Source: Oscillospiraceae bacterium
Lineage (GTDB): Bacteria > Bacillota > Clostridia > Oscillospirales > Oscillospiraceae
Assembly: GCA_015067995.1 (NCBI GenBank)
Contig: SVLJ01000016.1
Location: 1-64,000 of the forward strand
DNA length: 64,000 nt
Reading direction: 5' to 3'
This document shows, one piece after another, positions 1-64,000 of the stretch (positions within the stretch are counted from its first letter, which is position 1; each line of letters starts with the position of its first letter). The translations under genes were made by a program, and so were the position numbers. Below the pieces are notes generated by a model. The model was not told where the DNA came from. It did no database searches and was given only the letters and a program-made list of their open reading frames with translations.

Positions 1-201
1 CAAGCCAAACTCCTTCTGATGAAGAAGGAAAAATCCGTTCTTCAAATTTCAGAAGAACTGGGATTTGCGTCATCCACCTATTTCACGCATAAGTTTACCA
101 AGACAGTTGGGATGTCACCGACCAAATTTGCCTCTTCGCCAGCCTCCTCAACAGGGCAGAAACTTCCTCCGCAAGGCCTCACAACCGGCCGGGACAACTG
201 A
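1..201 (+). CDS. AraC-family transcriptional regulator, C-terminal fragment
   Basis: The reading frame is open from base 1, so the start lies outside the window. The visible 66 codons contain the second helix-turn-helix of an AraC/XylS DNA-binding domain: ISEELGFASSTYFTHKFTK, followed by GMSPTKF, is the classic second HTH plus the 'G-x-S-P-x-x-F/Y' closing motif. In this family the pair of HTHs binds promoter DNA and an N-terminal domain senses a ligand; the sensor part cannot be seen. After the domain there is a Ser/Pro/Gly-rich tail of about 25 residues. The gene converges on the solute-binding gene at 455-2218, with a bidirectional terminator between them. Confidence 0.85.
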   Translation, partial: QAKLLLMKKEKSVLQISEELGFASSTYFTHKFTKTVGMSPTKFASSPASSTGQKLPPQGLTTGRDN

Positions 202-295
202 CCTTTCACCAGCCTTACCGCACACCCTTGTTCAATTCTCAAAACACAGCCGGCATTCTCCATCTGCTGCGGCCAAAGGATCATACATTACGGGC

Positions 296-344
296 AAAAC
301 CTCCATAGCGGTGATTCAGTTCTCACCGCTATGGAGGTTTTCTT
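296..344. terminator. Bidirectional intrinsic terminator
   Basis: Arms of 15 bp (CCTCCATAGCGGTGA and its complement) are separated by 8 bases. An A-run precedes the left arm and a T-run follows the right arm, so it can act on both strands. It closes the AraC-type gene and lies beyond the terminator of the convergent binding-protein gene. Confidence 0.85.
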
Positions 345-384
345 GATAGTTCTCCTTCTTGACCACAACGTACTTAGTAAACAA

Positions 385-418
385 GTTCCGGGAAACCGCA
401 ATTGCAGTTTCCCGGAAC
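385..418 (-). terminator. Intrinsic terminator of solute-binding gene 1
   Basis: A 12-bp stem, GTTCCGGGAAAC / GTTTCCCGGAAC, with a 10-base loop lies 36 bases past the stop codon of the minus-strand gene. The same stem recurs at 4394-4428 behind solute-binding gene 2, with 'CGGTTG..TTATTCAGATG' also kept next to it. Confidence 0.8.
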
Positions 419-454
419 GGTTGGCTTATTCAGATGGTACGCAATGCGAAAATC

Positions 455-2218
455 TTACTTCACGAAGTAGTCGTTCCAGTAGTAGTTGGTCTGGCCGACC
501 ATGGCGGAGACATAGTCACCGGAGCACCAGGAGTAACCAACCAGGTGGCCGAACAGGATGTAGGGGACCTCGTCAACGACGGCCTGCAGATAATCATTGT
601 ACGCGGCGACGGACTCAGCAGAGCCGGTGGGAGTGGTCTTCATGACGGCAATGGCAGCGTCCTTAGCGGGGCTGGACCACCAGCCCTGGGTGCCGGTGAC
701 GAAGGTGGAGTGCAGGACGGGGTTGGTCTCGTTCTTCTGGACCTCCCAGCAGCCGATGTCGTGGCCGGTGGCGGGATCCTTGCGCATGGCGGTGTGAGAG
801 CCGTTATCAACGACCAGCAGCTCGATCTTCATGCCGGCAGCCTCCAGCATGGGAACGACGGCCATGGCAGCCTTGTAGAAGTTACCGGAAGCGTGGGTCA
901 GGTAGACGATGGGCTCGCCGTTGTAGTTGGCGGCAGCCAGATACTCCTTGGCCTTGGCAACGTCATGGATGTTGTACTCGTTCTCTTCCATCTTGTTGCT
1001 GGCGTAAGCAGCGTTGGACTTCATGACAGAGTAGGGATCCAGAACGACACGGTCCTGACGGCCGCCGGCAACTGCCAGCAGAGCGGCGTTGGCGTCCACG
1101 GCAGCGCGGATGGCCTTACGGACGTTGACGTTGGCCACAGGGCTGTCAGTGTTGGTCTCGTGCAGGTTGAAGAAGATACCGTGGGTCCAGGAGGTACCGG
1201 CGTCCCACTTCTTCAGGCCCATGGCCAGAGCGGTGTCCCACATGTCGGACTGGACGGCGCCGCGGTGATAGTCACCGGCCAGAGTGCCAGCGGTCTGGGA
1301 AGCGGTATCGGTGTTGACGGAGAAGGTGATGGTGTCGAAGTAAGCCATGCGGGGAGCGGCGGGGCCGATGGCGTCCTCGTTGCCCTCAGCGATGATCTCA
1401 TAGTTCTCGTTGCGCTCGAGGACGATCTCGGTGTCGCCGCGCCAGCTCTTCAGCACGTAGGGACCGGAGCCGATGCAGTCCTTCTCATCGTTGATCTCCT
1501 TGACGGTGGTGCAGCCCCAGGTCAGGTCGGTGGCGGGGTCATAGGTACCGGTGGACCAGTCGGGAGCCCACTTCTCGCAGATCTCCTTGGGCATGATCAC
1601 GAAGGAGCCGGAGACAGAGCTGATGACGGGCAGGAAGTTGATGTTGTAGCTCTCAGTCTGGAAGATCAGCTTGTCGCCCTCGATCTTCCAGGTGGTGCCC
1701 TTCCAGGTCTTGTCGTAACCGGACTGGGTGGTGTAGCACATGGCGGCAAAGCGGCGCAGAGAAGCCTCGATGTCCTCCATCTCGATCTTCTCACCGGTGG
1801 AGAAGTGACGATCCAGCAGGGTCAGTGTGTAGGTGCAGCCGTCGGCAGAGATCTCATAATCCATGATGCAGGGATAGACCTTACCGTTGGTGTCCTGAGT
1901 CAGCAGGTGCTCCCAGATGTGCAGGGCGAAACGGTTGACGTACAGGGAGCCGGAGTTGGAGCTGTGCATGTCCATGGTGGGGGACACGCCGGTGAAGACG
2001 GAGATCATGTCGCCGCCGTACTTGTCAGCGTTGTCCTTCTTCAGCTGCTCAGCCTTGGTGAGGGTAGTCTCAGCGGGCTTGTCGGTGCCGGGTGTACTGG
2101 TGCTGGGTGTGCTGGTGGTGGGATTGCTGGGGGTGCTGCTGGTGGGCTTGTCGCCGCCGCAGGCCACCAGTGCCATGGTCATGACCAGAGCAAGGATCAG
2201 TGCGATGGTTCTTTTCAT
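455..2218 (-). CDS. Family-5 (OppA/DppA-like) solute-binding lipoprotein, paralogue 1
   Basis: Predicted extracellular peptide- or nickel-type ABC substrate-binding lipoprotein of 587 residues, usual length for SBP_bac_5. The start chosen is the ATG at 2218, six bases after AGGAGG; a longer frame upstream lacks a ribosome site. Residues 1-20 form a lipoprotein signal peptide ending in the lipobox LVAC, with Cys20 as the expected lipidated residue. A Thr/Ser/Pro-rich linker (about 22-60) follows, then the binding domain, including 'ISADGCTYTLTLLDRHFSTG', typical of the family. No permease or ATPase genes are nearby, so the partner transporter must be elsewhere. It is divergent from a LysR gene at 2703. 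Substrate unknown. Paralogues are at 4466-6208 and 15597-17342. Confidence 0.92.
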   Translation of the reverse strand: MKRTIALILALVMTMALVACGGDKPTSSTPSNPTTSTPSTSTPGTDKPAETTLTKAEQLKKDNADKYGGDMISVFTGVSPTMDMHSSNSGSLYVNRFALHIWEHLLTQDTNGKVYPCIMDYEISADGCTYTLTLLDRHFSTGEKIEMEDIEASLRRFAAMCYTTQSGYDKTWKGTTWKIEGDKLIFQTESYNINFLPVISSVSGSFVIMPKEICEKWAPDWSTGTYDPATDLTWGCTTVKEINDEKDCIGSGPYVLKSWRGDTEIVLERNENYEIIAEGNEDAIGPAAPRMAYFDTITFSVNTDTASQTAGTLAGDYHRGAVQSDMWDTALAMGLKKWDAGTSWTHGIFFNLHETNTDSPVANVNVRKAIRAAVDANAALLAVAGGRQDRVVLDPYSVMKSNAAYASNKMEENEYNIHDVAKAKEYLAAANYNGEPIVYLTHASGNFYKAAMAVVPMLEAAGMKIELLVVDNGSHTAMRKDPATGHDIGCWEVQKNETNPVLHSTFVTGTQGWWSSPAKDAAIAVMKTTPTGSAESVAAYNDYLQAVVDEVPYILFGHLVGYSWCSGDYVSAMVGQTNYYWNDYFVK

Positions 2219-2243
2219 TTTGTTTCCTCCTATTGTTTTTTCT

Positions 2244-2273
2244 ATCATACGCCCCGCCATGCAGAGACGTTAT
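2244..2273 (-). promoter_or_regulatory. Probable promoter of solute-binding gene 1
   Basis: On the minus strand TATGAT (2249-2244) lies 18 bases after ATAACG (2273-2268). The -35 is weak. The same layout, GGTCAT-(A/G)-AC ... TATGATAGA, precedes solute-binding gene 2, which supports it. Confidence 0.45.
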
Positions 2274-2367
2274 GACCATCGTCAGAGCAAAGTCCGCTGA
2301 ACTCCATTTCCGCCTAACGGCGAAAACTTCGTTCACTCCCTTGCTCTTCCTCTTTCCCACGACAAAC

Positions 2368-2466
2368 GCTGCGCAGCCGTTGGCAGCTCCGCTGCCTTAC
2401 GGATGCGGCGTACCCCTTGCGGGTGCTGCACAGCCATTAGCGGCTTTGCCGCCTTACGGATGCTCC
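2368..2466. repeat. Two imperfect 42-base direct repeats
   Basis: Copies at 2368-2409 and 2425-2466 share the pattern GCTGC(G/A)CAGCC(G/A)TT(G/A)GC(A/G)GCT followed by TGCCTTACGGATGC-type sequence. Each copy can fold on itself (GGCAG/CTGCC or GGCGG-type arms). They sit in the 484-base intergenic stretch upstream of solute-binding gene 1 and contain no credible gene. Confidence 0.6.
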
Positions 2467-2500
2467 GCTGGTTTGCCGCGGGAACCCTTATATATTTGGA

Positions 2501-2589
2501 AACGGCGGCAGAAACGGCATGAAAAGAGCACATGACACAGATGGGAACCCAAAACCATCATTATCAGGAGGCCCGTCTCTGCCGCCGTT
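2501..2589 (-). ncRNA. Structured 89-bp element, copy 1
   Basis: Long-range arms ACGGCGGCAGA-GACGG and CCGTT-TCTGCCGCCGT enclose about 55 bases that can form an inner GATGG/CCATC hairpin. On the minus strand the single non-Watson-Crick position is a G-U pair; on the plus strand it is an A-C mismatch, so the minus-strand RNA folds better. That is the strand of the downstream solute-binding gene. A second copy at 6279-6368 differs by one substitution and one indel, while the flanks differ. It could be a leader RNA, a terminator/attenuator or a small mobile repeat. No known riboswitch is recognised. Confidence 0.5.
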
Positions 2590-2624
2590 GTCCACAAAGG
2601 GAAATGAATCCAACCTCCCGCGGC

Positions 2625-2653
2625 TTGACACCTGCCGCCGGGATTTCTATAAT
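2625..2653 (+). promoter_or_regulatory. Consensus sigma-A promoter of LysR gene 1
   Basis: TTGACA (2625-2630), a 17-base spacer and TATAAT (2648-2653) give a perfect consensus promoter about 50 bases before the LysR start at 2703. Confidence 0.85.
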
Positions 2654-2702
2654 AAACGTGACAGTTCGCTTCGTTTTATCCACCATGTCAGGAGGACAGT
2701 CC

Positions 2703-3635
2703 ATGAACTATCAAAGCGCCAGAATCTTCTTATCTGTCGTGGAGCTCGGGAGCTTTTCCGCTGCCGCCAGCGCCCTCTATCTCTCCCGTCCCGCAGTCTC
2801 CTCCTATCTCAGCCGTCTGGAGGAAGAGCTGGGCGTCCGGTTGTTTGTGCGGCAGAGAGGTGTTCAGAAAGTCACACTGACGCCGGAAGGAACCAACTTC
2901 ATCCCGGTGGCCAAGAAATTGCTGCAGGGAGAAAAGCTTCTTCAGGAATTCAAGGATGCCTGCAATCAAAAAACCCTTCGGATCGGCGCAGCCCACGCCA
3001 CCCACGAGTACATGATTGCGCCCATTGCGGAAAAGCTGCAGCAAAAGCTTCCCCAGGTGGATCTGCAGCTGTATATCATTCCGACAGGAACCGCCAATGA
3101 TATGAACAGTCCGTCACACTATGATATTGCGATCCGCTTCTATTATTGGGGATACGGAACCTCCACATCCCTGTTCACAAATATCCCGTTCTTTCAGGAT
3201 CCGTCATACGTCCTCTGCCCAGCCGAGACCCCTCTGCCTGACAGATGCCTTTGCCCGGAGGATCTGGACCCAAACTTCCAAATCCGGCGGGCCATTATGA
3301 CAGAAAACACCGCCGTCTGGTATCAACAGCACTTTCCGGACTGCGGCATTTCCCATGCCCCATCCGTCATGAACATGCTGAATATTCCTCGCTGTTTCAA
3401 GGATCCCCGCTGCTGGGCACTCGTGCCTGCCAGCATCGTCGGATACCTGACGGCAGAACACCCGGGCGAGCTGACTTACAGGCCGATCATTCCGGCGCCG
3501 CCGCCCCGCTCCGGTAATATCATTGTCTCAAAATCCTACTACAGACAGGATGTGATCGATACCTTCCTCTGCTGCTGTAGGGAATATCTGGAAGAGCGGC
3601 CCTATCTGAAAAGTCTCCTTTCGGATAACGGTTGA
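2703..3635 (+). CDS. LysR-family regulator 1 (paired with solute-binding gene 1)
   Basis: LysR-type transcriptional regulator of 310 residues, normal length. The start is the ATG at 2703 with AGGAGG about 7 bases upstream; a longer in-frame extension lacks a ribosome site. Residues 1-60 are the winged HTH (YQSARIFLSVVELGSFSAAA.., then LEEELGVRLFVR). The rest is the periplasmic-binding-like effector domain. It shares with the LysR genes at 6721 and 17619 a distinctive 'R-G-V-x-x-V-x-L-T-x-x-G' stretch and a late 'W-A-L/V-x-P-x-x-I' motif, so the three form one subfamily. It is divergent from solute-binding gene 1 and probably controls it; the effector is unknown. A perfect promoter lies just upstream. 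Confidence 0.9.
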   Translation: MNYQSARIFLSVVELGSFSAAASALYLSRPAVSSYLSRLEEELGVRLFVRQRGVQKVTLTPEGTNFIPVAKKLLQGEKLLQEFKDACNQKTLRIGAAHATHEYMIAPIAEKLQQKLPQVDLQLYIIPTGTANDMNSPSHYDIAIRFYYWGYGTSTSLFTNIPFFQDPSYVLCPAETPLPDRCLCPEDLDPNFQIRRAIMTENTAVWYQQHFPDCGISHAPSVMNMLNIPRCFKDPRCWALVPASIVGYLTAEHPGELTYRPIIPAPPPRSGNIIVSKSYYRQDVIDTFLCCCREYLEERPYLKSLLSDNG

Positions 3636-3822
3636 CACATCCGTTGGCCCAAAGTATACCATGCACAAAGAGCAAATAACAGCAAAAGCGGCATTTCCAA
3701 ATGTTCCGATTTCACTGACAAAACGAAACATTTTGTGACGTTCCGCTTCTGTTTATAACCACGCGTTCTTATGCTCATCACTTGGCCGACGATATCAGTC
3801 GCCATAAAAAGGCGAAAAAAGA

Positions 3823-3853
3823 GACGATGGAGAACGCATTCTCCATCGTCTTT
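3823..3853 (+). terminator. Intrinsic terminator, dispersed copy A
   Basis: Arms GACGATGGAGAA / TTCTCCATCGTC with loop CGCA are followed by TTTAT. A run of A precedes the stem. A near copy, including the following CTTTATCTGG, is at 18943-18973. It likely ends the LysR 1 transcript, about 190 bases past its stop. The rest of 3636-3912 holds no gene apart from the tRNA fragment. Confidence 0.65.
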
Positions 3854-3856
3854 ATC

Positions 3857-3879
3857 TGGTTGCGGGGACAGGACTTGAA
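3857..3879 (-). repeat. tRNA-fMet 3'-end fragment (attachment-site-like)
   Basis: Twenty-two of 23 bases match the acceptor/T-arm 3' end, including CCA, of the intact initiator tRNA at 42707-42782, in the same orientation. Only the 3' end is present: no anticodon or D-arm follows. Such 3'-end duplications are the usual footprint of tRNA-targeted integrative elements. It directly abuts truncated IS200 sequence. Confidence 0.6.
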
Positions 3880-3912
3880 GTTGCCGACCCCAAATTTGAT
3901 ATGTGACAAACC

Positions 3913-4254
3913 TCACTCATAGGTGTTATTTAGCATGGCTCCAACGACTGTTCCATGTTTGTACTTTAGGTTGGCGTGCCGGTCAAATATCATTAAGCTA
4001 CTCTTGCTTTTCAGGTATCCCATATACTGAGCTACACTCAAATGCGGTGGTATGCACACCAGCATATGGATATGATCGCGGCAGCATTCTGCCGCCACAA
4101 TCTCTACACCCTTTCTTTCACTCAGCTCTCGCAAGATCTTCCCTACATCTGCCTTGATTTTCCCATACACTATCCGTCTTCGATACTTGGGCGCAAACAC
4201 GATGTGATACTTGCTCCGCCACTTACTGTGTGATAAACTTTTGATGTCATCCAT
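3913..4254 (-). pseudogene. tnpA: IS200/IS605 transposase TnpA, truncated
   Basis: Y1 HUH transposase remnant of 113 residues; intact members are around 130-155. Residues HIVFAPKYRRR and DHIHML (the HUH metal-binding motif) are intact. The frame breaks after NLKYKHG, where family members continue to the catalytic tyrosine helix (a G-Y-Y-V type motif). That segment and the tyrosine are missing, so the protein cannot cleave DNA. The start chosen is the ATG at 4254, nine bases after AGGAGG. That ribosome site lies in the left arm of a long hairpin (4261-4320), matching the known sequestering of tnpA translation in IS200. Confidence 0.8.
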
Positions 4255-4260
4255 TGACAC

Positions 4261-4320
4261 GAACCTCCTGTGTTTTTGAGTGTGGTTGCCAGACCGCTTT
4301 CAGTCTAACACAGGAGGTTC
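4261..4320 (-). promoter_or_regulatory. Hairpin masking the tnpA ribosome-binding site
   Basis: Arms GAACCTCCTGTGTT (4261-4274) and its exact complement (4307-4320) flank 32 bases. On the minus strand the downstream arm carries AGGAGG, the tnpA Shine-Dalgarno. Such stem-loops hold down transposase translation in IS200 elements. Confidence 0.7.
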
Positions 4321-4393
4321 TTCTTTTTACTAAAAGTGTTTTTATCGACCACCAGTTGAACTGGTGGTTTATTTGCGCTAAAGCTCCAAAAAA

Positions 4394-4428
4394 GTTCCGG
4401 GAAACCGCTGTATGCAGTTTCCCGGAAC
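4394..4428 (-). terminator. Intrinsic terminator of solute-binding gene 2
   Basis: The same 12-bp stem as at 385-418 (GTTCCGGGAAAC / GTTTCCCGGAAC) with a loop of similar length. On the minus strand it is followed by TTTTTTGG. Confidence 0.85.
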
Positions 4429-4465
4429 GGTTGATTTATTCAGATGATATGCAGTGCAGGTGTTC

Positions 4466-6208
4466 TTATCTCTTTCTGGGATTCTCGGTGAAGTAGGCGT
4501 TCCAGTAATAATAGTTCATCTGGCCGGCGGTGTTCTTCTCCACGTTGCCCTGGCTCCACTCTGTACCGGTGGGGTTGCCGAACAGGATGTAGGGGCACTC
4601 GTCGATGACGGCCTGCGTGTAGTCCACATAGGCCTTCACAGACTCGGGAGAGCCGGTGGGAGTGGTCTTCATGATGGCGATGGCAGCGTCCTTGGCGGGG
4701 CTGGACCACCAGCCCTGGGTGCCGGTGACGAAGGTGCTGTGCAGCACGGGGTTCTCGGTGTTCTTCTGGACCTCCCAGCAGCCGATGTCGTGACCGGTCT
4801 TGGGATCCTTACGCAGAGCGCCGTGAGAGCCGGCGTCAACAGCCATCAGTTCCACCTTCAGGCCGATGGACTCCATGGCGGGGATGACCACCATGGCGGT
4901 CTTGTAGAAGGCACCGGTGGTGGTGGCATTGGTCAGATACACGATGGGAGTGCCGTCATAGTTAGCAGCCTTCACATAAGCCTCGGCCTTGGCCTTATCC
5001 TTCACGTTCCACTCACCGGAGTCCACCAGCATGGTGTTGTGGTAGGCAGCACTTTCTTTAACAACGGGAGTAGGAGTCAGCGGATAGTCGATTTTTTTCG
5101 CATCGCCATTGCAGATGGCCAGCATGATAGCGTCTACATCCAGGATGGCGCGGATGGCCTTGCGGATGTTGACATTATAGATAGGGCTGTCGCTGTTGGA
5201 AGCGTCCAAGTTGAAGAAGATACCGTGGGTCCAGGTGGTACCGGCAGAGCGGGTCTTCAGACCCTGAGCCAGAGCCGTTTCCGTCATTTCAGCCTGGATG
5301 CTGCCGATGTCATACTCGCCGGCCAGAGTAGCAGCGGTACGGGAAGAAGCGTCCTTGTTCAGCTGCCAGGTGATGGAGTCCAGGTAGCACTTGGCTTCCT
5401 TGGCGACGCCCACGGCGCCCTCATTCACGATGGGGACATACTTGTCGTTGCGGACCATGGTGAACTCTTCTTCCCTCCACTTGCTGATCTTGTAGGGACC
5501 GGAGCCGATGGCATCCTCGACCTTGTCGATGATGGGAGCGGTGGCGCCCATCACCAGACCGCTGGCGTGCTGGGTACCGCCGGTGACGGGGTACTTATCG
5601 CAGATGGCCTTGGGCAGGATCTTGAACACGGTGCCATCAGCCACCAGACCGGACAGCAGGTTGATATTGTAGCTCTCGGTGGTGAAGACAACGGTATTGC
5701 CCTCCACCTTGTAGGTGGTGCCCTCAAAATACTTTTTGAAGGTGGCCTCCGTGAGCAGGGCAGCGCCGCGGCGAATAGAAGCGTCCACGTCCTCAATGGT
5801 GACCTTCTCACCGTTGGAGAAATAGCGCTCACGCAGGGTGAACTTGTAAGTCAGGCCGTCGGCAGACTCCTCCAGATCACAGATCTGAGGATAGTTCTTG
5901 CCGTTGATGTCCTTCACGGCCATGCCCTCGGTATAGTGCAGGATGGAGTACTTGTTGCCCAGGGTGGACTGGGACTGCTGATGGGGGTCGAAGCTGGTCC
6001 AGGCGTTACTGTTGCCGATGATCAAATCGCCGCCGTATTTGTCAGCGTCGGGATCAGCGGGCTTATCGGGAGTTGCGGGAGTGCTGGTGGTGGGGTTGCT
6101 GGGTGTGCTGGGGTTGGTGGGGGTACTGGTGGTGGGCTTGTCGCCGCCGCAGGCCACCAGTGCCATGGTCATGACCAGGGCCAGGATCAGTGCGATGATT
6201 CTTTTCAT
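4466..6208 (-). CDS. Family-5 solute-binding lipoprotein, paralogue 2
   Basis: A 580-residue extracellular ABC substrate-binding lipoprotein closely related to the proteins at 455-2218 and 15597-17342. The start at 6208 follows AGGAGG by seven bases. Signal peptide residues 1-20 end in LVAC (Cys20). A Thr/Pro/Asn-rich linker extends to about residue 52, and the SBP_bac_5 domain follows (for example ESADGLTYKFTLRERYFSNG). The middle stretch around GTQGWWSSPAKDAAIA is nearly identical in all three paralogues, so ligand specificity probably differs elsewhere. No transport partner genes are adjacent. The nearest regulator upstream on the same strand is the LysR at 6721. Confidence 0.92.
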   Translation of the reverse strand: MKRIIALILALVMTMALVACGGDKPTTSTPTNPSTPSNPTTSTPATPDKPADPDADKYGGDLIIGNSNAWTSFDPHQQSQSTLGNKYSILHYTEGMAVKDINGKNYPQICDLEESADGLTYKFTLRERYFSNGEKVTIEDVDASIRRGAALLTEATFKKYFEGTTYKVEGNTVVFTTESYNINLLSGLVADGTVFKILPKAICDKYPVTGGTQHASGLVMGATAPIIDKVEDAIGSGPYKISKWREEEFTMVRNDKYVPIVNEGAVGVAKEAKCYLDSITWQLNKDASSRTAATLAGEYDIGSIQAEMTETALAQGLKTRSAGTTWTHGIFFNLDASNSDSPIYNVNIRKAIRAILDVDAIMLAICNGDAKKIDYPLTPTPVVKESAAYHNTMLVDSGEWNVKDKAKAEAYVKAANYDGTPIVYLTNATTTGAFYKTAMVVIPAMESIGLKVELMAVDAGSHGALRKDPKTGHDIGCWEVQKNTENPVLHSTFVTGTQGWWSSPAKDAAIAIMKTTPTGSPESVKAYVDYTQAVIDECPYILFGNPTGTEWSQGNVEKNTAGQMNYYYWNAYFTENPRKR

Positions 6209-6232
6209 GGTATATCCTCCTATTTTTTATCT

Positions 6233-6262
6233 ATCATACACACTCTGTAAAGAGTATGTCAT
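6233..6262 (-). promoter_or_regulatory. Probable promoter of solute-binding gene 2 with internal dyad
   Basis: Minus-strand ATGACA (6262-6257), an 18-base spacer and TATGAT (6238-6233). The spacer holds the dyad ACTCT-TTAC-AGAGT (6255-6242), a possible operator. The layout matches that of solute-binding gene 1. Confidence 0.6.
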
Positions 6263-6278
6263 GACCTGATATATTGAA

Positions 6279-6368
6279 AACGGCGGCAGAAACGGCATGA
6301 AAAGAGCACATGACACGGATGGGAACCCAAAACCATCATTTATCAGGAGGCCCGTCTCTGCCGCCGTT
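6279..6368 (-). ncRNA. Structured 90-bp element, copy 2
   Basis: Nearly identical to 2501-2589 and in the same orientation relative to a solute-binding gene. It lies upstream of the probable promoter at 6233-6262, so unless there is a second promoter it is not in the mRNA leader of that start site. This leaves open whether it is an RNA leader, a separate small RNA or a DNA repeat. Confidence 0.5.
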
Positions 6369-6720
6369 TTTCACCGGTTATCATCAAAGAAATACATCCC
6401 ATCCCGCCTGACAACAGAAATCATACATGTCACGCCATCATAAAATGATCGACAAATTATACATGTTGTTCTTTTTGATCGTTCTTGGATTGGAATACAT
6501 TTCCCTGTGTTTTCCGTTGTTTCATCATCATAGACCACAAATTTCAGGCTGTCAAATGGCCAGAAAATCTCACATCTTCGGCAACTTTACGGCCGCGCGG
6601 CTTTTTTGTGCAGGATGAACGAAAGCAGCCCTCCCAGCTTGGGAGGGCTGCACAAAACCTGTTCACTTCTTCGGACATCTAACTTCAAAACTTCCGACAT
6701 ATCCATGCCCGGCTCCATCC
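6369..6720. other. Intergenic stretch, no gene
   Basis: It is AT-richer than its neighbours. No frame has a credible ribosome site plus codon pattern. It contains the terminator at 6625-6651 for LysR 2 and possible promoter-like TATAAT/TATGAT boxes on the minus strand around 6420-6465 that could feed solute-binding gene 2 through the structured element. Confidence 0.5.
6625..6651 (-). terminator. Terminator-like hairpin of LysR gene 2
   Basis: A stem of 12 bp (GCAGCCCTCCCA / TGGGAGGGCTGC) with loop GCT. On the minus strand it is followed by TTTCGTT. It lies 70 bases past the LysR stop. Confidence 0.65.
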
Positions 6721-7644
6721 TCATGGTGCCGGCGGCTGTTTCAGGTGCGGTCTTTCCTCCGCGTATTCTGCACAGCTCTTCAGAATACACTGCAGAACCT
6801 CCGTATCTGTATAGGACCGAAAGGCCACCAGAGAGCAGGGAAGGGGCGGCGGTTCGGGAGCGATCCAGCGTATGGTCAGTTCCTGTGGCCTGCGTGCCAC
6901 CGCCTGCCGAGCGATATCGTTCGGCATCACCGCCCAGCAGCGCGGGTCTGTCAGATAGTACTCTATGGCAGACCAGCCCGGAACCTTCATCATAGGCTCG
7001 CCTTCCAGATGACAGGTTCGCCGCCAGGCAGGGCCCTTCGATGATACATATCTCGTCTTGGAATACTGGATCTCAAACGCCACATCCAGATCCTCCGGTG
7101 TCAGCACCCGGTCCGGGAAAACGGTATTCGCAGGGCAAAGAATGCAGCGCGATTCATAGAACAGCGGAAAGTATACCAGCATCGGATGCTCGTTAGGCCC
7201 TCCGTAATAGATGGCTGCATCAAATGTCTGCGACTTGAGGTCCCGGGACCAGGCCGATCCGTCCGGAAGGTAAACCAGCTGCACGGTCAGATTGGGCAGG
7301 TCCTGTTTCAGACAACGAACGATCCGCGGAACGATCTCCTCATGCGCTCTGGTGCCGGCGGCCAGCCGCAGAACACGCTGTTTTGACGCACGGACAAAAT
7401 CGTGGAGGTGCTGGTCCATCTCTTCCCACTCGTTCACAAGGGGAACAAATTTTTTACCCGCCGGAGTCAGCGTCACCTTGCGAACGCCGCGCTCCCGCAC
7501 GATCAGCTGTACGCCCAGCTCCTCTTCCAGCTGCTTCAGCGCCTCCGACACCGTGGAACGGGTGTAGTTCAGGGATTTTGCCGCAGCGGAAATATTCTGA
7601 TGCTCCAGAATCGCCTGAAAGACTTTTATGTTCTGATAGTTCAT
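6721..7644 (-). CDS. LysR-family regulator 2
   Basis: LysR-type regulator of 307 residues. The start is the ATG at 7644, six bases after GGGAGGG. The N-terminal winged HTH (residues 1-60: YQNIKVFQAILEHQNISAAA, then LEEELGVQLIVRERGV) is followed by the effector-binding fold. It belongs to the subfamily of the LysR genes at 2703 and 17619. It is upstream of and co-oriented with solute-binding gene 2, about 510 bases away and with its own terminator between them, so the two are probably separate transcripts. A role in controlling that gene is inferred from the repeated pairing in this window. Confidence 0.9.
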   Translation of the reverse strand: MNYQNIKVFQAILEHQNISAAAKSLNYTRSTVSEALKQLEEELGVQLIVRERGVRKVTLTPAGKKFVPLVNEWEEMDQHLHDFVRASKQRVLRLAAGTRAHEEIVPRIVRCLKQDLPNLTVQLVYLPDGSAWSRDLKSQTFDAAIYYGGPNEHPMLVYFPLFYESRCILCPANTVFPDRVLTPEDLDVAFEIQYSKTRYVSSKGPAWRRTCHLEGEPMMKVPGWSAIEYYLTDPRCWAVMPNDIARQAVARRPQELTIRWIAPEPPPLPCSLVAFRSYTDTEVLQCILKSCAEYAEERPHLKQPPAP

Positions 7645-7739
7645 GCCCGTCCCTCCCATTGCCGAGTGCTGTTTGATAACAACATTATACGTAAACCGCA
7701 GCCCTCATGTCAACCGAAGCGTTTTTCGGCAATGAATAC

Positions 7740-8684
7740 TCACAACAACATATACCATACGGGGATCGTCACCGCGGACAGAAGCACAGAGAGGATACAG
7801 GCACCCGCCGCATCCAGATGGTTGTCGGGGTCCGGGTCGTATTTGATGGAGTAGACCGGAAGCAGAGACGCAACCGGCAACGCTGTGTAAACAACAAAGA
7901 TCTGACACAGCAATGCGTCCACGCCCATCATTACGAACAGGCGAGACAGGAGGAAGAACAGCGCAGGCATGACCACGGTCCGCAGAATCGGCAATCGTAA
8001 GTATTTCAGATTCATAAGAGCCTTAAAATCATACTCTGCCACAATCATGCCGCACAGCAGCAGGGCAAGGGGAGAACAAATGGAGCTCAGGCTTTTCACG
8101 CAGTATTGGATGGCCTCCGGCAGCTTCCAACCGTTCACCCAGAAAACGAGTCCCACCACGACCGCAATCAACTGCGGGGAAAGCAGCGCTTTTTTCACCA
8201 CCATGCCCGGCGTTGTTTGTTTGCCTTCCGCGCCCGGGGGCGTCATCAGCGGTTCGGACAGGGAGTAGTATCCGATTCTCACCGGAACGAGGAAGAACGT
8301 ATAATAGAAAATTCCCAGATCACCGAACAGCTCTGCAATCACGGGGATTCCCATAAAGGAAAAGTGGCAGAAGGTCAAGCCGTACCGAATATTTCGGGCT
8401 GCGCCGGTTTTTCCCATTTTCAAGTAGATGATTTGCCCCAGCACCAGAGGCAGGGCAATGACAAACACACCCAGAATCAGAATGACGACACAGTTTGTGA
8501 GCGCCTCCATGGAAAACTCTGCCGCATTGTTGATGGAATGAAAAACGAGGCAGGGAACGCAAATGTTCAGTACGATATTGGTCAATCTGGAAGAAAAATC
8601 CTTATTGACCATGCCGCTCCTGCGAATGAAGATGCCGATTCCATTCATTAACAGCAGTTCGATGGCTAATGTGATCGCAACCAT
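7740..8684 (-). CDS. AEC-family (auxin efflux carrier type) transporter
   Basis: Integral membrane carrier of 314 residues with about ten hydrophobic segments in the two-bundle layout of the AEC/MleP family. That family moves malate, malonate or similar organic anions. The start chosen is the ATG at 8684 after GGGGGT, because the longer upstream frame adds a non-membrane tail without a ribosome site. Recognisable pieces are NICVPCLVFHSI in helix 2, GMIVAEYDF after the central helices, and the final Val/Leu-rich helix. It lies downstream of a LysR gene (8902-9819) on the same strand, with a 217-base gap that could hold its promoter. Substrate not deducible. Confidence 0.85.
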   Translation of the reverse strand: MVAITLAIELLLMNGIGIFIRRSGMVNKDFSSRLTNIVLNICVPCLVFHSINNAAEFSMEALTNCVVILILGVFVIALPLVLGQIIYLKMGKTGAARNIRYGLTFCHFSFMGIPVIAELFGDLGIFYYTFFLVPVRIGYYSLSEPLMTPPGAEGKQTTPGMVVKKALLSPQLIAVVVGLVFWVNGWKLPEAIQYCVKSLSSICSPLALLLCGMIVAEYDFKALMNLKYLRLPILRTVVMPALFFLLSRLFVMMGVDALLCQIFVVYTALPVASLLPVYSIKYDPDPDNHLDAAGACILSVLLSAVTIPVWYMLL

Positions 8685-8901
8685 GCTATTTACCCCCAAA
8701 CAGAAAATGCTGCTGCCCTGCAATCGGCAGCACAGCTGCTATCGCAAGGTCAAACAAGTCCGGAAGTCTTGTTCGACGGACCGATGAGATCCATTATACA
8801 CCTTAATGTAAAGTTTAAAACTATTTCTTTCGTTGCCGATTATTAATATATTCATTAACAATCAACAATGAAAGCAGCCAGGGGTTCATCCTGATTTTTG
8901 A

Positions 8902-9819
8902 TTACATTTTCGGGCCCGGAAAGACAGCTTCCTCTGACTCAGAACGGTTTGTATAAAAATGGGTCATAAATTCCCCGAACAGGCCGACAGCCTTTGTCTG
9001 CGGAACCTTGCGGCTTTGGTAAATGTACCGGGGATAATGGATATTGGGCTCTGTGATAGGAACAAAAACGGCGCTATCGGAAAAGCTTTCTCTGATCGCT
9101 GAGGTTGTCAGTAAAATGCCGTATTCTTCATCCAGCAAGGCTTGGCGCAGCGCAAAATCGCACTCCAGAATAATATTCGGTGAGAATCCTGCCATTTCGA
9201 ACACCTTGTCCATGAAGCGTCTGAAACAGTACTCCCGGGAGATCGCAATGAAGCGCTCCTGCGCGGCTTCCTTCAGCTGAATGCTGTCCCTCTTTGCAAA
9301 CGGATGGGACGGATACACAACCAGCATCAGATGCGCACGGGTATCAATGAGTTTGCCCGCCCAGTCGCGGTCAGGAACCTCGTCTTTGGAGGCGATAATA
9401 AAATCCACCTCATGCTTGAGGGTCGGTGACGACAGCTGCTCAACCCGCAGCAGGCGATGCGTCAGATGAATGTGTGGATATTGCTTGACGAAAGCCTGCA
9501 GAGCATCGTGGCAAATCAGAGGGCTGGTAAGGCCAACCGTCAGGGATGTTTCCGCCTTCTGTCGTGCTAAGGCGATCTCTTCTCTGGCGGTATCCAGAGC
9601 AGACAGTGCTTCGTTGACACGGCGCAGCAATAGCTGGCCGTTTTGATTGAGAACGATGCCACGCCCGTTCCGGTCAAACAGCCGGCAGTCCAACTCCTCT
9701 TCCAGCCGGCGGATCACAGCTGACAGCGCAGGAGGCGAAATGACCAGTTCCTGCGCGGCGCGAGAGAGATTCTGTCTCTCTGCGAGCTTTTGAAAATAAC
9801 GCATCTGCTGTTCGTTCAT
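8902..9819 (-). CDS. LysR-family regulator 3 (different subfamily)
   Basis: LysR-type regulator of 305 residues. The start is the ATG at 9819 after GGGAGGT. The winged HTH occupies residues 1-60 (MRYFQKLAERQNLSRAAQEL, then LEEELDCRLFDRNGRG). The 'F-D-R-x-G-R' ending and the effector domain with TSPLICHDAL resemble the GltC/CysL-like branch, unlike the three paired LysR proteins. It precedes the AEC carrier and probably regulates it. Confidence 0.9.
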   Translation of the reverse strand: MNEQQMRYFQKLAERQNLSRAAQELVISPPALSAVIRRLEEELDCRLFDRNGRGIVLNQNGQLLLRRVNEALSALDTAREEIALARQKAETSLTVGLTSPLICHDALQAFVKQYPHIHLTHRLLRVEQLSSPTLKHEVDFIIASKDEVPDRDWAGKLIDTRAHLMLVVYPSHPFAKRDSIQLKEAAQERFIAISREYCFRRFMDKVFEMAGFSPNIILECDFALRQALLDEEYGILLTTSAIRESFSDSAVFVPITEPNIHYPRYIYQSRKVPQTKAVGLFGEFMTHFYTNRSESEEAVFPGPKM

Positions 9820-9931
9820 GCCGATACCTCCCTTCACAATAATGAATATAAAGCTTAATGATTGCTAAGTAAAGCAGCAATTTGAATTTATACATGAACG
9901 AACTATACATTATATAATATAAAATGGCAAA

Positions 9932-9961
9932 AGAAGATGGGGAACCATGTCTCCATCTTCT
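9932..9961 (-). terminator. Terminator of the CapA / amidohydrolase run
   Basis: Stem AGAAGATGG(A/G)GA with its complement and a 6-base loop. On the minus strand it is followed by TTTTGCC, 16 bases past the CapA stop. Its sequence resembles the hairpins at 3823 and 18943. Confidence 0.7.
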
Positions 9962-9976
9962 TTGCGTCGGCTATCG

Positions 9977-11167
9977 TCACTTTTCTACCAAATATTCACG
10001 CTGCAGAGGGCCTTCCGGCAGCGGCTTACCCATGACAATGTGGTAGAGCTGCGCCACCTCACAATAGAGCTTTTCCCGCTCCGCATCGGAGGTCAAGCTT
10101 TCGTACAGCTCTTCCACCGGCCACGCAACCTGCTGCTCACCGGGCTTGTAAACGCCCTTGATGATGGTAAAGGTGACCTTTTCCACCTTGGCACCATCCA
10201 GATACAGATGGGCCGCCAAACCGTATTCCCTCAGGTGCTTGGCCTCCACAGCATAGAAGTCAGGGCTCATGCTGAAGTTACCCAGACTATAGGCACAGGG
10301 CACATCGCCCCGGTACTCCGCCCGCTGCACAACATGGGAGTGGGATGCCGCCACAGCATCGGCACCGGCCTCAATGGCTACCTGTACGGCATAATCCGAG
10401 AACTTGCCTACCTGGTTATTGAACTGGCCTCCAATGTGGGGGAAGAAAATGACAAAGTCAGCGTTCTTCTTCGCCTCCCGGATATCCTCTGCCATCCGCG
10501 CGAAATATGCATCCACATTCTCATGGTTGATCTGTCCATCAATTTGCACTGGCAGATACGGCAGCTGATACTTCCGACAAAGGGCATTTTTCTCTGCCCG
10601 TTCCATCTCAGGATACAGCGCATCCACCCAAGTGGTGGGATATATTTTTTGATTGCAGCGCAGGTCCTTGAACACTGCCAGCCGGTTCATATTCTGCGCC
10701 ACAGGATCATCTTCATCGAGGTGATTGTTGATGTTGTAAGTATAGGCTACCACGGCTACGCGCACGCCGCCCAATTCAAAGTAGTAGGCTCCTTGACGCT
10801 CTCGATCCGGCATAGTGACGCCCACGTAAGGCAAGTCCATTTCCTCCAGAGCCTGCATGGTACGCACAATTCCATCGGCACCACGGTCAAGGGTATGGTT
10901 GTTGATAATGGACACCAGATTGATACCAGCCTCTTTTGCAGCTGTACCAAAGGAATCCGGTGCATTGAAGGAAAAGAAGGTTTTCGTATATTCCCGTTCT
11001 TCACCCGCCAATGTGGTCTCCATATTGCCGATGACGTAATCCGCCTCCCGGAACATAGGTGCGACCTTCTCATACATGGGCGCAAAATCATAGGAGCCAT
11101 CCGGACGCTTTGCAGCCTCCTGGATAGGCGGCTCACACATGATGTCGCCAACGATGGTAATCTTCAT
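9977..11167 (-). CDS. CapA-family protein (metallophosphatase-like fold)
   Basis: 396 residues, PGA_cap (CapA) family, related to poly-gamma-glutamate capsule proteins and built on a calcineurin-like fold. Visible motifs are GDIMCE (8-13), GNMETTL, the metal-site-like NNHTLDRG, 'FFPHIGGQ', 'AASHSHVVQ' and 'YSLGNF' near the C-terminus, all in family order. There is no signal peptide or membrane helix, so it is likely cytoplasmic, unlike capsule-type CapA with an N-terminal anchor. The start at 11167 follows GAGGAAG. It is the last gene after M20 peptidase, PrpD-like protein and amidohydrolase, 106 bases behind the latter, which suggests a hydrolytic step in the same catabolic route rather than capsule making. 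Confidence 0.85.
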   Translation of the reverse strand: MKITIVGDIMCEPPIQEAAKRPDGSYDFAPMYEKVAPMFREADYVIGNMETTLAGEEREYTKTFFSFNAPDSFGTAAKEAGINLVSIINNHTLDRGADGIVRTMQALEEMDLPYVGVTMPDRERQGAYYFELGGVRVAVVAYTYNINNHLDEDDPVAQNMNRLAVFKDLRCNQKIYPTTWVDALYPEMERAEKNALCRKYQLPYLPVQIDGQINHENVDAYFARMAEDIREAKKNADFVIFFPHIGGQFNNQVGKFSDYAVQVAIEAGADAVAASHSHVVQRAEYRGDVPCAYSLGNFSMSPDFYAVEAKHLREYGLAAHLYLDGAKVEKVTFTIIKGVYKPGEQQVAWPVEELYESLTSDAEREKLYCEVAQLYHIVMGKPLPEGPLQREYLVEK

Positions 11168-11273
11168 GTTTTCTTCCTCGCAATTCTTATACTCGCCAAA
11201 GCTTTTCCCGCGATCTCACTGATTCCGATACAGGACTATTGCTAAGCATATATCGCCTCTCACGGCAAGGGCA

Positions 11274-12422
11274 TTACTTCTGATAGACTACCTTGCCGTC
11301 AATGATGGTGGTATAGGCTGCACCGCCGATATAGACCAGAGGATCACGGGTCCAGATGACCACATCGGCGTCCTTGCCGACTTCCAGGCTGCCCACACGG
11401 TCTGCAATACCGATAACCCGTGCGGGATTGATGGTGATGGCACGCCAGCCCTCTTCCATGGGCAAACCGGCATCCACAGCGAGGCCGGCGCACATGGGCA
11501 GATTCTCAATGGGCACGACATGAGCATCGGTGATGATGCTGATGGACACGCCTGCCTTATGCAGGATGGCGGGGGTCTCAAAGGTCTTGTTGCTGAGCTC
11601 CGGCTTGCTCTTGGAGCCGAAGGAGGGGCCCACCAGTGCGGGATAATCATAGGTGGCCAGCTTCTCGGCGATCATGTGCCCCTCGGTGCAATGATCCATG
11701 GTGAGCTTCACGCCGAACTCCTGCGCAATGCGGATGGCGGTGAGGATGTCGTCAGTGCGGTGTGCGTGGGCCTTCAGGGGGATCTCGCCCCGCATGACAG
11801 GCAGCATGGCCTCCAGCTTCATGTCGAACTTGGGTTCCTTGCCTGCATCCTTTGCCTCCATATACTCACGGGCCTTAAACAGCAGCTCACGCAGCAGAGC
11901 GGCAGTGGCCATACGGGTGATGGGGGCCTTCTTGCGACCGCCGTGAATGGTCTTTGGATTCTCACCGAAGGCACACTTCATGCCCACGGGGAACTTTACC
12001 ACCATGTCATCGACACAATTGCCCGCCGGCTTGATGGCAGCAAATGTGCCGCACACCACGTTTGCACTGCCGGGACCGGTGCACAGGGTAGTCACGCCGC
12101 CCCGGCGTGCATCTGCCAAACGGCCATCCTCGGGTCGAATCGCATCAATGGCTCGAAGCTGGGGAGTGACGGGGTCACTGCTTTCATTGTGGTCGGAACC
12201 TTTGTCGCCGATGATCTCTTCCGCGCAGCCGATGTGGCAGTGGGCCTCCACGCAGCCGGGAGTGACCAGGCGGCCCTCGGCATCGATGATCTCAGCACCA
12301 GCGGGGGCAGTGAGCCCCGCACCGATGGCGGCGATCTTACCGTCATCACCCAGCAGGATGCAGCCGTTTTCAATGTCAGCACCTGCCATTGTCTTGATAT
12401 AACCGTTTTGAATGAAAATCAT
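11274..12422 (-). CDS. Amidohydrolase (imidazolonepropionase/HutI-like)
   Basis: Metal-dependent amidohydrolase of 382 residues, normal family length. The N-terminal beta-sandwich leads to TPGCVEAHCHIG, which holds the H-x-H metal pair. Further ligands are expected in KAHAHRTDD and TMDHCTEG, and the catalytic Asp in ITDAHVV. The C-terminal 'GSLEVGKDADVVIW' is the family signature. The start at 12422 follows GGAAGGA. Members hydrolyse cyclic amides or deaminate; the substrate cannot be named. It lies 125 bases after the PrpD-like gene in the same run and may open or deacylate the compound imported by the upstream binding protein. Confidence 0.9.
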   Translation of the reverse strand: MIFIQNGYIKTMAGADIENGCILLGDDGKIAAIGAGLTAPAGAEIIDAEGRLVTPGCVEAHCHIGCAEEIIGDKGSDHNESSDPVTPQLRAIDAIRPEDGRLADARRGGVTTLCTGPGSANVVCGTFAAIKPAGNCVDDMVVKFPVGMKCAFGENPKTIHGGRKKAPITRMATAALLRELLFKAREYMEAKDAGKEPKFDMKLEAMLPVMRGEIPLKAHAHRTDDILTAIRIAQEFGVKLTMDHCTEGHMIAEKLATYDYPALVGPSFGSKSKPELSNKTFETPAILHKAGVSISIITDAHVVPIENLPMCAGLAVDAGLPMEEGWRAITINPARVIGIADRVGSLEVGKDADVVIWTRDPLVYIGGAAYTTIIDGKVVYQK

Positions 12423-12547
12423 GTTCCTTCCGTCCTTTCTCTTATTCTATAAAAGCGAAATTCTGAGCGTCTGAAGCTTTCAGTCTCTCTGAGCATATGC
12501 CATGCAGACATGATGCTGCGGTTCTATATCTTCGACAAGCGTACAGC

Positions 12548-13903
12548 TCAAAGAGCAACAACCTCGTCCAACGTCAGAATCCACTTGACCAGAGCGTCCT
12601 TCTCTGCTTCCGTCATGTCCTCAGCGCAAGTACGCAGTTTGGCAACAAACTGCTCCTCGGTCATGCCGTTGGGTTCGGCGCCGAGAGGATACTGACAATA
12701 CACAGACAGTGTTTTGCCGTTCTTCAGGTCTGCCTCTACAATGGCGTGGTTGGGGGAAATGGCGTTGTGACCGTCCAGCCCGTTGTCGGCGATGACACTG
12801 ATCTTTTTGCCGAAATCCACATACTTCTGCGGTGCCTTGCGGTCAGGCCAGCGATAGTGACGCAGCTCTACATTGCCGTCCAGAAATACGCAGGCGATGT
12901 TATACTGCAGCGAGAACTGCCCGCCATAGTTGATATCGGTGGCAGTGGTGAACGGCGTGTTGACATACATGCCGGTGGTCTGCTGGAACACGCGGATGGC
13001 CTCAATATCTTCCGCCGTCACGCCATACTCATTTTTCAGAGTCAGAGCGGCGTCAATACCGCCGTGGACTTTGCGGCAGCAGGGCCAGGGCTTGAAGTAC
13101 ATTTCCATACACTGGTAGTCTTTACCCAGACCGCATGTATTGTAACGGGTGCTGATAGCGTTGTTGTCGGCCAACCCGTTGCCCTCATAACCCAGCAGGG
13201 CCAGCTCGGCAGCTTCCACGCCGCTGCGGTTCAGGTAAGCGTACTTGATGACGTTGGAAGTGGGGTTGGCTGCCTTGTGATCCGTGGCATCTGCCCGCCA
13301 GCCGGGAGCCTTGGTGTATTCACCCGGGGTCAGGAAGGCAGCCATGGCGCAGGCGGAGCGGAACTGCTTGGCATCGGCACCCATCAGCTTGGCGGCAGTA
13401 ACAGCAGACGCGTAGCTGTCTGCCACGGTGGACTTGTGAGCAGGATTGCGCATACGGGCAGCAGCCTCAATGCCCAGCACAACAGCCAGCAGAATGTCTT
13501 TTCCGGAGGCATGAACCTTCTCACCAACAGCCAGAGCGGTGGAAACCACGGTGCGGCCGGGATGGTAAGAACCGCCCATCATACCGGAATTGTTGAGACC
13601 GTCATTGTAGTCATGAGTCTGGGCGTGGAGGGCATTCAGGAAAGCAGCCATGGCGGCCGTGGTCCTGAACTTGCAGCCAACGGGAGTCACATCACCGGAG
13701 GGGGCCATGTGATCCCAGGTGGTGCCGAACATTTCCCGGGTCTTGCGGCCGGCCAGCATCACGGCAACGCCGTCCATGACCACATGCTTGGCACGGGTGA
13801 CCACCTCCGCAGACAGATCTTCAAATTTGGCATTGGCCAGAAATTCCATCATGTCCTGTCCAATGTACTTCGGCTGGTGCTTTTCAAAGGTCAGCTTGTG
13901 CAT
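12548..13903 (-). CDS. MmgE/PrpD family protein
   Basis: 451 residues, typical of the MmgE/PrpD fold, which includes 2-methylcitrate dehydratase and cis-aconitate decarboxylase. Visible family features are DGVAVMLAG near residue 45, NALHAQTHDYND around 90-105, 'SYHPGRTVV', and the conserved 'FKPWPCCRKVHGGIDA' near residue 270. The start at 13903 follows AAAGGAG by eleven bases. It starts 16 bases after the M20 peptidase stop, so the two are surely cotranscribed. In such settings PrpD homologues often act as isomerases, dehydratases or racemase-like enzymes on small acids; the actual reaction is unknown. Confidence 0.88.
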   Translation of the reverse strand: MHKLTFEKHQPKYIGQDMMEFLANAKFEDLSAEVVTRAKHVVMDGVAVMLAGRKTREMFGTTWDHMAPSGDVTPVGCKFRTTAAMAAFLNALHAQTHDYNDGLNNSGMMGGSYHPGRTVVSTALAVGEKVHASGKDILLAVVLGIEAAARMRNPAHKSTVADSYASAVTAAKLMGADAKQFRSACAMAAFLTPGEYTKAPGWRADATDHKAANPTSNVIKYAYLNRSGVEAAELALLGYEGNGLADNNAISTRYNTCGLGKDYQCMEMYFKPWPCCRKVHGGIDAALTLKNEYGVTAEDIEAIRVFQQTTGMYVNTPFTTATDINYGGQFSLQYNIACVFLDGNVELRHYRWPDRKAPQKYVDFGKKISVIADNGLDGHNAISPNHAIVEADLKNGKTLSVYCQYPLGAEPNGMTEEQFVAKLRTCAEDMTEAEKDALVKWILTLDEVVAL

Positions 13904-13919
13904 AAGAAAAGGAACTCCT

Positions 13920-15269
13920 TTACTGCAAAAGTGCGGTTCCGTCCGGATTCATAGTAACAGCATCCTGGTCGATCATCAGGCTGTCCAGATCTGCCATATA
14001 AGCTTCCAGGGACGGATAAACCGGTTTGTACTGCCGGACGATCTCGCAAGCTTCTGCCGCGTCGTTCTCCAGCAGCAGCTCCAACAGGATCAACTGAACC
14101 TTGACGCTGTTCATACAAGCCTTGTCAAAGCTGGCGATGGCGTAATCCGCGTGGTGAGCGGGGCCGGCTGCACCCTTGCAATAGGGATGAATGGCAGGCA
14201 TCAGGCAGGAGATATCGCCCATGTCTGTGCAGCCGGTACTCCAGTTGGGATTGGGCTGAATGGGATGTTCCGGATCCAGCAGATTTGCCGCCTCGCAGAA
14301 GAGCTCGCTCAGCCGCAGATCGGTGTGCAGCGGCGCGTATCCGGCGCGGTCGGTGATCTTCAAAGTGGCGCCCATGGCTGCCGCGGCACCCGCCATAGCC
14401 CGGTTGATCTTGCTGTTGATGGCGATCATACTGCTCATGGAGGCGGTCCGCACCTGATTTTCCACCGTCACCTGCGCAGGAATGGCGTTGACGATGCTGC
14501 CGCCGTTGGTGATGATGGGATGGGTGCGGACATAGTCTGCTTCCCGGAAGGTCTCCCGCAGGAAGTTGATGGCCGCGATACCCAGATTTGCCGCGTACAG
14601 GGCATTGATGCCTCGGTGGGGCGAAGCGCCTGCGTGAGCGGACTTGCCCACAAAGGTGGCATTCTTCACCACGCAGCCGTCGCAGCCACGGTTCGGTGCC
14701 TCAAAAGAGCCCTCTCCAAAACTGGTGTGCATCATGAAGGCCAGATCACAGCCGGCCATATAACCTCTGGCCAAAAATTCCTGTTTTCCTCCAAAATATC
14801 GAATGACCCCCTGTCTACGCAGTTCTTCCCGGAACTCAAACTCGATGATCTCCTCAGCAGGTACCGCCATCAGACGAACGCTGCCGCACAGGCCATCCAA
14901 TGCGCCCGGTTCCTTCAACGCAGCAGCAATGCCCAGCAGCGCCGCCGACTGGCAGTGATGCCCGCAGGCATGGACGCAGCCGGTTTCCTTGTTGGCATGG
15001 GGATGGGTTGGGATGATGAGACTGTCCATTTCGCCCAGGATCAGCACCTTCGGACCGAGGCGGCCGGTGTCAATGTCTGTGTAAAAGCCGGGGATATTCC
15101 CCGCCTTAGTCAGCGTATATCCAAGCTTCTCAAATGCGTTTTCCAGATAAGCGGAGGTTTTCCACTCACGAAATCCACTTTCCGCGTTTTCCCAGATATA
15201 ATCATGTGCATCAGCGATCAGTTGCCGATGCTTCTCGGCGTTGCTGATCAGCAGTTCCAATCGTCTCAT
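13920..15269 (-). CDS. M20-family metallopeptidase / amidohydrolase (AbgB-like)
   Basis: 449 residues, M20 zinc aminoacylase/carboxypeptidase family. The start is the ATG at 15269, nine bases after AAGGAG; the longer upstream frame is rejected because it is basic and has no ribosome site. Metal and catalytic motifs are GEMDSL (Asp), ACGHHCQSAALLG (His) and AEEIIEFE (catalytic and ligand Glu). The dimerisation or lid domain (about 190-310) contains KNATFVGKSAHAGASPHRG, typical of p-aminobenzoyl-glutamate hydrolase-like members. These hydrolyse N-acyl amino acids or short peptides. Being first behind the third solute-binding gene, it is the likely first enzyme on the imported amide. Confidence 0.9.
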   Translation of the reverse strand: MRRLELLISNAEKHRQLIADAHDYIWENAESGFREWKTSAYLENAFEKLGYTLTKAGNIPGFYTDIDTGRLGPKVLILGEMDSLIIPTHPHANKETGCVHACGHHCQSAALLGIAAALKEPGALDGLCGSVRLMAVPAEEIIEFEFREELRRQGVIRYFGGKQEFLARGYMAGCDLAFMMHTSFGEGSFEAPNRGCDGCVVKNATFVGKSAHAGASPHRGINALYAANLGIAAINFLRETFREADYVRTHPIITNGGSIVNAIPAQVTVENQVRTASMSSMIAINSKINRAMAGAAAAMGATLKITDRAGYAPLHTDLRLSELFCEAANLLDPEHPIQPNPNWSTGCTDMGDISCLMPAIHPYCKGAAGPAHHADYAIASFDKACMNSVKVQLILLELLLENDAAEACEIVRQYKPVYPSLEAYMADLDSLMIDQDAVTMNPDGTALLQ

Positions 15270-15596
15270 GTCACATTTCTCCTTACACCGCTTTGGTCTG
15301 CTACAATCGGAATAACTCGTAGGTGCAACTGGTATTTGAGCACTTGCGCCCGCAAGCTTCCATTTTGACAGCTTCTGTTTGCAGGAAGGCCGCCGCAGGA
15401 TCACAGTACCCCTACTGTGCACCTGCGGCGGTCCTTCCTATTTATGAAAAGCAGCTCGCACTCGCTATGCAATTTGCGGCCTCCGTGCATGCGGCAAAGC
15501 TCAGGAACATGGAGGCAGGCCTGAAGTTCGCCCGTCAGCCGCGCTGTTTCTCATACGATACAAATTCTATGCGGAATGTTCCCCGGTCCGGAAATC
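15270..15596. other. Intergenic stretch between solute-binding gene 3 and the M20 gene
   Basis: It holds the long hairpin at 15383-15439 and no convincing gene. The hairpin lacks a U-run, so some read-through from the binding-protein gene to the enzymes is likely. Confidence 0.5.
15383..15439 (-). terminator. Long two-part hairpin, possible attenuating terminator
   Basis: Outer arms AGGAAGG-CCGCCGCAGG / CCTGCGGCGG-TCCTTCCT (one bulge) surround an inner CACAGTA-CCCC-TACTGTG hairpin. There is no U-tract on the minus strand. It may trim or partly end the transcript so that the binding protein is made in excess over the enzymes. Confidence 0.55.
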
Positions 15597-17342
15597 TTAC
15601 TTCTTGTTGTCCAGGAAGTAGTCGTTCCAGTAGTAGTAATACACGGAACCGACAGAACCCTTCTCGACGTTGTCGCGGTAAGCGAGAATACCGCCCACAT
15701 GGCCGAACAGGATGTAGGGGCACTCATCGATAACGGCATCCAGATAGTCGTTATAGGCTGCGACGCTCTCGGGAGAGTTGGTGGGAGTGGTCTTCATGGT
15801 GGCAATGGCAGCGTCCTTGGCGGGGCTGGACCACCAGCCCTGGGTGCCGGTAACAAAGGTAGAATGCAGGACGGGGTTGTCGGTACGCTTCTGCACCTGC
15901 CAGCCGCCGATATCGTGGCCGGTGGAGGGATCCTTACGCAGTGCGGAGTGAGAACCGCTGTCGACCACCATCAGCTCAATGTTCAGGCCAATGGCTTCCA
16001 TCTGAGGAACCACTGCCATGGCGCAGTTATAGATATCGCTGCCGGTATTGGTAAGATAGACGATCTTCTCGCCATTGTAGTTGGCCTTCTTCAGATACTC
16101 CTTGGCCAGCTCGATATTCTTGACGTTATATTCGCCGGAATCTTCCATCTTGGTGCTGGCGTAGGCAGCGCTGGCCTTAACGATGGGATACGGCTCCAGG
16201 AAAACGCGGCTCTGGTCGCCTTTGACCACGGCCAGCAGGGCTGCGTTGCAGTCCAGCGCCACGCGGATGGCCTTGCGGACATTCACATTGGCAACTGGGC
16301 TGTCGGCGTTGGACTCGTGCAGGTTGAAGAAGATACCCATGGTCCAGGTGGTACCCTGATCCAGCTTCTTGACGCCGCTGGTCAGAGCAGTGGGCCACAT
16401 CTCACTGGTAATACTGCCGATATGGTAATCACCCACCAGTGTGGCTGCGGTACGGGAACCTGCATCCTTATTCAGCTGGACGGTGATGGTATCCAAATAC
16501 TGATGGGCGGGTGCGGCAATGCCGACAGCATCGTTTTCGATGAGCTCATACTTCTCGTTGCGGGTAAAGGTAATCTCTTCTTCCGTGTAGGCTGTCATCA
16601 CATAGGTGCCGGAGCCGATGAGTTCCTTGTGATCCATGATCTTCTCAGCGGTGCCGCCCTTGATGAGACCGTTGGACTGCTTCTCGCCGCCGGTGACGGG
16701 ATACTTGTCACAGATCTCCTTGGGCATCACCTTGTAGCAGCTACCGTTGGAGCACAGAGAGTTGAGGAAGTTGATGTTATAGGTGTCCATGGTGAAGGTG
16801 ATGGTGTTGCCCTCCACCTTCATGCTGGTGCCCTTCCACAGCTTGTCCCAGTTGCTGCTGGTCTGGAGTGCGGCGGCGCGTTCCAGAGAGGCCACAACAT
16901 CGTCGATGGTGATCTTCTTGCCGTTGGAGAAATAGCGCTCACGGAGAGTGAACTTTACGGTCTTGCCGTCGACAGACTCCTCAATGTCCATGACCTGACC
17001 GTAGAATTTGCCGTTTTGATCCAGAACGGCAAGGTTCTCAAAGATGTGGTTGGCGTTGAGGACGTCACCCACAGAACCGGTGGTCTGATGGGGGTCGATG
17101 ACCGACCAGGCATTGCCGGTGCCCAGGATCAGGTCACCGCCGTATTTCCATGCATCGGGATCGACGGGCTTCTCAGGCTCGTTGGGCTTGGAGGGTTCGT
17201 TAGGTTTATCAGGAGTCGTGGGGATGGAGCTTGCAGGTTTGTCGGGGGTGTCAGGCGTGCTGCTGGTAGGCTTATCGCCGCCGCAGGCCACCAGTGCCAT
17301 GGTCATGACCAGAGCAAGGATCAATGCAAGGATTCTTTTCAT
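15597..17342 (-). CDS. Family-5 solute-binding lipoprotein, paralogue 3
   Basis: A 581-residue ABC substrate-binding lipoprotein of the family of 455-2218 and 4466-6208. The start is the ATG at 17342 after AAGGGAG, because the upstream extension of 40 codons is not supported. The signal peptide ends in LVAC (Cys20). A Pro/Asn/Glu-rich linker (KPNEPSKPNEPEKP) reaches about residue 62. The binding domain has the shared GTQGWWSSPAKDAAIA block. It is followed on the same strand by M20, PrpD, amidohydrolase and CapA-type genes and preceded by a LysR gene, so it probably delivers the substrate those enzymes process. Unlike paralogues 1 and 2 it lacks the structured element and the shared terminator. 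Confidence 0.92.
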   Translation of the reverse strand: MKRILALILALVMTMALVACGGDKPTSSTPDTPDKPASSIPTTPDKPNEPSKPNEPEKPVDPDAWKYGGDLILGTGNAWSVIDPHQTTGSVGDVLNANHIFENLAVLDQNGKFYGQVMDIEESVDGKTVKFTLRERYFSNGKKITIDDVVASLERAAALQTSSNWDKLWKGTSMKVEGNTITFTMDTYNINFLNSLCSNGSCYKVMPKEICDKYPVTGGEKQSNGLIKGGTAEKIMDHKELIGSGTYVMTAYTEEEITFTRNEKYELIENDAVGIAAPAHQYLDTITVQLNKDAGSRTAATLVGDYHIGSITSEMWPTALTSGVKKLDQGTTWTMGIFFNLHESNADSPVANVNVRKAIRVALDCNAALLAVVKGDQSRVFLEPYPIVKASAAYASTKMEDSGEYNVKNIELAKEYLKKANYNGEKIVYLTNTGSDIYNCAMAVVPQMEAIGLNIELMVVDSGSHSALRKDPSTGHDIGGWQVQKRTDNPVLHSTFVTGTQGWWSSPAKDAAIATMKTTPTNSPESVAAYNDYLDAVIDECPYILFGHVGGILAYRDNVEKGSVGSVYYYYWNDYFLDNKK

Positions 17343-17375
17343 GTTTTGTTCTCCCTTCTTTGACTTACCGGTATC

Positions 17376-17405
17376 CCTCGCCCTGCCGCGGGGGGCAGGG
17401 CGAGG
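17376..17405 (-). promoter_or_regulatory. Strong leader hairpin before solute-binding gene 3
   Basis: A perfect 12-bp GC-rich stem (CCTCGCCCTGCC / GGCAGGGCGAGG) with a 6-base loop lies 34 bases before the start codon. There is no U-run, so mRNA protection or processing is more likely than termination. Confidence 0.5.
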
Positions 17406-17458
17406 CTGGGTTAAACCCAACATAAACCGCAAAATCGCCCCTGTCAACGGGCAAAAAA

Positions 17459-17498
17459 ACACCGCTGAAAGAGCAGTTTTCTTTCAGCGGTGTTTTTT
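17459..17498. terminator. Bidirectional intrinsic terminator after LysR gene 4
   Basis: Arms ACACCGCTGAAAG / CTTTCAGCGGTGT, 9-base loop, A-run before and T-run after. On the minus strand it ends the LysR transcript before the promoter region of solute-binding gene 3. Confidence 0.85.
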
Positions 17499-17618
17499 GT
17501 TTATGCTGTACAAATGGCAGATGTGATTTTTATATGATATGCGCACGCATATAAATTCAGCTTATATGATATTAAAAATTCTTGATACCTCAAAACCGGT
17601 CCTGAGGATACCAAAAAA

Positions 17619-18563
17619 CTACTTTGAAAGCTGGAAATCCGATGAGCGGATAAGGTGCTCACGCTCGTCGACATACTCGCTGCAGCACTCCAGAAATTCC
17701 TGAATCACCGTGGTCTCGAGATAGGCTTTGGAAATCATCAAACAGAGGCTACGTGTTGGTGGCGGTGTCTCCAAGCGGCGGTATGTCAATCTTCCTTCGC
17801 TGCTGGCGATCTTTGCCCGGGCAATACTGGCCGGCAATAATGCCCAACTGCCAGGAACGGTGAGATACGCCGGGATGGCAGAGATATTTTCCACAGCGAT
17901 AGCTGCCCCTTTGTCAACAGGTAGCGCTTTTTCCCTCCATTGAGAATAATTGGAGTAGATTGAATTCGCGCAACAATAGATCTCCAACCGAGGATCCAAG
18001 TCGGAGGGCAGCAGGGGCCGGTCAGGCAAATTGGAATCGGTAGGACAGACCACATAGTACTCTTCCTTAGACAATTCTATGGCGTTAATAAGTGTGCCAT
18101 TTCTAGTACGCGTAAAGCGTTTACCATAGAAAAAGGCTATGTCAAAGGTATTGTTGTCAACGGCTGTACCGATTTCGAGACCAGGTACATCCACCAAACG
18201 AATCTTCAAATCCGGAAGACGTTGGCGCAACTTCTGCACCACATAGCCTACCACATATTCGTGACCGGCACTGTTGGCACCCAGACGGAGCACCTTACTT
18301 TTTTGCATCTGCTTGTAATATTCCACCTGTTTCTCCACCTCCAACCAACGGTGGGCAATGGGAAGGAGGGCTTCTCCGGCAGATGTCAAACGCACCTGAT
18401 GGACGCCACGTCCTCGGACAACCAGCTGCACGCCCAGTTCCTTTTCCAGCTGATTGAGCGCCGCCGTTACAGCAGGCTGTGTAAAATGCAGGGCGCGGGC
18501 TGTGCTGGAGAGACTTTTTGTTCGGGCAATGCTGATGAATATTCTGACGTGGTGCGGATTCAT
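17619..18563 (-). CDS. LysR-family regulator 4 (paired with solute-binding gene 3)
   Basis: LysR-type regulator of 314 residues. The start is the ATG at 18563, three bases after GGAGGGAG; a 19-codon upstream extension is less likely. The winged HTH lies at residues 1-60 (HHVRIFISIARTKSLSSTAR, then LEKELGVQLVVRGRGVHQVRLT). The effector domain keeps 'SWALLPASIA'. It is the same subfamily as the LysR genes at 2703 and 6721. It is immediately upstream of solute-binding gene 3 and its catabolic run but separated by a terminator, so it is the likely pathway-specific activator. Confidence 0.9.
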   Translation of the reverse strand: MNPHHVRIFISIARTKSLSSTARALHFTQPAVTAALNQLEKELGVQLVVRGRGVHQVRLTSAGEALLPIAHRWLEVEKQVEYYKQMQKSKVLRLGANSAGHEYVVGYVVQKLRQRLPDLKIRLVDVPGLEIGTAVDNNTFDIAFFYGKRFTRTRNGTLINAIELSKEEYYVVCPTDSNLPDRPLLPSDLDPRLEIYCCANSIYSNYSQWREKALPVDKGAAIAVENISAIPAYLTVPGSWALLPASIARAKIASSEGRLTYRRLETPPPTRSLCLMISKAYLETTVIQEFLECCSEYVDEREHLIRSSDFQLSK

Positions 18564-18942
18564 AAACTCCCTCCAATATCGACGTTTATTTGTCATGCAT
18601 TTTATCATGCATTCCTTCAAAATGGAAGCTTCAGATGTATTGCACGCCCCTTTTGCTCACGCAATGCCTTCCTTCTTGCATGTGCCGACACCATGGCCTT
18701 AACAAGCCATTAGAATCCGCAACATTTTCGTCCCTTCATCCTTCCCAAGGCTTGTCCGTGTGCAATCCGTGTGCAAAATTTTTTCACACAAACCCCATTT
18801 CACCAACGATTACCAACGTTACTCAACAGTTTTCCCTTTTCCTCCGGTCACCTCTCCCCCACCCTGCTCTCACAGAGCATTACTGTATTTAGATATATCT
18901 CGGCCAAATACCACAATATATAGTATTGAATAGCAAAAAAGA

Positions 18943-18973
18943 GACGGTGGAGAATGAGTTCTCCATCGTCTTT
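18943..18973 (+). terminator. Intrinsic terminator-like hairpin, dispersed copy B
   Basis: GACGGTGGAGAA / TTCTCCATCGTC with loop TGAG, followed by TTTATCTGG. It is almost the same as 3823-3853, including the flanks. No plus-strand gene ends just before it, so it may be a leftover of rearranged DNA. Confidence 0.6.
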
Positions 18974-19109
18974 ATCTGGCAAAGGTACATGAAGTAGATA
19001 CAATTTTACAAGAATCGGCCATGCAACAGCAAGATGAAACAGTGTAACCTCCAGCTGTTTTGCACAAACTGTCGAAATATAGAAGTTTCTGCATTTCAGT
19101 GCATAAATT

Positions 19110-19138
19110 TTGACTTTTTATAAGGTTTGTGCTATCAT
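19110..19138 (+). promoter_or_regulatory. Promoter of the ATPase gene at 19161
   Basis: TTGACT (19110-19115), 17-base spacer, TATCAT (19133-19138), 22 bases before the start codon. Confidence 0.75.
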
Positions 19139-19160
19139 AACGACACAGGAGGTGTTTCCT

Positions 19161-20477
19161 ATGATTGATACCCACGATCTCAAAAGCAGAGACCATTATT
19201 TGAATAAACTCATCGCATTTCGTGACACGGAGCCCGTTAAGGTAGTAACCGGTATTCGTCGCTGCGGCAAGTCCAGCCTGCTGAAGCTGATGGTTCAGCA
19301 TCTGAAAGGTACCGGAGTGGCGGACAATCAGATCATCGAAATGAATTTTGAATCCCATGAATTCAAGAAGATGAATTCCGATGATTTCTATGATTATGTG
19401 AAAGCACGTGTTCTTCCCGAAAAGCGGATGTATCTGTTCTTCGACGAACTTCAGCGGATCGACCATTGGGAGGACACCGTAAACTCCTTCCGGGTGGACT
19501 TCAACTGCGATATTTATATCACCGGCTCCAATGCATATCTGCTGTCCTCTGAATATTCCACCTATCTGTCCGGAAGATGCGTGGAGATCAAAATGCTTCC
19601 TCTGTCCTTCCAGGAATTTATCGACTTCCATGGCTTTGAGGTAAAAGAAGTCAAAAGTGCCTTGGGCGGAACCAAAAAGGTCGTTTTCCATGAATCCGGT
19701 GACCGCTATGAACTCCGGGAGATCTTCGATGCCTATATGCGTTTCGGTGGTATGCCGGGAATCGCAGATGTGGGACTTGATCAGGAAAAGGCCATGGTTC
19801 TTTTGGATGGTATCTACTCCACAGTTGTTGTCCGGGACATTCTGGAACGGGAAAAGCGCAGAGGCCAGAAGCAGATTACCGACCCGGTTCTGCTGCGTAA
19901 AATCATCCTCTTCCTGGCCGACAATATCGGCAGCACCGTTTCCGTTTCTTCCATTGGCAATACGCTGGTGAATGAAGGTTTATTGGAAGCTGGAAAGCGC
20001 AAGGGCACTCCCAGCACCCATACTGTGCAGGCCTATATCTCCGCACTGATGGAATCCTATTTCTTCTATGATATCAAGCGGTTCGATATTAAGGGCAAAG
20101 AATATCTGAGAACCCTCGGTAAATTCTATATCGTGGACATGGGCCTGCGGAACTATCTGCTCGGATTCCGCAACCGGGACAGCGGCCATGCAATTGAAAA
20201 TGTTGTCTATTTCGAATTGCTCCGCCGAGGCTATGATGTGGCAATCGGCAAGGTAGATCAGGCAGAAGTGGACTTTATCGCCACCAAAACGGATGAGAAG
20301 CTGTATGTCCAGGTGACAGAATCCATGGTCAGCGAAGATGTCCGCCGCCGTGAATTGGCGCCCTTGCAGAAGATCCGCGACAATTATGAGAAAATCGTTT
20401 TGTCTATGGATACCGGTCTGGATTCTTCCTACGATGGCATTAAGTCCCTCAATCTGATCCAGTGGCTGCTGGGATGA
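19161..20477 (+). CDS. AAA ATPase with DUF4143 domain
   Basis: 438 residues, AAA_14/DUF4143 family. The start is the ATG at 19161 after AGGAGGTGTTTCCT. Walker A is GIRRCGKSS near residue 33; Walker B is LFFDELQRI near 97; the arginine-containing sensor region is YITGSNAYLL. The C-terminal half carries the DUF4143 nuclease-like pattern, ending in 'EVDFIATKTDEKLYVQVTES', which resembles a PD-(D/E)XK core (E-V-D-F .. Q-V). These proteins are widespread in anaerobes, their role is unsettled, and they are often found in islands. It is a single-gene unit with its own promoter and terminator. A second member is at 34479-35822. Confidence 0.85.
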   Translation: MIDTHDLKSRDHYLNKLIAFRDTEPVKVVTGIRRCGKSSLLKLMVQHLKGTGVADNQIIEMNFESHEFKKMNSDDFYDYVKARVLPEKRMYLFFDELQRIDHWEDTVNSFRVDFNCDIYITGSNAYLLSSEYSTYLSGRCVEIKMLPLSFQEFIDFHGFEVKEVKSALGGTKKVVFHESGDRYELREIFDAYMRFGGMPGIADVGLDQEKAMVLLDGIYSTVVVRDILEREKRRGQKQITDPVLLRKIILFLADNIGSTVSVSSIGNTLVNEGLLEAGKRKGTPSTHTVQAYISALMESYFFYDIKRFDIKGKEYLRTLGKFYIVDMGLRNYLLGFRNRDSGHAIENVVYFELLRRGYDVAIGKVDQAEVDFIATKTDEKLYVQVTESMVSEDVRRRELAPLQKIRDNYEKIVLSMDTGLDSSYDGIKSLNLIQWLLG

Positions 20478-20494
20478 CACAATCATATTCACAC

Positions 20495-20526
20495 AAAGCG
20501 TCTATCGGAAACGGTAGGCGCTTTTC
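20495..20526 (+). terminator. Terminator of the DUF4143 ATPase gene
   Basis: A 10-bp stem AAAGCG(T/C)CTA / TAGGCGCTTT, 10-base loop, then TTTTC. It lies 18 bases past the stop. Confidence 0.75.
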
Positions 20527-20696
20527 TCATGCCATTCGATGATACCCTCGCCGTAATCGTTGTAGCACTCCACCTTATGGCGCAGCTTATTCAGCAGCAC
20601 ACGGCAACCACCCCCAAGGGACGGTTGCAATGGCGGATAATATTGCGATGCCCCAGGTGGAGATCGCTTGTGAAGAATACCATCCGCATTCACCAC
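20502..20696 (-). CDS. Small hypothetical protein, doubtful
   Basis: An open frame of 64 codons beginning GTG-GTG 10 bases after the end of the 20707-21978 gene. The last 30 residues (LRHKVECYNDYGEG, then IIEWHEKSAYRFR) look protein-like, while the first half is Pro/Gly-rich and poor. There is no clear ribosome site, and it overlaps the convergent terminator. It could be the remnant C-terminus of a longer lost gene. Confidence 0.3.
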   Translation of the reverse strand: MVNADGILHKRSPPGASQYYPPLQPSLGGGCRVLLNKLRHKVECYNDYGEGIIEWHEKSAYRFR

Positions 20697-20706
20697 GCTT
20701 TCTGTA

Positions 20707-21978
20707 TTAGTATAGTTCGGTCTTCGTCAACGGCTGCCAGACACAGTGGGGCAGCAACTTTTCCACATCATCTCTCTGGAGATTGATAAATGCCTCAACT
20801 TCTTCGCCGGGAAACCTGGACTGGCAGTAGCAGGGAAAGACCCCCTGCGGCACGATACCGATCTTTTCTTCGCCCAACAGCCGAGATTTCAGCATCTCCG
20901 CCTGATGGATGACCACAGGCAGGCCGGCACGATGGAGGGCAAGGAAGAACTTGATTGCTTCAACGGATCTCCACGTGGATGAGCCGGCAACGTGCAGGTA
21001 ATAGCCATCGCCACTATACACAACGTGAAGATCCACATGGGTAGAGTTTCCCCCGCGGCAAACCTCCCAAGGGTGTCCGCCACTCCGAGTTCTGTCGTGA
21101 TACCACGCAGAGAATGCTTCCGAGGAATCCGGATCGATTTCTCCAAGTCCCTCATCACGTCCATCGGCATGCTTGAAATACTGGTCACGCGGAGTCTTAT
21201 CCGTGCCATCGTATTGATTGGCTGCATAGCCTATAGCACAATAGCTGAAGAAGTCATTTGCCGTAACAGAGGGTAGCTTCGCTTTAAGCAAAGCCTTATC
21301 TGCAACAGCGCAGGCAACAAATTCATCCGCTTCTTCTTGCGTAAGGTTCTCGAAGTATTGCTCTCGCCCTTGGGGGAACGCTTCCCACAGGTGCTTTCGC
21401 AGAATGGTTCCCGTCCGATGTCTGGCAGGGAGAGTATTCTCCACGGTTTCGTTGTATGTGCCAGTTTCAAGTGCCGCAATGCAGTTACGGACGGATTCGA
21501 TCAGCCATTCAAGAAATTCCGAAATATCATGTGTATAGGCGCTTTTTCGGGTATCGCCTTCCTGCTCGAGCACATGCTCATGCTGCAGGTAAACCGCTCG
21601 ATAGCCGGAGTTTTTATCCTCCACGGCGTCAAGCTGATACCATTCGAGCTCATCAGGGAACATGTCATGCCAGTATTCTTCGTACTGGGCATAGTTCTTG
21701 ATGCATTCTTCTTCCAACAGTTCTTCGTAGCTGCCGAAGTGTTTGGAAAAGGATTCGATGGTTCCGCGCCGAGCGCAGAGCCACACGGACTTCACCCCGT
21801 GCGCTGAAATGGGCTTAATCCGTTCCAACAGCGCAAAGAGGGCATCCATCAACTCATAGCACCGCTCGGTGTAGGTCATCGAGCAGTTGACATTTCGGTA
21901 GTCGGCACGGCCAAGGCATGAAATGTAGTGGTAGACTTGGGGCTGCATCAGTCGCTCACTAATCTTCAGGTTTGTCAT
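20707..21978 (-). CDS. Hypothetical protein, last gene of phosphoesterase run
   Basis: 423 residues, not recognised. The start is the ATG at 21978, nine bases after GGAGG, overlapping the end of the upstream phosphoesterase gene by 20 bases; a 43-codon upstream extension is rejected. It is rich in aromatic and acidic residues, with no membrane segment or signal. The N-terminal part (MQPQVYHYISCLGRADYRNV, then MTYTERCYELMDAL) looks helical. The C-terminal third (HVDLHVVYSGDGYYLHVAG, then SVEAIKFFLALHRAGLPV) looks like an alpha/beta unit. Its position as the end of a coupled string of small unknown genes suggests it works with the two phosphoesterases. No function is assigned. Confidence 0.75.
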   Translation of the reverse strand: MTNLKISERLMQPQVYHYISCLGRADYRNVNCSMTYTERCYELMDALFALLERIKPISAHGVKSVWLCARRGTIESFSKHFGSYEELLEEECIKNYAQYEEYWHDMFPDELEWYQLDAVEDKNSGYRAVYLQHEHVLEQEGDTRKSAYTHDISEFLEWLIESVRNCIAALETGTYNETVENTLPARHRTGTILRKHLWEAFPQGREQYFENLTQEEADEFVACAVADKALLKAKLPSVTANDFFSYCAIGYAANQYDGTDKTPRDQYFKHADGRDEGLGEIDPDSSEAFSAWYHDRTRSGGHPWEVCRGGNSTHVDLHVVYSGDGYYLHVAGSSTWRSVEAIKFFLALHRAGLPVVIHQAEMLKSRLLGEEKIGIVPQGVFPCYCQSRFPGEEVEAFINLQRDDVEKLLPHCVWQPLTKTELY

Positions 21979-22720
21979 CTTCTTCAACCTCCATTTCTTC
22001 GGAGTAGAACTCTTGCAAATCATCCAACCGCAGGCAGGACAAACATCCTCTGTAGCCGGTCCAGGGATCTCTACCCTCTGGGTATGCCGCGCCACAGTCG
22101 ATTCCAATCAATCCTGCACCATGCCAGATCCGCATAGGATTGTCATCCTGATAATGATGCGTTCCAGTATGTCCGAAAACAATTATTCCATCACAGGGGT
22201 TTTTTTCATGTCCCTTGAATCGATGCCACAGGGCAAAGGACTCGATACTTCGATAGCTGGAGAACTGTCGATAGAATTGATACAGTTCTACCGGTGCAGC
22301 ATGAGATAGGATGAACCGCCGGCCATTGACTTCAATGTGTTCGGTGTAGGGCAGCTTGCTCAGATATTCGAAAATCTCTGCACGAATGCTTTTTCGGATG
22401 TGTTTCAGGTAATTGTGGGTGACCCACCCGCCGTTTTGGTACCAGAGACTTAGCCGGCGTTCCTGCCGGTATTGCCATCCAAACTCATATTCCTTGTGCT
22501 CAAAATACAGCGCATCCAGCATCATGTGTTCGTGATTGCCCAACACCATCTTGACATTGGGCATCGTCATAAGCCGTCTGAGGATTTTAATGCCGTCAGG
22601 GTTTCTGTCGATCACATCGCCAAGCACGTAGAGAGTATCCTCTGGCTGCAGGTTGATTTGACGCATGATGGAATCGAAGCGTCGTTTCTGTCCGTGAATA
22701 TCGGAAAGCACATAAATCAT
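21959..22720 (-). CDS. PP2A/PrpA-like serine/threonine phosphoesterase
   Basis: Calcineurin-like metallophosphoesterase of 253 residues. The start is the ATG at 22720 after AAGGAGG. All signature motifs are present: DIHG (7-10), GDVIDR near 46-51, GNHEHM near 76-81, a lone His in LSHAAP and 'GHTGTHH' near 190. The spacing and the GDxxDR motif match bacterial protein phosphatases of the PrpA/lambda type or related Ap4A hydrolases. It is soluble. The next gene overlaps its end. A second phosphoesterase of another branch is at 23842-24582 in the same run. Whether it acts on phosphoproteins or nucleotides cannot be read from the sequence. Confidence 0.88.
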   Translation of the reverse strand: MIYVLSDIHGQKRRFDSIMRQINLQPEDTLYVLGDVIDRNPDGIKILRRLMTMPNVKMVLGNHEHMMLDALYFEHKEYEFGWQYRQERRLSLWYQNGGWVTHNYLKHIRKSIRAEIFEYLSKLPYTEHIEVNGRRFILSHAAPVELYQFYRQFSSYRSIESFALWHRFKGHEKNPCDGIIVFGHTGTHHYQDDNPMRIWHGAGLIGIDCGAAYPEGRDPWTGYRGCLSCLRLDDLQEFYSEEMEVEEDDKPED

Positions 22721-22870
22721 AGGTTCGCACCTCCTTTTGCAACACGAACAAATACCATAGTGAACTACTCGGCATATTGAATAACCGAGCATCTGAATCG
22801 TCAAGAGACTACACAATAATCCCGAATATACGTACTGTTCCCTAATTGCCGCATTCTGTGCTTTATTGCG

Positions 22871-23188
22871 TCAAGCATTTCCGTCCTCCTCGGAATCTTC
22901 CTTGCTCATAAACAGCGCTTGGAAGAGAGACGCATGTTCTCCAACCATTTCGGGGTAGGTGTAATACACATGGCGGCAAAGCTTTCGATAGAGCTCCAGA
23001 AACTCCATATCATCGCCGAAATCCGCAAGGCCGTCCATGACCCTTTCAATTTCCTGCCGATCTGTCAAGCTGTTGTTGATCACCGCATCGACGAGGATGG
23101 AATACTGCTGATAAGCTTTTTCCTTTAGTGCTTGCAGTCCATCGACGGCTGCGGCGATTTCCTGAAATACATTTTTATATTCTTCCAT
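22871..23188 (-). CDS. Small hypothetical acidic protein
   Basis: 105 residues, start ATG at 23188 eight bases after GGAGG, 19 bases behind the preceding gene. It is mostly helical and acidic (ends KEDSEEDGNA), with a likely four-helix pattern and no motif that is recognised. A 150-base gap separates it from the downstream phosphoesterase. It could be an immunity-, adaptor- or anti-toxin-like helper; this is only inferred from size and setting. Confidence 0.65.
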   Translation of the reverse strand: MEEYKNVFQEIAAAVDGLQALKEKAYQQYSILVDAVINNSLTDRQEIERVMDGLADFGDDMEFLELYRKLCRHVYYTYPEMVGEHASLFQALFMSKEDSEEDGNA

Positions 23189-23207
23189 TCTGAGTTCCTC
23201 CGATCTG

Positions 23208-23852
23208 TCAGCCATCTCCGAAGATGTCATTGCAGAATTCAGAATAGTTTGGATCGGGACTAATTAGGAATGCCGCCCAGTCCTGTTGTGCTTCTGCTCT
23301 GGTCTTAAAGTATTTCTCGGGTTCTGCCAAACGGTTCCATAAGCCGGAGGAGTTGCCGGTGAGAATGCAAGGGAAGCCCCAGAGCATCGAGCCGATATCT
23401 TTCCACACGCCAGAATGTCCGGTGTATTGCAGGTTTGTGAATACGGCTTTTGTGGCACGGCAGAATTCTCCGCCACAGGCAAGCCAGAGATGTTCCGACT
23501 CCACTTTATCGCAGCGCATATAGTAAGGACATTCCCAGGTGTTAAGATGCTCCCATGCATAATTCTCCAGCGCGAGTTTCTCTTTATGGAGCAGGCGCAC
23601 CGGGACAAGGAATGGCACTTCGCTGTATGCGACATGGTGTTTGAGATTCTGCTGGCCTTCTTCAAAAGCTTGGAATGTGGAGATCAGTTCCTTGAATCGA
23701 TCCTTGAAGAGTTCGTCATGAGCGAGTTCACTAAAGAAACCACGCAGGTCCTCCAGCTCCCCGTAATAGTATTTTCCAAAGCTAGTAAAGGCGGCGGCAG
23801 AGTAATCATCCAGTTCCATCCGATAGTATGCGGGTTTCGATTTAATGTTCAT
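23208..23852 (-). CDS. Hypothetical protein coupled to phosphoesterase
   Basis: 214 residues. The start is the ATG at 23852, eight bases after GGAGG, overlapping the upstream phosphoesterase gene by 11 bases, so translation is coupled. The sequence is rich in Trp, Tyr and Phe (YYYGELEDLRGFFSEL; YAWEHLNTWECPYYMRC). A cluster of Cys (ECPYYMRC, LACGGEFC) might bind metal. No known domain is recognised. Confidence 0.7.
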   Translation of the reverse strand: MNIKSKPAYYRMELDDYSAAAFTSFGKYYYGELEDLRGFFSELAHDELFKDRFKELISTFQAFEEGQQNLKHHVAYSEVPFLVPVRLLHKEKLALENYAWEHLNTWECPYYMRCDKVESEHLWLACGGEFCRATKAVFTNLQYTGHSGVWKDIGSMLWGFPCILTGNSSGLWNRLAEPEKYFKTRAEAQQDWAAFLISPDPNYSEFCNDIFGDG

Positions 23853-24582
23853 TGGATACTCCTCCGCCTCCCCAGTTCCTGTCGGGGAATAACTGCGCTG
23901 CAGAGTCAAAGTCATGGAACAGGAAGTGCAGTTTTTTGATTCGCTTGTTGATATGCCAGTGGCCACACATCCACGCATCGTAGTCCAGCTGTGCTTCGAT
24001 CTCGTCCAGCCAACGCTCCGTGCTGGCATCCACGGTGTCTTGATTAATCATCGGGAGGAACGCCTCCACCGGCTCATACCGATAGGGACAAGTGTGTGTC
24101 AACACCACATCAATGCGGGGATTTCGTTTGACCTGCTCTTCCACATAAGCCTTGATTTCATCGGAAGGTTGCTCATCCGGCCACCAGTTGTAGCCACGCA
24201 TGAGCCGATAATACTTGTCCACACTATATGCACCGCCGATGACAAGATGCTTCAGCCCTTCGATAGTAAAGATGTCGCCATCCCTGGCGAATAGTAAGTT
24301 CGGATACTCTTCTTCGTACCAGACCGTTCCACCACACCATTCTTTGGTTTTATAGGTAGGGAGCTTGGCAGGCCGCATCTCGTGGTTGCCATGGATGCAG
24401 AGGATCGCAGGCTTCAAGCGGCGAAACGCTCTTTTCAGCTCACAATCACGCTCGTCACCATAGTAGTTGGCGCCAACATCGCCGAGGACAACAATAATGT
24501 CTTTGTCCGTCAGCCGCAGGCGATTACAAAAACGGGTAATTTCGTGCTTGGAGCCATGGGGGTCTCCAGTATAGTAGATCAC
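23842..24582 (-). CDS. Calcineurin-like metallophosphoesterase
   Basis: 246 residues with the full metal-site set: GDPHG (6-10), GDVGANYYG near 34, GNHEMRP near 65, LTHTCPY near 150 and CGHWH near 206. The start is GTG at 24582, with AAAGGAC upstream, overlapping the preceding gene by 4 bases. The branch differs from the PP2A-like protein at 21959 and resembles phage and mobile-element phosphoesterases of unknown substrate. Coupling on both sides shows it is part of a tight run from 25.8 to 20.7 kb. Confidence 0.88.
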   Translation of the reverse strand: MIYYTGDPHGSKHEITRFCNRLRLTDKDIIVVLGDVGANYYGDERDCELKRAFRRLKPAILCIHGNHEMRPAKLPTYKTKEWCGGTVWYEEEYPNLLFARDGDIFTIEGLKHLVIGGAYSVDKYYRLMRGYNWWPDEQPSDEIKAYVEEQVKRNPRIDVVLTHTCPYRYEPVEAFLPMINQDTVDASTERWLDEIEAQLDYDAWMCGHWHINKRIKKLHFLFHDFDSAAQLFPDRNWGGGGVSNEH

Positions 24583-24830
24583 TTGCTGTTGTCCTTTCTT
24601 TTTAGCTTCTCAAAAAATATGTGTTCAGGGGATAGATCGAGTTCAGCACCACATGCGCATTTAACGAGAGTTACCATCTCTACCGAGGTCGGAATAAAGG
24701 TGAACGTATCTATGCCACCAAATGTACCGCCATCGCGATAACCAGCATCTCTTCGAAATTTACAGTCGTGGTTTTTCTGCCACTCACGCAGCAGCTCTTC
24801 CTGCTCGTCATCCAAAGCGAACCGACGCAT
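24579..24830 (-). CDS. Small hypothetical protein with CxC-type motif
   Basis: 83 residues, start ATG at 24830 seven bases after AGGAGG, stop overlapping the start of the phosphoesterase gene. The N-terminal helix (LDDEQEELLREWQKNHDCKF) and a later KCACGAELDL stretch, a probable half zinc site, are visible. Not recognised. Confidence 0.65.
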   Translation of the reverse strand: MRRFALDDEQEELLREWQKNHDCKFRRDAGYRDGGTFGGIDTFTFIPTSVEMVTLVKCACGAELDLSPEHIFFEKLKRKDNSK

Positions 24831-24841
24831 AAGGCATCCTC

Positions 24842-24985
24842 CTATGGGTTTAAATTCCTGATATCAGTATCGCACAGCATCTGTCTGATAAACTTCTCTG
24901 ATGTTTCCGCCATTATATCAGCAGCTTTCAGGTGAATCTCATTGCTGTCAAAGGTGTAGTAACGGCGTTTCTTGTAAGGACGCAT
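24842..24985 (-). CDS. Very small hypothetical protein (47 residues)
   Basis: ATG at 24985 to TAG at 24842. It starts MRPYKKRRYYTF and then has an amphipathic helix (SNEIHLKAADIMAETSEKFI). It fits the gap between two genes of the run, ending inside the ribosome site of the next gene (AGGAGG), which supports coupling. Its own ribosome site is weak. Confidence 0.5.
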   Translation of the reverse strand: MRPYKKRRYYTFDSNEIHLKAADIMAETSEKFIRQMLCDTDIRNLNP

Positions 24986-25008
24986 CTATTCAGGAGCGCG
25001 AATGATGC

Positions 25009-25365
25009 TTAATACAAAGTCCACCAATAGTCAAAAAGACGACGGTACTGATTCCCCTTCCCGGTAAGCTCAGAATGCCGTCGCACCTTCTTCGATGTCA
25101 GACGCTTCATCCAGCGCTGGCAATTGCTGTTTTTCGGATACTTGATGTATTTCCCGGAGTGGAGAAGCGTAGGGCCACGAAAGCCCCCGTCTACATACCC
25201 AACATGAGGCGCATAACCGCCGTAGTTCATAATCTCCAGAAGACGATTATCCTTGCGAACTTTCATCGCTCTTCTGGAATAACCAGACACCGAGACGGGC
25301 CTTTGCTGGACAGGGCATTCAGTCAGAATAGACGAGATTTTCTCGTTTAATTCGATTTCTGTCAT
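25009..25365 (-). CDS. Hypothetical basic protein
   Basis: 118 residues. The first ATG at 25365 has no good ribosome site; the frame overlaps the tail of the small gene at 25319-25489 by 47 bases. Rich in Arg, Lys, Tyr and Gly (NYGGYAPHVGYVDGGFRGP; KVRRHSELTGKGNQYRRL). Function unknown; might bind nucleic acid given its charge. Confidence 0.55.
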   Translation of the reverse strand: MTEIELNEKISSILTECPVQQRPVSVSGYSRRAMKVRKDNRLLEIMNYGGYAPHVGYVDGGFRGPTLLHSGKYIKYPKNSNCQRWMKRLTSKKVRRHSELTGKGNQYRRLFDYWWTLY

Positions 25366-25489
25366 AGGCTTTACCGTTGGTCACACAGCGGGTGATAGGA
25401 GCGATTCCATACCAGGAGCCGCGCTGTTTAGCATGATATTCTTTCTGATTCTTTTTGCTCTGGTTGTTCAGCGGGATCATTTGCTTCAT
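25319..25489 (-). CDS. Small basic protein (56 residues), overlapping gene
   Basis: ATG at 25489, eight bases after a full AGGAGG, running to TGA at 25319. It begins MKQMIPLNNQSKKNQ, then KQRGSWYGIAPITR, and ends with a basic tail. This type of small basic 'QRGSW..G..P.TR' protein recurs in clostridial mobile elements as far as I recall. It overlaps the gene before it by 62 bases and the one after by 47. The strong ribosome site argues that it is real. Confidence 0.6.
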   Translation of the reverse strand: MKQMIPLNNQSKKNQKEYHAKQRGSWYGIAPITRCVTNGKAYDRNRIKRENLVYSD

Positions 25490-25784
25490 GTTGTATACCT
25501 CCTGCGTCAGAATTTAGAATGTCGAGGCATTTGTTCAAAAAGGATCTGGCGCGGTCTTTTTCCATCACCACAACGCCAGCGTAGCAGATGGGTTTTGCGA
25601 TGAAAGCATTCCACGCTCTGCGGAAGCGTCCGAGCAAGCCCTGATATTGACGGTTTCCGATGTAGCTGTCCATAATAGAAAACTCCAGAAGTTCGTCATC
25701 CTTTGCCCAAATGGTTCGCTCGAAGGAGAGCAACTCGGCATGATCGTCGCACTGGATTTCAGTTCTCATGGATGTTTCTCTCAC
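25428..25784 (-). CDS. Hypothetical protein, first gene of phosphoesterase run
   Basis: 118 residues starting with GTG at 25784, eight bases after AGGAGG; an ATG five codons later is less well placed. The conserved-looking centre is LLEFSIMDSYIG, then YQGLLGRFRRAWNAFIAKPICYAGV and the helix DRARSFLNKCLDILN. The tail is Glu/Gln-rich. The domain type is familiar from clostridial phage and ICE cargo but unnamed. It is divergent from the XRE regulator at 25984. Confidence 0.7.
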   Translation of the reverse strand: MRETSMRTEIQCDDHAELLSFERTIWAKDDELLEFSIMDSYIGNRQYQGLLGRFRRAWNAFIAKPICYAGVVVMEKDRARSFLNKCLDILNSDAGGIQHEANDPAEQPEQKESERISC

Positions 25785-25910
25785 GGTAAATTCCTCCTTT
25801 GCATTCTGCGGCGTTCAGTGGCCGCTGGTGGCCGCCGTATGCACTCCTTCTGATTCGTCTGAATTTCACCTTGCCAATTTTACATTTCCATTACAATGCA
25901 GGGATTGTGC

Positions 25911-25939
25911 TTGCTTTTTCCTTATGGATGATTTATTCT
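25911..25939 (+). promoter_or_regulatory. Probable promoter of the XRE regulator
   Basis: TTGCTT (25911-25916), 17 bases, TATTCT (25934-25939), 44 bases before the start codon. Confidence 0.55.
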
Positions 25940-25946
25940 TAGGTAC

Positions 25947-25959
25947 TCCCGTTTCGGGA
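25947..25959. promoter_or_regulatory. Candidate operator, dyad TCCCG-TTT-CGGGA
   Basis: A perfect 5-bp dyad lies between the -10 box and the ribosome site of the XRE gene, as expected for an autoregulated repressor. No second copy was seen near the divergent gene. Confidence 0.4.
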
Positions 25960-25983
25960 AATACTCATTAGGAGGCGTTTGTC

Positions 25984-26334
25984 ATGATGAACAAGCCTTT
26001 CCGGGTCATCGATCCCGTTGCTACCGGCGCGAACATTGTTCGGCTGCGGAAGGAACGCGGGCTGACTGTCCGGGATCTGCAATCCTATTTTGGCTTTGAA
26101 GAACCGCAAGCCATCTACAAGTGGCAGCGTGGTCAGAGCCTCCCTACCGTTGACAACCTGTACGCTCTCGGAGCCTTGCTGGATGTGCCCATGGATGATA
26201 TCCTGGTGCAGTCAAGGCCAAAATTAAATATCATCCGTTGTGAGCAGCAGGCTAAAGCAGCCTGCTGCTCACAGCATTTCTGGATGTGTTTCAATCAGCT
26301 ATCGGAGATACGGCAGAAGTCCAAGATTGCTTAA
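25984..26334 (+). CDS. XRE-family HTH regulator
   Basis: 116 residues; ATG at 25984 eight bases after AGGAGG. The HTH spans about residues 14-75 (GANIVRLRKERGLTVRDLQS, then QAIYKWQRGQSLPTVDNLYAL). The region is closely similar to the regulator at 29139-29465: both keep 'QAIY-W-RG-SLPTVDNL-AL'. After residue 77 the sequence loses family character and is crossed by a perfect hairpin (26239-26273), so the original protein may have ended earlier. It is divergent from the phosphoesterase run and a likely regulator of it. Confidence 0.82.
   Translation: MMNKPFRVIDPVATGANIVRLRKERGLTVRDLQSYFGFEEPQAIYKWQRGQSLPTVDNLYALGALLDVPMDDILVQSRPKLNIIRCEQQAKAACCSQHFWMCFNQLSEIRQKSKIA
26239..26273 (+). terminator. 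Perfect 15-bp hairpin inside the XRE reading frame
   Basis: Arms TGTGAGCAGCAGGCT and its exact complement, loop AAAGC. There is no following U-run. It sits where the conserved HTH part has ended, so it may be a former 3' hairpin captured into the frame. Confidence 0.5.
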
Positions 26335-26458
26335 ACCATTTAGCGCATCCTTTAGAAGCGCGCTGAGGGCAAGTCTTACCATGTCTAATATGGCCTCCGC
26401 CAACAAATTCCTCCGCAACTACTACGCTTCCTTGAAAGCTTCTTTGATCTTAAATTTT

Positions 26459-26503
26459 ATGATAAGGGACAATTCGTCCGTTGTCATTGAACTGCTAGTT
26501 TAA
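26459..26503 (+). repeat. 45-base repeat, copy 1 (gene-end remnant)
   Basis: It begins ATGATAAG and ends CTAGTTTAA. Read in frame it gives MIRDNSSVVIELLV-stop. Copy 2 at 26642-26686 gives MIKNCLPIVIELLV-stop. The last eight codons are kept by mainly silent changes, as if derived from the end of a protein family. Confidence 0.55.
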
Positions 26504-26536
26504 AAAGGAGCAACCAGAACAAGAAAATGACAGAAA

Positions 26537-26605
26537 TCAACGAAAAGGCCGCCTAACCCTCGACCAAAGGCACGGGAATGCGGCGGGCATCTTATTCAAA
26601 TTCAT
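26537..26605 (-). CDS. 22-residue peptide frame, doubtful
   Basis: ATG at 26605 nine bases after AAAGGAG, stop at 26537; the peptide is Arg/Pro-rich (MNLNKMPAAFPC, ending RVRRPFR). The strong ribosome site is the only support. It could equally be the relic start of a deleted mobile-element gene. Confidence 0.3.
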   Translation of the reverse strand: MNLNKMPAAFPCLWSRVRRPFR

Positions 26606-26641
26606 AGGCGGTCGCTCCTTTGCTCGTTGCACGTTCCTTCT

Positions 26642-26686
26642 ATGATAAAGAACTGTTTGCCCATTGTCATTGAACTGCTGGTTTAA
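26642..26686 (+). repeat. 45-base repeat, copy 2 (gene-end remnant)
   Basis: Same length and frame as 26459-26503, with several substitutions that mostly leave the encoded VIELLV ending unchanged. Confidence 0.55.
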
Positions 26687-26703
26687 TCTCCGGATGCAAA
26701 AAT

Positions 26704-26727
26704 AGAGACACTCGAGCGAGTGCCTCT
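26704..26727 (-). terminator. Terminator of the DUF6788-type ATPase gene
   Basis: Stem AGAGGCACT / AGTGTCTCT (one G-U pair) followed on the minus strand by ATTTTTG, 19 bases past the stop. Confidence 0.75.
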
Positions 26728-26745
26728 ATCGTCAAGTTGTTCAGT

Positions 26746-28569
26746 TTATTGAGTAAGTTCCACATTCGGCAACGCCTTTAGGAACTGCTCCGCATTGCGG
26801 TAGGCAATACCTTCATCTGTAATAAGGTCGTCACCGAGGTACAGAACATATCTGCCCACCAATTTGCCAAAGCGAGGTGTTGTCACGGCAAGCATCTCCT
26901 CATCTCGAAGGTGCTGTGCCTGTTCATAGACACATTCTCTGCTGTGCTTAATCTCGTAGACCGCGCAGGTGTTGGTTTTCGTATCTCTGATGACCATATC
27001 GTATTCTTTATTGCCATTTTTTAGTTTGAAGACGCGGTAGTCTTTCCCCAAAGCCTTGGCCGTTTCCAGCAGGACGATCTCTTCCAGCAATCTGCCTCTG
27101 ACCTCTTCCAAGATACGTTCGGCAATATATTCTTTTTCATTGTCATTGAGCAATCGGTACACAAGGTCTTTCGTGAGGGAGTACACAAGCGCTTGCGCCT
27201 GGCAGTATCGCATGCCGGGTTGAGCAAACAGGACATGTTCTTCCTGTTCCACACCCACTTCACCATGCTCGAGGGGGCAATCCACAATCAAGTCCAGTTC
27301 CTTCAGAAACTTCTTGATCAGAATAATATGAGATTGTGTGATTTCAAGCGTTCGCTGCTCCTTGTCGCAGATATCCAGCTTATCCATAAGTTCCTGCCGG
27401 ACAGCAGCACGATCTATGTGGTCCAGAACATCTGTCCGTCGTGCTGGATCTCTCTCCTGCCGAAGATTTCTTGCAGTCAGGCCAAGATCGTGAGACTTGA
27501 ATCTCTGATCCACTATATTCCTTACAAAGCGGTGGTTCATGTCCTCAATAATGCGATTGATTGCATTGGTCAGCTCGCCAGCTTCGTACAGGCTGTACAA
27601 GTGACCGAACTGGTGACCGTCTTTATAGCAGGCCAGCGAATGTTGGATGTTCTTACAGATCGCGGTGTCGATGTATCTTCGGGTCGATTCGTCATCACGA
27701 AAGGATGCATCTTCGGCCATCAGATCCTCGTCATCAAAGTCTATCTCGCCCATGCGGAGCGTACCTCCGTAGCGGATGTACTCATCAATGCTGTCGATGC
27801 CAAGCAATCTGCTGTACTCACGATAGGGAATGTATGTGGTGTGAACCATGCGAACACGGTCGTACAGCTCATTGCCTTCTGCGAACCAGAAACCAAGTGA
27901 GTCGGTTCCGGACAGCACGATCTTCATGCCCATTGCCACGAAGATGTCCGAGAATAATGCAGCGGAGTCTATGAAGTCCTCCAGCAGAGTAACCTCATCC
28001 ATAAACACATACTTGAAACCGGCTTTCCGCAGTTTCTTTAGATCACGATTGATGGCCGCCATGGTATCAGAGGTCGTAAACTTGATATACGCTGCCTTGG
28101 CGAAATCCTCGGCTTTCATGTCTGCAATTGTCTGAAACAACATGGTTGTTTTGCCGGTGCGCCGCAGACCATAGACCGCACACACGCGGGTTCTATCCAA
28201 GCCGTAAATGTACTTCTCAATCTGCGGAAACGGATTACGCCGCTTCAGGTGTTTGGCAGGCTCCACCATATCACGGAGGTCTTCGCCGTAAACCACATTC
28301 GTTTCGTAGAGGGGTTCTTCCGTGATTTCTTCGGGATAGAGCTTACGCAGCTCCTTCAGCTTTTCTTCCAGCGCTTTCCGCTCTTCGATTTGCTCACGAA
28401 CACGCTCTACATCTGCCGCACTGATGTACTTGCTTTTCAGCTTACCGCCTTCTCGCCACTGCCGGTAGTAGTTCGTTTTCCCCCTGATATTCTTTTGGGA
28501 GATATAGCCATTCGGGAGTTCAGCGATCCGTTCCCGGATGCGTTTAATCAGTTCATAGCCATCGGTCAT
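26746..28569 (-). CDS. ATPase with N-terminal DUF6788-like region
   Basis: 607 residues. Residues 1-75 (LPNGYISQKNIRGKTNYYRQ, then WREGGKLKSKYI) resemble the DUF6788 DNA-binding-like stretch found in clostridial genes. The core is a P-loop ATPase with Walker A GLRRTGKTT near 136 and Walker B YVFMDEV near 187. Residues 430-600 end in a nuclease-like pattern (KEYDMVIRDTKTNTCAVYEIKHS: D .. E-I-K), as in DUF4143/AAA_14 relatives. The start at 28569 has only a weak ribosome site. It is another ATPase-nuclease-like gene in the island, alongside those at 19161 and 34479. Confidence 0.8.
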   Translation of the reverse strand: MTDGYELIKRIRERIAELPNGYISQKNIRGKTNYYRQWREGGKLKSKYISAADVERVREQIEERKALEEKLKELRKLYPEEITEEPLYETNVVYGEDLRDMVEPAKHLKRRNPFPQIEKYIYGLDRTRVCAVYGLRRTGKTTMLFQTIADMKAEDFAKAAYIKFTTSDTMAAINRDLKKLRKAGFKYVFMDEVTLLEDFIDSAALFSDIFVAMGMKIVLSGTDSLGFWFAEGNELYDRVRMVHTTYIPYREYSRLLGIDSIDEYIRYGGTLRMGEIDFDDEDLMAEDASFRDDESTRRYIDTAICKNIQHSLACYKDGHQFGHLYSLYEAGELTNAINRIIEDMNHRFVRNIVDQRFKSHDLGLTARNLRQERDPARRTDVLDHIDRAAVRQELMDKLDICDKEQRTLEITQSHIILIKKFLKELDLIVDCPLEHGEVGVEQEEHVLFAQPGMRYCQAQALVYSLTKDLVYRLLNDNEKEYIAERILEEVRGRLLEEIVLLETAKALGKDYRVFKLKNGNKEYDMVIRDTKTNTCAVYEIKHSRECVYEQAQHLRDEEMLAVTTPRFGKLVGRYVLYLGDDLITDEGIAYRNAEQFLKALPNVELTQ

Positions 28570-29088
28570 ACGGAATCACCAACCTTTCTTGCCATCATTA
28601 TACTCCCAAGCAACCTACAAATCAAGAGGTCATTCGAGGTTGCCGCAGGTTACAGGCAAGGACGATCAAACCAGTCCCATGCTCTATATCATAAACGGGT
28701 CATTTCGCAAATATACCGACTCTGCGATTGAGCGCGAAATGAGCGTAGACAAATAATCGCCGGAAGATACTCATGGATAGTGGTGTACGTACAAGCGTGA
28801 TAGATGGTTACGCAAATGTGCGAGGCACCGGGACCGGAATAAAGCAATCTTCCGACTGAGTATATCGGCTTACTGACGTATAGCTATTAACCTGTGCCAA
28901 GCAGCCCTCGAAACAAGAAATCTGGTCGAAGGAGTTGTGCTGGAGGAATACAAGAGGGCGAAGCGACAAAGGGTATACCTCCCAACGCTGGTAACAAGAG
29001 GAAGAAGATTGATTTAAGAAGATATTGGGCAAACCTGAGGCGAGAGTGACCGCTGAATGAACGAAATTGGTAGCGAATCCATCTAAGC
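28570..29088. other. Gene-poor stretch with degraded coding fragments
   Basis: Short open pieces on the plus strand (around 28690-28757, and Arg/Lys-rich bits at 28930-29060) are broken by stops in every frame. They look like worn-out transposase- or integrase-type remnants, but none can be identified. Confidence 0.45.
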
Positions 29089-29132
29089 GCCCAGATGGCG
29101 GAGACGAGATATCTCATCTCCGCCGTCTGGGC
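29089..29132. repeat. 44-base near-perfect palindrome
   Basis: GCCCAGA(T/C)GGCGGAGA(C/T)GAGAT followed directly by its complement, with almost no loop. It lies 7 bases past the stop of the XRE gene at 29139. There is no U-run on the minus strand and AGTATTTT on the plus strand. Confidence 0.6.
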
Positions 29133-29138
29133 AGTATT

Positions 29139-29465
29139 TTATGCCGTCATCAGAAACAGCAGCTTTTTGGTTATATGCGCCGCGCGCTTCGGCAGATGAT
29201 CCATTCGGTTTTTCTCTCCGAGAGAATCATCCGTGAGAACAAGAATGTCATTCATGGAAATCTCGAACAGGCAACTCAGCGCACACAGGTTGTCTACCGT
29301 CGGCAGACTGACCCCTCTTTCCCATTGATAGATCGCCTGTACACTGGACAATCTGAGAAAGCTTTGCACTTCCATCACCGTGAGATTGCGGTCTTCACGA
29401 AGCCGCCTGATGTTCTCGCCTGTCCTGATAATATCAATGATCGGATACGGCATACCAATCTCCAT
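29139..29465 (-). CDS. XRE-family HTH regulator next to integrase
   Basis: 108 residues. The start is the ATG at 29465 after GGGAGGGGAGACC. The HTH occupies about residues 14-75 (GENIRRLREDRNLTVMEVQS, then QAIYQWERGVSLPTVDNLCAL). It is paralogous to the regulator at 25984-26334. It lies 44 bases downstream of the integrase gene on the same strand and could control excision or integration, as small HTH partners of integrases often do. Confidence 0.82.
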   Translation of the reverse strand: MEIGMPYPIIDIIRTGENIRRLREDRNLTVMEVQSFLRLSSVQAIYQWERGVSLPTVDNLCALSCLFEISMNDILVLTDDSLGEKNRMDHLPKRAAHITKKLLFLMTA

Positions 29466-29509
29466 GGTCTCCCCTCCCTGCACAATGATGCATGATTTCT
29501 CGCAGCCAT

Positions 29510-30619
29510 TCAGCTGACATGCTTCCGGCGGCGGCAGTCGCGTGCAGGGGCAGCGGCCACGGAAGCAGAGCCAAAACCAGTCCCGGCGCCAACGGGGATC
29601 CGGCGGCTCTGCCCCGCATAGGTGTGGCCAACAGGCCCGATGGCCGCCATAGCCTTCCGCATCGCTTCTTCCCGGGGATGCACATAGTAGTGCGTGGTGG
29701 TCGTGACATCCGCGTGGCCCAGAAGCCCGGAAACCGTGGCGATATCCACGCCATTTTCCACCGCCCGGGTCGCAAAGGTGTGACGCAGAGCATGATACTT
29801 GACATGAGGAAGACCGAGTCCTTCCAAAACATCTCCGAAATAGTGGCTCAGGTTATCCGGATCCATACATCCACCCCTGGAGTTAAAGATGATAAAGTCC
29901 TCTCCCGTCGGCTGCCTGCCGAACAGTTCCACGAAGCGCTCATACTGGAAGATCATCAGATCCTGCAGCACTTCCGGAAAAAACAGGTCCCGTTCAGACG
30001 ATTCCGTCTTTGCCGACGAAAACACCAGCTTCGTGCGCTGTCCGTACCGAGCCTCCGGATCATCCTGAGAAATTCGGCGCACCGTTTCGGCAATGTGGAG
30101 GCAGCCGCGTTCGAAATCATAGTGTTTCCACCGCGCTGCGCAGACCTCACCCAGACGCATGCCGGAGTAAAGCCCCATGGTAATGCCGGAGTTCATCAGG
30201 GACAGATCCCGAAACAGGAATTCCTCCAGGATCTTCTGGTTCTGGTCGCTCATAACATCGACCTTCTTGGTGGTGCAGCGCTTGTAGACGGTAGCCGGCA
30301 CAGGGTTCGCCGGCATAAAGCCGTCCGCTACCGCCCGCTTGCAGCAGACATCCAGCACCACGCGCATATTCTTAATGCTCTTGGCGCTGAGAGGGCCGCC
30401 GTCGCGGAGATTTCCGTGCGCAGCCTTCTCGTTCAGAAATGCCTGTACAACGGGCGTGGTCAGCTTGTCCAATCGATACTCGCCCAGAACAGGCAGAATA
30501 TGCTTGTAAAGATTGTCATGATAATGCTCATAGCCGCTGGGTTTGGCCACATGGCGAACATAGGTGGCCAACCAGAAAGCAGCCCAGTCATTGAGAGTAG
30601 GATTCATTGCCAGTGCCAT
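29510..30619 (-). CDS. Tyrosine site-specific recombinase (integrase)
   Basis: 369 residues, phage/ICE integrase family. The start is the ATG at 30619, six bases after AGGAGG. There is an N-terminal SAM-like core-binding domain (about 8-110), then the catalytic domain with all active-site residues visible: Arg155 (GMRLGE), Lys204 region, His276 and Arg279 in HALRHTF, His302 in LLGHADV, and Tyr311 in THYYVH. It looks functional. A hairpin at 30645-30678 precedes it. The upstream genes on the strand are the GHKL/nuclease-like module, so that module may travel with this integrase. Confidence 0.93.
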   Translation of the reverse strand: MALAMNPTLNDWAAFWLATYVRHVAKPSGYEHYHDNLYKHILPVLGEYRLDKLTTPVVQAFLNEKAAHGNLRDGGPLSAKSIKNMRVVLDVCCKRAVADGFMPANPVPATVYKRCTTKKVDVMSDQNQKILEEFLFRDLSLMNSGITMGLYSGMRLGEVCAARWKHYDFERGCLHIAETVRRISQDDPEARYGQRTKLVFSSAKTESSERDLFFPEVLQDLMIFQYERFVELFGRQPTGEDFIIFNSRGGCMDPDNLSHYFGDVLEGLGLPHVKYHALRHTFATRAVENGVDIATVSGLLGHADVTTTTHYYVHPREEAMRKAMAAIGPVGHTYAGQSRRIPVGAGTGFGSASVAAAPARDCRRRKHVS

Positions 30620-30800
30620 ATAAAACCTCCTTCTGTTTTAAGGGAGCCCGGTTGTCCCCGACAGGGAGCAACCAGGCTTGTGTGTCAGACCCGCAGTTCT
30701 CCGGATACATGTTCTTAACTCACCGCAGGGGTTGCACATTCTTTTTCACTGCCGACCCAGTCAATTATCGAAATGGCCCGATAACGGCACGACAGGATCG

Positions 30801-31367
30801 TCAAAGCAGTGTTTCCTCCGCGTCCTTGGGCGAAGATGCTGATGCGCCGCCGGCTTCGATACCCAAATTGAGGACATCTTCCTGCAGAAGCTCGCGGTAT
30901 TCTTCCATCTCCTCCAGCCAATTGGCTTTATGCCTGGGATCGGCCTGCTGCTCTGCCAGAAACTGATTTTCCCGGCAGAACTCACACATCTTTTCCACAG
31001 CTTCTCTCGCAGTGCCTCCTGCCAAAAGCACCCTGCGCCCCGTATCCATAGCACGGGAGTACTTGTCAAATGCCTTGGTCATGCCGTTTTGACAGCCGGG
31101 GTTGATGTTCCAGATTCGGACCTCGCGGCCGTCAGGCAGCTGCGCCGTCCATTCGTCCGGTTCTTCTTTCAGGCCGTAGTACAACAGTCCCACCCCGGCA
31201 CTATCCCACGGAAAGGTCGGATCGTAGTATTCACACTTCGGTTCCTTGCCGTATTCCAGATATGCCTGCAGCTGTTCGGCGTAGTCTTCAGGCAGACTGG
31301 TCTTCACGTGGATGATCACATGGTCTCCCAGAGAGCTCCGGATCGTACTCAGTGCGATGCGCATCAT
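30801..31367 (-). CDS. Protein with repeated N-terminal domain of the GHKL module
   Basis: 188 residues. The start is the first of two ATG codons at 31367, one base after the stop of the preceding gene. Residues about 14-110 match the N-terminal domain of the protein at 31369-32187: both have 'PEDYA..-QAYL--GK-P', 'YDP-F-WDSA', 'KEEPD-WT---PDGREV--N-N-GCQN'. The remainder is helical and lacks the nuclease-like C-terminal domain of the neighbour. Not a known family. It is the third gene of the divergent operon led by the GHKL ATPase. Confidence 0.75.
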   Translation of the reverse strand: MMRIALSTIRSSLGDHVIIHVKTSLPEDYAEQLQAYLEYGKEPKCEYYDPTFPWDSAGVGLLYYGLKEEPDEWTAQLPDGREVRIWNINPGCQNGMTKAFDKYSRAMDTGRRVLLAGGTAREAVEKMCEFCRENQFLAEQQADPRHKANWLEEMEEYRELLQEDVLNLGIEAGGASASSPKDAEETLL

Positions 31368-31368
31368 C

Positions 31369-32187
31369 TCAGATATCCACTCCTTCCTCGGTCCACGTGG
31401 CCGCCCGGAAATTGTAGGGGCAGCCATCAGGGCCGGTCAGCTGATTCAGGACCCAGATCAGCTTGAGCACTTCGGCGGGATGGTTCCGGGCGATCAGGAT
31501 GCCTTCCTCCACACAGACGCCATCGCGGACACAGTTGTCCCAGCACATGCGCAGTTCATGCGCTTTGCGATAAGAGCTGCTCTCCGCCTCGCACTTGTAC
31601 AGGGCCACCTTCTCCCCACGGGCCACAAACAGATCCGCCGGTGCCTGAATACCGTTGGCACACAATACCGCGCGATCCTCCTCCACGCAGGTCACGCCCT
31701 CTTCGACAGCCTTGATCTCCGCCAGCTTTCCGCGCAGCAGCGCCTCCTTGCTCGCAGCAGGAATCTCTTCCAGCTCACCGGCCTCAGCTGCCAGCTGCAC
31801 TTCGCTGTATTCCCACATCATTTTTACCACTTCACTGAAAGGCACATCGTTCAGCAATGCGGTTACGATGATGTCCTTGCCGCGGAAATAGTTAGCATAC
31901 ACCTTGGCTGCCTGATTCTGGCAGCCAAGGTTGAGATTATAGACATGGACCTCGCGACCGTCGGGGATGGAAAAGGTCCATGTATCGGGCTCCTCTTTTG
32001 CGCCCACATAGAACACCACCAGATCGGCGCTGTCCCAGTGAAAATCCGGGTCATAGTGAGGCGCATCCGGGGCCTTCCCGGCATTCAAATACGCCTGCCA
32101 CCACGTGGCATAATCCTCGGGCATGTTGCCTTTGACGACAGAGAGCACATGATCTCCCTGTTCGTCTCGGATCTTATGAATTCCCAT
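31369..32187 (-). CDS. Two-domain protein with inactive-looking PD-(D/E)XK domain
   Basis: 272 residues, ATG at 32187 after GGGAGGT. Residues 1-105 are shared with the next gene (30801-31367). Residues about 148-272 are homologous to the C-terminal domain of the GHKL protein at 32208-33677 ('PADLFV-RGEKV-LY', 'NHPAEV-KLI--LNQLTGPDG--YNFR'). In the partner this domain carries an E-C-K motif; here it reads K198-C-E200, so the catalytic triad is broken although Asp185 remains. This suggests a structural or DNA-binding role. The protein thus bridges the two other members of the module. Confidence 0.78.
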   Translation of the reverse strand: MGIHKIRDEQGDHVLSVVKGNMPEDYATWWQAYLNAGKAPDAPHYDPDFHWDSADLVVFYVGAKEEPDTWTFSIPDGREVHVYNLNLGCQNQAAKVYANYFRGKDIIVTALLNDVPFSEVVKMMWEYSEVQLAAEAGELEEIPAASKEALLRGKLAEIKAVEEGVTCVEEDRAVLCANGIQAPADLFVARGEKVALYKCEAESSSYRKAHELRMCWDNCVRDGVCVEEGILIARNHPAEVLKLIWVLNQLTGPDGCPYNFRAATWTEEGVDI

Positions 32188-32207
32188 ATCGCTTTACCTC
32201 CCTCGGC

Positions 32208-33677
32208 TCAAACCGCAATTCCTTCTTCTGCCCACAGCGCGGTGCGGAAGTTGTAGCGGCGACCGTCAGGGCCGGTCAACTGATTCAGGATTCGGATCAG
32301 CTTGACCACTTCGGCGGGATGGTTCTGAGCGATCAGGATACCTTCCTCCACATGGATACCGTCGCGGACACAGCCGTCCCAGTACATGCGGAGCTGATAG
32401 GTGTTCAGGCAGGAGGTGTTCTTCACCTTGCACTCGTACAGGGTCACCTTCTCACCGCGGCTCACGAACAGATCTGCAGGCACGTTGATGCCGTCTGCAG
32501 AAAATACTGCCCGTTCCTCCTTCACGATCACACCCTTTTCGGCCCCCTTGATCTCCGCCAGCTGCTTGCGCAGCTGGTGTTCCTTGCTCACCTTGGGAGG
32601 CAGAGTCACATTGGCCCGCACCCACTCGAATACCGTCTGGATCTTGGCCCCTTCGATGCGGAAACCGTTCTTGGCGGTCTTGGTGGCAGGCAGACTGTTG
32701 GCGTCATTGCTCTGCAGGTCAATCTGCACCAGGAAGGTGTTGTACACATTGTGGCGGGCGCGGCCCCAGATCTCCTTCAGAAGACCGTGCTCCACCACGC
32801 GGCCGTTGATGCGGATCTCAGCGCCGCTGGATTCCATATTGCCCACATAGTGGAGGTAAGCATCCTCGTCGGGGCAGATGTGTCCGTAGCGGCAGGAGAT
32901 GGTCAGCTTTTCGCCAAGATCCTTGTTGAATACGATCTCCTGATCCGGCAGCTCCACCAGGGTACCGGCCTCCCACTGAGGCAGGAGGGGCTCCAGGAAC
33001 TGGCTGTGCTCCTTTCCGTCGCTTTCCCAAATCAGGTTCAGGATCAGCTCCTTACGCTGCAGGATGGTGGCGTAGGTATAGCGCAGATGCTCGCACAGAA
33101 TACCCACCAGCTGCTCGAAGGACAGCTTGGTCTTGCCGCGCCGCCCCATGGATTCAAACACTGCCATGGGGCAGACAAAGCGGATCACGGTGCCGGTGGC
33201 GCCGAGGGTGCCCACCCAGCCCGTTTTATACTCGGCGGTCATGCCGTCGAAGTCATAGGGCGGCTTTACGGACACATAGTGATCGTACTTGCAGTCTTCC
33301 GCGGTACAGGTCAGGATCTCCCAGGCGCAGTTGTTCTGGTCCATATACGCCAGAGCGTGCTTCATACCGAAGCCGTGCTCATTCAGGGGGCTTTCGCGCC
33401 CCTCGGTGCCGGCCAGAGTCATGGCGTTGTTCAGATTCTGGATGCCGGTGCCGTTATCCTCCACGGTCACCTTCACACGGTCACCCAGATTGACAACATT
33501 GACTTTTACCTGACGCAGTTGAGTGCCGTCGCCAGGGTTCCCGCGGAAATTGGAAATAGAGTTGTCGATGAACTCGCAGATAGCCTGAGCTACATCTGCC
33601 AGATTGCTTCCCATGGTGTTCCAGATTCCCTTGGCCATAGGCATGTTGAAGATGTTGATAGATTCCGTTGCGGTCAT
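32208..33677 (-). CDS. GHKL (HSP90/MORC-like) ATPase fused to PD-(D/E)XK-like domain
   Basis: 489 residues. The start is the ATG at 33677 after AGAGG; the 98-codon upstream extension is rejected. The N-terminal Bergerat-fold ATPase is clear: N box EFIDNS (35-40), G1 DNGTG (74-78), G2 EHGFGMKHA (100-108). Residues about 365-489 look like a PD-(D/E)XK nuclease core: Asp402 (PADLFV), Glu415-x-Lys417 (LYECKVK) and Gln428 in TYQLRMY. MORC/MutL-like ATPases joined to nucleases are known from restriction-type conflict systems. It leads an operon with two domain-sharing genes and is divergent from a ribbon-helix-helix repressor. A phage-defence role is inferred, not shown. Confidence 0.82.
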   Translation of the reverse strand: MTATESINIFNMPMAKGIWNTMGSNLADVAQAICEFIDNSISNFRGNPGDGTQLRQVKVNVVNLGDRVKVTVEDNGTGIQNLNNAMTLAGTEGRESPLNEHGFGMKHALAYMDQNNCAWEILTCTAEDCKYDHYVSVKPPYDFDGMTAEYKTGWVGTLGATGTVIRFVCPMAVFESMGRRGKTKLSFEQLVGILCEHLRYTYATILQRKELILNLIWESDGKEHSQFLEPLLPQWEAGTLVELPDQEIVFNKDLGEKLTISCRYGHICPDEDAYLHYVGNMESSGAEIRINGRVVEHGLLKEIWGRARHNVYNTFLVQIDLQSNDANSLPATKTAKNGFRIEGAKIQTVFEWVRANVTLPPKVSKEHQLRKQLAEIKGAEKGVIVKEERAVFSADGINVPADLFVSRGEKVTLYECKVKNTSCLNTYQLRMYWDGCVRDGIHVEEGILIAQNHPAEVVKLIRILNQLTGPDGRRYNFRTALWAEEGIAV

Positions 33678-33773
33678 AGTAAGTACCTCTTTCTTATGTA
33701 TTATTGTTTGTTTTTTGTGGGGTGAAAGCAGGCACGCTATGAAGAATTTCCGAGATACATTCCGATCCCTCCC

Positions 33774-33839
33774 GTTCGTCATACTACAACAAAACACCGT
33801 GCAGGGCGTTGGCCTACACGGTGTTCGGGTATGACGAAC
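33774..33839 (-). promoter_or_regulatory. Nested leader hairpin, possible attenuator
   Basis: Outer arms GTTCGTCATAC / GTATGACGAAC enclose an inner stem AACACCGTG / CACGGTGTT. On the minus strand the inner stem is followed by TTGTTGT, like a weak intrinsic terminator. It sits about 100 bases before the GHKL start, well placed to control read-through. Confidence 0.55.
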
Positions 33840-34005
33840 TAAGGACATGGTCCACATCGCTTCGTTCTCCCTCTTGCGGTTTTCACCGAAAAAGGATATA
33901 CTGATCCTGCGGTAGGACTTTGTCCTGGTATAGGCGGCTGCATCGCCGATGCCACTGTGAGGGAGCGGCAACTCCCTTGCAGTGCTGCTGTTTTATTGTG
34001 CTCTC

Positions 34006-34034
34006 ATTATAACATATGTGCATGCACATATCAA
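34006..34034 (-). promoter_or_regulatory. Promoter of the GHKL operon with embedded operator
   Basis: On the minus strand TTGATA (34034-34029), an exact 17-base spacer and TATAAT (34011-34006). The spacer contains a perfect 18-bp palindrome, ATATGTGCATGCACATAT (34014-34031), that must be covered when a repressor binds. Confidence 0.8.
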
Positions 34035-34057
34035 TGTGCACTATTCACAAAGTTAGC

Positions 34058-34092
34058 TTGCTGATTTTGTGGCGTATGTGCATACACACATA
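34058..34092 (+). promoter_or_regulatory. Promoter and second operator of the RHH repressor gene
   Basis: TTGCTG (34058-34063), 17 bases, CATACA (34081-34086). Half-sites TATGTG (34075-34080) and CACATA (34087-34092) straddle the -10 box. They are the same half-sites as in the 34014-34031 palindrome, but spaced six bases apart instead of four. Confidence 0.6.
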
Positions 34093-34117
34093 TCGGCGTA
34101 TTAAAGAGGTGCTTAAC

Positions 34118-34324
34118 ATGGCTCAAACCGAGGCTCAGCTGCGTGCAAGCAAGAAGTATCATGAAAAGTTTGACAACCTTCAGATTCGCGTCCCAGGCGG
34201 CGAGAAAGAGGTCATCTCAGATCATGCTGCCAATATGGGCGAATCATTGAATGGCTTTGTTCGCCGCGCCATCAACGAGACCATCGAGCGAGATCGGGCC
34301 AAGTCTGCAGAAAAAAGTGAATAA
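34118..34324 (+). CDS. Ribbon-helix-helix (Arc/CopG-type) repressor
   Basis: 68 residues. The start is the ATG at 34118 after AGAGGTG; the upstream in-frame extension would read through the operator. The beta-strand-helix-helix pattern is visible: KFDNLQIRVPGGEKEVISDH, then AANMGESLNGFVRRAINETI. Such proteins bind short palindromes as dimers. Two copies of a TATGTG/CACATA site lie in its own promoter and in the divergent GHKL promoter, so it probably represses both. A strong terminator follows. Confidence 0.85.
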   Translation: MAQTEAQLRASKKYHEKFDNLQIRVPGGEKEVISDHAANMGESLNGFVRRAINETIERDRAKSAEKSE

Positions 34325-34328
34325 ACAA

Positions 34329-34371
34329 AGAGCGGGCATCCTCGGATTACAAATCCAAAGATGCCCGCTCT
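34329..34371 (+). terminator. Terminator of the RHH gene
   Basis: A 12-bp stem AGAGCGGGCATC / GATGCCCGCTCT with an inner GGATT/AATCC helix, followed by GATTGCCTTTATT. It starts 5 bases past the stop. Confidence 0.8.
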
Positions 34372-34478
34372 GATTGCCTTTATTGATAAGCGCATACACA
34401 ATTAACTGCAGAATTTGCTTCGCACAGCGGAGACGAAATTCATGCGTGAGTTGTGTAAGTTCGAATTCGAAAGTATGG

Positions 34479-35822
34479 TCATCTATTCGTTCCTATAACT
34501 GGATTAACAGAGTCGCCGCGGATAAACCGGGCCAAACCAGAAATCAGATACAGCGGGATATTAAGAACCCCCTCACCGTTGATCTCGCTTTTCATAGAGG
34601 TCTTTACGGAATACTTCGGGCTGTACTTCTTGCGATACTCCGCAAGGGATCTGGCCTTCACGTTACGCTCAGACTTGACCTCGACAGGAACGATCTGCGA
34701 TGCGCACTGAAGGATAAAATCTACTTCTGCCGTATTGCCGCTGGACCAGTAGTACAAGGAATCATCTACTGCCTTCACCAGTTCACACAAAACAAAGTTC
34801 TCTGTAAGGGAACCTTTAAACTCCCTGTAGTTCGGAGTGGCGTCCAGAATCACCTCGTAAGGAAGCTTGGACAGTTTCCGCAGAATTCCGACATCCGACA
34901 TATACAGCTTAAATGCTGTGTCATCCGCATAGGAAGAAAGGGGCATAAAAGGCTTTTCAATCTTGCGTACTTTGTGAACTAGGCCCGCGGCAATCAGCCA
35001 TTCCAGCGCATCCTCCAGATCTTTTGAACGCCACCCTTTCTTGACGTGACTGAAGATAAACTTCGTGTTTTCCTTGGCAAGCTGTTCCGGGATAGAGCGC
35101 CAAATCGCTGTCAGTTTCGGAAAATCCTTTGCAGGCGCATGCTTGGCAAAGTCCAGCTCATAGCTGTTGATAATCGCCTGCTGCACACGCTCCACTTCCT
35201 CAATGCTGTTGGTCTTCTTCCAGACGTCCACAGCTTCCGGCATACCACCAGTAATGTAATACTGTTTCAGGAATGTGGAGAGTCTATCCGCGATCAGCTC
35301 CGGAAGCGAGTCTCCCTTTTGGAAATTGTCCAGATAGTCGGCCAAAGACTCCGGGCCGCAGGCGCGAAGAAACTCTGTGAAGCTCATCGGATACAGGGTG
35401 AGAAAATCAACCTTGCCTACCGGGAAAGACAGTTGCTTCTGCAGCGCAATACCCAGCAGAGAGCCGGCACAAACGACGTGGTACTCCGGCGCGTTCTCAC
35501 AGAAATACTTCATAGCGGTAAGCGCTTTTCCACACTCCTGGATCTCATCGAGAATGATCAGCGTTTTCACCGGCAGGATCGTCTTTCCCGCAAACAGGCC
35601 AAGTTCAAAGACGATCCGCTTGACATCATAGTCTTTTTCAAAAACTGTGCTCAATACGCTGGTTTCTTCAAAATTGAAGTAGGCAACGCTCTCATAGCAA
35701 CGTTTGCCGAATTCCTTCAGCAAATATGTTTTTCCGCACTGCCTGACGCCTTTCAACACCAGCGGCTTACGGTTCGATTTCTCCTTCCAGTCTACCAGCT
35801 CTGCAAGTAACGCTCGTTCCAA
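34479..35822 (-). CDS. AAA ATPase with DUF4143 domain (second copy type)
   Basis: 447 residues, AAA_14 plus DUF4143. The start is TTG at 35822, ten bases after GGAGG; the N-terminus fits the family from there (ALLAELVDWKEKSNRKPLVL). Walker A GVRQCGKT lies near 25-32, Walker B LIILDEIQE near 88, and the sensor VVCAGSLLGIAL near 116. The C-terminal nuclease-like core is TAEVDFILQCASQIVPVEVK (E-V-D .. E-V-K). It is only distantly related to the protein at 19161. It stands alone, on the strand of the GHKL operon but upstream of the RHH gene. Confidence 0.87.
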   Translation of the reverse strand: MERALLAELVDWKEKSNRKPLVLKGVRQCGKTYLLKEFGKRCYESVAYFNFEETSVLSTVFEKDYDVKRIVFELGLFAGKTILPVKTLIILDEIQECGKALTAMKYFCENAPEYHVVCAGSLLGIALQKQLSFPVGKVDFLTLYPMSFTEFLRACGPESLADYLDNFQKGDSLPELIADRLSTFLKQYYITGGMPEAVDVWKKTNSIEEVERVQQAIINSYELDFAKHAPAKDFPKLTAIWRSIPEQLAKENTKFIFSHVKKGWRSKDLEDALEWLIAAGLVHKVRKIEKPFMPLSSYADDTAFKLYMSDVGILRKLSKLPYEVILDATPNYREFKGSLTENFVLCELVKAVDDSLYYWSSGNTAEVDFILQCASQIVPVEVKSERNVKARSLAEYRKKYSPKYSVKTSMKSEINGEGVLNIPLYLISGLARFIRGDSVNPVIGTNR

Positions 35823-36096
35823 AGCGCAAGCACCTCCGCAATTTAAGTGGCATATTTGCAGCTATCTTACGCAAAATCCATATTTATTATACAATCACGA
35901 CGTAACAAAGTCAATGGTGTTTCTGCTGGCAGCTCGTTCCCGCAATTGCCACCCCCAAAAAATCCCCCGTTTCTCATAACGGGATTCATCATGCTACGCA
36001 GTTTTCGCCGTCAATCCCTGATTAGCGAGGATTTTTGACGGCGGCCGTACCCTTTCCCACAAAGTTATATCAATCACCAGCGCACCCAGTTAGAAA
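35823..36096. other. Intergenic stretch with hairpins
   Basis: No gene is seen. It holds the probable upstream region of the TTG-start ATPase gene and a hairpin CGCCGTCAA / TTGACGGCG (36006-36043). Confidence 0.5.
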
Positions 36097-36136
36097 ACCG
36101 GAGTGGGCGCAGCCAGCGTCGCGCCCACTCTGGTTA
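36097..36136 (-). terminator. Terminator of the recombinase pair
   Basis: A 15-bp stem AACC(A/G)GAGTGGGCGC with its complement, 10-base loop, followed on the minus strand by TTCTAAC. It lies 5 bases past the stop of the 36141-38864 gene. Confidence 0.85.
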
Positions 36137-36140
36137 GAAC

Positions 36141-38864
36141 CTATTCTTTTCCTACGATGGCATCTTCTTCACTGCCCACACAATCCGCGACGATGCAGTC
36201 GATGCTGACCACAGATGCCATCTTTTCCGCGCCGCTTAATCTCATGGCTCGCACTCCCTGCGCCGGTCCGCTCACCGCCCGGACTTCATCCGTCTTGAAG
36301 CACAGGCACCTTCCGGCATTACTGCAGGCCAGGACATATTCTTTGGCCCGAACGCAGCCGATCAATCGGTCATTGTCTTCGACCTCAACACAGCAGACGC
36401 CCCGACTACCCCGGCCATGCGGCATCACAGAGAATGTGTTCGCCCAGCGAACCGTGCCCCCTCCGCTTTTGAAAAACAGATACTCCCCGTCTTCCGCATA
36501 CGGTACACAGACTGCCGCAGCATCATTGTCTGTCAACTCAATGCCCGCTATCATCTGACATCCGGTATTCTTGGGGCTCATCAGGTCATTCATATTCAAC
36601 CGCAACCCCATTCCCTTCTGCGTCAGCAACAGAACGTCGCCACCTTTTCTGCAAATACAGGCAGAGACGATCCTTTCGCCTTCCTGCAGTTCGACCAACT
36701 CACGACCAATTCTGGGCATCCGCTTAATAATCGACAGATCAAACTTTCGCATCTTGCCGTTGTTGGTAAGGCAAACGATGGCGCCCTCTTCCGCAGCCAC
36801 ACCGCTCTGGAACAGTACGCCGCCGAAACGGAGCGCCTCCAGAGTCGGTGACACACCCTCGGTTTCGCAAAGGCTTTCCAGCAATTCCCCGGCAGGGATC
36901 CTGAAGAGAGTTCCTTCCTGAGAAAGCACATAGGCCGCGACCGCCCGGTCCTGTACAAGGATACGCCCGTCATGGGCATCTGTCAGAGCAGTTCCCCGAC
37001 GATCCCTGCGCTGGTCAGCCGGCAAACGAGAAATCCTGCGAAGTCGACCGGAGCCATCCAGCAGGTACAGGTCTTCCGTGCCAGTCATATAGGCGTGTCC
37101 ACTCTCCGCCGGCAGAGGATCATCCGCCCCTTCATCCGGTGCAGTCTCACCTCCGGTATCTTCCGCGCAGCTCTCCCCGGCACTCTCTTCCGAATGACCT
37201 GCCAAATCCCCCTCCTCTGTCATCTCCGCCGCAGGAAGTTCCCGCAGAAGGATCTCCGCCCGGACCATCGGTGCTTCCACAGCAGCTTCCAGCACAGGCA
37301 CTTTTACCTCCGGGGCGCTCTCCACGAAATCAATCACCGACTGCGGGGGAAGAATCGTCATTCGCGTTTCTTTTGCTTTGTCCCACACCTCATCGCCGCA
37401 GCGCCACAGATCCGTACGCAGGCTGATAACATCCGAAATCTTTTCCCGCGGCTGGATAATCGCCTCTTCCCGGTGGACGGAGAATCCTTCATAGGTAATC
37501 TGAGGAATGTCTCCGCTTTCCGCCGCCGTGATCGTAACACGTACCCGGCCAGCCTTCTCGAAGCGGATCTCCACATCCCCGTCATCCAGGAAGAGCATGG
37601 TGCTCCCCCGGTAGGTATAGGCATGGCAGCGGCAAACCTCGTCCATGATCTGCGTAGACGGACGACGACTCATCTTATCGGCCAACGCTCGAAACTGATC
37701 CGGGTTGGAGAAGTCCGCTTTTTTAACATCCTCATCTTCTTCCTTATGCCCCATCACCGTATAGATTTCTCCCAAAGTCAACCCGCAGTACACCATGGCG
37801 GTTGCAAACTGATGGCGGCACAGATAGGCCGTCGCTGATCTTTCGCAGTCATCGGCCATTTCGGGGTTTTCTTCCATGTCCCAGTGAGCATGGAAGAAAA
37901 CGTTCTCCTCCACGCCGGCGGCTTTATACACCGGCTTCAGGCTTCGATTCAGCTCTTTCTGCGTACATCTGCAGGTACGGTCCTCTCCCTTACAGACAAT
38001 CGGCATCTCCATAACCGTTTCTTCCGAATTCTCGGCCCGCAACGCCTCTCTTCTCCGGAGGAGAACCGTCGTGAGAAATGTGGGGACGGGCAAAATACGG
38101 AATGCATTATTGGTTTTGCCGCCGCCTTCCACTTCCCGCGAATCCTGCTTGCTGACGTCATAGCGGATCAGCGCCCAATAACCGGGCGCCATCTCCTTCA
38201 AATGCTTCCACGAAAAGCCCGTCGCTTCACTGGTTCTGACACCCAGAAACAGCATGATCAGCGCACCCAGCAGTTCTCCCTGCTGTTCGCAGTTTTCCAG
38301 AAGAAGCTTCACCAACCGCAGCTCCACCTCAAGGCTCATGGACTTTTTGACCCGCACGCCCAGTTCGGCAAGCCGTCCCCCCTCCTTTTCGGGATCCTCA
38401 GACGCCTGATAGCGATCGGCCCATCCCTCGGCGTCCGGCTGGTACTGCGGCACTCCCCACAGAGTAACCTGCGTCAGGTTTCTCTCATACGCCTCCTCCA
38501 TCACAGCACGGATTACAATAGATGCTTCCGTAATCACATATTTCGGCGGTCTGCTTTTCAACAGTGCATCCCAGGCTTCCAGCAAATCTTCCTCTGTCAT
38601 GTCTGCAAACGCAATGGGGTTGACCAAAGGCAGGAATCTTGTCTCCATTACGCTCTCATAGCTGTCCCGCGTACTGTTCTGCAGGTTGCGATCTTCACGC
38701 ACCTCCGACCAGAGCCGCCTGTATACTGCCGCAAACGTCGGCTCTCCCGAAGGCGTTTCCAGGAGAACATCCGGATTGATCCACTCGCGTCGGCTCGGAT
38801 CACAGAATACATCTCCCTTCGCCGACGGCGCCCTCAGTCTTTTTCTCAATACATGCCCACTCAT
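36141..38864 (-). CDS. Tyrosine-recombinase-like protein fused to GyrA C-terminal-like domain
   Basis: 907 residues. The start is the ATG at 38864 after AAGGAGG, overlapping the upstream gene by 4 bases. Residues about 40-400 follow the tyrosine recombinase plan: core-binding region (40-140), box I LGVRTSEATGFSW (Arg210), AYLCRHQFAT (Arg350, His351; the usual first His is Tyr347), and VMGH (His373). The nucleophilic Tyr expected about nine residues after His373 is absent (KEEDEDVKKADF). An acidic linker (545-585) leads to about 590-890, where repeated beta-blades match the DNA-wrapping GyrA/ParC C-terminal domain: 'LLLTQKGMGLRLNMNDL', 'LACSNAGRCLCFKTDEVRAV', 'GVRAMRLSGAE'. I know of no such described fusion. 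Confidence 0.85.
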   Translation of the reverse strand: MSGHVLRKRLRAPSAKGDVFCDPSRREWINPDVLLETPSGEPTFAAVYRRLWSEVREDRNLQNSTRDSYESVMETRFLPLVNPIAFADMTEEDLLEAWDALLKSRPPKYVITEASIVIRAVMEEAYERNLTQVTLWGVPQYQPDAEGWADRYQASEDPEKEGGRLAELGVRVKKSMSLEVELRLVKLLLENCEQQGELLGALIMLFLGVRTSEATGFSWKHLKEMAPGYWALIRYDVSKQDSREVEGGGKTNNAFRILPVPTFLTTVLLRRREALRAENSEETVMEMPIVCKGEDRTCRCTQKELNRSLKPVYKAAGVEENVFFHAHWDMEENPEMADDCERSATAYLCRHQFATAMVYCGLTLGEIYTVMGHKEEDEDVKKADFSNPDQFRALADKMSRRPSTQIMDEVCRCHAYTYRGSTMLFLDDGDVEIRFEKAGRVRVTITAAESGDIPQITYEGFSVHREEAIIQPREKISDVISLRTDLWRCGDEVWDKAKETRMTILPPQSVIDFVESAPEVKVPVLEAAVEAPMVRAEILLRELPAAEMTEEGDLAGHSEESAGESCAEDTGGETAPDEGADDPLPAESGHAYMTGTEDLYLLDGSGRLRRISRLPADQRRDRRGTALTDAHDGRILVQDRAVAAYVLSQEGTLFRIPAGELLESLCETEGVSPTLEALRFGGVLFQSGVAAEEGAIVCLTNNGKMRKFDLSIIKRMPRIGRELVELQEGERIVSACICRKGGDVLLLTQKGMGLRLNMNDLMSPKNTGCQMIAGIELTDNDAAAVCVPYAEDGEYLFFKSGGGTVRWANTFSVMPHGRGSRGVCCVEVEDNDRLIGCVRAKEYVLACSNAGRCLCFKTDEVRAVSGPAQGVRAMRLSGAEKMASVVSIDCIVADCVGSEEDAIVGKE

Positions 38865-40348
38865 ACTGCATCCTCCTTATATTCTTCGATTGCACAACGC
38901 ATGCCATGCGGCGCGCGAACGGTTATTTTCGCACCTTCTTCTGCCATCCCATGAATCAGAAAACCATGGTTTACGGAATGTCTGCCGCCCTCGGCAGCTC
39001 CCGAAAGCAGTTCTGCCTGCCAACGGTCCAGCTTTGCCTTCTGATACATCAGAATCTGTTCGCTGTTCCAGTCAACGTACGAAATGGCAAAGGTATGCTC
39101 ACGGTCCTTTCCCAGGATCGCCGCGATTTCCGACACATTCATGCCGGCATTCCGACAGTAATACTCCATCGTAGTCCGCAAAAGCTCTCCGTGCGAGAGC
39201 GTCGGCCGATCCTTTCCTGTCAGGAAGCTTCCCCGCTCCGCAAACGGCAGATGCACGCCCTCCCGAATCAAGGGGTCCAGCGCAACAGAAAGCGCTTTCT
39301 TATATGTCTGCGGGGTCAGCCGTCCGCCTCCGGGTTCCCGGAAAAGCGGCTGGTCTTTTGGGGCACACTTTTCCGCGCGCAGCCGGGCCAGTTGCTGCCC
39401 CAGCACTTTTTCAGCCACTGCGGAGCAGGCAACGTTCCGGTAAGCATTGGCCGAGTGCAGCAGTCCCGTCATCGCCGCAGCTTCCCCCCGCTTCTGCTTG
39501 TAGGCTTTTGTTACCTCAAGCCAGGAAACCCAGGCGCTTCGCTTCCAGTCTCCGACATTCAGCGCGCACAGCTCATATACCGTCAAACCGGTCAATGCCT
39601 GAAGCTGCATGGCCGGATACACATCGGAGTCACGGCCGTTTTTCAGGCACGCATTCCAAAGCCCTCTCAACTCTTCCTCTGTCAGGCTGGCGCGCGCCAG
39701 ATCTCTGCTTGCAATGGTGGAAAGCTTTACCTTACACTCTCTCATAAGCGCTCTCAGGGGATTGTCCGCCAGCAGTTTGTCCAAAACCGCAGCCTCCAGG
39801 ATTCCCCCCAGAATCACCCAATAGGTACGTTCCGTTTCGCTGCGTCCCATTTTTCTCTTTTTGCGATGGGTGATCGGTTCCATAACGTCCTCCATCGACG
39901 ATTGGCTCGTGCAGTCAGAGATACGCAGATCCCCAAAGGCCGCACGGAGCTGATGATCCCAGATGTTCCAATACTCATCCGCTTTTCCGGCCCATTTGTT
40001 CAAGCCCTGAATCGCACTTCGGCTCAGCCGCACATACACGGCCATGGTCACCGGGCTGCCAGCGTCGGTCAGCTGGCTGCGCAGATCTCCGATGTGCGCA
40101 GCCGCATACGCCGCCATGCATGCTTCCACTCTCTTTTCAAATTCCTCCTTCGTCTCTCCGGCCCGGGACGCTGTCTGCTGCCAGGACTTCGTGAATACTT
40201 TTCCATCCAGGCCCAGCATACGCCAGTTCTTTTTCCAGCGCGAATCCGAAGTCCGGCAGGTCTGTTCCACAAGGAACGAAATCTCCTGAACTGTCTTCTT
40301 CTCTGCATGTTCATATACAGGTTCATGTACAGGTTCATATTCGGGCAT
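38861..40348 (-). CDS. Tyrosine-recombinase-like protein, partner of the fusion
   Basis: 495 residues, start ATG at 40348 after AAAGGAGG. The C-terminal half follows the recombinase fold, but box I is ALTGLTVYELCAL with Thr256 in place of the catalytic Arg. The second box is LLRTTMEYYCRNAG (Arg391 kept, both His changed), LGH has become LGK414, and a Tyr (Tyr424, AISYVDW) stands where the nucleophile belongs. The upstream part (80-230) is a helical core-binding domain. Its end overlaps the start of the gyrase-tailed gene by ATGA, so the two proteins are made together. It may supply the Tyr that the partner lacks, while the partner supplies the box I Arg. Confidence 0.8.
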   Translation of the reverse strand: MPEYEPVHEPVYEHAEKKTVQEISFLVEQTCRTSDSRWKKNWRMLGLDGKVFTKSWQQTASRAGETKEEFEKRVEACMAAYAAAHIGDLRSQLTDAGSPVTMAVYVRLSRSAIQGLNKWAGKADEYWNIWDHQLRAAFGDLRISDCTSQSSMEDVMEPITHRKKRKMGRSETERTYWVILGGILEAAVLDKLLADNPLRALMRECKVKLSTIASRDLARASLTEEELRGLWNACLKNGRDSDVYPAMQLQALTGLTVYELCALNVGDWKRSAWVSWLEVTKAYKQKRGEAAAMTGLLHSANAYRNVACSAVAEKVLGQQLARLRAEKCAPKDQPLFREPGGGRLTPQTYKKALSVALDPLIREGVHLPFAERGSFLTGKDRPTLSHGELLRTTMEYYCRNAGMNVSEIAAILGKDREHTFAISYVDWNSEQILMYQKAKLDRWQAELLSGAAEGGRHSVNHGFLIHGMAEEGAKITVRAPHGMRCAIEEYKEDAV

Positions 40349-40536
40349 AAAAGCACCTCCTTTTCTGATGGTCACAGCCTATCAGAAAGGGGGGTACGAT
40401 TCCGCATATAAAACTGTACCAAAGTGAGCTAAACCAAAATCATACAGGTTTCCGTATTTGCAGCATTGCACGCGTCAACGAGTTCATTTATACTGAATTC
40501 AGAAACTTTTTTAAACTTTGGAGGTGTACTAAATTT
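40349..40536. promoter_or_regulatory. Divergent promoter region of the recombinase module
   Basis: 188 bases between two divergent starts. It is clearly AT-richer than the flanking genes, with TTTATACTGAATTCAG around 40486. Exact promoter boxes cannot be fixed. Confidence 0.45.
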
Positions 40537-42360
40537 ATGGCACCATGCAAAAAAGAAGAAACGCGCAAAGAAAGAGCGCTGCGCCAAAAGAAGGACTCGT
40601 CCTGTCACATCGGCGCCGCTTTGCCGGAAGAAAAGTGGATGCTGCTCACGGAACAAGAGCGTTCAAAAGTAAGCTATTGGAATTGGAACCTCATCGTGCC
40701 GAAAGAGAACCCTCTGGGCGACAGTTATTTCTACCGCCAATTCGAAGCCGAAACGCCTCAAACAATGCCTTCAGGCGAGGAGGTTGAACAAGCGAAAGAA
40801 GCCTACCTCGAGCCATACGATCTTCTGTCCTTTGCAGACAGCAGCATTCAGCTGAAAACGACCATGGAAACGATTCAAACAGAAGTAAACGAAAACCTGA
40901 GCAACCTCTGTCTGAAGTGTTCTATCTATCAAAACGCCTTGGCCGGCAAAGAGGGCAAGCCGCTTTGTTTCGACGGGTTTACAAAAGGTTTTTATGTTCC
41001 CTTTTACTTTGCCATGCAGCGAACACGCCAGCCACGGTCTGACGCCCACAAGACAGCTCCGGACAGAATCATCCTGATCCGCGATCTGCGTTTTTTGGGT
41101 CACCCGGTCATCGTAGCCTTAAGGTATCCGAAGCCGCAAAACAAACTCCAAAGAGACCTGCTCCATTCATTGAATTGCTGCTACCCCGGTTCGGGAAAAA
41201 ATAGCAACCGATACAGCAAACGTTTGGGCGAAAGAATTGATGAAGCACTGATGCACGGCATGAGGCCCGAAATCATTGCCGAAGGAAGCGCGCTGCCTCG
41301 GGATATCATTTATCACTGGCAGGACAGGGAAACCCGAACCGCTGCCAGAGTCCGGCAGAAAGCAACCGCAAAATACAACCTGGAGTGCATGCATTTTTCT
41401 TCCACCGCCTTGTATAAGCACACAGTTATCCATCCTCACAAAGGTGCTCCCTCCTATTCCAGGGGATATCGCTTCGTCATTCGCCAGGAAGAGGGAAAAG
41501 CTCCCAGATTGACTTCCATCTACCCGGAATACGAATGGGCCTTGATGGAGAAGCTCTGCTACGGAATTCTCGGGTTTGAAAACTCCCGACGGCATGTACC
41601 AGACCGCTTCCCCCTGTCTCCGCTTCGCCTGTTCAATCTGGCCGTAGATTTCCTGTCAACTCCCGATAACCGGTGCTTTACGCTTTCTGTATTCACCTCT
41701 CCCGTTTTGGTCGCACTGGTTTTTCTGACGGTGCTGGATCCCAACGCCGTCTATATGGCATTCGACCAGCTTGATTCGAAATCCGCAGATTATTTATATG
41801 GCTGTTATGGGAATCTCCTCCGGATCCGGGAGCAATTCGAAGACAGCCCGTCAGAATTCATCCCCCGGGTGCTGCACGTCTTCCGCGAAGAATACTCCCC
41901 AAACACCAACTCCGTCTGGGAAACGACTATCATGGACTGGTATGGAACCTGGGATACCCGCGCCTATAATGCCGGCATTTACTGCCCCTGCTTTCTCACG
42001 CAGCCTCCGCTTCCGGAAATTTCAAACGCATTGCTGAGCGAAGACTCCTTGAATCTATCCTTCCCCCTGGATTCCGGTATCGCCGGAATGGGTGAACTGA
42101 TCACACGGCTCCTGATTTTCAACCCGGCTACCATGTCTGCCACCCCCTCTCCCGGGAGCAACGCAAACAATCAACCTCTGTCCACCTCTTATCCCTACCA
42201 ATGCAAACCGGACGGCACGTTAGACTACGAAAACGTTCGCCCCGGCATCGACATAGAAGACCTGAATAGTCTTTTGGAACAAGGCTTCCTGTTCAGTGAG
42301 AGAACAGACCTCTTTCGTATGAGGACACAGAATTCAATAGGAATCAGGGTGGAAACATGA
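40537..42360 (+). CDS. Unknown 607-residue protein of the recombinase module
   Basis: 607 residues, start ATG at 40537 twelve bases after GGAGG. No family is recognised. Residues 1-20 are very basic. A Cys pair (LCLKCSIY) lies near 125. An HTH-like segment (EALMHGMRPEIIAEGSALP, then RDIIYHWQDRETRTAARVRQ) lies near 236-275, suggesting DNA binding. The later part alternates hydrophobic helices (LFNLAVDFLS; VLVALVFLTVLDPNAVYMAF) without a clear membrane topology. It is divergent from the recombinase pair, ends about 350 bases from tRNA-fMet, and uses similar codons to the pair. It could be a target-site or accessory factor of the element. Confidence 0.75.
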   Translation: MAPCKKEETRKERALRQKKDSSCHIGAALPEEKWMLLTEQERSKVSYWNWNLIVPKENPLGDSYFYRQFEAETPQTMPSGEEVEQAKEAYLEPYDLLSFADSSIQLKTTMETIQTEVNENLSNLCLKCSIYQNALAGKEGKPLCFDGFTKGFYVPFYFAMQRTRQPRSDAHKTAPDRIILIRDLRFLGHPVIVALRYPKPQNKLQRDLLHSLNCCYPGSGKNSNRYSKRLGERIDEALMHGMRPEIIAEGSALPRDIIYHWQDRETRTAARVRQKATAKYNLECMHFSSTALYKHTVIHPHKGAPSYSRGYRFVIRQEEGKAPRLTSIYPEYEWALMEKLCYGILGFENSRRHVPDRFPLSPLRLFNLAVDFLSTPDNRCFTLSVFTSPVLVALVFLTVLDPNAVYMAFDQLDSKSADYLYGCYGNLLRIREQFEDSPSEFIPRVLHVFREEYSPNTNSVWETTIMDWYGTWDTRAYNAGIYCPCFLTQPPLPEISNALLSEDSLNLSFPLDSGIAGMGELITRLLIFNPATMSATPSPGSNANNQPLSTSYPYQCKPDGTLDYENVRPGIDIEDLNSLLEQGFLFSERTDLFRMRTQNSIGIRVET

Positions 42361-42676
42361 AGCGGTAACATACCACGCAGGTCTGACACCTTCTGTATAA
42401 TGGAGTTGCGTCGCAAGATGCAGCTCCATCATGTCATCGCCCCCTTTTGACAAACGAACAATAACTCCCCTATCGACGATATACAAAATAGGACGGGAAT
42501 GTGAACCCATTTGTACCGCCAAGGCTCTTGTACTAATTTTTCCCCCGTTTTCCGCCAGATTTAGTACAAGCCTCGTTTTGCGGCACGCCGGCCACCTCAA
42601 GCGCTCTACTTTATTTCCTCTCCGAAAGCGCCAAAAAGTTGCAAAAAACACAAAAACCTCCCAAAAACGCAGAAAA
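42361..42676. other. Intergenic stretch between the island module and the tRNA genes
   Basis: No gene is visible. There is an 8-bp inverted pair CTTGTACT / AGTACAAG around 42527 and 42562, spaced by 27 bases, and a run of A-rich sequence. If the tRNA is an insertion target, this is the terminal part of the element. Confidence 0.5.
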
Positions 42677-42704
42677 ACACCTGATTTCTTGCGAAATCAG
42701 GTGT
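42677..42704 (-). terminator. Terminator of the tRNA-Leu / tRNA-fMet transcript
   Basis: A 12-bp stem ACACCTGATTTC / GAAATCAGGTGT with a 4-base loop, then TTTTTC on the minus strand, two bases after the tRNA 3' end. Confidence 0.85.
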
Positions 42705-42706
42705 TA

Positions 42707-42782
<76 letters not shown>

Positions 42783-42793
42783 ATATGAAAATC

Positions 42794-42880
42794 TGGTGCC
42801 GGTGACCGGACTCGAACCGGTACGGTATTTCTACCAGAGGATTTTAAGTCCGCCGTGTCTACCGATTTCACCACACCGGC
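42794..42880 (-). tRNA. tRNA-Leu (anticodon TAA)
   Basis: 87 bases with encoded CCA, from GCCGGTG to CACCGGCACCA. The anticodon loop CTTAAAA gives TAA. A long variable arm (TCTGGTAGAAATACC-type) confirms a class II tRNA. It lies 11 bases upstream of tRNA-fMet in the same transcript. Confidence 0.95.
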
Positions 42881-43062
42881 GTACATATTTGCAAGGGTTA
42901 GAATACCATAGCCGCACGTCTTTGTCAATAGTTTATTGCAAAATTGCTGGTTCTATTCCACTTTTCCGAAAAATCTCTCCCGATCATTGTGCGATTCTAT
43001 GCAATTTCTCCCCAGTTACAGCATATATTAGCGGAGTATCCATTGCGAAGGAGGAGAGAAAT

Positions 43063-43134
43063 ATGAGCCTGTGCAAAATCCAGGACGTAGATGATCTGAT
43101 TTTTCAGGATGCCTGGGAGATCAGCCAACGATAA
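43063..43134 (+). CDS. 23-residue microprotein
   Basis: MSLCKIQDVDDLIFQDAWE-ISQR is encoded by 24 codons including the stop. GAAGGAGGAGAG sits six bases before the ATG, one of the strongest ribosome sites of the window, and a perfect palindromic terminator follows 5 bases after the stop. It is acidic and amphipathic. No family is recognised; it may be a small regulator or a leader peptide. Confidence 0.6.
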   Translation: MSLCKIQDVDDLIFQDAWEISQR

Positions 43135-43139
43135 TCTCA

Positions 43140-43165
43140 CAGCGCGCCGCAGCTGCGGCGCGCTG
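43140..43165. terminator. Perfect 26-base palindrome, convergent terminator
   Basis: CAGCGCGCCGCAG followed directly by its complement. It lies between the microprotein stop and the mnmA stop and can serve both strands, although only TCGCCTTTC follows on the plus strand. Confidence 0.65.
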
Positions 43166-43172
43166 TCGCCTT

Positions 43173-44231
43173 TCATCGAATGGTTCCGCCGCCCACGACG
43201 CGCTCACCATCGTAAAACACCACGGCCTGTCCCGGCGTCACTGCCCGCTGAGGCTGGTCAAATATCAGACGCGCACAGCCATCCGGCAGAGGCTCCAGAA
43301 CAGCCTCCGCCTCCTTCTGACTGTACCGCGTTTTGGCAGTGACACGCATGGGTTCTGTCAGTTCCGGAATAGAGATATAATTGACCCGCTCCGCGGTTAC
43401 CTCACGGGAAAACAGCGCTTCATTTGGGCCCAGCACCACCGTACCCGCCACCAGATCCTTACGGACAACATACACCGGTGCGCCGACACTGACGCCCAGC
43501 CCCTTGCGCTGACCCATCGTATAGCTCTCCTGCCCCTGATGGCGTCCCAGCACACGGCCATTCATATCCACAAAATTTCCCGGCTGCGGCCGGATGCCCC
43601 ACTCCCGCAGGAAGGTCATATAATCTCCATTGGGAATGAAGCAGATGTCCTGACTGTCCGGCTTTCCGGCATTGTCCAGCCCGCTTTCCTCCGCCAATGC
43701 GCGAATCATGGGCTTTTCATATTCACCCACCGGCAGTAGAATGTGCTGCAGCTGTTCCTGCTTCAACTGATAGAGCATATAGCTCTGATCTTTTCGATGA
43801 TCGCGCCCTCGCAGCAGCAGCCAACGGCCGGAAGCCTCGTCAAACGCCACCCGGGCATAATGTCCTGTCGCCAGATAGTCACTTCCCTGTTCCAGCGCCC
43901 AGTCCAGCAACGCGCCGAACTTGATTTCACGATTGCAGTCGATACAGGGGTTGGGTGTCCGCCCCGCCGAATATTCCAACACAAAGCAGCCCATTACCTT
44001 CTCACGGAACAGAGAACACAGATCCAGCACCGTATGAGGAATCCCTATCGCCGCCGCAGAGCGCTGCGCCGCTGCCGCTTCTTCAGAAAGGCCGCTGCCA
44101 TCGGGCAGATCGTTGCCGTGATGCAGCTGCAGCGTGACACCGGAAACGGAATAGCCGGCCTTCTGCAGCAGAATGGCAGCGCCGGCGCTGTCCACGCCGC
44201 CGCTCATGGCAATCACGACCTTCTTTTTCAC
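43173..44231 (-). CDS. mnmA: tRNA 2-thiouridine(34) synthase MnmA
   Basis: 352 residues; thiolates the wobble uridine of Lys, Glu and Gln tRNAs using a persulfide relay. The start is GTG at 44231 after AAAGGAG. The PP-loop ATP site SGGVDS lies at residues 10-15. The catalytic Cys is in NPCIDCN near 94-100 and the second Cys in DSQDICFIPNGDY near 192-204. The C-terminal beta-barrel ends QAVVFYDGERVVGGGTI. Full length and intact. It is convergent with the 23-residue microprotein and adjacent to two tRNA genes. Confidence 0.97.
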   Translation of the reverse strand: MKKKVVIAMSGGVDSAGAAILLQKAGYSVSGVTLQLHHGNDLPDGSGLSEEAAAAQRSAAAIGIPHTVLDLCSLFREKVMGCFVLEYSAGRTPNPCIDCNREIKFGALLDWALEQGSDYLATGHYARVAFDEASGRWLLLRGRDHRKDQSYMLYQLKQEQLQHILLPVGEYEKPMIRALAEESGLDNAGKPDSQDICFIPNGDYMTFLREWGIRPQPGNFVDMNGRVLGRHQGQESYTMGQRKGLGVSVGAPVYVVRKDLVAGTVVLGPNEALFSREVTAERVNYISIPELTEPMRVTAKTRYSQKEAEAVLEPLPDGCARLIFDQPQRAVTPGQAVVFYDGERVVGGGTIR

Positions 44232-44256
44232 ACTCTCAACTCCTTTACGAAAACGA

Positions 44257-44274
44257 GCCCGCGCTGCCGCGGGC
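44257..44274 (-). terminator. Terminator-like hairpin before mnmA
   Basis: GCCCGCG / CGCGGGC with a 4-base loop, then TCGTTTTCG on the minus strand, 12 bases after the stop of the kinase-like gene. Confidence 0.6.
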
Positions 44275-44285
44275 CCGGTATCTTC

Positions 44286-45095
44286 TCAATCCTGTTGTCT
44301 CACACGGAAAGCGCTCACCGGCAGGGCATCCGCCAAACCCAGCAGAGCATGGTTGAAACCGCCGGCATAATCGAAAGGAACATCCTTCACCATGGGGGTG
44401 CCGCTCTGACGGTCAGGGATGGCTACCGTGACACGGGTACCCTTTTTGGAATCCACCAGAATGGTGCCGCCATGTCTCTGGGCAATTCGGCGGCACAGAG
44501 CAAGACCAAGCCCCACGCCGCTGGAGGGCAGGCGCAGCTGGTCCTCAGAACAGGCAGAAAACAGGGCTGCCATTTTCTGGGAATCGATGCCTGGGCCGGT
44601 ATCAATGACGGTAAGGCGCACCTGATGATCAGAAATCACAAGCTCCACAGCGATACTGCCGCCACGGGGCGTAAATTTGAAGGCGTTGGACAGCAGCTGA
44701 AAAAGAAGCTGCTCCACGCTGTCACGATGAACTGCACAGACATGGCTCTCCTTCCGGCAGGAGAAGGACAGCTGCAGGCCCAGGAGCTCTGCCAGAGAGC
44801 TGCTCTGCAGGCAGATGTCCCGCGCCAGCTCCACAATATCACAATCCCGCAGGGGAAGTGTGTCGGATTCTGACAGATAGGCAGCCGCGGTCAGGTTGTT
44901 GGCCAACCGGAGAAGCTGATAAAAGCTCTGATCCAGCACGGCAGCCTGATGGTCCAGCTGGGCATCCTGCTCCCGGCGCTCCGCAGGAACCAGAGATGCC
45001 GCCGCCAGATGCAGATTGCCCAACGCATACCGCAGTTGAGTGGAAAGAGCCGGCAGGATCTTTGCCAAGAGGTCATCGCGTTCATTGAGTTCCAT
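44286..45095 (-). CDS. Sensor-less histidine-kinase-like ATPase
   Basis: 269 residues, start ATG at 45095 after AAAGGAG. The C-terminal HATPase domain is clear: N box LLSNAFKFTPRGG near 138-150, G1 DTGPGID near 165-171, G2 GVGLGLALCRR near 193-203. The N-terminal helices (PALSTQLRYALGNLHLAAA) sit where a HisKA dimerisation domain belongs, but the usual H-E-L-R-T-P phosphoacceptor motif is replaced by S-T-Q-L-R-Y-A, so autophosphorylation is doubtful. There is no membrane segment or response regulator next to it. A tail of about 45 residues after the ATPase is unassigned. It may be an anti-sigma-like or signalling adaptor. Confidence 0.82.
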   Translation of the reverse strand: MELNERDDLLAKILPALSTQLRYALGNLHLAAASLVPAERREQDAQLDHQAAVLDQSFYQLLRLANNLTAAAYLSESDTLPLRDCDIVELARDICLQSSSLAELLGLQLSFSCRKESHVCAVHRDSVEQLLFQLLSNAFKFTPRGGSIAVELVISDHQVRLTVIDTGPGIDSQKMAALFSACSEDQLRLPSSGVGLGLALCRRIAQRHGGTILVDSKKGTRVTVAIPDRQSGTPMVKDVPFDYAGGFNHALLGLADALPVSAFRVRQQD

Positions 45096-45264
45096 ATGCA
45101 AAGCTCCTTTCCTTTCAAACTGCCCGGTGATTAGCCTTTACAAAACCCCGGCAAAAAATCAGGCTGACGGGACTCCATTTTCAGCCATATGGTAGCAAAT
45201 TTTCGTTGCAAATACAAGTTTTTCCACAGGATTTGTCGAAATATGTCGAAGGAATCCGAAAAAA

Positions 45265-45294
45265 GGACTTCCGGAGCGGCTGCTCCGGAAGTCC
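45265..45294 (-). terminator. Terminator of hpf
   Basis: A 13-bp stem GGACTTCCGGAGC / GCTCCGGAAGTCC, 4-base loop, then TTTTTTCGG on the minus strand, 15 bases past the stop. Confidence 0.9.
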
Positions 45295-45309
45295 AGATGG
45301 TCTGTTCGG

Positions 45310-45849
45310 TTATTCCTCGCCGGTTTCAATGAGGCCGTAGCCGCCGGCCTTGCGTTTGTAGACAATGGAGAGGGCAGAGTCCTCGTTGTTGCGGAAGACG
45401 AAGAACTCGTGATCCAGCAGATTCATCTGCAGAATGGCTTCCTCGGGGCTCATGGGCTTGACAGAGAAACGCTTGGTGCGGACAATGTCAAACTCCTTCT
45501 CTTCCACGATCTCAAAGCTGTCATCCTCTACGGTGGGCAGGGACTCGCTGCGCAGCTTCTTGGCCAGACGGGTCTTGTTCTTGAGGATCTGACGCTCGAT
45601 ATATCCGCAGGCCGCATCCACAGCGCTGCGCATATCACCATCCGGGGCGGTTTTCTGGGCACGCAGCATGGTGGAACCGCTGCGGATCGTGATTTCAACA
45701 GAGCACAGGTGATCTTTCTCCACGGAGAAAGTCACCGCGGCAGAAGGCTCGTCCCGGAAATAACGGTCCAGCTTCGCCAGCTTCTTGTCGGTGTAATCTT
45801 TGATGGAGTCACGCAGGTTAATCTTCTTGCAGGAAAAGGTGCACTTCAT
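45310..45849 (-). CDS. hpf: Ribosome hibernation promoting factor, long form
   Basis: 179 residues, the long HPF form that pairs 70S ribosomes into 100S dimers in stationary phase. The start at 45849 follows AAAGGAG. The N-terminal RaiA/S30AE fold spans about 1-100 (INLRDSIKDYTDKKLAKLDRYF; VEITIRSGSTMLRAQ). The C-terminal dimerisation domain spans about 122-178 (IVRTKRFSVKPMSPEEAILQ, then MNLLDHEFFVFRN). Single-gene unit with its own terminator. Confidence 0.96.
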   Translation of the reverse strand: MKCTFSCKKINLRDSIKDYTDKKLAKLDRYFRDEPSAAVTFSVEKDHLCSVEITIRSGSTMLRAQKTAPDGDMRSAVDAACGYIERQILKNKTRLAKKLRSESLPTVEDDSFEIVEEKEFDIVRTKRFSVKPMSPEEAILQMNLLDHEFFVFRNNEDSALSIVYKRKAGGYGLIETGEE

Positions 45850-45978
45850 AGATATCGCTCCTTTCGTGTGACCGGGGGGATCGCCCCTCGTAAATTTATT
45901 ATAGCATTGCTGCCGGGCTTTGAAAAGAGAAAATACACTTTATTTGAAAAAAGTTCATATCCTTCATGCAGAAAAAGG

Positions 45979-46005
45979 GAACCGTCCGCAAGCTGCAGAC
46001 GGTTC
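45979..46005 (-). terminator. Terminator-like hairpin upstream of hpf
   Basis: GAACCGTC / GACGGTTC with an 11-base centre, followed on the minus strand by CCTTTTTC. It probably ends the transcript of the 54-residue gene, 112 bases further up. The rest of 45850-46117 shows no gene. Confidence 0.75.
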
Positions 46006-46117
46006 TAACGGGTGGGATATTGGAAAGCTTCCACATTCATGATACCGCACCGGCGGTAAAAAGGCAATGGGAGCTTTTGTCGTACCGGCACAGGTTTTGG
46101 GGAATCCTGTCGTCCGC

Positions 46118-46282
46118 CTATGCGGATGCGCCGGATTGCGCTTCCGTCTCCGTACGGCGCAGATACAGCTCCTCTGCCTGCTGCTGCGCTTCCATCAGGG
46201 AGGCACGCAGCTGTGCCAGCGTTTCCTCTGCCGCTGTCAGTGTGTTGAACAGGAAAATGTATTCTTCGGGCAAAAATGGCAT
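46118..46282 (-). CDS. Small coiled-coil protein (54 residues)
   Basis: The start ATG at 46282 follows GAGGAGG. The sequence begins MPFLPEEYIFLFNTLTAAEE and continues as a heptad-like helix (LAQLRASLMEAQQQAEELYL). Similar short proteins are common in the Oscillospiraceae, function unknown. It could bind another helical protein. Confidence 0.7.
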   Translation of the reverse strand: MPFLPEEYIFLFNTLTAAEETLAQLRASLMEAQQQAEELYLRRTETEAQSGASA

Positions 46283-46428
46283 ATCGTATCCTCCTCTTAT
46301 ACCATATTTAGGGGTTGCCTGTGGAACTATCATACTATATCGTGAATGGGAAATTCGTCGAATCCCGTCGCAGAGAGAAGATATTCTGCACATTCAGGGG
46401 AACAGGGAGGAATACGGCGGAAAAAGAC

Positions 46429-46455
46429 AGAACCGTGCGTAAAACGCACGGTTCT
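46429..46455 (-). terminator. Terminator of the nucleoside salvage operon
   Basis: A 12-bp stem AGAACCGTGCGT / ACGCACGGTTCT, 3-base loop, then GTCTTTTTCC on the minus strand, 17 bases past the stop of the last nucleoside hydrolase. Confidence 0.88.
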
Positions 46456-46471
46456 GAGAGAATACTGCGGT

Positions 46472-47407
46472 TTAATAGCTGGTGAGAATGTCCGTCACCA
46501 GACCGGCAAAAGCCTCGCGATCCACATCCAGCACCACAAAGGCGTTCTTTTCCGGGAACTGCTTGTCGCTCCACAGGTCAGTGACTGTCTTGCCGTTGGT
46601 GATGGTGCCGCGGGTCTCCACGTAGACGCCGGCCTCTTCGCCGGAGAAAATATGGGGATATGCTGCGAACAGCACCGGACAAACATCGTGCAGACAGACG
46701 ATGGGGGCGATGATAGCGGCATAAAATGCCTTGGCGCGGGCAATGGCAGTGCTCATAAAGCGGCAGACATCGGAATCATAGTTTTCGATCTGTGCCAGCT
46801 CGGGATGAGTCAGGTATGCCTGCATGGTAACGTCCAGACCGCACATCACCACCTGCACACCAGCCTTGAACACCATCTGTGCAGCATGAGGATCGGCGAC
46901 GATGTTGAACTCCGCACAGGGCGTCACGTTACCGCCCTTGGCCGCGCCGCCCATGATGAGAATGCGCTTGATGAGGGTCTTCAGCTCGGGATACTTCTGG
47001 AAAGCAATTGCCAGATCCGTCAGGGGGCCGACAGAGATCACCTGCAGCTCACCGCCGCAGGCCACGGCTGCCTCATACAGCGCGTCCCATGCGGGCTTGG
47101 TCTCCACAGGAGCAGGGGAGGGGGGGATCTCCGCGCCGCCCAAACCATCCTCGCCATGGATATGGGAGGCAGTCTCCAGCACGTTGAAGAGGGGACGGTC
47201 GGCACCGGGATAGATGGGAATCTCGCTGCGGCCCGCCAGTGCGCAGACACGGCGGGTATTTTCAAAACTGTTGGCCAGCACCACATTGCCGGCAACTGCG
47301 GAAATGCCGCGGATGTCCAGCTGGGGCAGCTTGCAGGCCACCAGCAGCGCTGCGGAATCGTCCACGCCGGTATCAACGTCGATCCAAACGGGAATCTTGT
47401 TGGTCAT
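46472..47407 (-). CDS. Nucleoside hydrolase (IUNH family), second of pair
   Basis: 311 residues; inosine-uridine-type hydrolases split ribonucleosides into base and ribose. The start is the ATG at 47407 after GGGAGG. The calcium site is DVDTGVDDS (10-18). Other family motifs are MGGAAKGGNVTP near 150, CGLDVT near 190 and HDVCPVLF near 240, which supplies the catalytic region His-Asp. Its start overlaps the stop of the neighbour by 4 bases. Together with the BMP/ABC genes upstream it forms an uptake-and-cleavage unit. Confidence 0.93.
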   Translation of the reverse strand: MTNKIPVWIDVDTGVDDSAALLVACKLPQLDIRGISAVAGNVVLANSFENTRRVCALAGRSEIPIYPGADRPLFNVLETASHIHGEDGLGGAEIPPSPAPVETKPAWDALYEAAVACGGELQVISVGPLTDLAIAFQKYPELKTLIKRILIMGGAAKGGNVTPCAEFNIVADPHAAQMVFKAGVQVVMCGLDVTMQAYLTHPELAQIENYDSDVCRFMSTAIARAKAFYAAIIAPIVCLHDVCPVLFAAYPHIFSGEEAGVYVETRGTITNGKTVTDLWSDKQFPEKNAFVVLDVDREAFAGLVTDILTSY

Positions 47408-48366
47408 ACGCGCACCTCCCATCCATCATAGGCCTTCACGGCTTCCACCAGCAGATCGGCAAAGGCCTGACGATCCAAACCAAGCACGCAGCTGACGTTG
47501 GGCGCCTTGCCGGTGACACCGTAATGGTCTGCGATGGTCATGCCGCGGCAGTATTCGCCGGTGGTTTCCACCTGAACGTACAGATCGCGGATGGTGAACA
47601 TCTCGGGATGCAGCAGGCTGGCCACGGCACAGGCATCGTGCACCGGCGCACCGGCATAGCCGATTTCCCGGTGGAACTTATAGAAGAACTCCAGCCATTC
47701 CGCCACAACCACTGCCACCTGATTGCCTACGGCGCGGATACGCTCGAAGTCCTCAGGGAAGATCAGCGCCTGCTCGGTAACATCCAGACCGCACATCTGC
47801 ACGGGGATGCCGGAGTTGAAAACCACAACCGCGGCCTCGGGGTCCACCAGAATGTTGAACTCGGCGGCAGGGGTCCAGTTTCCGTAAGCGATGCCGCCGC
47901 CCATCATGGAGATGCGGGCAATCTTGCTCTTCAACTCGGGATGAGCCAGCAGCAGAGCGGCCACATTGGTCTGAGGGCCGGTGGAAATGATGGTGACCGG
48001 CTCTTCGCTCTCCTGCAGTGCTTTGGCCATCAGGCGCACGGCACCAAGATCGGAAAGCTCCATGCCGGGCTCCGGCAGGGCAGGGCCATCCAGACCGGTC
48101 TGGCCGTGGATGTTGCCGGCGGGAATGGGATCGGTGAGCAGGCCGCGGTCAAGGCCGCGGGCCACGGGAGCGTCAATGCCCAGCAGCGTGCAGACACGCC
48201 GGGCGTTATTGGTGGTCTTCTCAATGGTCTGGTTTCCATTGCAGGAGGTGACCGCCAGAATATCGAAAACAGGGGATGCCTTGGTCAGCATCCAGGCAAT
48301 GGCATCGTCATGGCCGGGATCGCCGTCCAGAATCACGGGGATCTTTCTCAGTTCGTTCAATTCCAT
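47404..48366 (-). CDS. Nucleoside hydrolase (IUNH family), first of pair
   Basis: 320 residues, start ATG at 48366 close behind AAAGGAAG. The metal site is DGDPGHDDA (14-22), then MMGGGIAYGNWTPAAEFNI near 155, CGLDVTEQAL near 192 and PVHDACAVA near 240. It is clearly a diverged partner of the downstream gene rather than a recent copy, so the two may prefer different nucleosides. It follows the second permease gene with 71 bases that hold a loose hairpin (48399-48428). Confidence 0.93.
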   Translation of the reverse strand: MELNELRKIPVILDGDPGHDDAIAWMLTKASPVFDILAVTSCNGNQTIEKTTNNARRVCTLLGIDAPVARGLDRGLLTDPIPAGNIHGQTGLDGPALPEPGMELSDLGAVRLMAKALQESEEPVTIISTGPQTNVAALLLAHPELKSKIARISMMGGGIAYGNWTPAAEFNILVDPEAAVVVFNSGIPVQMCGLDVTEQALIFPEDFERIRAVGNQVAVVVAEWLEFFYKFHREIGYAGAPVHDACAVASLLHPEMFTIRDLYVQVETTGEYCRGMTIADHYGVTGKAPNVSCVLGLDRQAFADLLVEAVKAYDGWEVRV

Positions 48367-48437
48367 CTTCCTTTCCGGAAAAATTTCACCTCAGGGGACA
48401 GTTGCCGCCCGAAGACGGACGGCAACTGAAAGGTTTG

Positions 48438-49412
48438 TTACTTTGCCTCGGCAGCAGCCTGAGCAGCCTTGGCGGCGCGGGCGCGCTTGATGCGGGCACG
48501 GGTCACCAGAGCGAAGACCACCAGACCGAGGATAGTCACGATGTAGGGGATGGGGGAGACCAGGTTGGAGTCCACGCCCAGCGCGGAGATCTTGATGCCC
48601 AGTGCCTGTGCAAAGCCGAAGACCAGTGCAGACAGCATGGAACCGAAGGGCTCGCCGGCGCCCATGGCCTGAGCAGCCAGAGCGATGAAGCCGCGGCCTG
48701 CCACCATGTCCAGAGACCAGCCCATGGCATAGTACATGGACATGAACGCACCGCCGAAGCCTGCCATGGCACCGGAGAAGGCGATGGCGATATAGCGGAT
48801 TTTCAGAACGCTGACACCAACAGAGGCGGCGGCGTTGGGGTTCTCACCCACGGAGCGGATATTCAGACCCAGAGGCGTCTTGTACAGCAGCACCCACACC
48901 AGGAACACCAGAATAAAGGCAAGATAGGTGAGAATGCTGTGCCCGGACAGGATCTGACCCACAACGGGAATATCCTGGATAATGGGGATATTCACGGTGG
49001 GGATCTGCAGAGCCTTGGTGATGAGAGAGGTGGTGGAGGCCAGAGCGGTACCCTCCGTCATGTTGGTAATGACCTTCACCAGGAACAGGGTGCCGCCGGA
49101 ACCCACCATGTTGACGGCGATACCGACGAGGATGATATCCGTCTTCAGGTTGAAGGCAAACACACCCATCAGCAGCGCTTCCAGAATGCCCACGATGACC
49201 GCCACCAGCAGGCCCACGAACCAGGAGCCGCTCCAATAGGCGGACAGGGAGCCGAACAGGGCGGACATCATCATGATGCCGTCCAGACCGATGTTGGTGA
49301 CGCCGGCCTTTTCAGCGACAACGGCACCCAGCGTGGCAAACAGGATGGGTGCGGTGATACGCAGAATAGAAAAGAAGAAATCCGGAGTAAAAATCATCTC
49401 CAGCAGAGTCAT
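48438..49412 (-). CDS. Nucleoside-type ABC transporter permease (NupQ/BmpC-like)
   Basis: 324 residues, BPD_transp_2 family, with around nine hydrophobic segments. It starts one base after the stop of the preceding permease gene, at the ATG 49412. Family stretches are AEKAGVTNIGLDGIMMMSAL near 32-52, SVGENPNAAASVGVSV near 186-201 and AGRGFIALAAQAMG near 237-250, the last being the contact loop for the ATPase. The Ala/Arg/Lys-rich tail is cytoplasmic. It is the smaller permease of a two-permease guanosine/nucleoside importer. Confidence 0.93.
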   Translation of the reverse strand: MTLLEMIFTPDFFFSILRITAPILFATLGAVVAEKAGVTNIGLDGIMMMSALFGSLSAYWSGSWFVGLLVAVIVGILEALLMGVFAFNLKTDIILVGIAVNMVGSGGTLFLVKVITNMTEGTALASTTSLITKALQIPTVNIPIIQDIPVVGQILSGHSILTYLAFILVFLVWVLLYKTPLGLNIRSVGENPNAAASVGVSVLKIRYIAIAFSGAMAGFGGAFMSMYYAMGWSLDMVAGRGFIALAAQAMGAGEPFGSMLSALVFGFAQALGIKISALGVDSNLVSPIPYIVTILGLVVFALVTRARIKRARAAKAAQAAAEAK

Positions 49413-49413
49413 C

Positions 49414-50559
49414 TTACTTCACGCTCCCTTCTGCGGCGGCCTGCTCGGCCTGCCGCTGCAGCTCTTCCTGAGCGCTCTTGACCACCAGCTTCTGGCGGTA
49501 GCCGGACAGGAACTGCTCGGCTGCGAAGAACAGGAAGATCACAGCCTGGATGATGTCGATGAGCTGTGCCGGAACACCGGAGTAGGTGCTCATCAGATTG
49601 CAGCCCTTGTTAAGATACGCCATGAAGAAGGCTGCCAACGGAACGAACGCAGGGTTATTGCCGGCCAGAATGGCCACGGTGATACCCGTCCAGCCGTAGC
49701 CGGGGAGAGAGCTCCATGCATAGGTGGAGTAGCGGCCCAGCATTTCAATGCCGCCGCCCATGCCGGCCAGCACACCGCCCAGCACCTGTGCCAGAATGAT
49801 GATACCGCCCACCTTCATGCCGGAATACTTGGCAAAGTCCTGATTGATGCCGATCATGCGGATGGCATAGCCCCAGCGGGTGCGGTACATGAACAGCGCA
49901 GTGAGGATCACAAAGACGATGCCCACCACAAAGCCCCAGGAAAGCTTGGACCCGTTGTCGATCAGCTGCGGGATGGCCGCATTCTCCTGGAAGGGGAAGG
50001 TCATGATCTGGCCACGGCTCTTGTCCGCCAGCTGGGTGTTCAGGGTGTACTTGATGAAGTACATGACCACATAGTTCATCATCAGAGAGCAGACCATTTC
50101 GCTGACGCCCATCTTCACCTTCAGGATACTGGGGATCAGCATCATGACACCCACTGCGGCAGCGCCGATGAGGATGGCCACGATGGGCAGCAGGCCGCCG
50201 GGGATGGGGACATAGATGGCCACCAGGGCGGTGACGAAGGCGCCCAGCATGATGCCGCCCTCAGCGCCCATATTGAACTGGTTTGCAGAGAACATGACGC
50301 AGGTGGCAAGGCCGGTGAACAGGATGGGGATCATGGCCGCCAGAACGTCCGTAACGTTCTTGACATTGACGGAGCCGTTATTTCTCAGAATAGGACTGAT
50401 CAGCAGCTGGCGCAGTGCGCCGAAGGTCTGGACAAAGCGGTCGCCGATATTGGTGGCTTCCGCGGAAATGAAGATCAGCAGCGCCGCCACGCCCAGGGCG
50501 ATGAGAATCGCCATAAGACCGCGGACCAGGCTGAACATCATACTTCTCTTTTTATTCAT
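49414..50559 (-). CDS. Nucleoside-type ABC transporter permease (NupP/BmpB-like)
   Basis: 381 residues, BPD_transp_2 family with about ten membrane segments. The start at 50559 follows GGGAGG and overlaps the ATPase gene by 8 bases. Visible motifs are SANQFNMGAEGGIMLGAFV near 91-109 and AGMGGGIEMLGRYSTYAWSS near 265-285. The C-terminal charged tail (SAQEELQRQAEQAAAEG) faces the cytoplasm. It pairs with the permease at 48438. Confidence 0.93.
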   Translation of the reverse strand: MNKKRSMMFSLVRGLMAILIALGVAALLIFISAEATNIGDRFVQTFGALRQLLISPILRNNGSVNVKNVTDVLAAMIPILFTGLATCVMFSANQFNMGAEGGIMLGAFVTALVAIYVPIPGGLLPIVAILIGAAAVGVMMLIPSILKVKMGVSEMVCSLMMNYVVMYFIKYTLNTQLADKSRGQIMTFPFQENAAIPQLIDNGSKLSWGFVVGIVFVILTALFMYRTRWGYAIRMIGINQDFAKYSGMKVGGIIILAQVLGGVLAGMGGGIEMLGRYSTYAWSSLPGYGWTGITVAILAGNNPAFVPLAAFFMAYLNKGCNLMSTYSGVPAQLIDIIQAVIFLFFAAEQFLSGYRQKLVVKSAQEELQRQAEQAAAEGSVK

Positions 50560-52111
50560 GGCAAACCCTCCCGATCTCTTCGGCGGTCTGCTGCTTCAGA
50601 CCCAGCATATACTCGCCCATGATCTCATCGTTGAGATCCTTGGTATCCTCAAAGTAGGCAGCAATCTTGCCGCCGTACATGACGATGAGACTGTCCGACA
50701 GCTCCATGACCTCGTTGAGGTCAGCGGAGACCAGCAGCACGGCGATGCCGGAGCGGGACAGCTCCACCAGCTTCTTGCGGATGAACTCCGTGGCGCCCAC
50801 GTCGATGCCGCGGGTGGGCTGATCGGCAATGATCAGCTTGGGATTGTTGGAGAACTCGCGGGCCACGACCACCTTCTGGATGTTGCCGCCGGAGAGCATC
50901 TTCACCTGCTGGGCACCGGACTTGCACAGCACCTTATAGTCGCGGATCAGCTCCTCGGACAGGTTGTGGATGGCCTTCATGTTGAACAGGGGCCCGTTGT
51001 TCAGCTCCCTGGCTCCGGCACGGTCGGAGATCATGTTCTCCTCGATGGAGGCGGTGCCGGCGATACCGTAGATCATGCGATCCTCCGGTACCAGAGAAAC
51101 GCCCTTCTCCCGGATGCGGCGCTGGGGAATGCCCAGAATGTTCTCGCCGTTGACGGTAATGGTGCCGTAATCAGGCACGTTGAAATTGAAGAGCATATCC
51201 ACCAGTTCCTTCTGGCCGTTGCCCTCCACGCCGGCAATACCCAGGATCTCGCCCTTTCGCAGATCCATAGAGAAATTGTCCAGCATCTTCTTGCCCCACT
51301 CGTTGGTATACTCCAGATCCCGGACACGCAGCACCACATCGGTGGGCTTGGCGGGCTCCTTCTCCACCTTCAGAACAACATCGCGGCCCACCATCAGACG
51401 GGAGATGGTCTCGGGATCGACGTCGGCGGTATTATGTACGCCCATGGACTTGCCGCCGCGAAGAATGGTCATGCGGTCGGTGATCTGCATGATCTCGTTG
51501 AGCTTGTGGGAAATGAAGATGATCGTATATCCCTGATTCTTCAGGTTGATGAGCTCCTTGAAAAGCTCAGTGGTTTCCTGCGTTGTCAGAACAGCTGTGG
51601 GCTCGTCCAGAATCAGGATCTTGGCGCCGCGCACCAGAGCCTTCAGGATCTCCACCTTCTGCTTCATGCCGACGGGAATGTCTACCACGCGGGCGTCGGG
51701 ATCCACGTAGAGGTTGAACTTCTCGGAATACTCACGAGTCAGCTCAACAGCCTTTTTCTTGTCGATAAACATACCGGACTTGGTGGGCACCATGCCCAGG
51801 ACCATGTTTTCCGCCACCGTCAGGCTGGGAACCAGCATGAAGTGCTGATGCACCATGCCGACACCCTTGGAAATGGCCACGGTGGGGGAGGACAGGACGA
51901 CCTTCTCTCCGTTGACCCAGATCTCGCCGGAGGTGGGCTGCTCCATGCCGAAGAGCATTTTCATCAGCGTGGATTTTCCGGCGCCGTTCTCGCCCATCAG
52001 AGCATGGATCTCGCCCTTACGGACTTCAAAATCCACGCCCCGGCTGGCGGCAACGCCGTTGGGATACACCTTGGTGATCCCTTTCATCTGGACTGCATAT
52101 TCTACTGCCAT
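50552..52111 (-). CDS. Nucleoside-type ABC transporter ATPase, duplicated (NupO/BmpD-like)
   Basis: 519 residues with two ABC domains, as usual for BMP-type and sugar importers. The start is the ATG at 52111 after GGGAGG. Domain 1: Walker A GENGAGKST near 41-49, signature-like VGMKQKVEI near 146, Walker B ILILDEPTA near 166. Domain 2 has a degenerate Walker A (GVEGNGQKE) near 294, then MLSGGNIQKV near 404 and IADQPTRGID near 426. A degenerate second P-loop is normal in this family. It is followed by its two permeases with overlapping ends. Confidence 0.95.
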   Translation of the reverse strand: MAVEYAVQMKGITKVYPNGVAASRGVDFEVRKGEIHALMGENGAGKSTLMKMLFGMEQPTSGEIWVNGEKVVLSSPTVAISKGVGMVHQHFMLVPSLTVAENMVLGMVPTKSGMFIDKKKAVELTREYSEKFNLYVDPDARVVDIPVGMKQKVEILKALVRGAKILILDEPTAVLTTQETTELFKELINLKNQGYTIIFISHKLNEIMQITDRMTILRGGKSMGVHNTADVDPETISRLMVGRDVVLKVEKEPAKPTDVVLRVRDLEYTNEWGKKMLDNFSMDLRKGEILGIAGVEGNGQKELVDMLFNFNVPDYGTITVNGENILGIPQRRIREKGVSLVPEDRMIYGIAGTASIEENMISDRAGARELNNGPLFNMKAIHNLSEELIRDYKVLCKSGAQQVKMLSGGNIQKVVVAREFSNNPKLIIADQPTRGIDVGATEFIRKKLVELSRSGIAVLLVSADLNEVMELSDSLIVMYGGKIAAYFEDTKDLNDEIMGEYMLGLKQQTAEEIGRVCHE

Positions 52112-52139
52112 AATGGGGCTACCTCCCATTTGTTATATG

Positions 52140-52225
52140 CGGGCGGTAATTTGCCGCCCGGATCACCGCGAAACCCGCGGTGATGCCGTGGTTATTCAAA
52201 AGAGGGGGCCTTGCAGCCCCCTCTT
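52140..52225 (-). terminator. Hairpin cluster between the BMP lipoprotein gene and the ATPase gene
   Basis: Three stems: AAAGAGGGGGC / GCCCCCTCTTT (52199-52225, with TTTTG following on the minus strand), ATCACCGCG / CGCGGTGAT (52162-52184) and CGGGCGG / CCGCCCG (52140-52160). The first is a good partial terminator, consistent with more lipoprotein than transporter being made. Confidence 0.75.
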
Positions 52226-52269
52226 TATCAGGAAACTATACCTGTTCCTTTATTCCGCCGGGATGCAGA

Positions 52270-53373
52270 TCAGGGACGAACCTTCTCGCGCAGAGCCTCA
52301 ACAGCACCGGTGGTCTCACCGATGGCGGAGGGAACGGTGACCTTGCCGTCCAGAATGTTCTTCTGAGCGGTCTCAACAGCGGTCTTCACAGAGTCGGGAG
52401 CGTACTTGGCAAAGTTCTTGTCGGTGACGACACCAACGCCGCCCTCAGCAATACCCAGGTTGACTTCCTCGCCCCAATAGGTCTTGCCGGCATCCCACTG
52501 GTCGAAGAACCAGATCAGGCCGTCGCCGATGTTCTTCAGGCCGGAGGTCAGGGTGATGGCAGCCAGGTCGGCAGAGAAGGTCTGCTCCTGGTCGGAGTCA
52601 ACGCCGATGAACCAGCCCTTGCCGGTCTCCAGAGCGGCCTCAGCGGCACCGTTACCGGCGTTGCCGGCCACGCCCCAGATGATGTCGCACTTGTTGTCGT
52701 TGATCATGGACAGGCCATACTCCTTGGCGATGGCGGTATCCACATAGTCATTGGTGTAGCGGGTGTCGACCTTGATGTTGGGGTTGACGCTCTGGGCGCC
52801 CAGAATGTAGCCATACAGGAAGTCGTTGATAACAGGGCTGTCAACGCCGCCGACAAAGCCCAGAACAGCATCAGCGTTGATGTTGTTGATGGAGGTCTCG
52901 GTGGTCATGCCGGCTGCAAACACACCGACCAGGTAGCCCAGATCGTTCTGCTTGAAGCTCATGTTGACAACGTTCTTGTTCTGGCCAACATAGGTGGTAT
53001 CATCGTAGATCAGGAACTTCTGCTCGGGATACTTGGTGGCGACTTCCTTCAGGTAGTCGGGCATCTGATAAGTACCGCAGATGATCAGATCATACTCTTT
53101 GGAGCCAGCCACGTCATAGAGGGTCTCCAGCCACTTGGGCTGGTCGGACTCCTGGCCGCCCATCTCGATGGTGTTCAGCTTGATACGGCCGTCGGCCACC
53201 AGCTTGTCCAGACCTGCCTTGGCAGAGTCAAAGAAGGACTTGTCGCCCAGGTTGCCGTTGACCAGGTTGCAGACGTTGTAAACGTCACCCTTGTCCTTGG
53301 TGCCGCCGTCACCGCAGGCCACCAGTCCCAGGACCATGGTCAGTGCCAGGAGCAGTGCAAAAAACTTCTTCAT
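52270..53373 (-). CDS. BMP-family (BmpA/Med) nucleoside-binding lipoprotein
   Basis: 367 residues; substrate-binding lipoprotein of the nucleoside ABC importer encoded just downstream. The start at 53373 follows AGGGAGG. The signal peptide ends in LVAC with Cys20. The mature domain shows NGNLGDKSFFDSAKAGLDKL near 39-58, the ligand-loop YDLIICGTYQMPDYL near 93 and 'GVAGNAGNGAAEAALETGKG' near 225-244, typical of purine nucleoside receptors such as PnrA. It lies divergently from adenosine deaminase, which supports purine nucleosides as ligand. Confidence 0.93.
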   Translation of the reverse strand: MKKFFALLLALTMVLGLVACGDGGTKDKGDVYNVCNLVNGNLGDKSFFDSAKAGLDKLVADGRIKLNTIEMGGQESDQPKWLETLYDVAGSKEYDLIICGTYQMPDYLKEVATKYPEQKFLIYDDTTYVGQNKNVVNMSFKQNDLGYLVGVFAAGMTTETSINNINADAVLGFVGGVDSPVINDFLYGYILGAQSVNPNIKVDTRYTNDYVDTAIAKEYGLSMINDNKCDIIWGVAGNAGNGAAEAALETGKGWFIGVDSDQEQTFSADLAAITLTSGLKNIGDGLIWFFDQWDAGKTYWGEEVNLGIAEGGVGVVTDKNFAKYAPDSVKTAVETAQKNILDGKVTVPSAIGETTGAVEALREKVRP

Positions 53374-53633
53374 GTAATATCCTCCCTGAATTAAAGTTCC
53401 CTCATTGACCTGAACATGATGAATGAAACAGGACGCTTGTCTGAGGGTAGTCTCATTGTAATCTCATTTTGGCAAATTGTCAATTTTTGTTTCCCCGTTT
53501 TTCTACTGTCTCCCGCCAATTTGTTGAAAACAACAAAAAATTTCACCAACATCCGTCCGTTTCCCTTGACGCCTCCAGCGGGAAACGGTATTTTTATTCT
53601 GTGAGAATATGCATTCCAAAGGAGGAATACAGA
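53374..53633. other. Divergent promoter region, BMP lipoprotein / adenosine deaminase
   Basis: 260 bases, AT-rich, holding the promoter at 53566-53594 and two short inverted pairs (TTGTTGAAAACAACAA around 53521-53536). No gene. Confidence 0.55.
53566..53594 (+). promoter_or_regulatory. Promoter of adenosine deaminase
   Basis: TTGACG (53566-53571), 17-base spacer, TATTTT (53589-53594), 40 bases before the start codon. Confidence 0.7.
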
Positions 53634-54635
53634 ATGAAGTTTCCAAAGATCGATCTGCACCTGCATCTGGACGGCTCCATCCGTCCCGAGACCGCATGGG
53701 AAATGGCAAAGGAGCTGGGCTGCGAGCTGCCCGCCGACACGCTGGAAGGGTACAAGGCGTGGATCCGTGCCGCCACCAATACCCCCAACGTCAACGAATA
53801 CCTGAAGCTCTTTGAGCTGCCCATACAGATCACCCAGACGGAGGCTGCTCTGACCCGGGTGACCCGGGAGCTCATTGAACAGCTCCACGGACTGGGTACG
53901 GCCTATGCCGAGATCCGCTTCGCGCCGCAGCTCCACACCCGCACAGGTCTTACCCAGCGGCAGGCCATCGAGGCCGTGCTGGAGGGCCGTCGACAGGGAC
54001 TTGCCGCCTGTCCCGGCATCAGGATCGGTATTCTGCTGTGCATGATGTCCGTGGGGCCGGAAAGCGTCAACTGGGACGCCAATATGGAGACCGCCGAACT
54101 GGCACCGGAGTTTCTGGGTCGCGGCGTTGTAGGCGCAGACCTGGCCGGTGCCGAGGGCATCGTTCCGCTGAAGAACTTCGCGCCGCTGTTCCAAAAGCTG
54201 CAGGAGGGGAAGGTTCCCTATACCTGCCACGCCGGTGACAGTCAGGGCCCCGAAACCGTGCGGGACGCCATGGACTTCGGCGCAAAGCGCATCGGACACG
54301 GACACCACATCTTCGACGATCCCGCTCTCAGCCGCCGGGCGGCAGAGGAGGGCGTCGTGCTGGAGATCTGCCCCACCAGCAACATCCAGTGCCACACCCA
54401 GCCCTCCTACGGAGAGCATCCCGCCAAGCAGCTGCTGGACATGGGTGTGGGCGTTACCATCAACACCGACAACATGGCTCTGGCCGGTGTGGATCTGGAC
54501 ACCGAATACCGCCACTGCGTGGAGGAGATGGGCTTCACCGAGGCCGATCTAGTGAAGATGAGCCGCCACTCCATCCGCGCCAGCTTCCTGCCGGAAGAGG
54601 AAAAGGCGGAGCTGCTGGCCATGATCGTGGAATAA
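53634..54635 (+). CDS. add: Adenosine deaminase
   Basis: 333 residues; hydrolyses adenosine and deoxyadenosine to inosine. The start is the ATG at 53634 after AAGGAGG; a 55-codon upstream extension crosses the promoter and is rejected. Zinc ligands are in DLHLHLDG (7-14), the catalytic region is CHAGD near 200, then KRIGHGHHIF near 220 and the last metal Asp in NTDNM near 282. Its placement opposite the nucleoside importer fits purine salvage: imported adenosine becomes inosine, which the nucleoside hydrolases can cleave. Confidence 0.96.
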   Translation: MKFPKIDLHLHLDGSIRPETAWEMAKELGCELPADTLEGYKAWIRAATNTPNVNEYLKLFELPIQITQTEAALTRVTRELIEQLHGLGTAYAEIRFAPQLHTRTGLTQRQAIEAVLEGRRQGLAACPGIRIGILLCMMSVGPESVNWDANMETAELAPEFLGRGVVGADLAGAEGIVPLKNFAPLFQKLQEGKVPYTCHAGDSQGPETVRDAMDFGAKRIGHGHHIFDDPALSRRAAEEGVVLEICPTSNIQCHTQPSYGEHPAKQLLDMGVGVTINTDNMALAGVDLDTEYRHCVEEMGFTEADLVKMSRHSIRASFLPEEEKAELLAMIVE

Positions 54636-54650
54636 TCCAACGGAAATGCA

Positions 54651-54686
54651 CACCGCCGAAGCCTGGGGGCTTCGGCGGTGCTTTTT
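54651..54686. terminator. Shared terminator of add and the SGNH hydrolase gene
   Basis: Stem CACCGCCGAAGCC / GGCTTCGGCGGTG with a 4-base loop and TTTTT after it, 15 bases past the add stop. It reaches the stop codon of the convergent gene. Confidence 0.85.
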
Positions 54687-55704
54687 ACAGAATTCTTGCC
54701 ACGGCGGCACACAGGTTTTCCCCATAGTGGGCAAAGCCCTGTGCATTGGGATGAAGATACCGGTCAGAAAAACAATTGGCATCCTCCGGCACAAAGTCAA
54801 AGCAGCGGATCACCGTGACATTGTTAAGATCGGCCACCGTCTCGCGGATGATGGCCTCCACCCGGTCAAAGGTGCCCACCGATCGCTCCTGCCGGAAATC
54901 CACACGGCAAATGGGCGTCAGGGCGAAAATACGCGTCTGAGGATATCGGATGCTCAGGGTCTCATAAAAGGCACGGCAGTTCTTCCGGAAGGTCTCCGCG
55001 TCCACCTTGCCCCAATCATTGGTGCCGTAAGCCACCGAGATATAGTCCGGCGTGACAGGATCAGACAGCTCCGCCAGCTCCGGGCGGAAAATCTCCGCGC
55101 CGATGGCCTTGTTCAGCTCCGCCGCGCCCAGAAAATCCGCCAGCTGCGACACATATCGTTGGCTGGGACGAGGGGCATCATAGCCCTGAGTGATAGAGTC
55201 ACCGTATGCCAGCAGCAGCTTTTCCGGCTTCGCCGGGGCAGAGAAGGCGCCATCCTCCAGACTCATCTCACGAATAGCCGTGCTTGCCGACCACGGCATA
55301 TATACGCACACGGTCTTCTCGCCTTCGCCCAGTGCCACTGTACCGGAAATCTCGCCCATCGGGTACTGCGCGGGGATATAATCCTCCGGCATGGGCTCCG
55401 TGTAATTGCTCAGATACCCGGCAGGTGCGCCGTTGACAAACACATCGTAAGAAACGAAGGTACGGGTACTGCCGGGCGCGGTGACCAGCTTCAGCGTCAG
55501 GCTGCGGCTGTTCGTCCGAAACATCAGACGCATACCCGCCGAAGCAAGGGATTTCATGTAAAAGGCTTCACTGACGGTCTTGTACAGGTTTTCCTGTTCC
55601 TCCGTGAAGCGGGACATGCGCAGAAGACCGTCCTCTTCCCAAATGCGCACAGCACCGGTGATCATCTCACGGATCTGTTCAAATGCCAACTGCAAGGTTT
55701 TCAC
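54685..55704 (-). CDS. SGNH/GDSL-type esterase with N-terminal carbohydrate-binding-like domain
   Basis: 339 residues from a GTG at 55704, 14 bases after the GNAT stop; this gives the N-terminus V(M)KTLQLAFEQI seen in the family as I recall it. A better ribosome site is not visible, so the start is uncertain. Residues 1-160 form a beta-rich domain. The GDSL block is YGDSITQGYD near 175-184 (Ser nucleophile), block III is AYGTNDWG near 240, and block V is DRYLHPNAQGF near 316 with the catalytic Asp and His. There is no signal peptide, so it is intracellular. Probably deacetylates a sugar or other acyl ester. Confidence 0.85.
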   Translation of the reverse strand: MKTLQLAFEQIREMITGAVRIWEEDGLLRMSRFTEEQENLYKTVSEAFYMKSLASAGMRLMFRTNSRSLTLKLVTAPGSTRTFVSYDVFVNGAPAGYLSNYTEPMPEDYIPAQYPMGEISGTVALGEGEKTVCVYMPWSASTAIREMSLEDGAFSAPAKPEKLLLAYGDSITQGYDAPRPSQRYVSQLADFLGAAELNKAIGAEIFRPELAELSDPVTPDYISVAYGTNDWGKVDAETFRKNCRAFYETLSIRYPQTRIFALTPICRVDFRQERSVGTFDRVEAIIRETVADLNNVTVIRCFDFVPEDANCFSDRYLHPNAQGFAHYGENLCAAVARIL

Positions 55705-55718
55705 TACTTTCAACGAAT

Positions 55719-56150
55719 TTATTCCGAAATGTCTGCCAGCAGGCTGCCCAGATCCTCCACGGGGGAGAGGGGAAGCTCCGCAGCAAGGGTGCCGTCTTCC
55801 ACCAGAATGGCAAAGCCGGCGGCACGAAACAGCGGCGCAGCACCTTCTGTTTCCGTGCTTTCCTGCCACACACAGCGGAGTTTCTTCAGCTCCGGCTCAT
55901 CCTCCAGCACGGAGATCAGCACCTCCAGCAGCCGCAGGCCGCCGCCGCGGCGGCGATGGGCAGGGTCAACATACAGGGAGCGCAATTCAAACGTCTCACC
56001 GGCAGGGGTACCTGCCAGCAGGCCACAGGGAAGACCGTCCTCCTCCAAGCCCAGAAGCAGCACTCTGTCCTGCTGTTCCGTCAGCTCCGCAGGGAGGAAG
56101 GGGAGAAAGTCGGCGCGGTTTTCGCCGGTGACAACACAGGGTCGCAGCAT
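55719..56150 (-). CDS. GNAT-family N-acetyltransferase
   Basis: 143 residues, start ATG at 56150 ten bases after AAAGGA (a GTG two codons earlier is possible). The acetyl-CoA-binding motif ELRSLYVDPAHRRRGGGLRLL lies near 57-77 (shown only in part as VDPAHRRRGGG). The C-terminal motif B is 'GAAPLFRAAGF'. The substrate is unknown. It lies between ribokinase and the SGNH hydrolase on one strand with short gaps. Confidence 0.85.
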   Translation of the reverse strand: MLRPCVVTGENRADFLPFLPAELTEQQDRVLLLGLEEDGLPCGLLAGTPAGETFELRSLYVDPAHRRRGGGLRLLEVLISVLEDEPELKKLRCVWQESTETEGAAPLFRAAGFAILVEDGTLAAELPLSPVEDLGSLLADISE

Positions 56151-56171
56151 GGTCACGGTTTCCTTTCCAGA

Positions 56172-57173
56172 TTATTTCAGCACATCCAGATCAGCGGCAT
56201 CGAACCCGGCATAGCCGCGTTCGCGCAGCAGCACCTGCACCTCGTCCAGCGTGGGCAGGGAGGGGGTGGCACCCATCCGGGACACGGTGATGGCAGCGGC
56301 ATGGCTGGCAAAGGCCAACGCTTCGCCCTCCGGCAGGCCGGCAGTGACGCCGGTGCAGAAGGAGGCTACGAAGGAATCGCCGGCGGCGGTGGGGTCCTTC
56401 ACCTCAGGCATACGGACGCAGGCGGTGGAGCGGATGCCGTCCGCCGCGCAGACCACAGAGCCGTTTCCCCCCAGAGTGATCATCACCTTTTCCACGCCCT
56501 TTTCCCGAAGGGCATTGGCCACGGCACCCAGATCGTCCTGATCCACGCCGTTCTCATATGTGCGGATGGGGGACATGCCCGCCAGCAGAGCAGCCTCATG
56601 CTCGTTGGGAGACAGCCACGTGGCACAGGCCAGAAGCTCTTCCGGCATGGGAGCGGCAGGAGCGGGGTTCAGCATCACCGGAACACCGGCAGCCTTGGCA
56701 CAGGCGGCGACGAAGCAGGTGGTCTCCATGGCGATCTCCAGCTGGAGCATCACCAGATCGTACGCCTTCACGCCCTCGCGAAGCCATTCCAGATCCTCGG
56801 GGCGCAGGTCATAGTTGGCGCCGGGGACAATGAGGATGCGGTTCTGGGCACCATGCTCCGTCACCTGCAGCTGGATATCCGCCACACCGGTAGCATGTTC
56901 AGAACTGATCTTCACCCGGGAAACATCCACACCGGCAGAGGCAGAGGATGCCAGCAGTTCCCTGCCGAAGGCATCGTCGCCCACGCAGCCAACCATGGTG
57001 ACCTCGGCACCCAGACGGGCACACTGGATGGCCTGATTGGACCCCTTTCCGCCGGGAGCAGTGCGGAATTCGAAGCCGGTAACAGTCTCACCCATATTGG
57101 GAACTCTGGGGGCAGATGAGATCAAATCCATCATAAAGCTGCCCACTACAAGAATCTTCGGTTTTTTCAGCAT
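56172..57173 (-). CDS. rbsK: Ribokinase (PfkB family)
   Basis: 333 residues; phosphorylates ribose released by the nucleoside hydrolases. The start at 57173 follows AGAGGTCG. Sugar-binding motif GGKGSNQA lies at 42-49, the substrate lid region at 10-25, and the anion hole and catalytic base in DPTAAGDSF near 264-272. Other PfkB kinases cannot be fully excluded, but GGKGSNQA and the context of nucleoside breakdown favour ribose. Confidence 0.9.
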   Translation of the reverse strand: MLKKPKILVVGSFMMDLISSAPRVPNMGETVTGFEFRTAPGGKGSNQAIQCARLGAEVTMVGCVGDDAFGRELLASSASAGVDVSRVKISSEHATGVADIQLQVTEHGAQNRILIVPGANYDLRPEDLEWLREGVKAYDLVMLQLEIAMETTCFVAACAKAAGVPVMLNPAPAAPMPEELLACATWLSPNEHEAALLAGMSPIRTYENGVDQDDLGAVANALREKGVEKVMITLGGNGSVVCAADGIRSTACVRMPEVKDPTAAGDSFVASFCTGVTAGLPEGEALAFASHAAAITVSRMGATPSLPTLDEVQVLLRERGYAGFDAADLDVLK

Positions 57174-57305
57174 ATCTATCGACCTCTCGTCATTCAGATT
57201 CGCAGGTATGTAATTTCGTATCCCATTTTATATCTCCCGGAGAAAAAGCGCAAGAGAAACGCCACTTTTCCTTTTTTTCAGATTCCTTTAAGAGAAAATA
57301 TGTAG

Positions 57306-57311
57306 TATAAT
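57306..57311 (+). promoter_or_regulatory. -10 box of the GldA-like operon
   Basis: TATAAT, 56 bases before the GTG start at 57368. The -35 is poor (TTCCTT at the right distance). Confidence 0.5.
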
Positions 57312-57367
57312 ACATGTAACTTGAGGCGAAGCGGGCAAGCCGCTCCGCTACCGCAGGAGGTAATCAC

Positions 57368-58381
57368 GTGATTGAAGTTAGAAATCTGGTGAAGCGCTAC
57401 GGCCGCCGCTGCGCCGTGGATCACCTGAGCTTCACAGTAGAAGACGGACAAATCTTTGGTTTCCTTGGACCCAACGGCGCAGGCAAGTCCACCACCATGA
57501 ACATCATGACCGGCTATCTGGCTCCCACGGATGGCGAGGTGCTGGTGGACGGCCACAGCATTCTGGAGGAACCGGAGGAGGCCAAGCGCCGCATCGGCTA
57601 TCTGCCGGAGCAGCCGCCCCTGTATCCCGACATGACGGTGCGGGAATATCTGTCCTTTGCCGCCGAGCTGAAGGGCATCGCCAAAAAGGATCGGAAGGAA
57701 CAGCTGGCCAAGGCCATCACCCTAACGCATCTGGAGGACGCGGAGCATCGGCTGATCCGCAACCTTTCCAAGGGCTACCGCCAGCGCGTGGGTCTGGCAC
57801 AGGCCATACTCGGCTTCCCAAAGGTCATCATTCTGGACGAGCCTACCGTGGGTCTTGACCCCCGGCAGGTAGTGGAGATCCGTGATGTGATCCGCCAGCT
57901 GGCAGAGGATCACACCGTCATCATCAGCTCCCACATCCTATCGGAGATCCGTGCCATATGCGATCAGGTGCTGATCATCCGCAAGGGCAAGCTGGTGGCC
58001 TGCGACACTCCTGACCGACTGGAAGAGATCCTTTCCGCAGACAACGCCATCGAGCTGGTGGCCAAGGGCGGTCAGGAAGCGGTGGAGGCCGTGCTGCAGA
58101 GCGTTCCCGGCATCACGCAGCAAACCGTAACTGCACAGGCCGGCGGCACTACCCGCATTACGCTCCGCACAGAGACCGATTCCCGGGAAATGCTGTTCCT
58201 GTCCTTTGCCGCTGCAGGTTTGCCTCTGCTGGAGCTGCGGACCAAGAATGCCTCTCTGGAAGAGGTCTTCCTTGACCTCACCGCCGAGGACGACAATCTG
58301 GCCGCCAAGGCCGCCCGTCTGCTGACGGGACAGGCTGTGGCGACCGATGACAGCACTGACGAAGGAGGTGAGCGCGCATGA
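57368..58381 (+). CDS. ABC-2 type exporter ATPase (GldA-like)
   Basis: 337 residues, GTG start after AGGAGG. Walker A GPNGAGKST lies at 38-46, the Q-loop in LPEQPPLYPDM near 79, the signature LSKGYRQRV near 132, Walker B VIILDEPTVGLD near 152, and the H-loop SSHILSE near 187. Residues beyond 215 are a C-terminal extension with a small beta domain. The gene order ATPase, permease, GldG-like, DUF4340 is the known arrangement of gliding-motility-type ABC exporters in non-gliding Clostridia, with substrate unknown. Confidence 0.93.
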   Translation: MIEVRNLVKRYGRRCAVDHLSFTVEDGQIFGFLGPNGAGKSTTMNIMTGYLAPTDGEVLVDGHSILEEPEEAKRRIGYLPEQPPLYPDMTVREYLSFAAELKGIAKKDRKEQLAKAITLTHLEDAEHRLIRNLSKGYRQRVGLAQAILGFPKVIILDEPTVGLDPRQVVEIRDVIRQLAEDHTVIISSHILSEIRAICDQVLIIRKGKLVACDTPDRLEEILSADNAIELVAKGGQEAVEAVLQSVPGITQQTVTAQAGGTTRITLRTETDSREMLFLSFAAAGLPLLELRTKNASLEEVFLDLTAEDDNLAAKAARLLTGQAVATDDSTDEGGERA

Positions 58382-59244
58382 GCGCCATTTACAAGCGGGA
58401 GCTCCGCGCCTATTACCACTCCATGATCGGCTGGGTATTCACCGCCGCCATGCTGATCCTGGTTGGCATCTACTTCATGGCCTTTAACATGTATCAGGGC
58501 TATGTGTACTTCTCCTATGCACTGTCCTCCGCCAGCAACATGCTGATGCTGTTGGTTCCGGTACTGACCATGCGCTCCATGTCTGAAGAGCGGGCAAGCC
58601 GAACCGACCAGCTGCTGCTGACTGCACCGGTATCTGTGGGCAGCATCGTGCTGGGTAAATTCCTGGCCACCTTGACGGTGTTTGCCGTCCCCATGATTTT
58701 GCTGTGCATCTGCCCCCTGATCATCCGCAGCAACGGCTCCGCCGCGCTGCTGGCAGACTACTGCACTATGCTGGCCTTCCTCCTGCTGGGCGGCGTTCTG
58801 ATCGCGCTGGGCATGCTGATCTCCTCTCTGACAGAGAGCCAGCTCATTGCCGCCGTAGCCACCTTCGCCGCCCTGCTGGTGGTGTTTCTCTGGGACGGCC
58901 TTGTTTCCTTCCTGCCCGACAGCGCTTCCGGGTCCCTGATGAGCATGACGGTTCTGCTGGGCCTGGTATGTCTGGGACTGCAGGCACTGTCCAACAACTG
59001 GAAGATCTCCTGCGGTATCGCTGCAGCAGGCGGTGCTGCGCTGGCCGGTGTGTGGTTCTATGACTCCACACTGTTTGAAAACCTGCTGCCCAACACGCTG
59101 GCAAAATTTTCTCTGCTGCCCCATTTTCAGGCCTTTGCCAGCGACCACGTGTTTGATCTTTCCGGCGTCATTCTGTACATCTCCCTGACGGCTCTTCTGC
59201 TGTTCCTGTCCGTTCAGGTGATCCAGAAGCGCCGCTGGAGCTAA
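58378..59244 (+). CDS. ABC-2 type permease (GldF-like)
   Basis: 288 residues with six membrane segments, overlapping the ATPase gene by ATGA. 'SMSEERASRTDQLLLTAPVSVG' near 68-89 (shown in part as EERASRTDQLLLTAPVS) is the conserved cytoplasmic loop of this permease family. It forms the channel with the ATPase at 57368. Confidence 0.92.
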   Translation: MSAIYKRELRAYYHSMIGWVFTAAMLILVGIYFMAFNMYQGYVYFSYALSSASNMLMLLVPVLTMRSMSEERASRTDQLLLTAPVSVGSIVLGKFLATLTVFAVPMILLCICPLIIRSNGSAALLADYCTMLAFLLLGGVLIALGMLISSLTESQLIAAVATFAALLVVFLWDGLVSFLPDSASGSLMSMTVLLGLVCLGLQALSNNWKISCGIAAAGGAALAGVWFYDSTLFENLLPNTLAKFSLLPHFQAFASDHVFDLSGVILYISLTALLLFLSVQVIQKRRWS

Positions 59245-59257
59245 GGAGGTGCCGGAT

Positions 59258-60655
59258 ATGAACAACAACCAGAAACATGCACATTCCGCCGCCAAGCGGC
59301 ACGGCACCTTCTCCGTAGGCCTGATCGCCATCGCGGCGGCGGTCACCATCCTCATCAATCTGCTGGCCGCTCAGCTGCCGGGCTCCTGGAAGCAGTTTGA
59401 CCTGACCAACAGCGGCATCTACAACATTTCCGACATCTCTTTGAACATCGTCAACGCCATGACTGAGGACGTGAAGATCGTGGTGCTGGCTGATCGACTG
59501 AATGTGGATACCCGTATCTCCCGATTCCTGGACAAGTATACCGGACTTTCCGACCATCTGATTCTGGAATATATCGATCCCGTTGTGTTCCCCGCTGTTC
59601 TGAACCAGTATGCGGCACAGGCCGGCGATGTGGTGGTTTGCTGTGAAGCCACCGACCGTCAGCAAATCTTCGCGCTGGAGGAAGTCATCGGCTACGACGA
59701 AGCTTCTTACTATTATACCGGTGTCAAGACGGAGACCGATTTTGACGCAGATGGTCTGCTGACCGCTGCAGTGGACGGTGTGCTGAACACGGTCGGCCAC
59801 AAGGTCTACACCCTCCACGGCCACAGCGAGGTCGTCATGTTTGAGGCAGTGGAGAAGCTGCTGGGGAAATCCCATATCGAGGTTGACTATTTAAACCTGA
59901 TGACCGACGGCGAAATTCCCGCCGACTGCGAGATGCTCATCATCACCGCTCCCATCAAGGACCTGGCAGATGACGAGTTGGTGAAGCTCCGGGAATATCT
60001 GGCCGCAGGCGGACAGATCATCTATTCCATGGATGGCAGTGAAACCTCTCTGCCCAACTTTGAGGCACTGTGTGCCGAGTACGGCATGACAATCAATCCC
60101 GGCTATGCCATGGACGCCAACTCCTATTATCAGAACAACCCCTTCCTGACCTTCCCGAAATTCACCACCGGCACAGATGCCACCGGCATCATCGCCAGCG
60201 GTCAGATGCTGATGATGTATATGTCCCGGGGTATGACCCTCACCGATCCCGCCAGAGAGAGCATCACCGTGAAGTCCTTTCTGGATACCAGCGACAAGGG
60301 CTACCTGATGGTCAACAACGAAGCCATGAATCCCGGCAAGTATTCCGTGGGCGCCGTGGCCACCGAGCAGGTGGGAGACAAGAAGGCCCGTCTGATCGTC
60401 TTCGGCAGCCGTTCTCCTCAGGACATGGAACTGACCAGCGCATTCGGCAATCTGGACAATCTGGACTTTTTTGTGACCACCGTTGCCGCAGGCTTTAACG
60501 ATGTATCTCCCATCAGCATCCCCGCTGTCAGCCTCGGCGAACCCCACAACACGGTGATGAACGGCGGCCTCCTGTCCCTGCTGATCGTGGCCGCTCTCCC
60601 CGCACTGGTACTGCTGACCGGCTTCATCCACTGGCTGCGCCGCCGCAGACTGTAA
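59258..60655 (+). CDS. GldG-family ABC-associated protein
   Basis: 465 residues. The start is the ATG at 59258, seven bases after AAGGAGG; a GTG three codons earlier lies inside that ribosome site. There is one N-terminal membrane helix (about 20-40), a large extracytoplasmic region with 'VYTLHGHSEV' near 183 and an ABC_transp_aux fold, then a C-terminal helix (about 435-458) and basic end WLRRRRL. It probably docks the exporter's substrate outside the membrane. Confidence 0.9.
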   Translation: MNNNQKHAHSAAKRHGTFSVGLIAIAAAVTILINLLAAQLPGSWKQFDLTNSGIYNISDISLNIVNAMTEDVKIVVLADRLNVDTRISRFLDKYTGLSDHLILEYIDPVVFPAVLNQYAAQAGDVVVCCEATDRQQIFALEEVIGYDEASYYYTGVKTETDFDADGLLTAAVDGVLNTVGHKVYTLHGHSEVVMFEAVEKLLGKSHIEVDYLNLMTDGEIPADCEMLIITAPIKDLADDELVKLREYLAAGGQIIYSMDGSETSLPNFEALCAEYGMTINPGYAMDANSYYQNNPFLTFPKFTTGTDATGIIASGQMLMMYMSRGMTLTDPARESITVKSFLDTSDKGYLMVNNEAMNPGKYSVGAVATEQVGDKKARLIVFGSRSPQDMELTSAFGNLDNLDFFVTTVAAGFNDVSPISIPAVSLGEPHNTVMNGGLLSLLIVAALPALVLLTGFIHWLRRRRL

Positions 60656-60676
60656 GCGAAAAGGAGCATTTCTTTT

Positions 60677-61681
60677 ATGACCCGATCTCAGAAGCGAATT
60701 TTCAATCAGCTGCTGATCTTCCTGATCATTCTGGCCTTGCTGCTGACCATCGCCCTGCTGATACGGCGCCGCACGGATGCCGCCGATGCAGCCGGCGACA
60801 GCAACGCCAACACTTCTCAGACCGCGCAGACGCAGATCCCTACCATCACCGCTTTGTCCTGGAACAACAGCGATACCTTCCTGTCTTTCTCTGCAGGAGA
60901 AGACGGTGCATGGCAGTGGGACGGAGACAAGGACTTCCCTCTGGACACCAGCCTGCTGGATGAAATCAGAAAAGCCCTTTCTCCCATCCAGCCGGTGAAA
61001 ACCATTGCCGCAGGGGATGCCCTCAGCGCCTACGGTCTGGAAAACAGCAGCCTTGTTCTGACGGTGGGATATCAGGACGGAACCGTTCTGAAGCTGACCT
61101 TCGGCACACAGGTTCCCGGCGGCACCGATTATTACATGCTGCAGGGCGATGATGCCACAACGGTTTATGTGGTCGGCAGCACCGTTCCCGACGCCATGGA
61201 CACCGCGGTGTATGACATGATGGTTCTGCCGGAGCTGCCAACCATGGAAAACATTTCCTCCATTTCTCTGAAGAATGCCGGAAAATCTCTGCTGGCCACC
61301 TCTGTCGACGGAACCACCTGGCTGTGCAACAACACGGATATCTCCGGCAGCCAGCAGCTTACCAAGCTGGTGGACACGCTGTCCACCCTGACGCTGGACC
61401 GGTGTGAAAACTTCAAGCCCTCTCAGGACGGTCTGGCACTGTGGGGGATGGAGGTGCCCGGCGTGATCGTCGAGGTCTATTTCGATGAGGATCAGCTGCT
61501 GACGCTGCAGATCGGCAACCAGACACTGGATGGCAGCGGTTACTACGTCCGCGTCAATGACGACACCACCATCTATTCCATAGACACCCATTCTCTGGAA
61601 CCCATTATCACTGCGGCACAGCAGGGCTTCGTTTCTGACCCCGCGGCAAGTGCCGCCGCAGCATCCTCCGCACAGAATTGA
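60677..61681 (+). CDS. DUF4340 membrane-anchored protein
   Basis: 334 residues, start ATG at 60677 after AAAAGGAG. Membrane helix at about 10-30, then a Ser/Thr/Ala/Gln linker and repeated beta units (for example KALSPIQPVKTIAAGDALSA, then YGLENSSLVLTVGYQDG), the DUF4340 pattern. It always accompanies GldG-type proteins and is likely part of the same envelope complex. The Ala/Ser-rich tail is unstructured. Confidence 0.88.
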   Translation: MTRSQKRIFNQLLIFLIILALLLTIALLIRRRTDAADAAGDSNANTSQTAQTQIPTITALSWNNSDTFLSFSAGEDGAWQWDGDKDFPLDTSLLDEIRKALSPIQPVKTIAAGDALSAYGLENSSLVLTVGYQDGTVLKLTFGTQVPGGTDYYMLQGDDATTVYVVGSTVPDAMDTAVYDMMVLPELPTMENISSISLKNAGKSLLATSVDGTTWLCNNTDISGSQQLTKLVDTLSTLTLDRCENFKPSQDGLALWGMEVPGVIVEVYFDEDQLLTLQIGNQTLDGSGYYVRVNDDTTIYSIDTHSLEPIITAAQQGFVSDPAASAAAASSAQN

Positions 61682-61687
61682 TGCATC

Positions 61688-61718
61688 CATCTCCGGGGAA
61701 TAACCTTCCCCGGAGATG
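61688..61718 (+). terminator. Hairpin between exporter operon and two-component genes
   Basis: A 13-bp stem CATCTCCGGGGAA / TTCCCCGGAGATG with a 5-base loop, 6 bases past the DUF4340 stop. There is no U-run, so read-through into the regulator is likely. Confidence 0.6.
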
Positions 61719-61750
61719 CCAACTATGACCAAAAGAAAGGAGACAGGACT

Positions 61751-62428
61751 ATGCGTGTGCTGATCGTAGAAGACGAAGTGCGGCTGGCAGCGACCCTGCG
61801 GGATCTGCTGGAGCTGAACGGCTATACCGCCGACATGTGCCATGACGGAGAAAGCGGTCTGGACAACGCCCTGTCTTCCATCTACGATGTGATCATTCTG
61901 GATGTGATGCTGCCCAGGATGGATGGCTTTACGGTACTGCGGAAGCTGCGAGCCGCCGGATGCTCTGCGCCGGTGCTGATGCTCACCGCCAGGTCGGAGA
62001 TCTCCGATAAGGTGACGGGACTGGACAGCGGGGCAGACTACTACCTCACCAAACCCTTTGATCCCAAAGAGCTGCTGGCCTGCATCCGGGCGCTGACCCG
62101 GCGTCAGCCGGAACTGCGGGACACCGACTGTCTGCGCTGCGGCGACCTGCAGCTGGAAAAGAGTTCTTTTACTCTGCGCTGCGGCGACCGTTCCGTGCGC
62201 CTCAGCCGGAAGGAATTTGACATGCTGGAGCTGCTGATGCTCAACCAGAAGCTGGTGATCACCAAAGAAAACCTGCTGGTGAAGGTGTGGGGCTATGACT
62301 CCGATGCCGAGGACAACAACGTGGAGGTTTACATCTCCTTCCTGCGGCGAAAGCTGGAGCACCTGCATTCCACGGTGAAGATCCGTACCATCCGCATGGT
62401 GGGCTACTGTCTGGAGCCCACCAGCTGA
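61751..62428 (+). CDS. OmpR-family response regulator
   Basis: 225 residues. The receiver domain (1-118) has acidic pocket EDE (7-9), phospho-acceptor Asp51 in ILDVMLPRMDG, Thr in LTARSE near 79 and Lys in TKPFDP near 101. The winged-helix domain (128-224) has SRKEFDMLELLM and the recognition end RTIRMVGYCLE. The start at 61751 follows AAAGGAG. It pairs with the kinase at 62467 and is placed to control the exporter upstream. Confidence 0.95.
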   Translation: MRVLIVEDEVRLAATLRDLLELNGYTADMCHDGESGLDNALSSIYDVIILDVMLPRMDGFTVLRKLRAAGCSAPVLMLTARSEISDKVTGLDSGADYYLTKPFDPKELLACIRALTRRQPELRDTDCLRCGDLQLEKSSFTLRCGDRSVRLSRKEFDMLELLMLNQKLVITKENLLVKVWGYDSDAEDNNVEVYISFLRRKLEHLHSTVKIRTIRMVGYCLEPTS

Positions 62429-62466
62429 CCGACACCCCATACACAGAGAGGAAGGAGGGAGTCACC

Positions 62467-63696
62467 TTGATTCGCAAGCTGCAGCTGAAATTTGTAGCTG
62501 TGTGCATGACCATGGTAACCATCATACTGGCTGTGGTCTTTATGGCCGTATACATCTCCGCACAGCACAGCATCCAGCGGAACAGTCAGGAAGTGCTGGA
62601 ACGCGTCCTGCAGGAGGCCAGCTCCCTGATCCCCGGTATATCCATGCGCCCGGGGCTGAATTTCAACAACAAAGACGTTCATCTGCCTTACTTCACCGTT
62701 CAGGTTTGGGAGAACAAGGCCTATGTCACCAGCGGCACCTACGCTGACATGGAGGACACAGACGCCCTGCGCTCCATCTTGGGGGCATGTCTGGCACGGG
62801 AGGAGGATCAGGGTACACTGGAGCAGTACGGTATGCGCTATCTGCGCCGCAGCGGCGCTCTTACCACCCACGTCGCTTTCGTGGACATGTCCATGGAACA
62901 GGCCACCCTGCGCTCCATGATGCGCTCCTATCTGATGATCGGCTGTGCTGCACTGCTTTTGCTGCTGGGCGTATCCATCCTGCTGAGCCGCTGGGCCACC
63001 CGGCCAGTGGATAAAGCCTGGAAGCAGCAGCGCCAATTCCTCTCCGACGCCTCCCATGAGCTGAAAACGCCCCTGACTGTCATCCTCTCCAACGCAGAAC
63101 TGATGGAATCCGCCGGGCTGGAGGAACGTCCCGCCCGCTGGGCGGACAACATCCATTCCGAGGCACAGCGAATGAAAACGCTGGTGGAGGAAATGCTGAC
63201 GCTGGCACGGGCAGACAGCATGGAACGCACCACCGTATTCTCCCGGATCTCCCTGTCGGAGATCGCCATGGACTGCATCCTGCTGTTTGAGCCGGTGGCC
63301 TTTGAGGTGGGCAAGCATCTGGAATACTCCATCCGCAAGGATCTCGCCGTCAACGGCGACGGGGACAGCCTGAAACGGCTGATCTCCATTCTGCTGGACA
63401 ACGCCATCAAATACGGCGCCGACGGCGGCATCATTCGACTCAACGCCGACCTCACAGACCGGGGCGTACGGCTGGAGGTCAGCAACGAAAACGGCGGAAA
63501 GGCCATCCCGCCGGAGGTGCTGCCCCACCTGTTCGAACGATTTTACCGGGCAGATGAATCCCGAGGCGAGCAAAGCGGCTTCGGTCTGGGACTGAGCATC
63601 GCCGCCTCCATCGCCGCCGATCACAAGGGAGCTCTCCGGGCAGAAAGCGACACCGAGTCCACCCGGTTTATCCTGACACTGCCTGCCACGAAATAA
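62467..63696 (+). CDS. Sensor histidine kinase
   Basis: 409 residues, TTG start after GGAGGGAG. Two membrane helices (about 8-32 and 154-176) bracket an extracytoplasmic sensor of about 120 residues. HisKA is FLSDASHELKTPL with His197; N box LLDNAIKYG near 316; the G1-type region is short (SNENGGKAIPPE) where D-x-G-x-G is expected; F box LFERFYRAD; G2 GFGLGLSIAA near 375. The changed G1 motif (EVSNENGGKAI) is common in some Clostridia kinases. It signals to the regulator at 61751. Confidence 0.94.
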   Translation: MIRKLQLKFVAVCMTMVTIILAVVFMAVYISAQHSIQRNSQEVLERVLQEASSLIPGISMRPGLNFNNKDVHLPYFTVQVWENKAYVTSGTYADMEDTDALRSILGACLAREEDQGTLEQYGMRYLRRSGALTTHVAFVDMSMEQATLRSMMRSYLMIGCAALLLLLGVSILLSRWATRPVDKAWKQQRQFLSDASHELKTPLTVILSNAELMESAGLEERPARWADNIHSEAQRMKTLVEEMLTLARADSMERTTVFSRISLSEIAMDCILLFEPVAFEVGKHLEYSIRKDLAVNGDGDSLKRLISILLDNAIKYGADGGIIRLNADLTDRGVRLEVSNENGGKAIPPEVLPHLFERFYRADESRGEQSGFGLGLSIAASIAADHKGALRAESDTESTRFILTLPATK

Positions 63697-63717
63697 CGCA
63701 TGTCCCGGGAGGGAGAG

Positions 63718-63858
63718 ATGCCCCTGTGCAGCTGCGGCGCCAAGATCGACCGGCGCAACTACGGCCCCAACGGCTGGATCGACCGCCGGATCTACTACAT
63801 TGCCGTCCGCCCCGAGGACGCGGAGGCGGCAAGGCTGACCCTTGCTTCTCTCTCCTGA
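63718..63858 (+). CDS. Small protein with CxC motif (46 residues)
   Basis: ATG at 63718 with GGGAGGGAG just upstream, TGA at 63856-63858. The sequence begins MPLCSCGAKIDRRNYGPNG and has a basic, aromatic middle. It follows the kinase by 21 bases and is itself followed by a strong terminator, so it is probably the last gene of the operon. Function unknown. Confidence 0.55.
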   Translation: MPLCSCGAKIDRRNYGPNGWIDRRIYYIAVRPEDAEAARLTLASLS

Positions 63859-63872
63859 CCGATATACTGACA

Positions 63873-63899
63873 ACGCCCCGCCTGTGGCGGGGCGTTTTT
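63873..63899 (+). terminator. Terminator of the two-component operon
   Basis: ACGCCCCGC / GCGGGGCGT with a 5-base loop, then TTTT. Confidence 0.88.
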
Positions 63900-63909
63900 G
63901 CGCAAAAAA

Positions 63910-63940
63910 ACATCCCCGGCCCTCGCATGGCCGGGGATGT
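63910..63940 (-). terminator. Terminator of a minus-strand gene beyond the window
   Basis: A stem of 11 bp, CATCCCCGGCC / GGCCGGGGATG, 7-base loop, followed on the minus strand by TTTTTTT. The gene it serves is outside; no stop codon of it can be placed within the last 60 bases. Confidence 0.8.
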
Positions 63941-64000
63941 GATAGGAGGAGAACCGCGCGGCGCTTTGCGCTTCCGTGCATGGAATGGATCCCTGCTCAC

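Follow-up and report, generated by a model that had tools for sequence, protein, structure and literature searches.

Telomere resolvases such as ResT and TelA have a nucleophile of their own and produce hairpin ends, and in some of them a tyrosine may occupy the His-II position, as it does in the protein called B below. Other tyrosine recombinases obtain the nucleophile from a neighbor. According to the available text of one study (PMC3646895), Flp and the SSV1 integrase (SSV1 Int) donate their tyrosine in trans, and whether the tyrosine is delivered in cis or in trans is a fundamental issue for these enzymes, which was addressed there with mixtures of engineered mutants, one lacking Arg-I and the other carrying a Tyr-to-Phe exchange. 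Recombinase genes also occur in clusters, as in the RIT elements (PMC8138268, PMC10214605, as far as their accessible text goes) and in the GInt (ginABCD)/SE elements, which the sections seen of two sources (PMC5385486, PMC10214605) describe as genomic islands with several tyrosine-recombinase-like genes, one of them degenerate. Among the papers listed in literature searches, largely of open-access work, none described a natural split tyrosine recombinase or a fusion of a recombinase with a pinwheel domain.

Here we analyze a pair of adjoining genes, A and B, in a 64,000-nucleotide stretch of DNA from an Oscillospiraceae bacterium, referred to as the window, together with their relatives in other genomes. 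Genomes, loci, and contigs are designated by G-, L-, and C-numbers, respectively.

Results

Gene B (36141..38864) encodes a protein of 907 amino acids in which a pocket-type recombinase is followed by a pinwheel resembling the GyrA C-terminal domain (GyrA-CTD), as judged from the open reading frame, Pfam, PHROG, and solved structures. The uninterrupted 907-codon frame described in an earlier, sequence-only reading of this DNA was borne out and lies on the minus strand; frame 1 of the plus strand contains stops in this interval. On the minus strand, the recombinase part (residues 36-410, 37635..38759) is followed by a middle part that is partly alignable with shorter B relatives (residues 411-505, 37350..37634), by the acidic linker that had been noted before (residues about 506-590, 37095..37349, net charge -19), and by the pinwheel with its six repeats (residues 591-893, 36186..37094).

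Arg210, Arg350-His351, and His373 are found at the positions named earlier and correspond to Arg-I, to Arg-II with the following His351, and to His-III; Lys250 is also present, and Tyr347 occupies the His-II position. As to the recombinase assignment, Pfam Phage_integrase, which had been suggested as a check, was not reported, and a PHROG integrase profile matched residues 38-377 with an E-value of 2.4e-10. A profile built from six B relatives gave a weak alignment with XerD (3.3e-4), and in profile-profile comparison the B profile matched complete integrases with an E-value of 4.1e-17. Two features had been missed by the earlier reading, namely the absence of the nucleophilic tyrosine, whose slot is filled by Phe385 in the alignments (codon 37710-37712, minus strand), and the partner gene A upstream. 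When the full set R-K-H/K-R-H/W-Y was looked for in one chain, the window B was found to be without the nucleophilic tyrosine and without His-II, and, lacking the catalytic tyrosine, B alone should not cut DNA.

The repeats of the GyrA C-terminal type in the tail were confirmed by Pfam DNA_gyraseA_C (PF03989), which matched at 3.1e-17 with 62.2 bits, above the cut-off of 27. Residues 692-887 matched the NCBIfam gyrA profile at 8.3e-19, far under the cut-off set for the whole protein, which is no surprise for an isolated tail, and among the solved GyrA C-terminal domains the best sequence match was 5ztj (3.6e-17). By eye, the six repeats were placed at 600, 645, 697, 745, 796, and 845, with a spacing of 45-52 amino acids. 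A single-sequence AlphaFold model, which served as a test of the pinwheel fold, had a mean pLDDT of 34.9, too low for use.

A search for homologues sharing the order recombinase then pinwheel led to three other genomes. The protein of G367, a genome assembled as a single contig, has 901 amino acids and is 42% identical to B over 857 amino acids, and its pinwheel is well supported (Pfam 39.3 bits, above the cut-off of 27). Evidence for the pinwheel is weaker in G295 (857 amino acids; Pfam 20.4 bits, under the cut-off) and weakest in G373 (1071 amino acids), where Pfam DNA_gyraseA_C gave no match and a profile of our own matched with an E-value of 7.8e-5, above 500 shuffles. An assembly join or frameshift in B was ruled out by this recurrence in three genomes, one of them a single contig. 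A GyrA or ParC gene misread as a recombinase was ruled out as well, because the GyrA profiles match the tail only and the N-terminal half resembles integrases. The presence of a recombinase-type half and a gyrase-type pinwheel in one uninterrupted frame that recurs in relatives is thus supported, and we have hardly any doubt that the fusion is real.

The pinwheel occurs in 4 of 25 B genes; the frames of the other 21 (299-656 amino acids) are too short for a recombinase and a pinwheel, which makes the pinwheel an optional add-on. No GyrA box was found in the four pinwheels, with only RGSRG in that of the window, and the strict pattern itself was present in only 9 of 18 GyrA/ParC-type loci when the longest frame of each locus was used as control, which makes this a weak test. 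Because no GyrA box was found, the pinwheel, which in the window is near neutral (net -4), may be nearer to a ParC-type than to a GyrA-type tail. Judged from its sequence, it probably serves as an additional arm for DNA binding; the wrapping of the substrate DNA or sensing of its supercoiling that the earlier reading had proposed would be possible roles.

Gene A (38861..40375, minus strand) lies upstream of B, overlaps it by 4 bp, and encodes a nucleophile-type recombinase of 504 amino acids. It matched a PHROG integrase profile at 7.6e-14 and had no Pfam match at 1e-3; its profile matched complete integrases with an E-value of 8.7e-15. By these profile comparisons and PHROG, both A and B are homologous to tyrosine recombinases over the core-binding and catalytic domains. 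In the alignments, A keeps Tyr433 (39077-39079) and Arg400, both among the eight invariant columns of alignment A6, and has Thr265 at Arg-I and Lys423 at His-III. In the same search for a full catalytic set, the window A was thus without Arg-I and His-III, and no lysine aligned.

To learn about their distribution, relatives were collected at several taxonomic levels. The N-terminal 588 residues of B matched at least 6 of 394 genomes in the order-level search (E<=1e-6), the window's own included, and a repeat with a profile again matched at least 6 of the 394. At least 17 of 400 genomes matched in the family search (1e-10) and at least 2 of 391, one being the window's own, in the class search; these rates are lower bounds, as the order, family, and class searches scored no more than three or four candidates per genome. 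The search in the family of G295 yielded 4 of 87 genomes (1e-15), and that in the genus of G367 yielded 1 of 64, G367 itself. One Aristaeella lactis plasmid was added to the collected B set; its A and B homologues (WP_084095647.1 and WP_084095646.1) are annotated as hypothetical. The pair set does not include two matches of the family search, G571 and G547, the latter of which reads as an ordinary complete integrase. In tblastn searches, one shorter B relative matched one plasmid and no phage, and another matched neither phages nor plasmids; B queries had no match in the genome_contigs and viral_contigs collections. A phage or plasmid origin of the fusion was rejected, because tblastn with the fusion returned matches to its tail only, two among 50,697 phage records and one among 72,556 plasmid records.

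Among the 25 B genes, L100 and L103 are near-identical and L112 is close to them. The A genes were identified by their position next to B, with a profile of A as second guide and no catalytic-pocket profile, and are readable in the catalytic region at 21 of the 25 B loci. At L102, only a truncated A is present. Three B genes are without a recognized A: in G787 (L075), the contig end truncates the neighbor upstream of B, which gave no match to the A profile; in G794 (L114), the B locus starts at the contig end; and in G373 C14 (L109), B is itself truncated and has no partner. The A gene is in two frames in G367, the nearest relative, and in G373 C17 and G133; it ends early in G739, and in G640 an in-frame stop interrupts it ahead of the catalytic region.

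Catalytic positions were placed by profile-profile alignments. All 24 B genes readable at Arg-I keep it, and the lysine, Arg-II, and His-III are present in all 25, a conservation that is partly selected because the B rows were gathered with a profile containing the pocket residues. All 25 have a tyrosine at the His-II position. The nucleophile slot, read in the Phe385 column because the column taken from a canonical integrase is shifted for B, holds Phe in 11, Tyr in 8, Val in 2, Leu in 2, Lys in 1, and Ile in 1 (on an earlier set of 24 rows, Phe 11 and Tyr 7, with the other six unchanged). The slot is therefore not a tyrosine in 17 of 25 genes; the eight with tyrosine include the pinwheel-bearing G295, and both genes with valine have a tyrosine one residue before the slot. 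The A genes show the complementary pattern, with the tyrosine in 21 of 21, an arginine at Arg-I in none, an arginine at Arg-II in 8, and a histidine at His-III in 2 (L100 and L103); no lysine aligned, in a region where the A alignment is poor. A check with an A-side profile over 18, 11, and 118 genomes yielded two new pairs, in G403 and G492, in which, by eye, A has the tyrosine and neither Arg-I nor His-III, and B has Arg, Lys, Tyr, Arg, and His and a slot without tyrosine.

Two gene orders exist among the loci, A then B (the window type) and B then A, and the gene ends overlap or adjoin in most of them. The residue pattern is the same in both groups, at 22-48% identity to the window proteins. 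In place of a pinwheel on B, other branches (G007, G331, and Aristaeella) have an extension of about 600 residues on A; such N-terminally extended A-type proteins lie at L034 7613-10843, L033 2150-5500, and L077 3841-6936, and the two that were scanned (L034 and L077) had no Pfam match.

In a tree of 53 proteins, from which broken and duplicate rows had been removed beforehand, A, B, and the complete integrases formed three groups (supports 95/92, 97/91, and 100/98), with several A branches long and flagged. The distance matrices of A and B are correlated over 18 loci (r=0.87, above all 5000 permutations), and within each gene-order group (0.86 and 0.88, values that about 1 and 4 of 3000 permutations reached). 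Distances of the complete integrases correlate with those of B (r=0.81, n=7) and of A (r=0.79, n=7), so that the A-B correlation alone does not single out the A-B pair.

The complete integrase of the window (29510..30619, minus strand, 369 amino acids) lies about 5.5 kb downstream of B and has all six catalytic residues. Its relatives stand beside the pairs of G367 (63% identical) and G373 (62% identical), and across the family, which also has a member next to the B of G787, identities are 51-63%. By profile, 9 of the 25 loci have a complete integrase near B, and three others gave matches that were weaker or covered only part; none was found at 13 of 25 loci with 4-50 kb of DNA each, G295 with over 50 kb included. 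Eight complete integrases near B genes, identified by searching with a complete-integrase profile, keep all six residues. The GInt/SE layout of two complete recombinases and a degenerate one close together was not seen in the window, which has one complete integrase.

The right junction of the element is exact and coincides with the 3' end of a tRNA-Met gene (CAT, 42707..42782, minus strand), with a tRNA-Leu gene (TAA, 42794..42880, minus strand) on the host side. Contig C30 of the same assembly (G000) carries a second allele of the host flank, 90.7% alike over 42706-50202, whose match stops exactly at the tRNA-Met 3' end and gives way to different DNA. The host region 42706-52018 has an about 91-95% identical second copy at L090 (G000:C30), which perhaps reflects two strains in one assembly together with a tRNA-Met hotspot. 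On the left, a 23-nucleotide copy of the tRNA-Met 3' end with one mismatch (3857..3879, minus strand) is a candidate attachment remnant; 100 shuffles gave 0 matches. We regard the A/B element as a putative mobile island inserted at tRNA-Met, its left end being a candidate only; no empty site was seen. The segment from 4 to 19 kb, inside this candidate end, holds transporter, regulator, and catabolic genes, which makes the placement of the left end tentative. A tRNA-Met gene is also near the pairs of G373 and G295; none was found within the 37 kb examined around that of G367.

Between A and the tRNA, a divergent gene of 607 amino acids (40537..42360, plus strand) has a distantly related counterpart, 22% identical, at the corresponding position in G373. 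Downstream of B lie an AAA_14/DUF4143 ATPase (34479..35822, minus strand; PADLOC candidate PDC-S01, 3.4e-175) and a HATPase-domain protein (32208..33971, minus strand), which is also found beside the G367 pair. A second AAA_14 ATPase, at 26746-28569, matches the same PADLOC candidate defense family PDC-S01. Through a 300-bp direct repeat (76%) at 31368-31667 and 32207-32506, a small gene of its own carries another copy of the C-terminal portion of the HATPase protein. The window further encodes three paralogous SBP_bac_5 solute-binding proteins (455-2260, 4466-6208, and 15597-17462), and the stretch 3880-4260 adjoining the tRNA-Met fragment is a possible remnant of an IS200/IS605-like transposase. 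In G007 (L097), tRNA-Met 3' ends at 4537-4559 and 9787-9809, about 5 kb apart, surround a small possible element.

Discussion

That B keeps the pocket, with its residues for phosphate binding and for acid/base chemistry, without the tyrosine and A keeps the tyrosine without Arg-I and His-III is most economically explained by a split active site, and we consider it probable, on the residue patterns, that A and B each supply half of a heteromeric tyrosine recombinase, with the active site distributed over both proteins. In such an enzyme, A and B would bind neighboring half-sites, and the tyrosine-bearing C-terminal segment of A would swing into the pocket of B, giving cleavage in trans as in Flp and the SSV1 integrase. 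Neither protein would cut alone, so that recombination would be licensed by the A-B pair, and the pinwheel of B would act as an accessory DNA-binding arm. We lean only slightly towards the fuller proposal of an obligate natural two-gene recombinase that takes its tyrosine from one protein and its pocket from the other, and in which the pinwheel of one branch ties recombination to DNA shape.

Several observations count against a split site. A tyrosine in the slot of eight B genes, or one residue away in two more, could allow some B proteins to cut in cis, and the interrupted A genes, the B genes without A, and the complete integrase in the island and near other B genes, which could be the catalyst, point in the same direction. 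The strongest rival, a three-recombinase element like GInt or SE, assigns the chemistry to the complete integrase; A and B would be paralogues without catalytic activity that bind DNA and thereby shape the complex or direct it, a role that has been proposed for GinC/Tfp. One family of complete integrases accompanies A/B in the window, G367, and G373 as well as B in G787, and it is co-inherited with both proteins; moreover, GInt is described in the portion available of PMC5385486 as needing three integrases and a small protein, with GinC lacking the first arginine, and in that of PMC10214605 Tfp/GinC is without the RHRY motif. A structural B, however, need not keep four pocket residues, nor a structural A its tyrosine in 21 of 21 loci, and these are kept also where a complete integrase was not found, so this explanation accounts for the A/B family less well than a split site does, and we hold it to be unlikely, if still to be taken seriously.

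Much less probable is a self-sufficient B that uses another tyrosine, for instance the invariant Tyr347, with A as a decayed duplicate. The tyrosine at the His-II position of all 25 B proteins would suit this idea, but A would then lack a reason to keep its own tyrosine throughout, and the His-II position, three residues before Arg-II, is in the pocket and not on the mobile C-terminal segment. The interrupted A genes of G367, G373 C17, G133, G739, and G640 could also suggest that both proteins are decaying relics and that the pattern arose by chance loss after duplication. We find this the least credible of the explanations, as both gene-order groups retain and lose the same residues, at identities of 22-48% to the window proteins, and as most loci preserve gene ends that overlap or adjoin.

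If the active site is indeed split, the A/B family would be a natural, fixed form of the laboratory half-site complementation test, and, with nucleophile and pocket already in separate genes, the question of cis or trans delivery would become directly testable. It would also explain a set of unannotated genes of Clostridia and could provide a recombinase that stays inactive as long as one of its two parts is missing. The joining of a pinwheel to B is a novelty of its own, and a rarer one.

The comparison with described systems helps to place the locus. Telomere resolvases make hairpins, and the A/B loci give no sign of hairpin ends. The RIT elements share the clustering of recombinase genes, but in the archetype all three recombinases have the catalytic tyrosine, according to the accessible parts of PMC8138268 and PMC10214605, whereas 17 of 25 B genes are without it in the slot. 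GInt/SE elements resemble the A/B islands in their several recombinase-like genes; in the text seen of PMC5385486 and PMC10214605 they keep two recombinases with the catalytic motif and no pinwheel is mentioned, whereas neither A nor B is complete and the two complement each other. The tail of B shares with the GyrA/ParC C-terminal pinwheel (PF03989) six repeats of about 50 amino acids and significant matches to the profile and to the sequences of solved structures, but it is near neutral, is without a detected GyrA box, and sits on a recombinase instead of a topoisomerase core. The closest likeness in mechanism would be to Flp and the SSV1 integrase, whose active site is completed by the tyrosine of a neighboring subunit. 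In these enzymes, as far as the available text of PMC3646895 describes them, both halves belong to one protein, whereas A and B resemble the two mutants of that study, apparently fixed as two genes.
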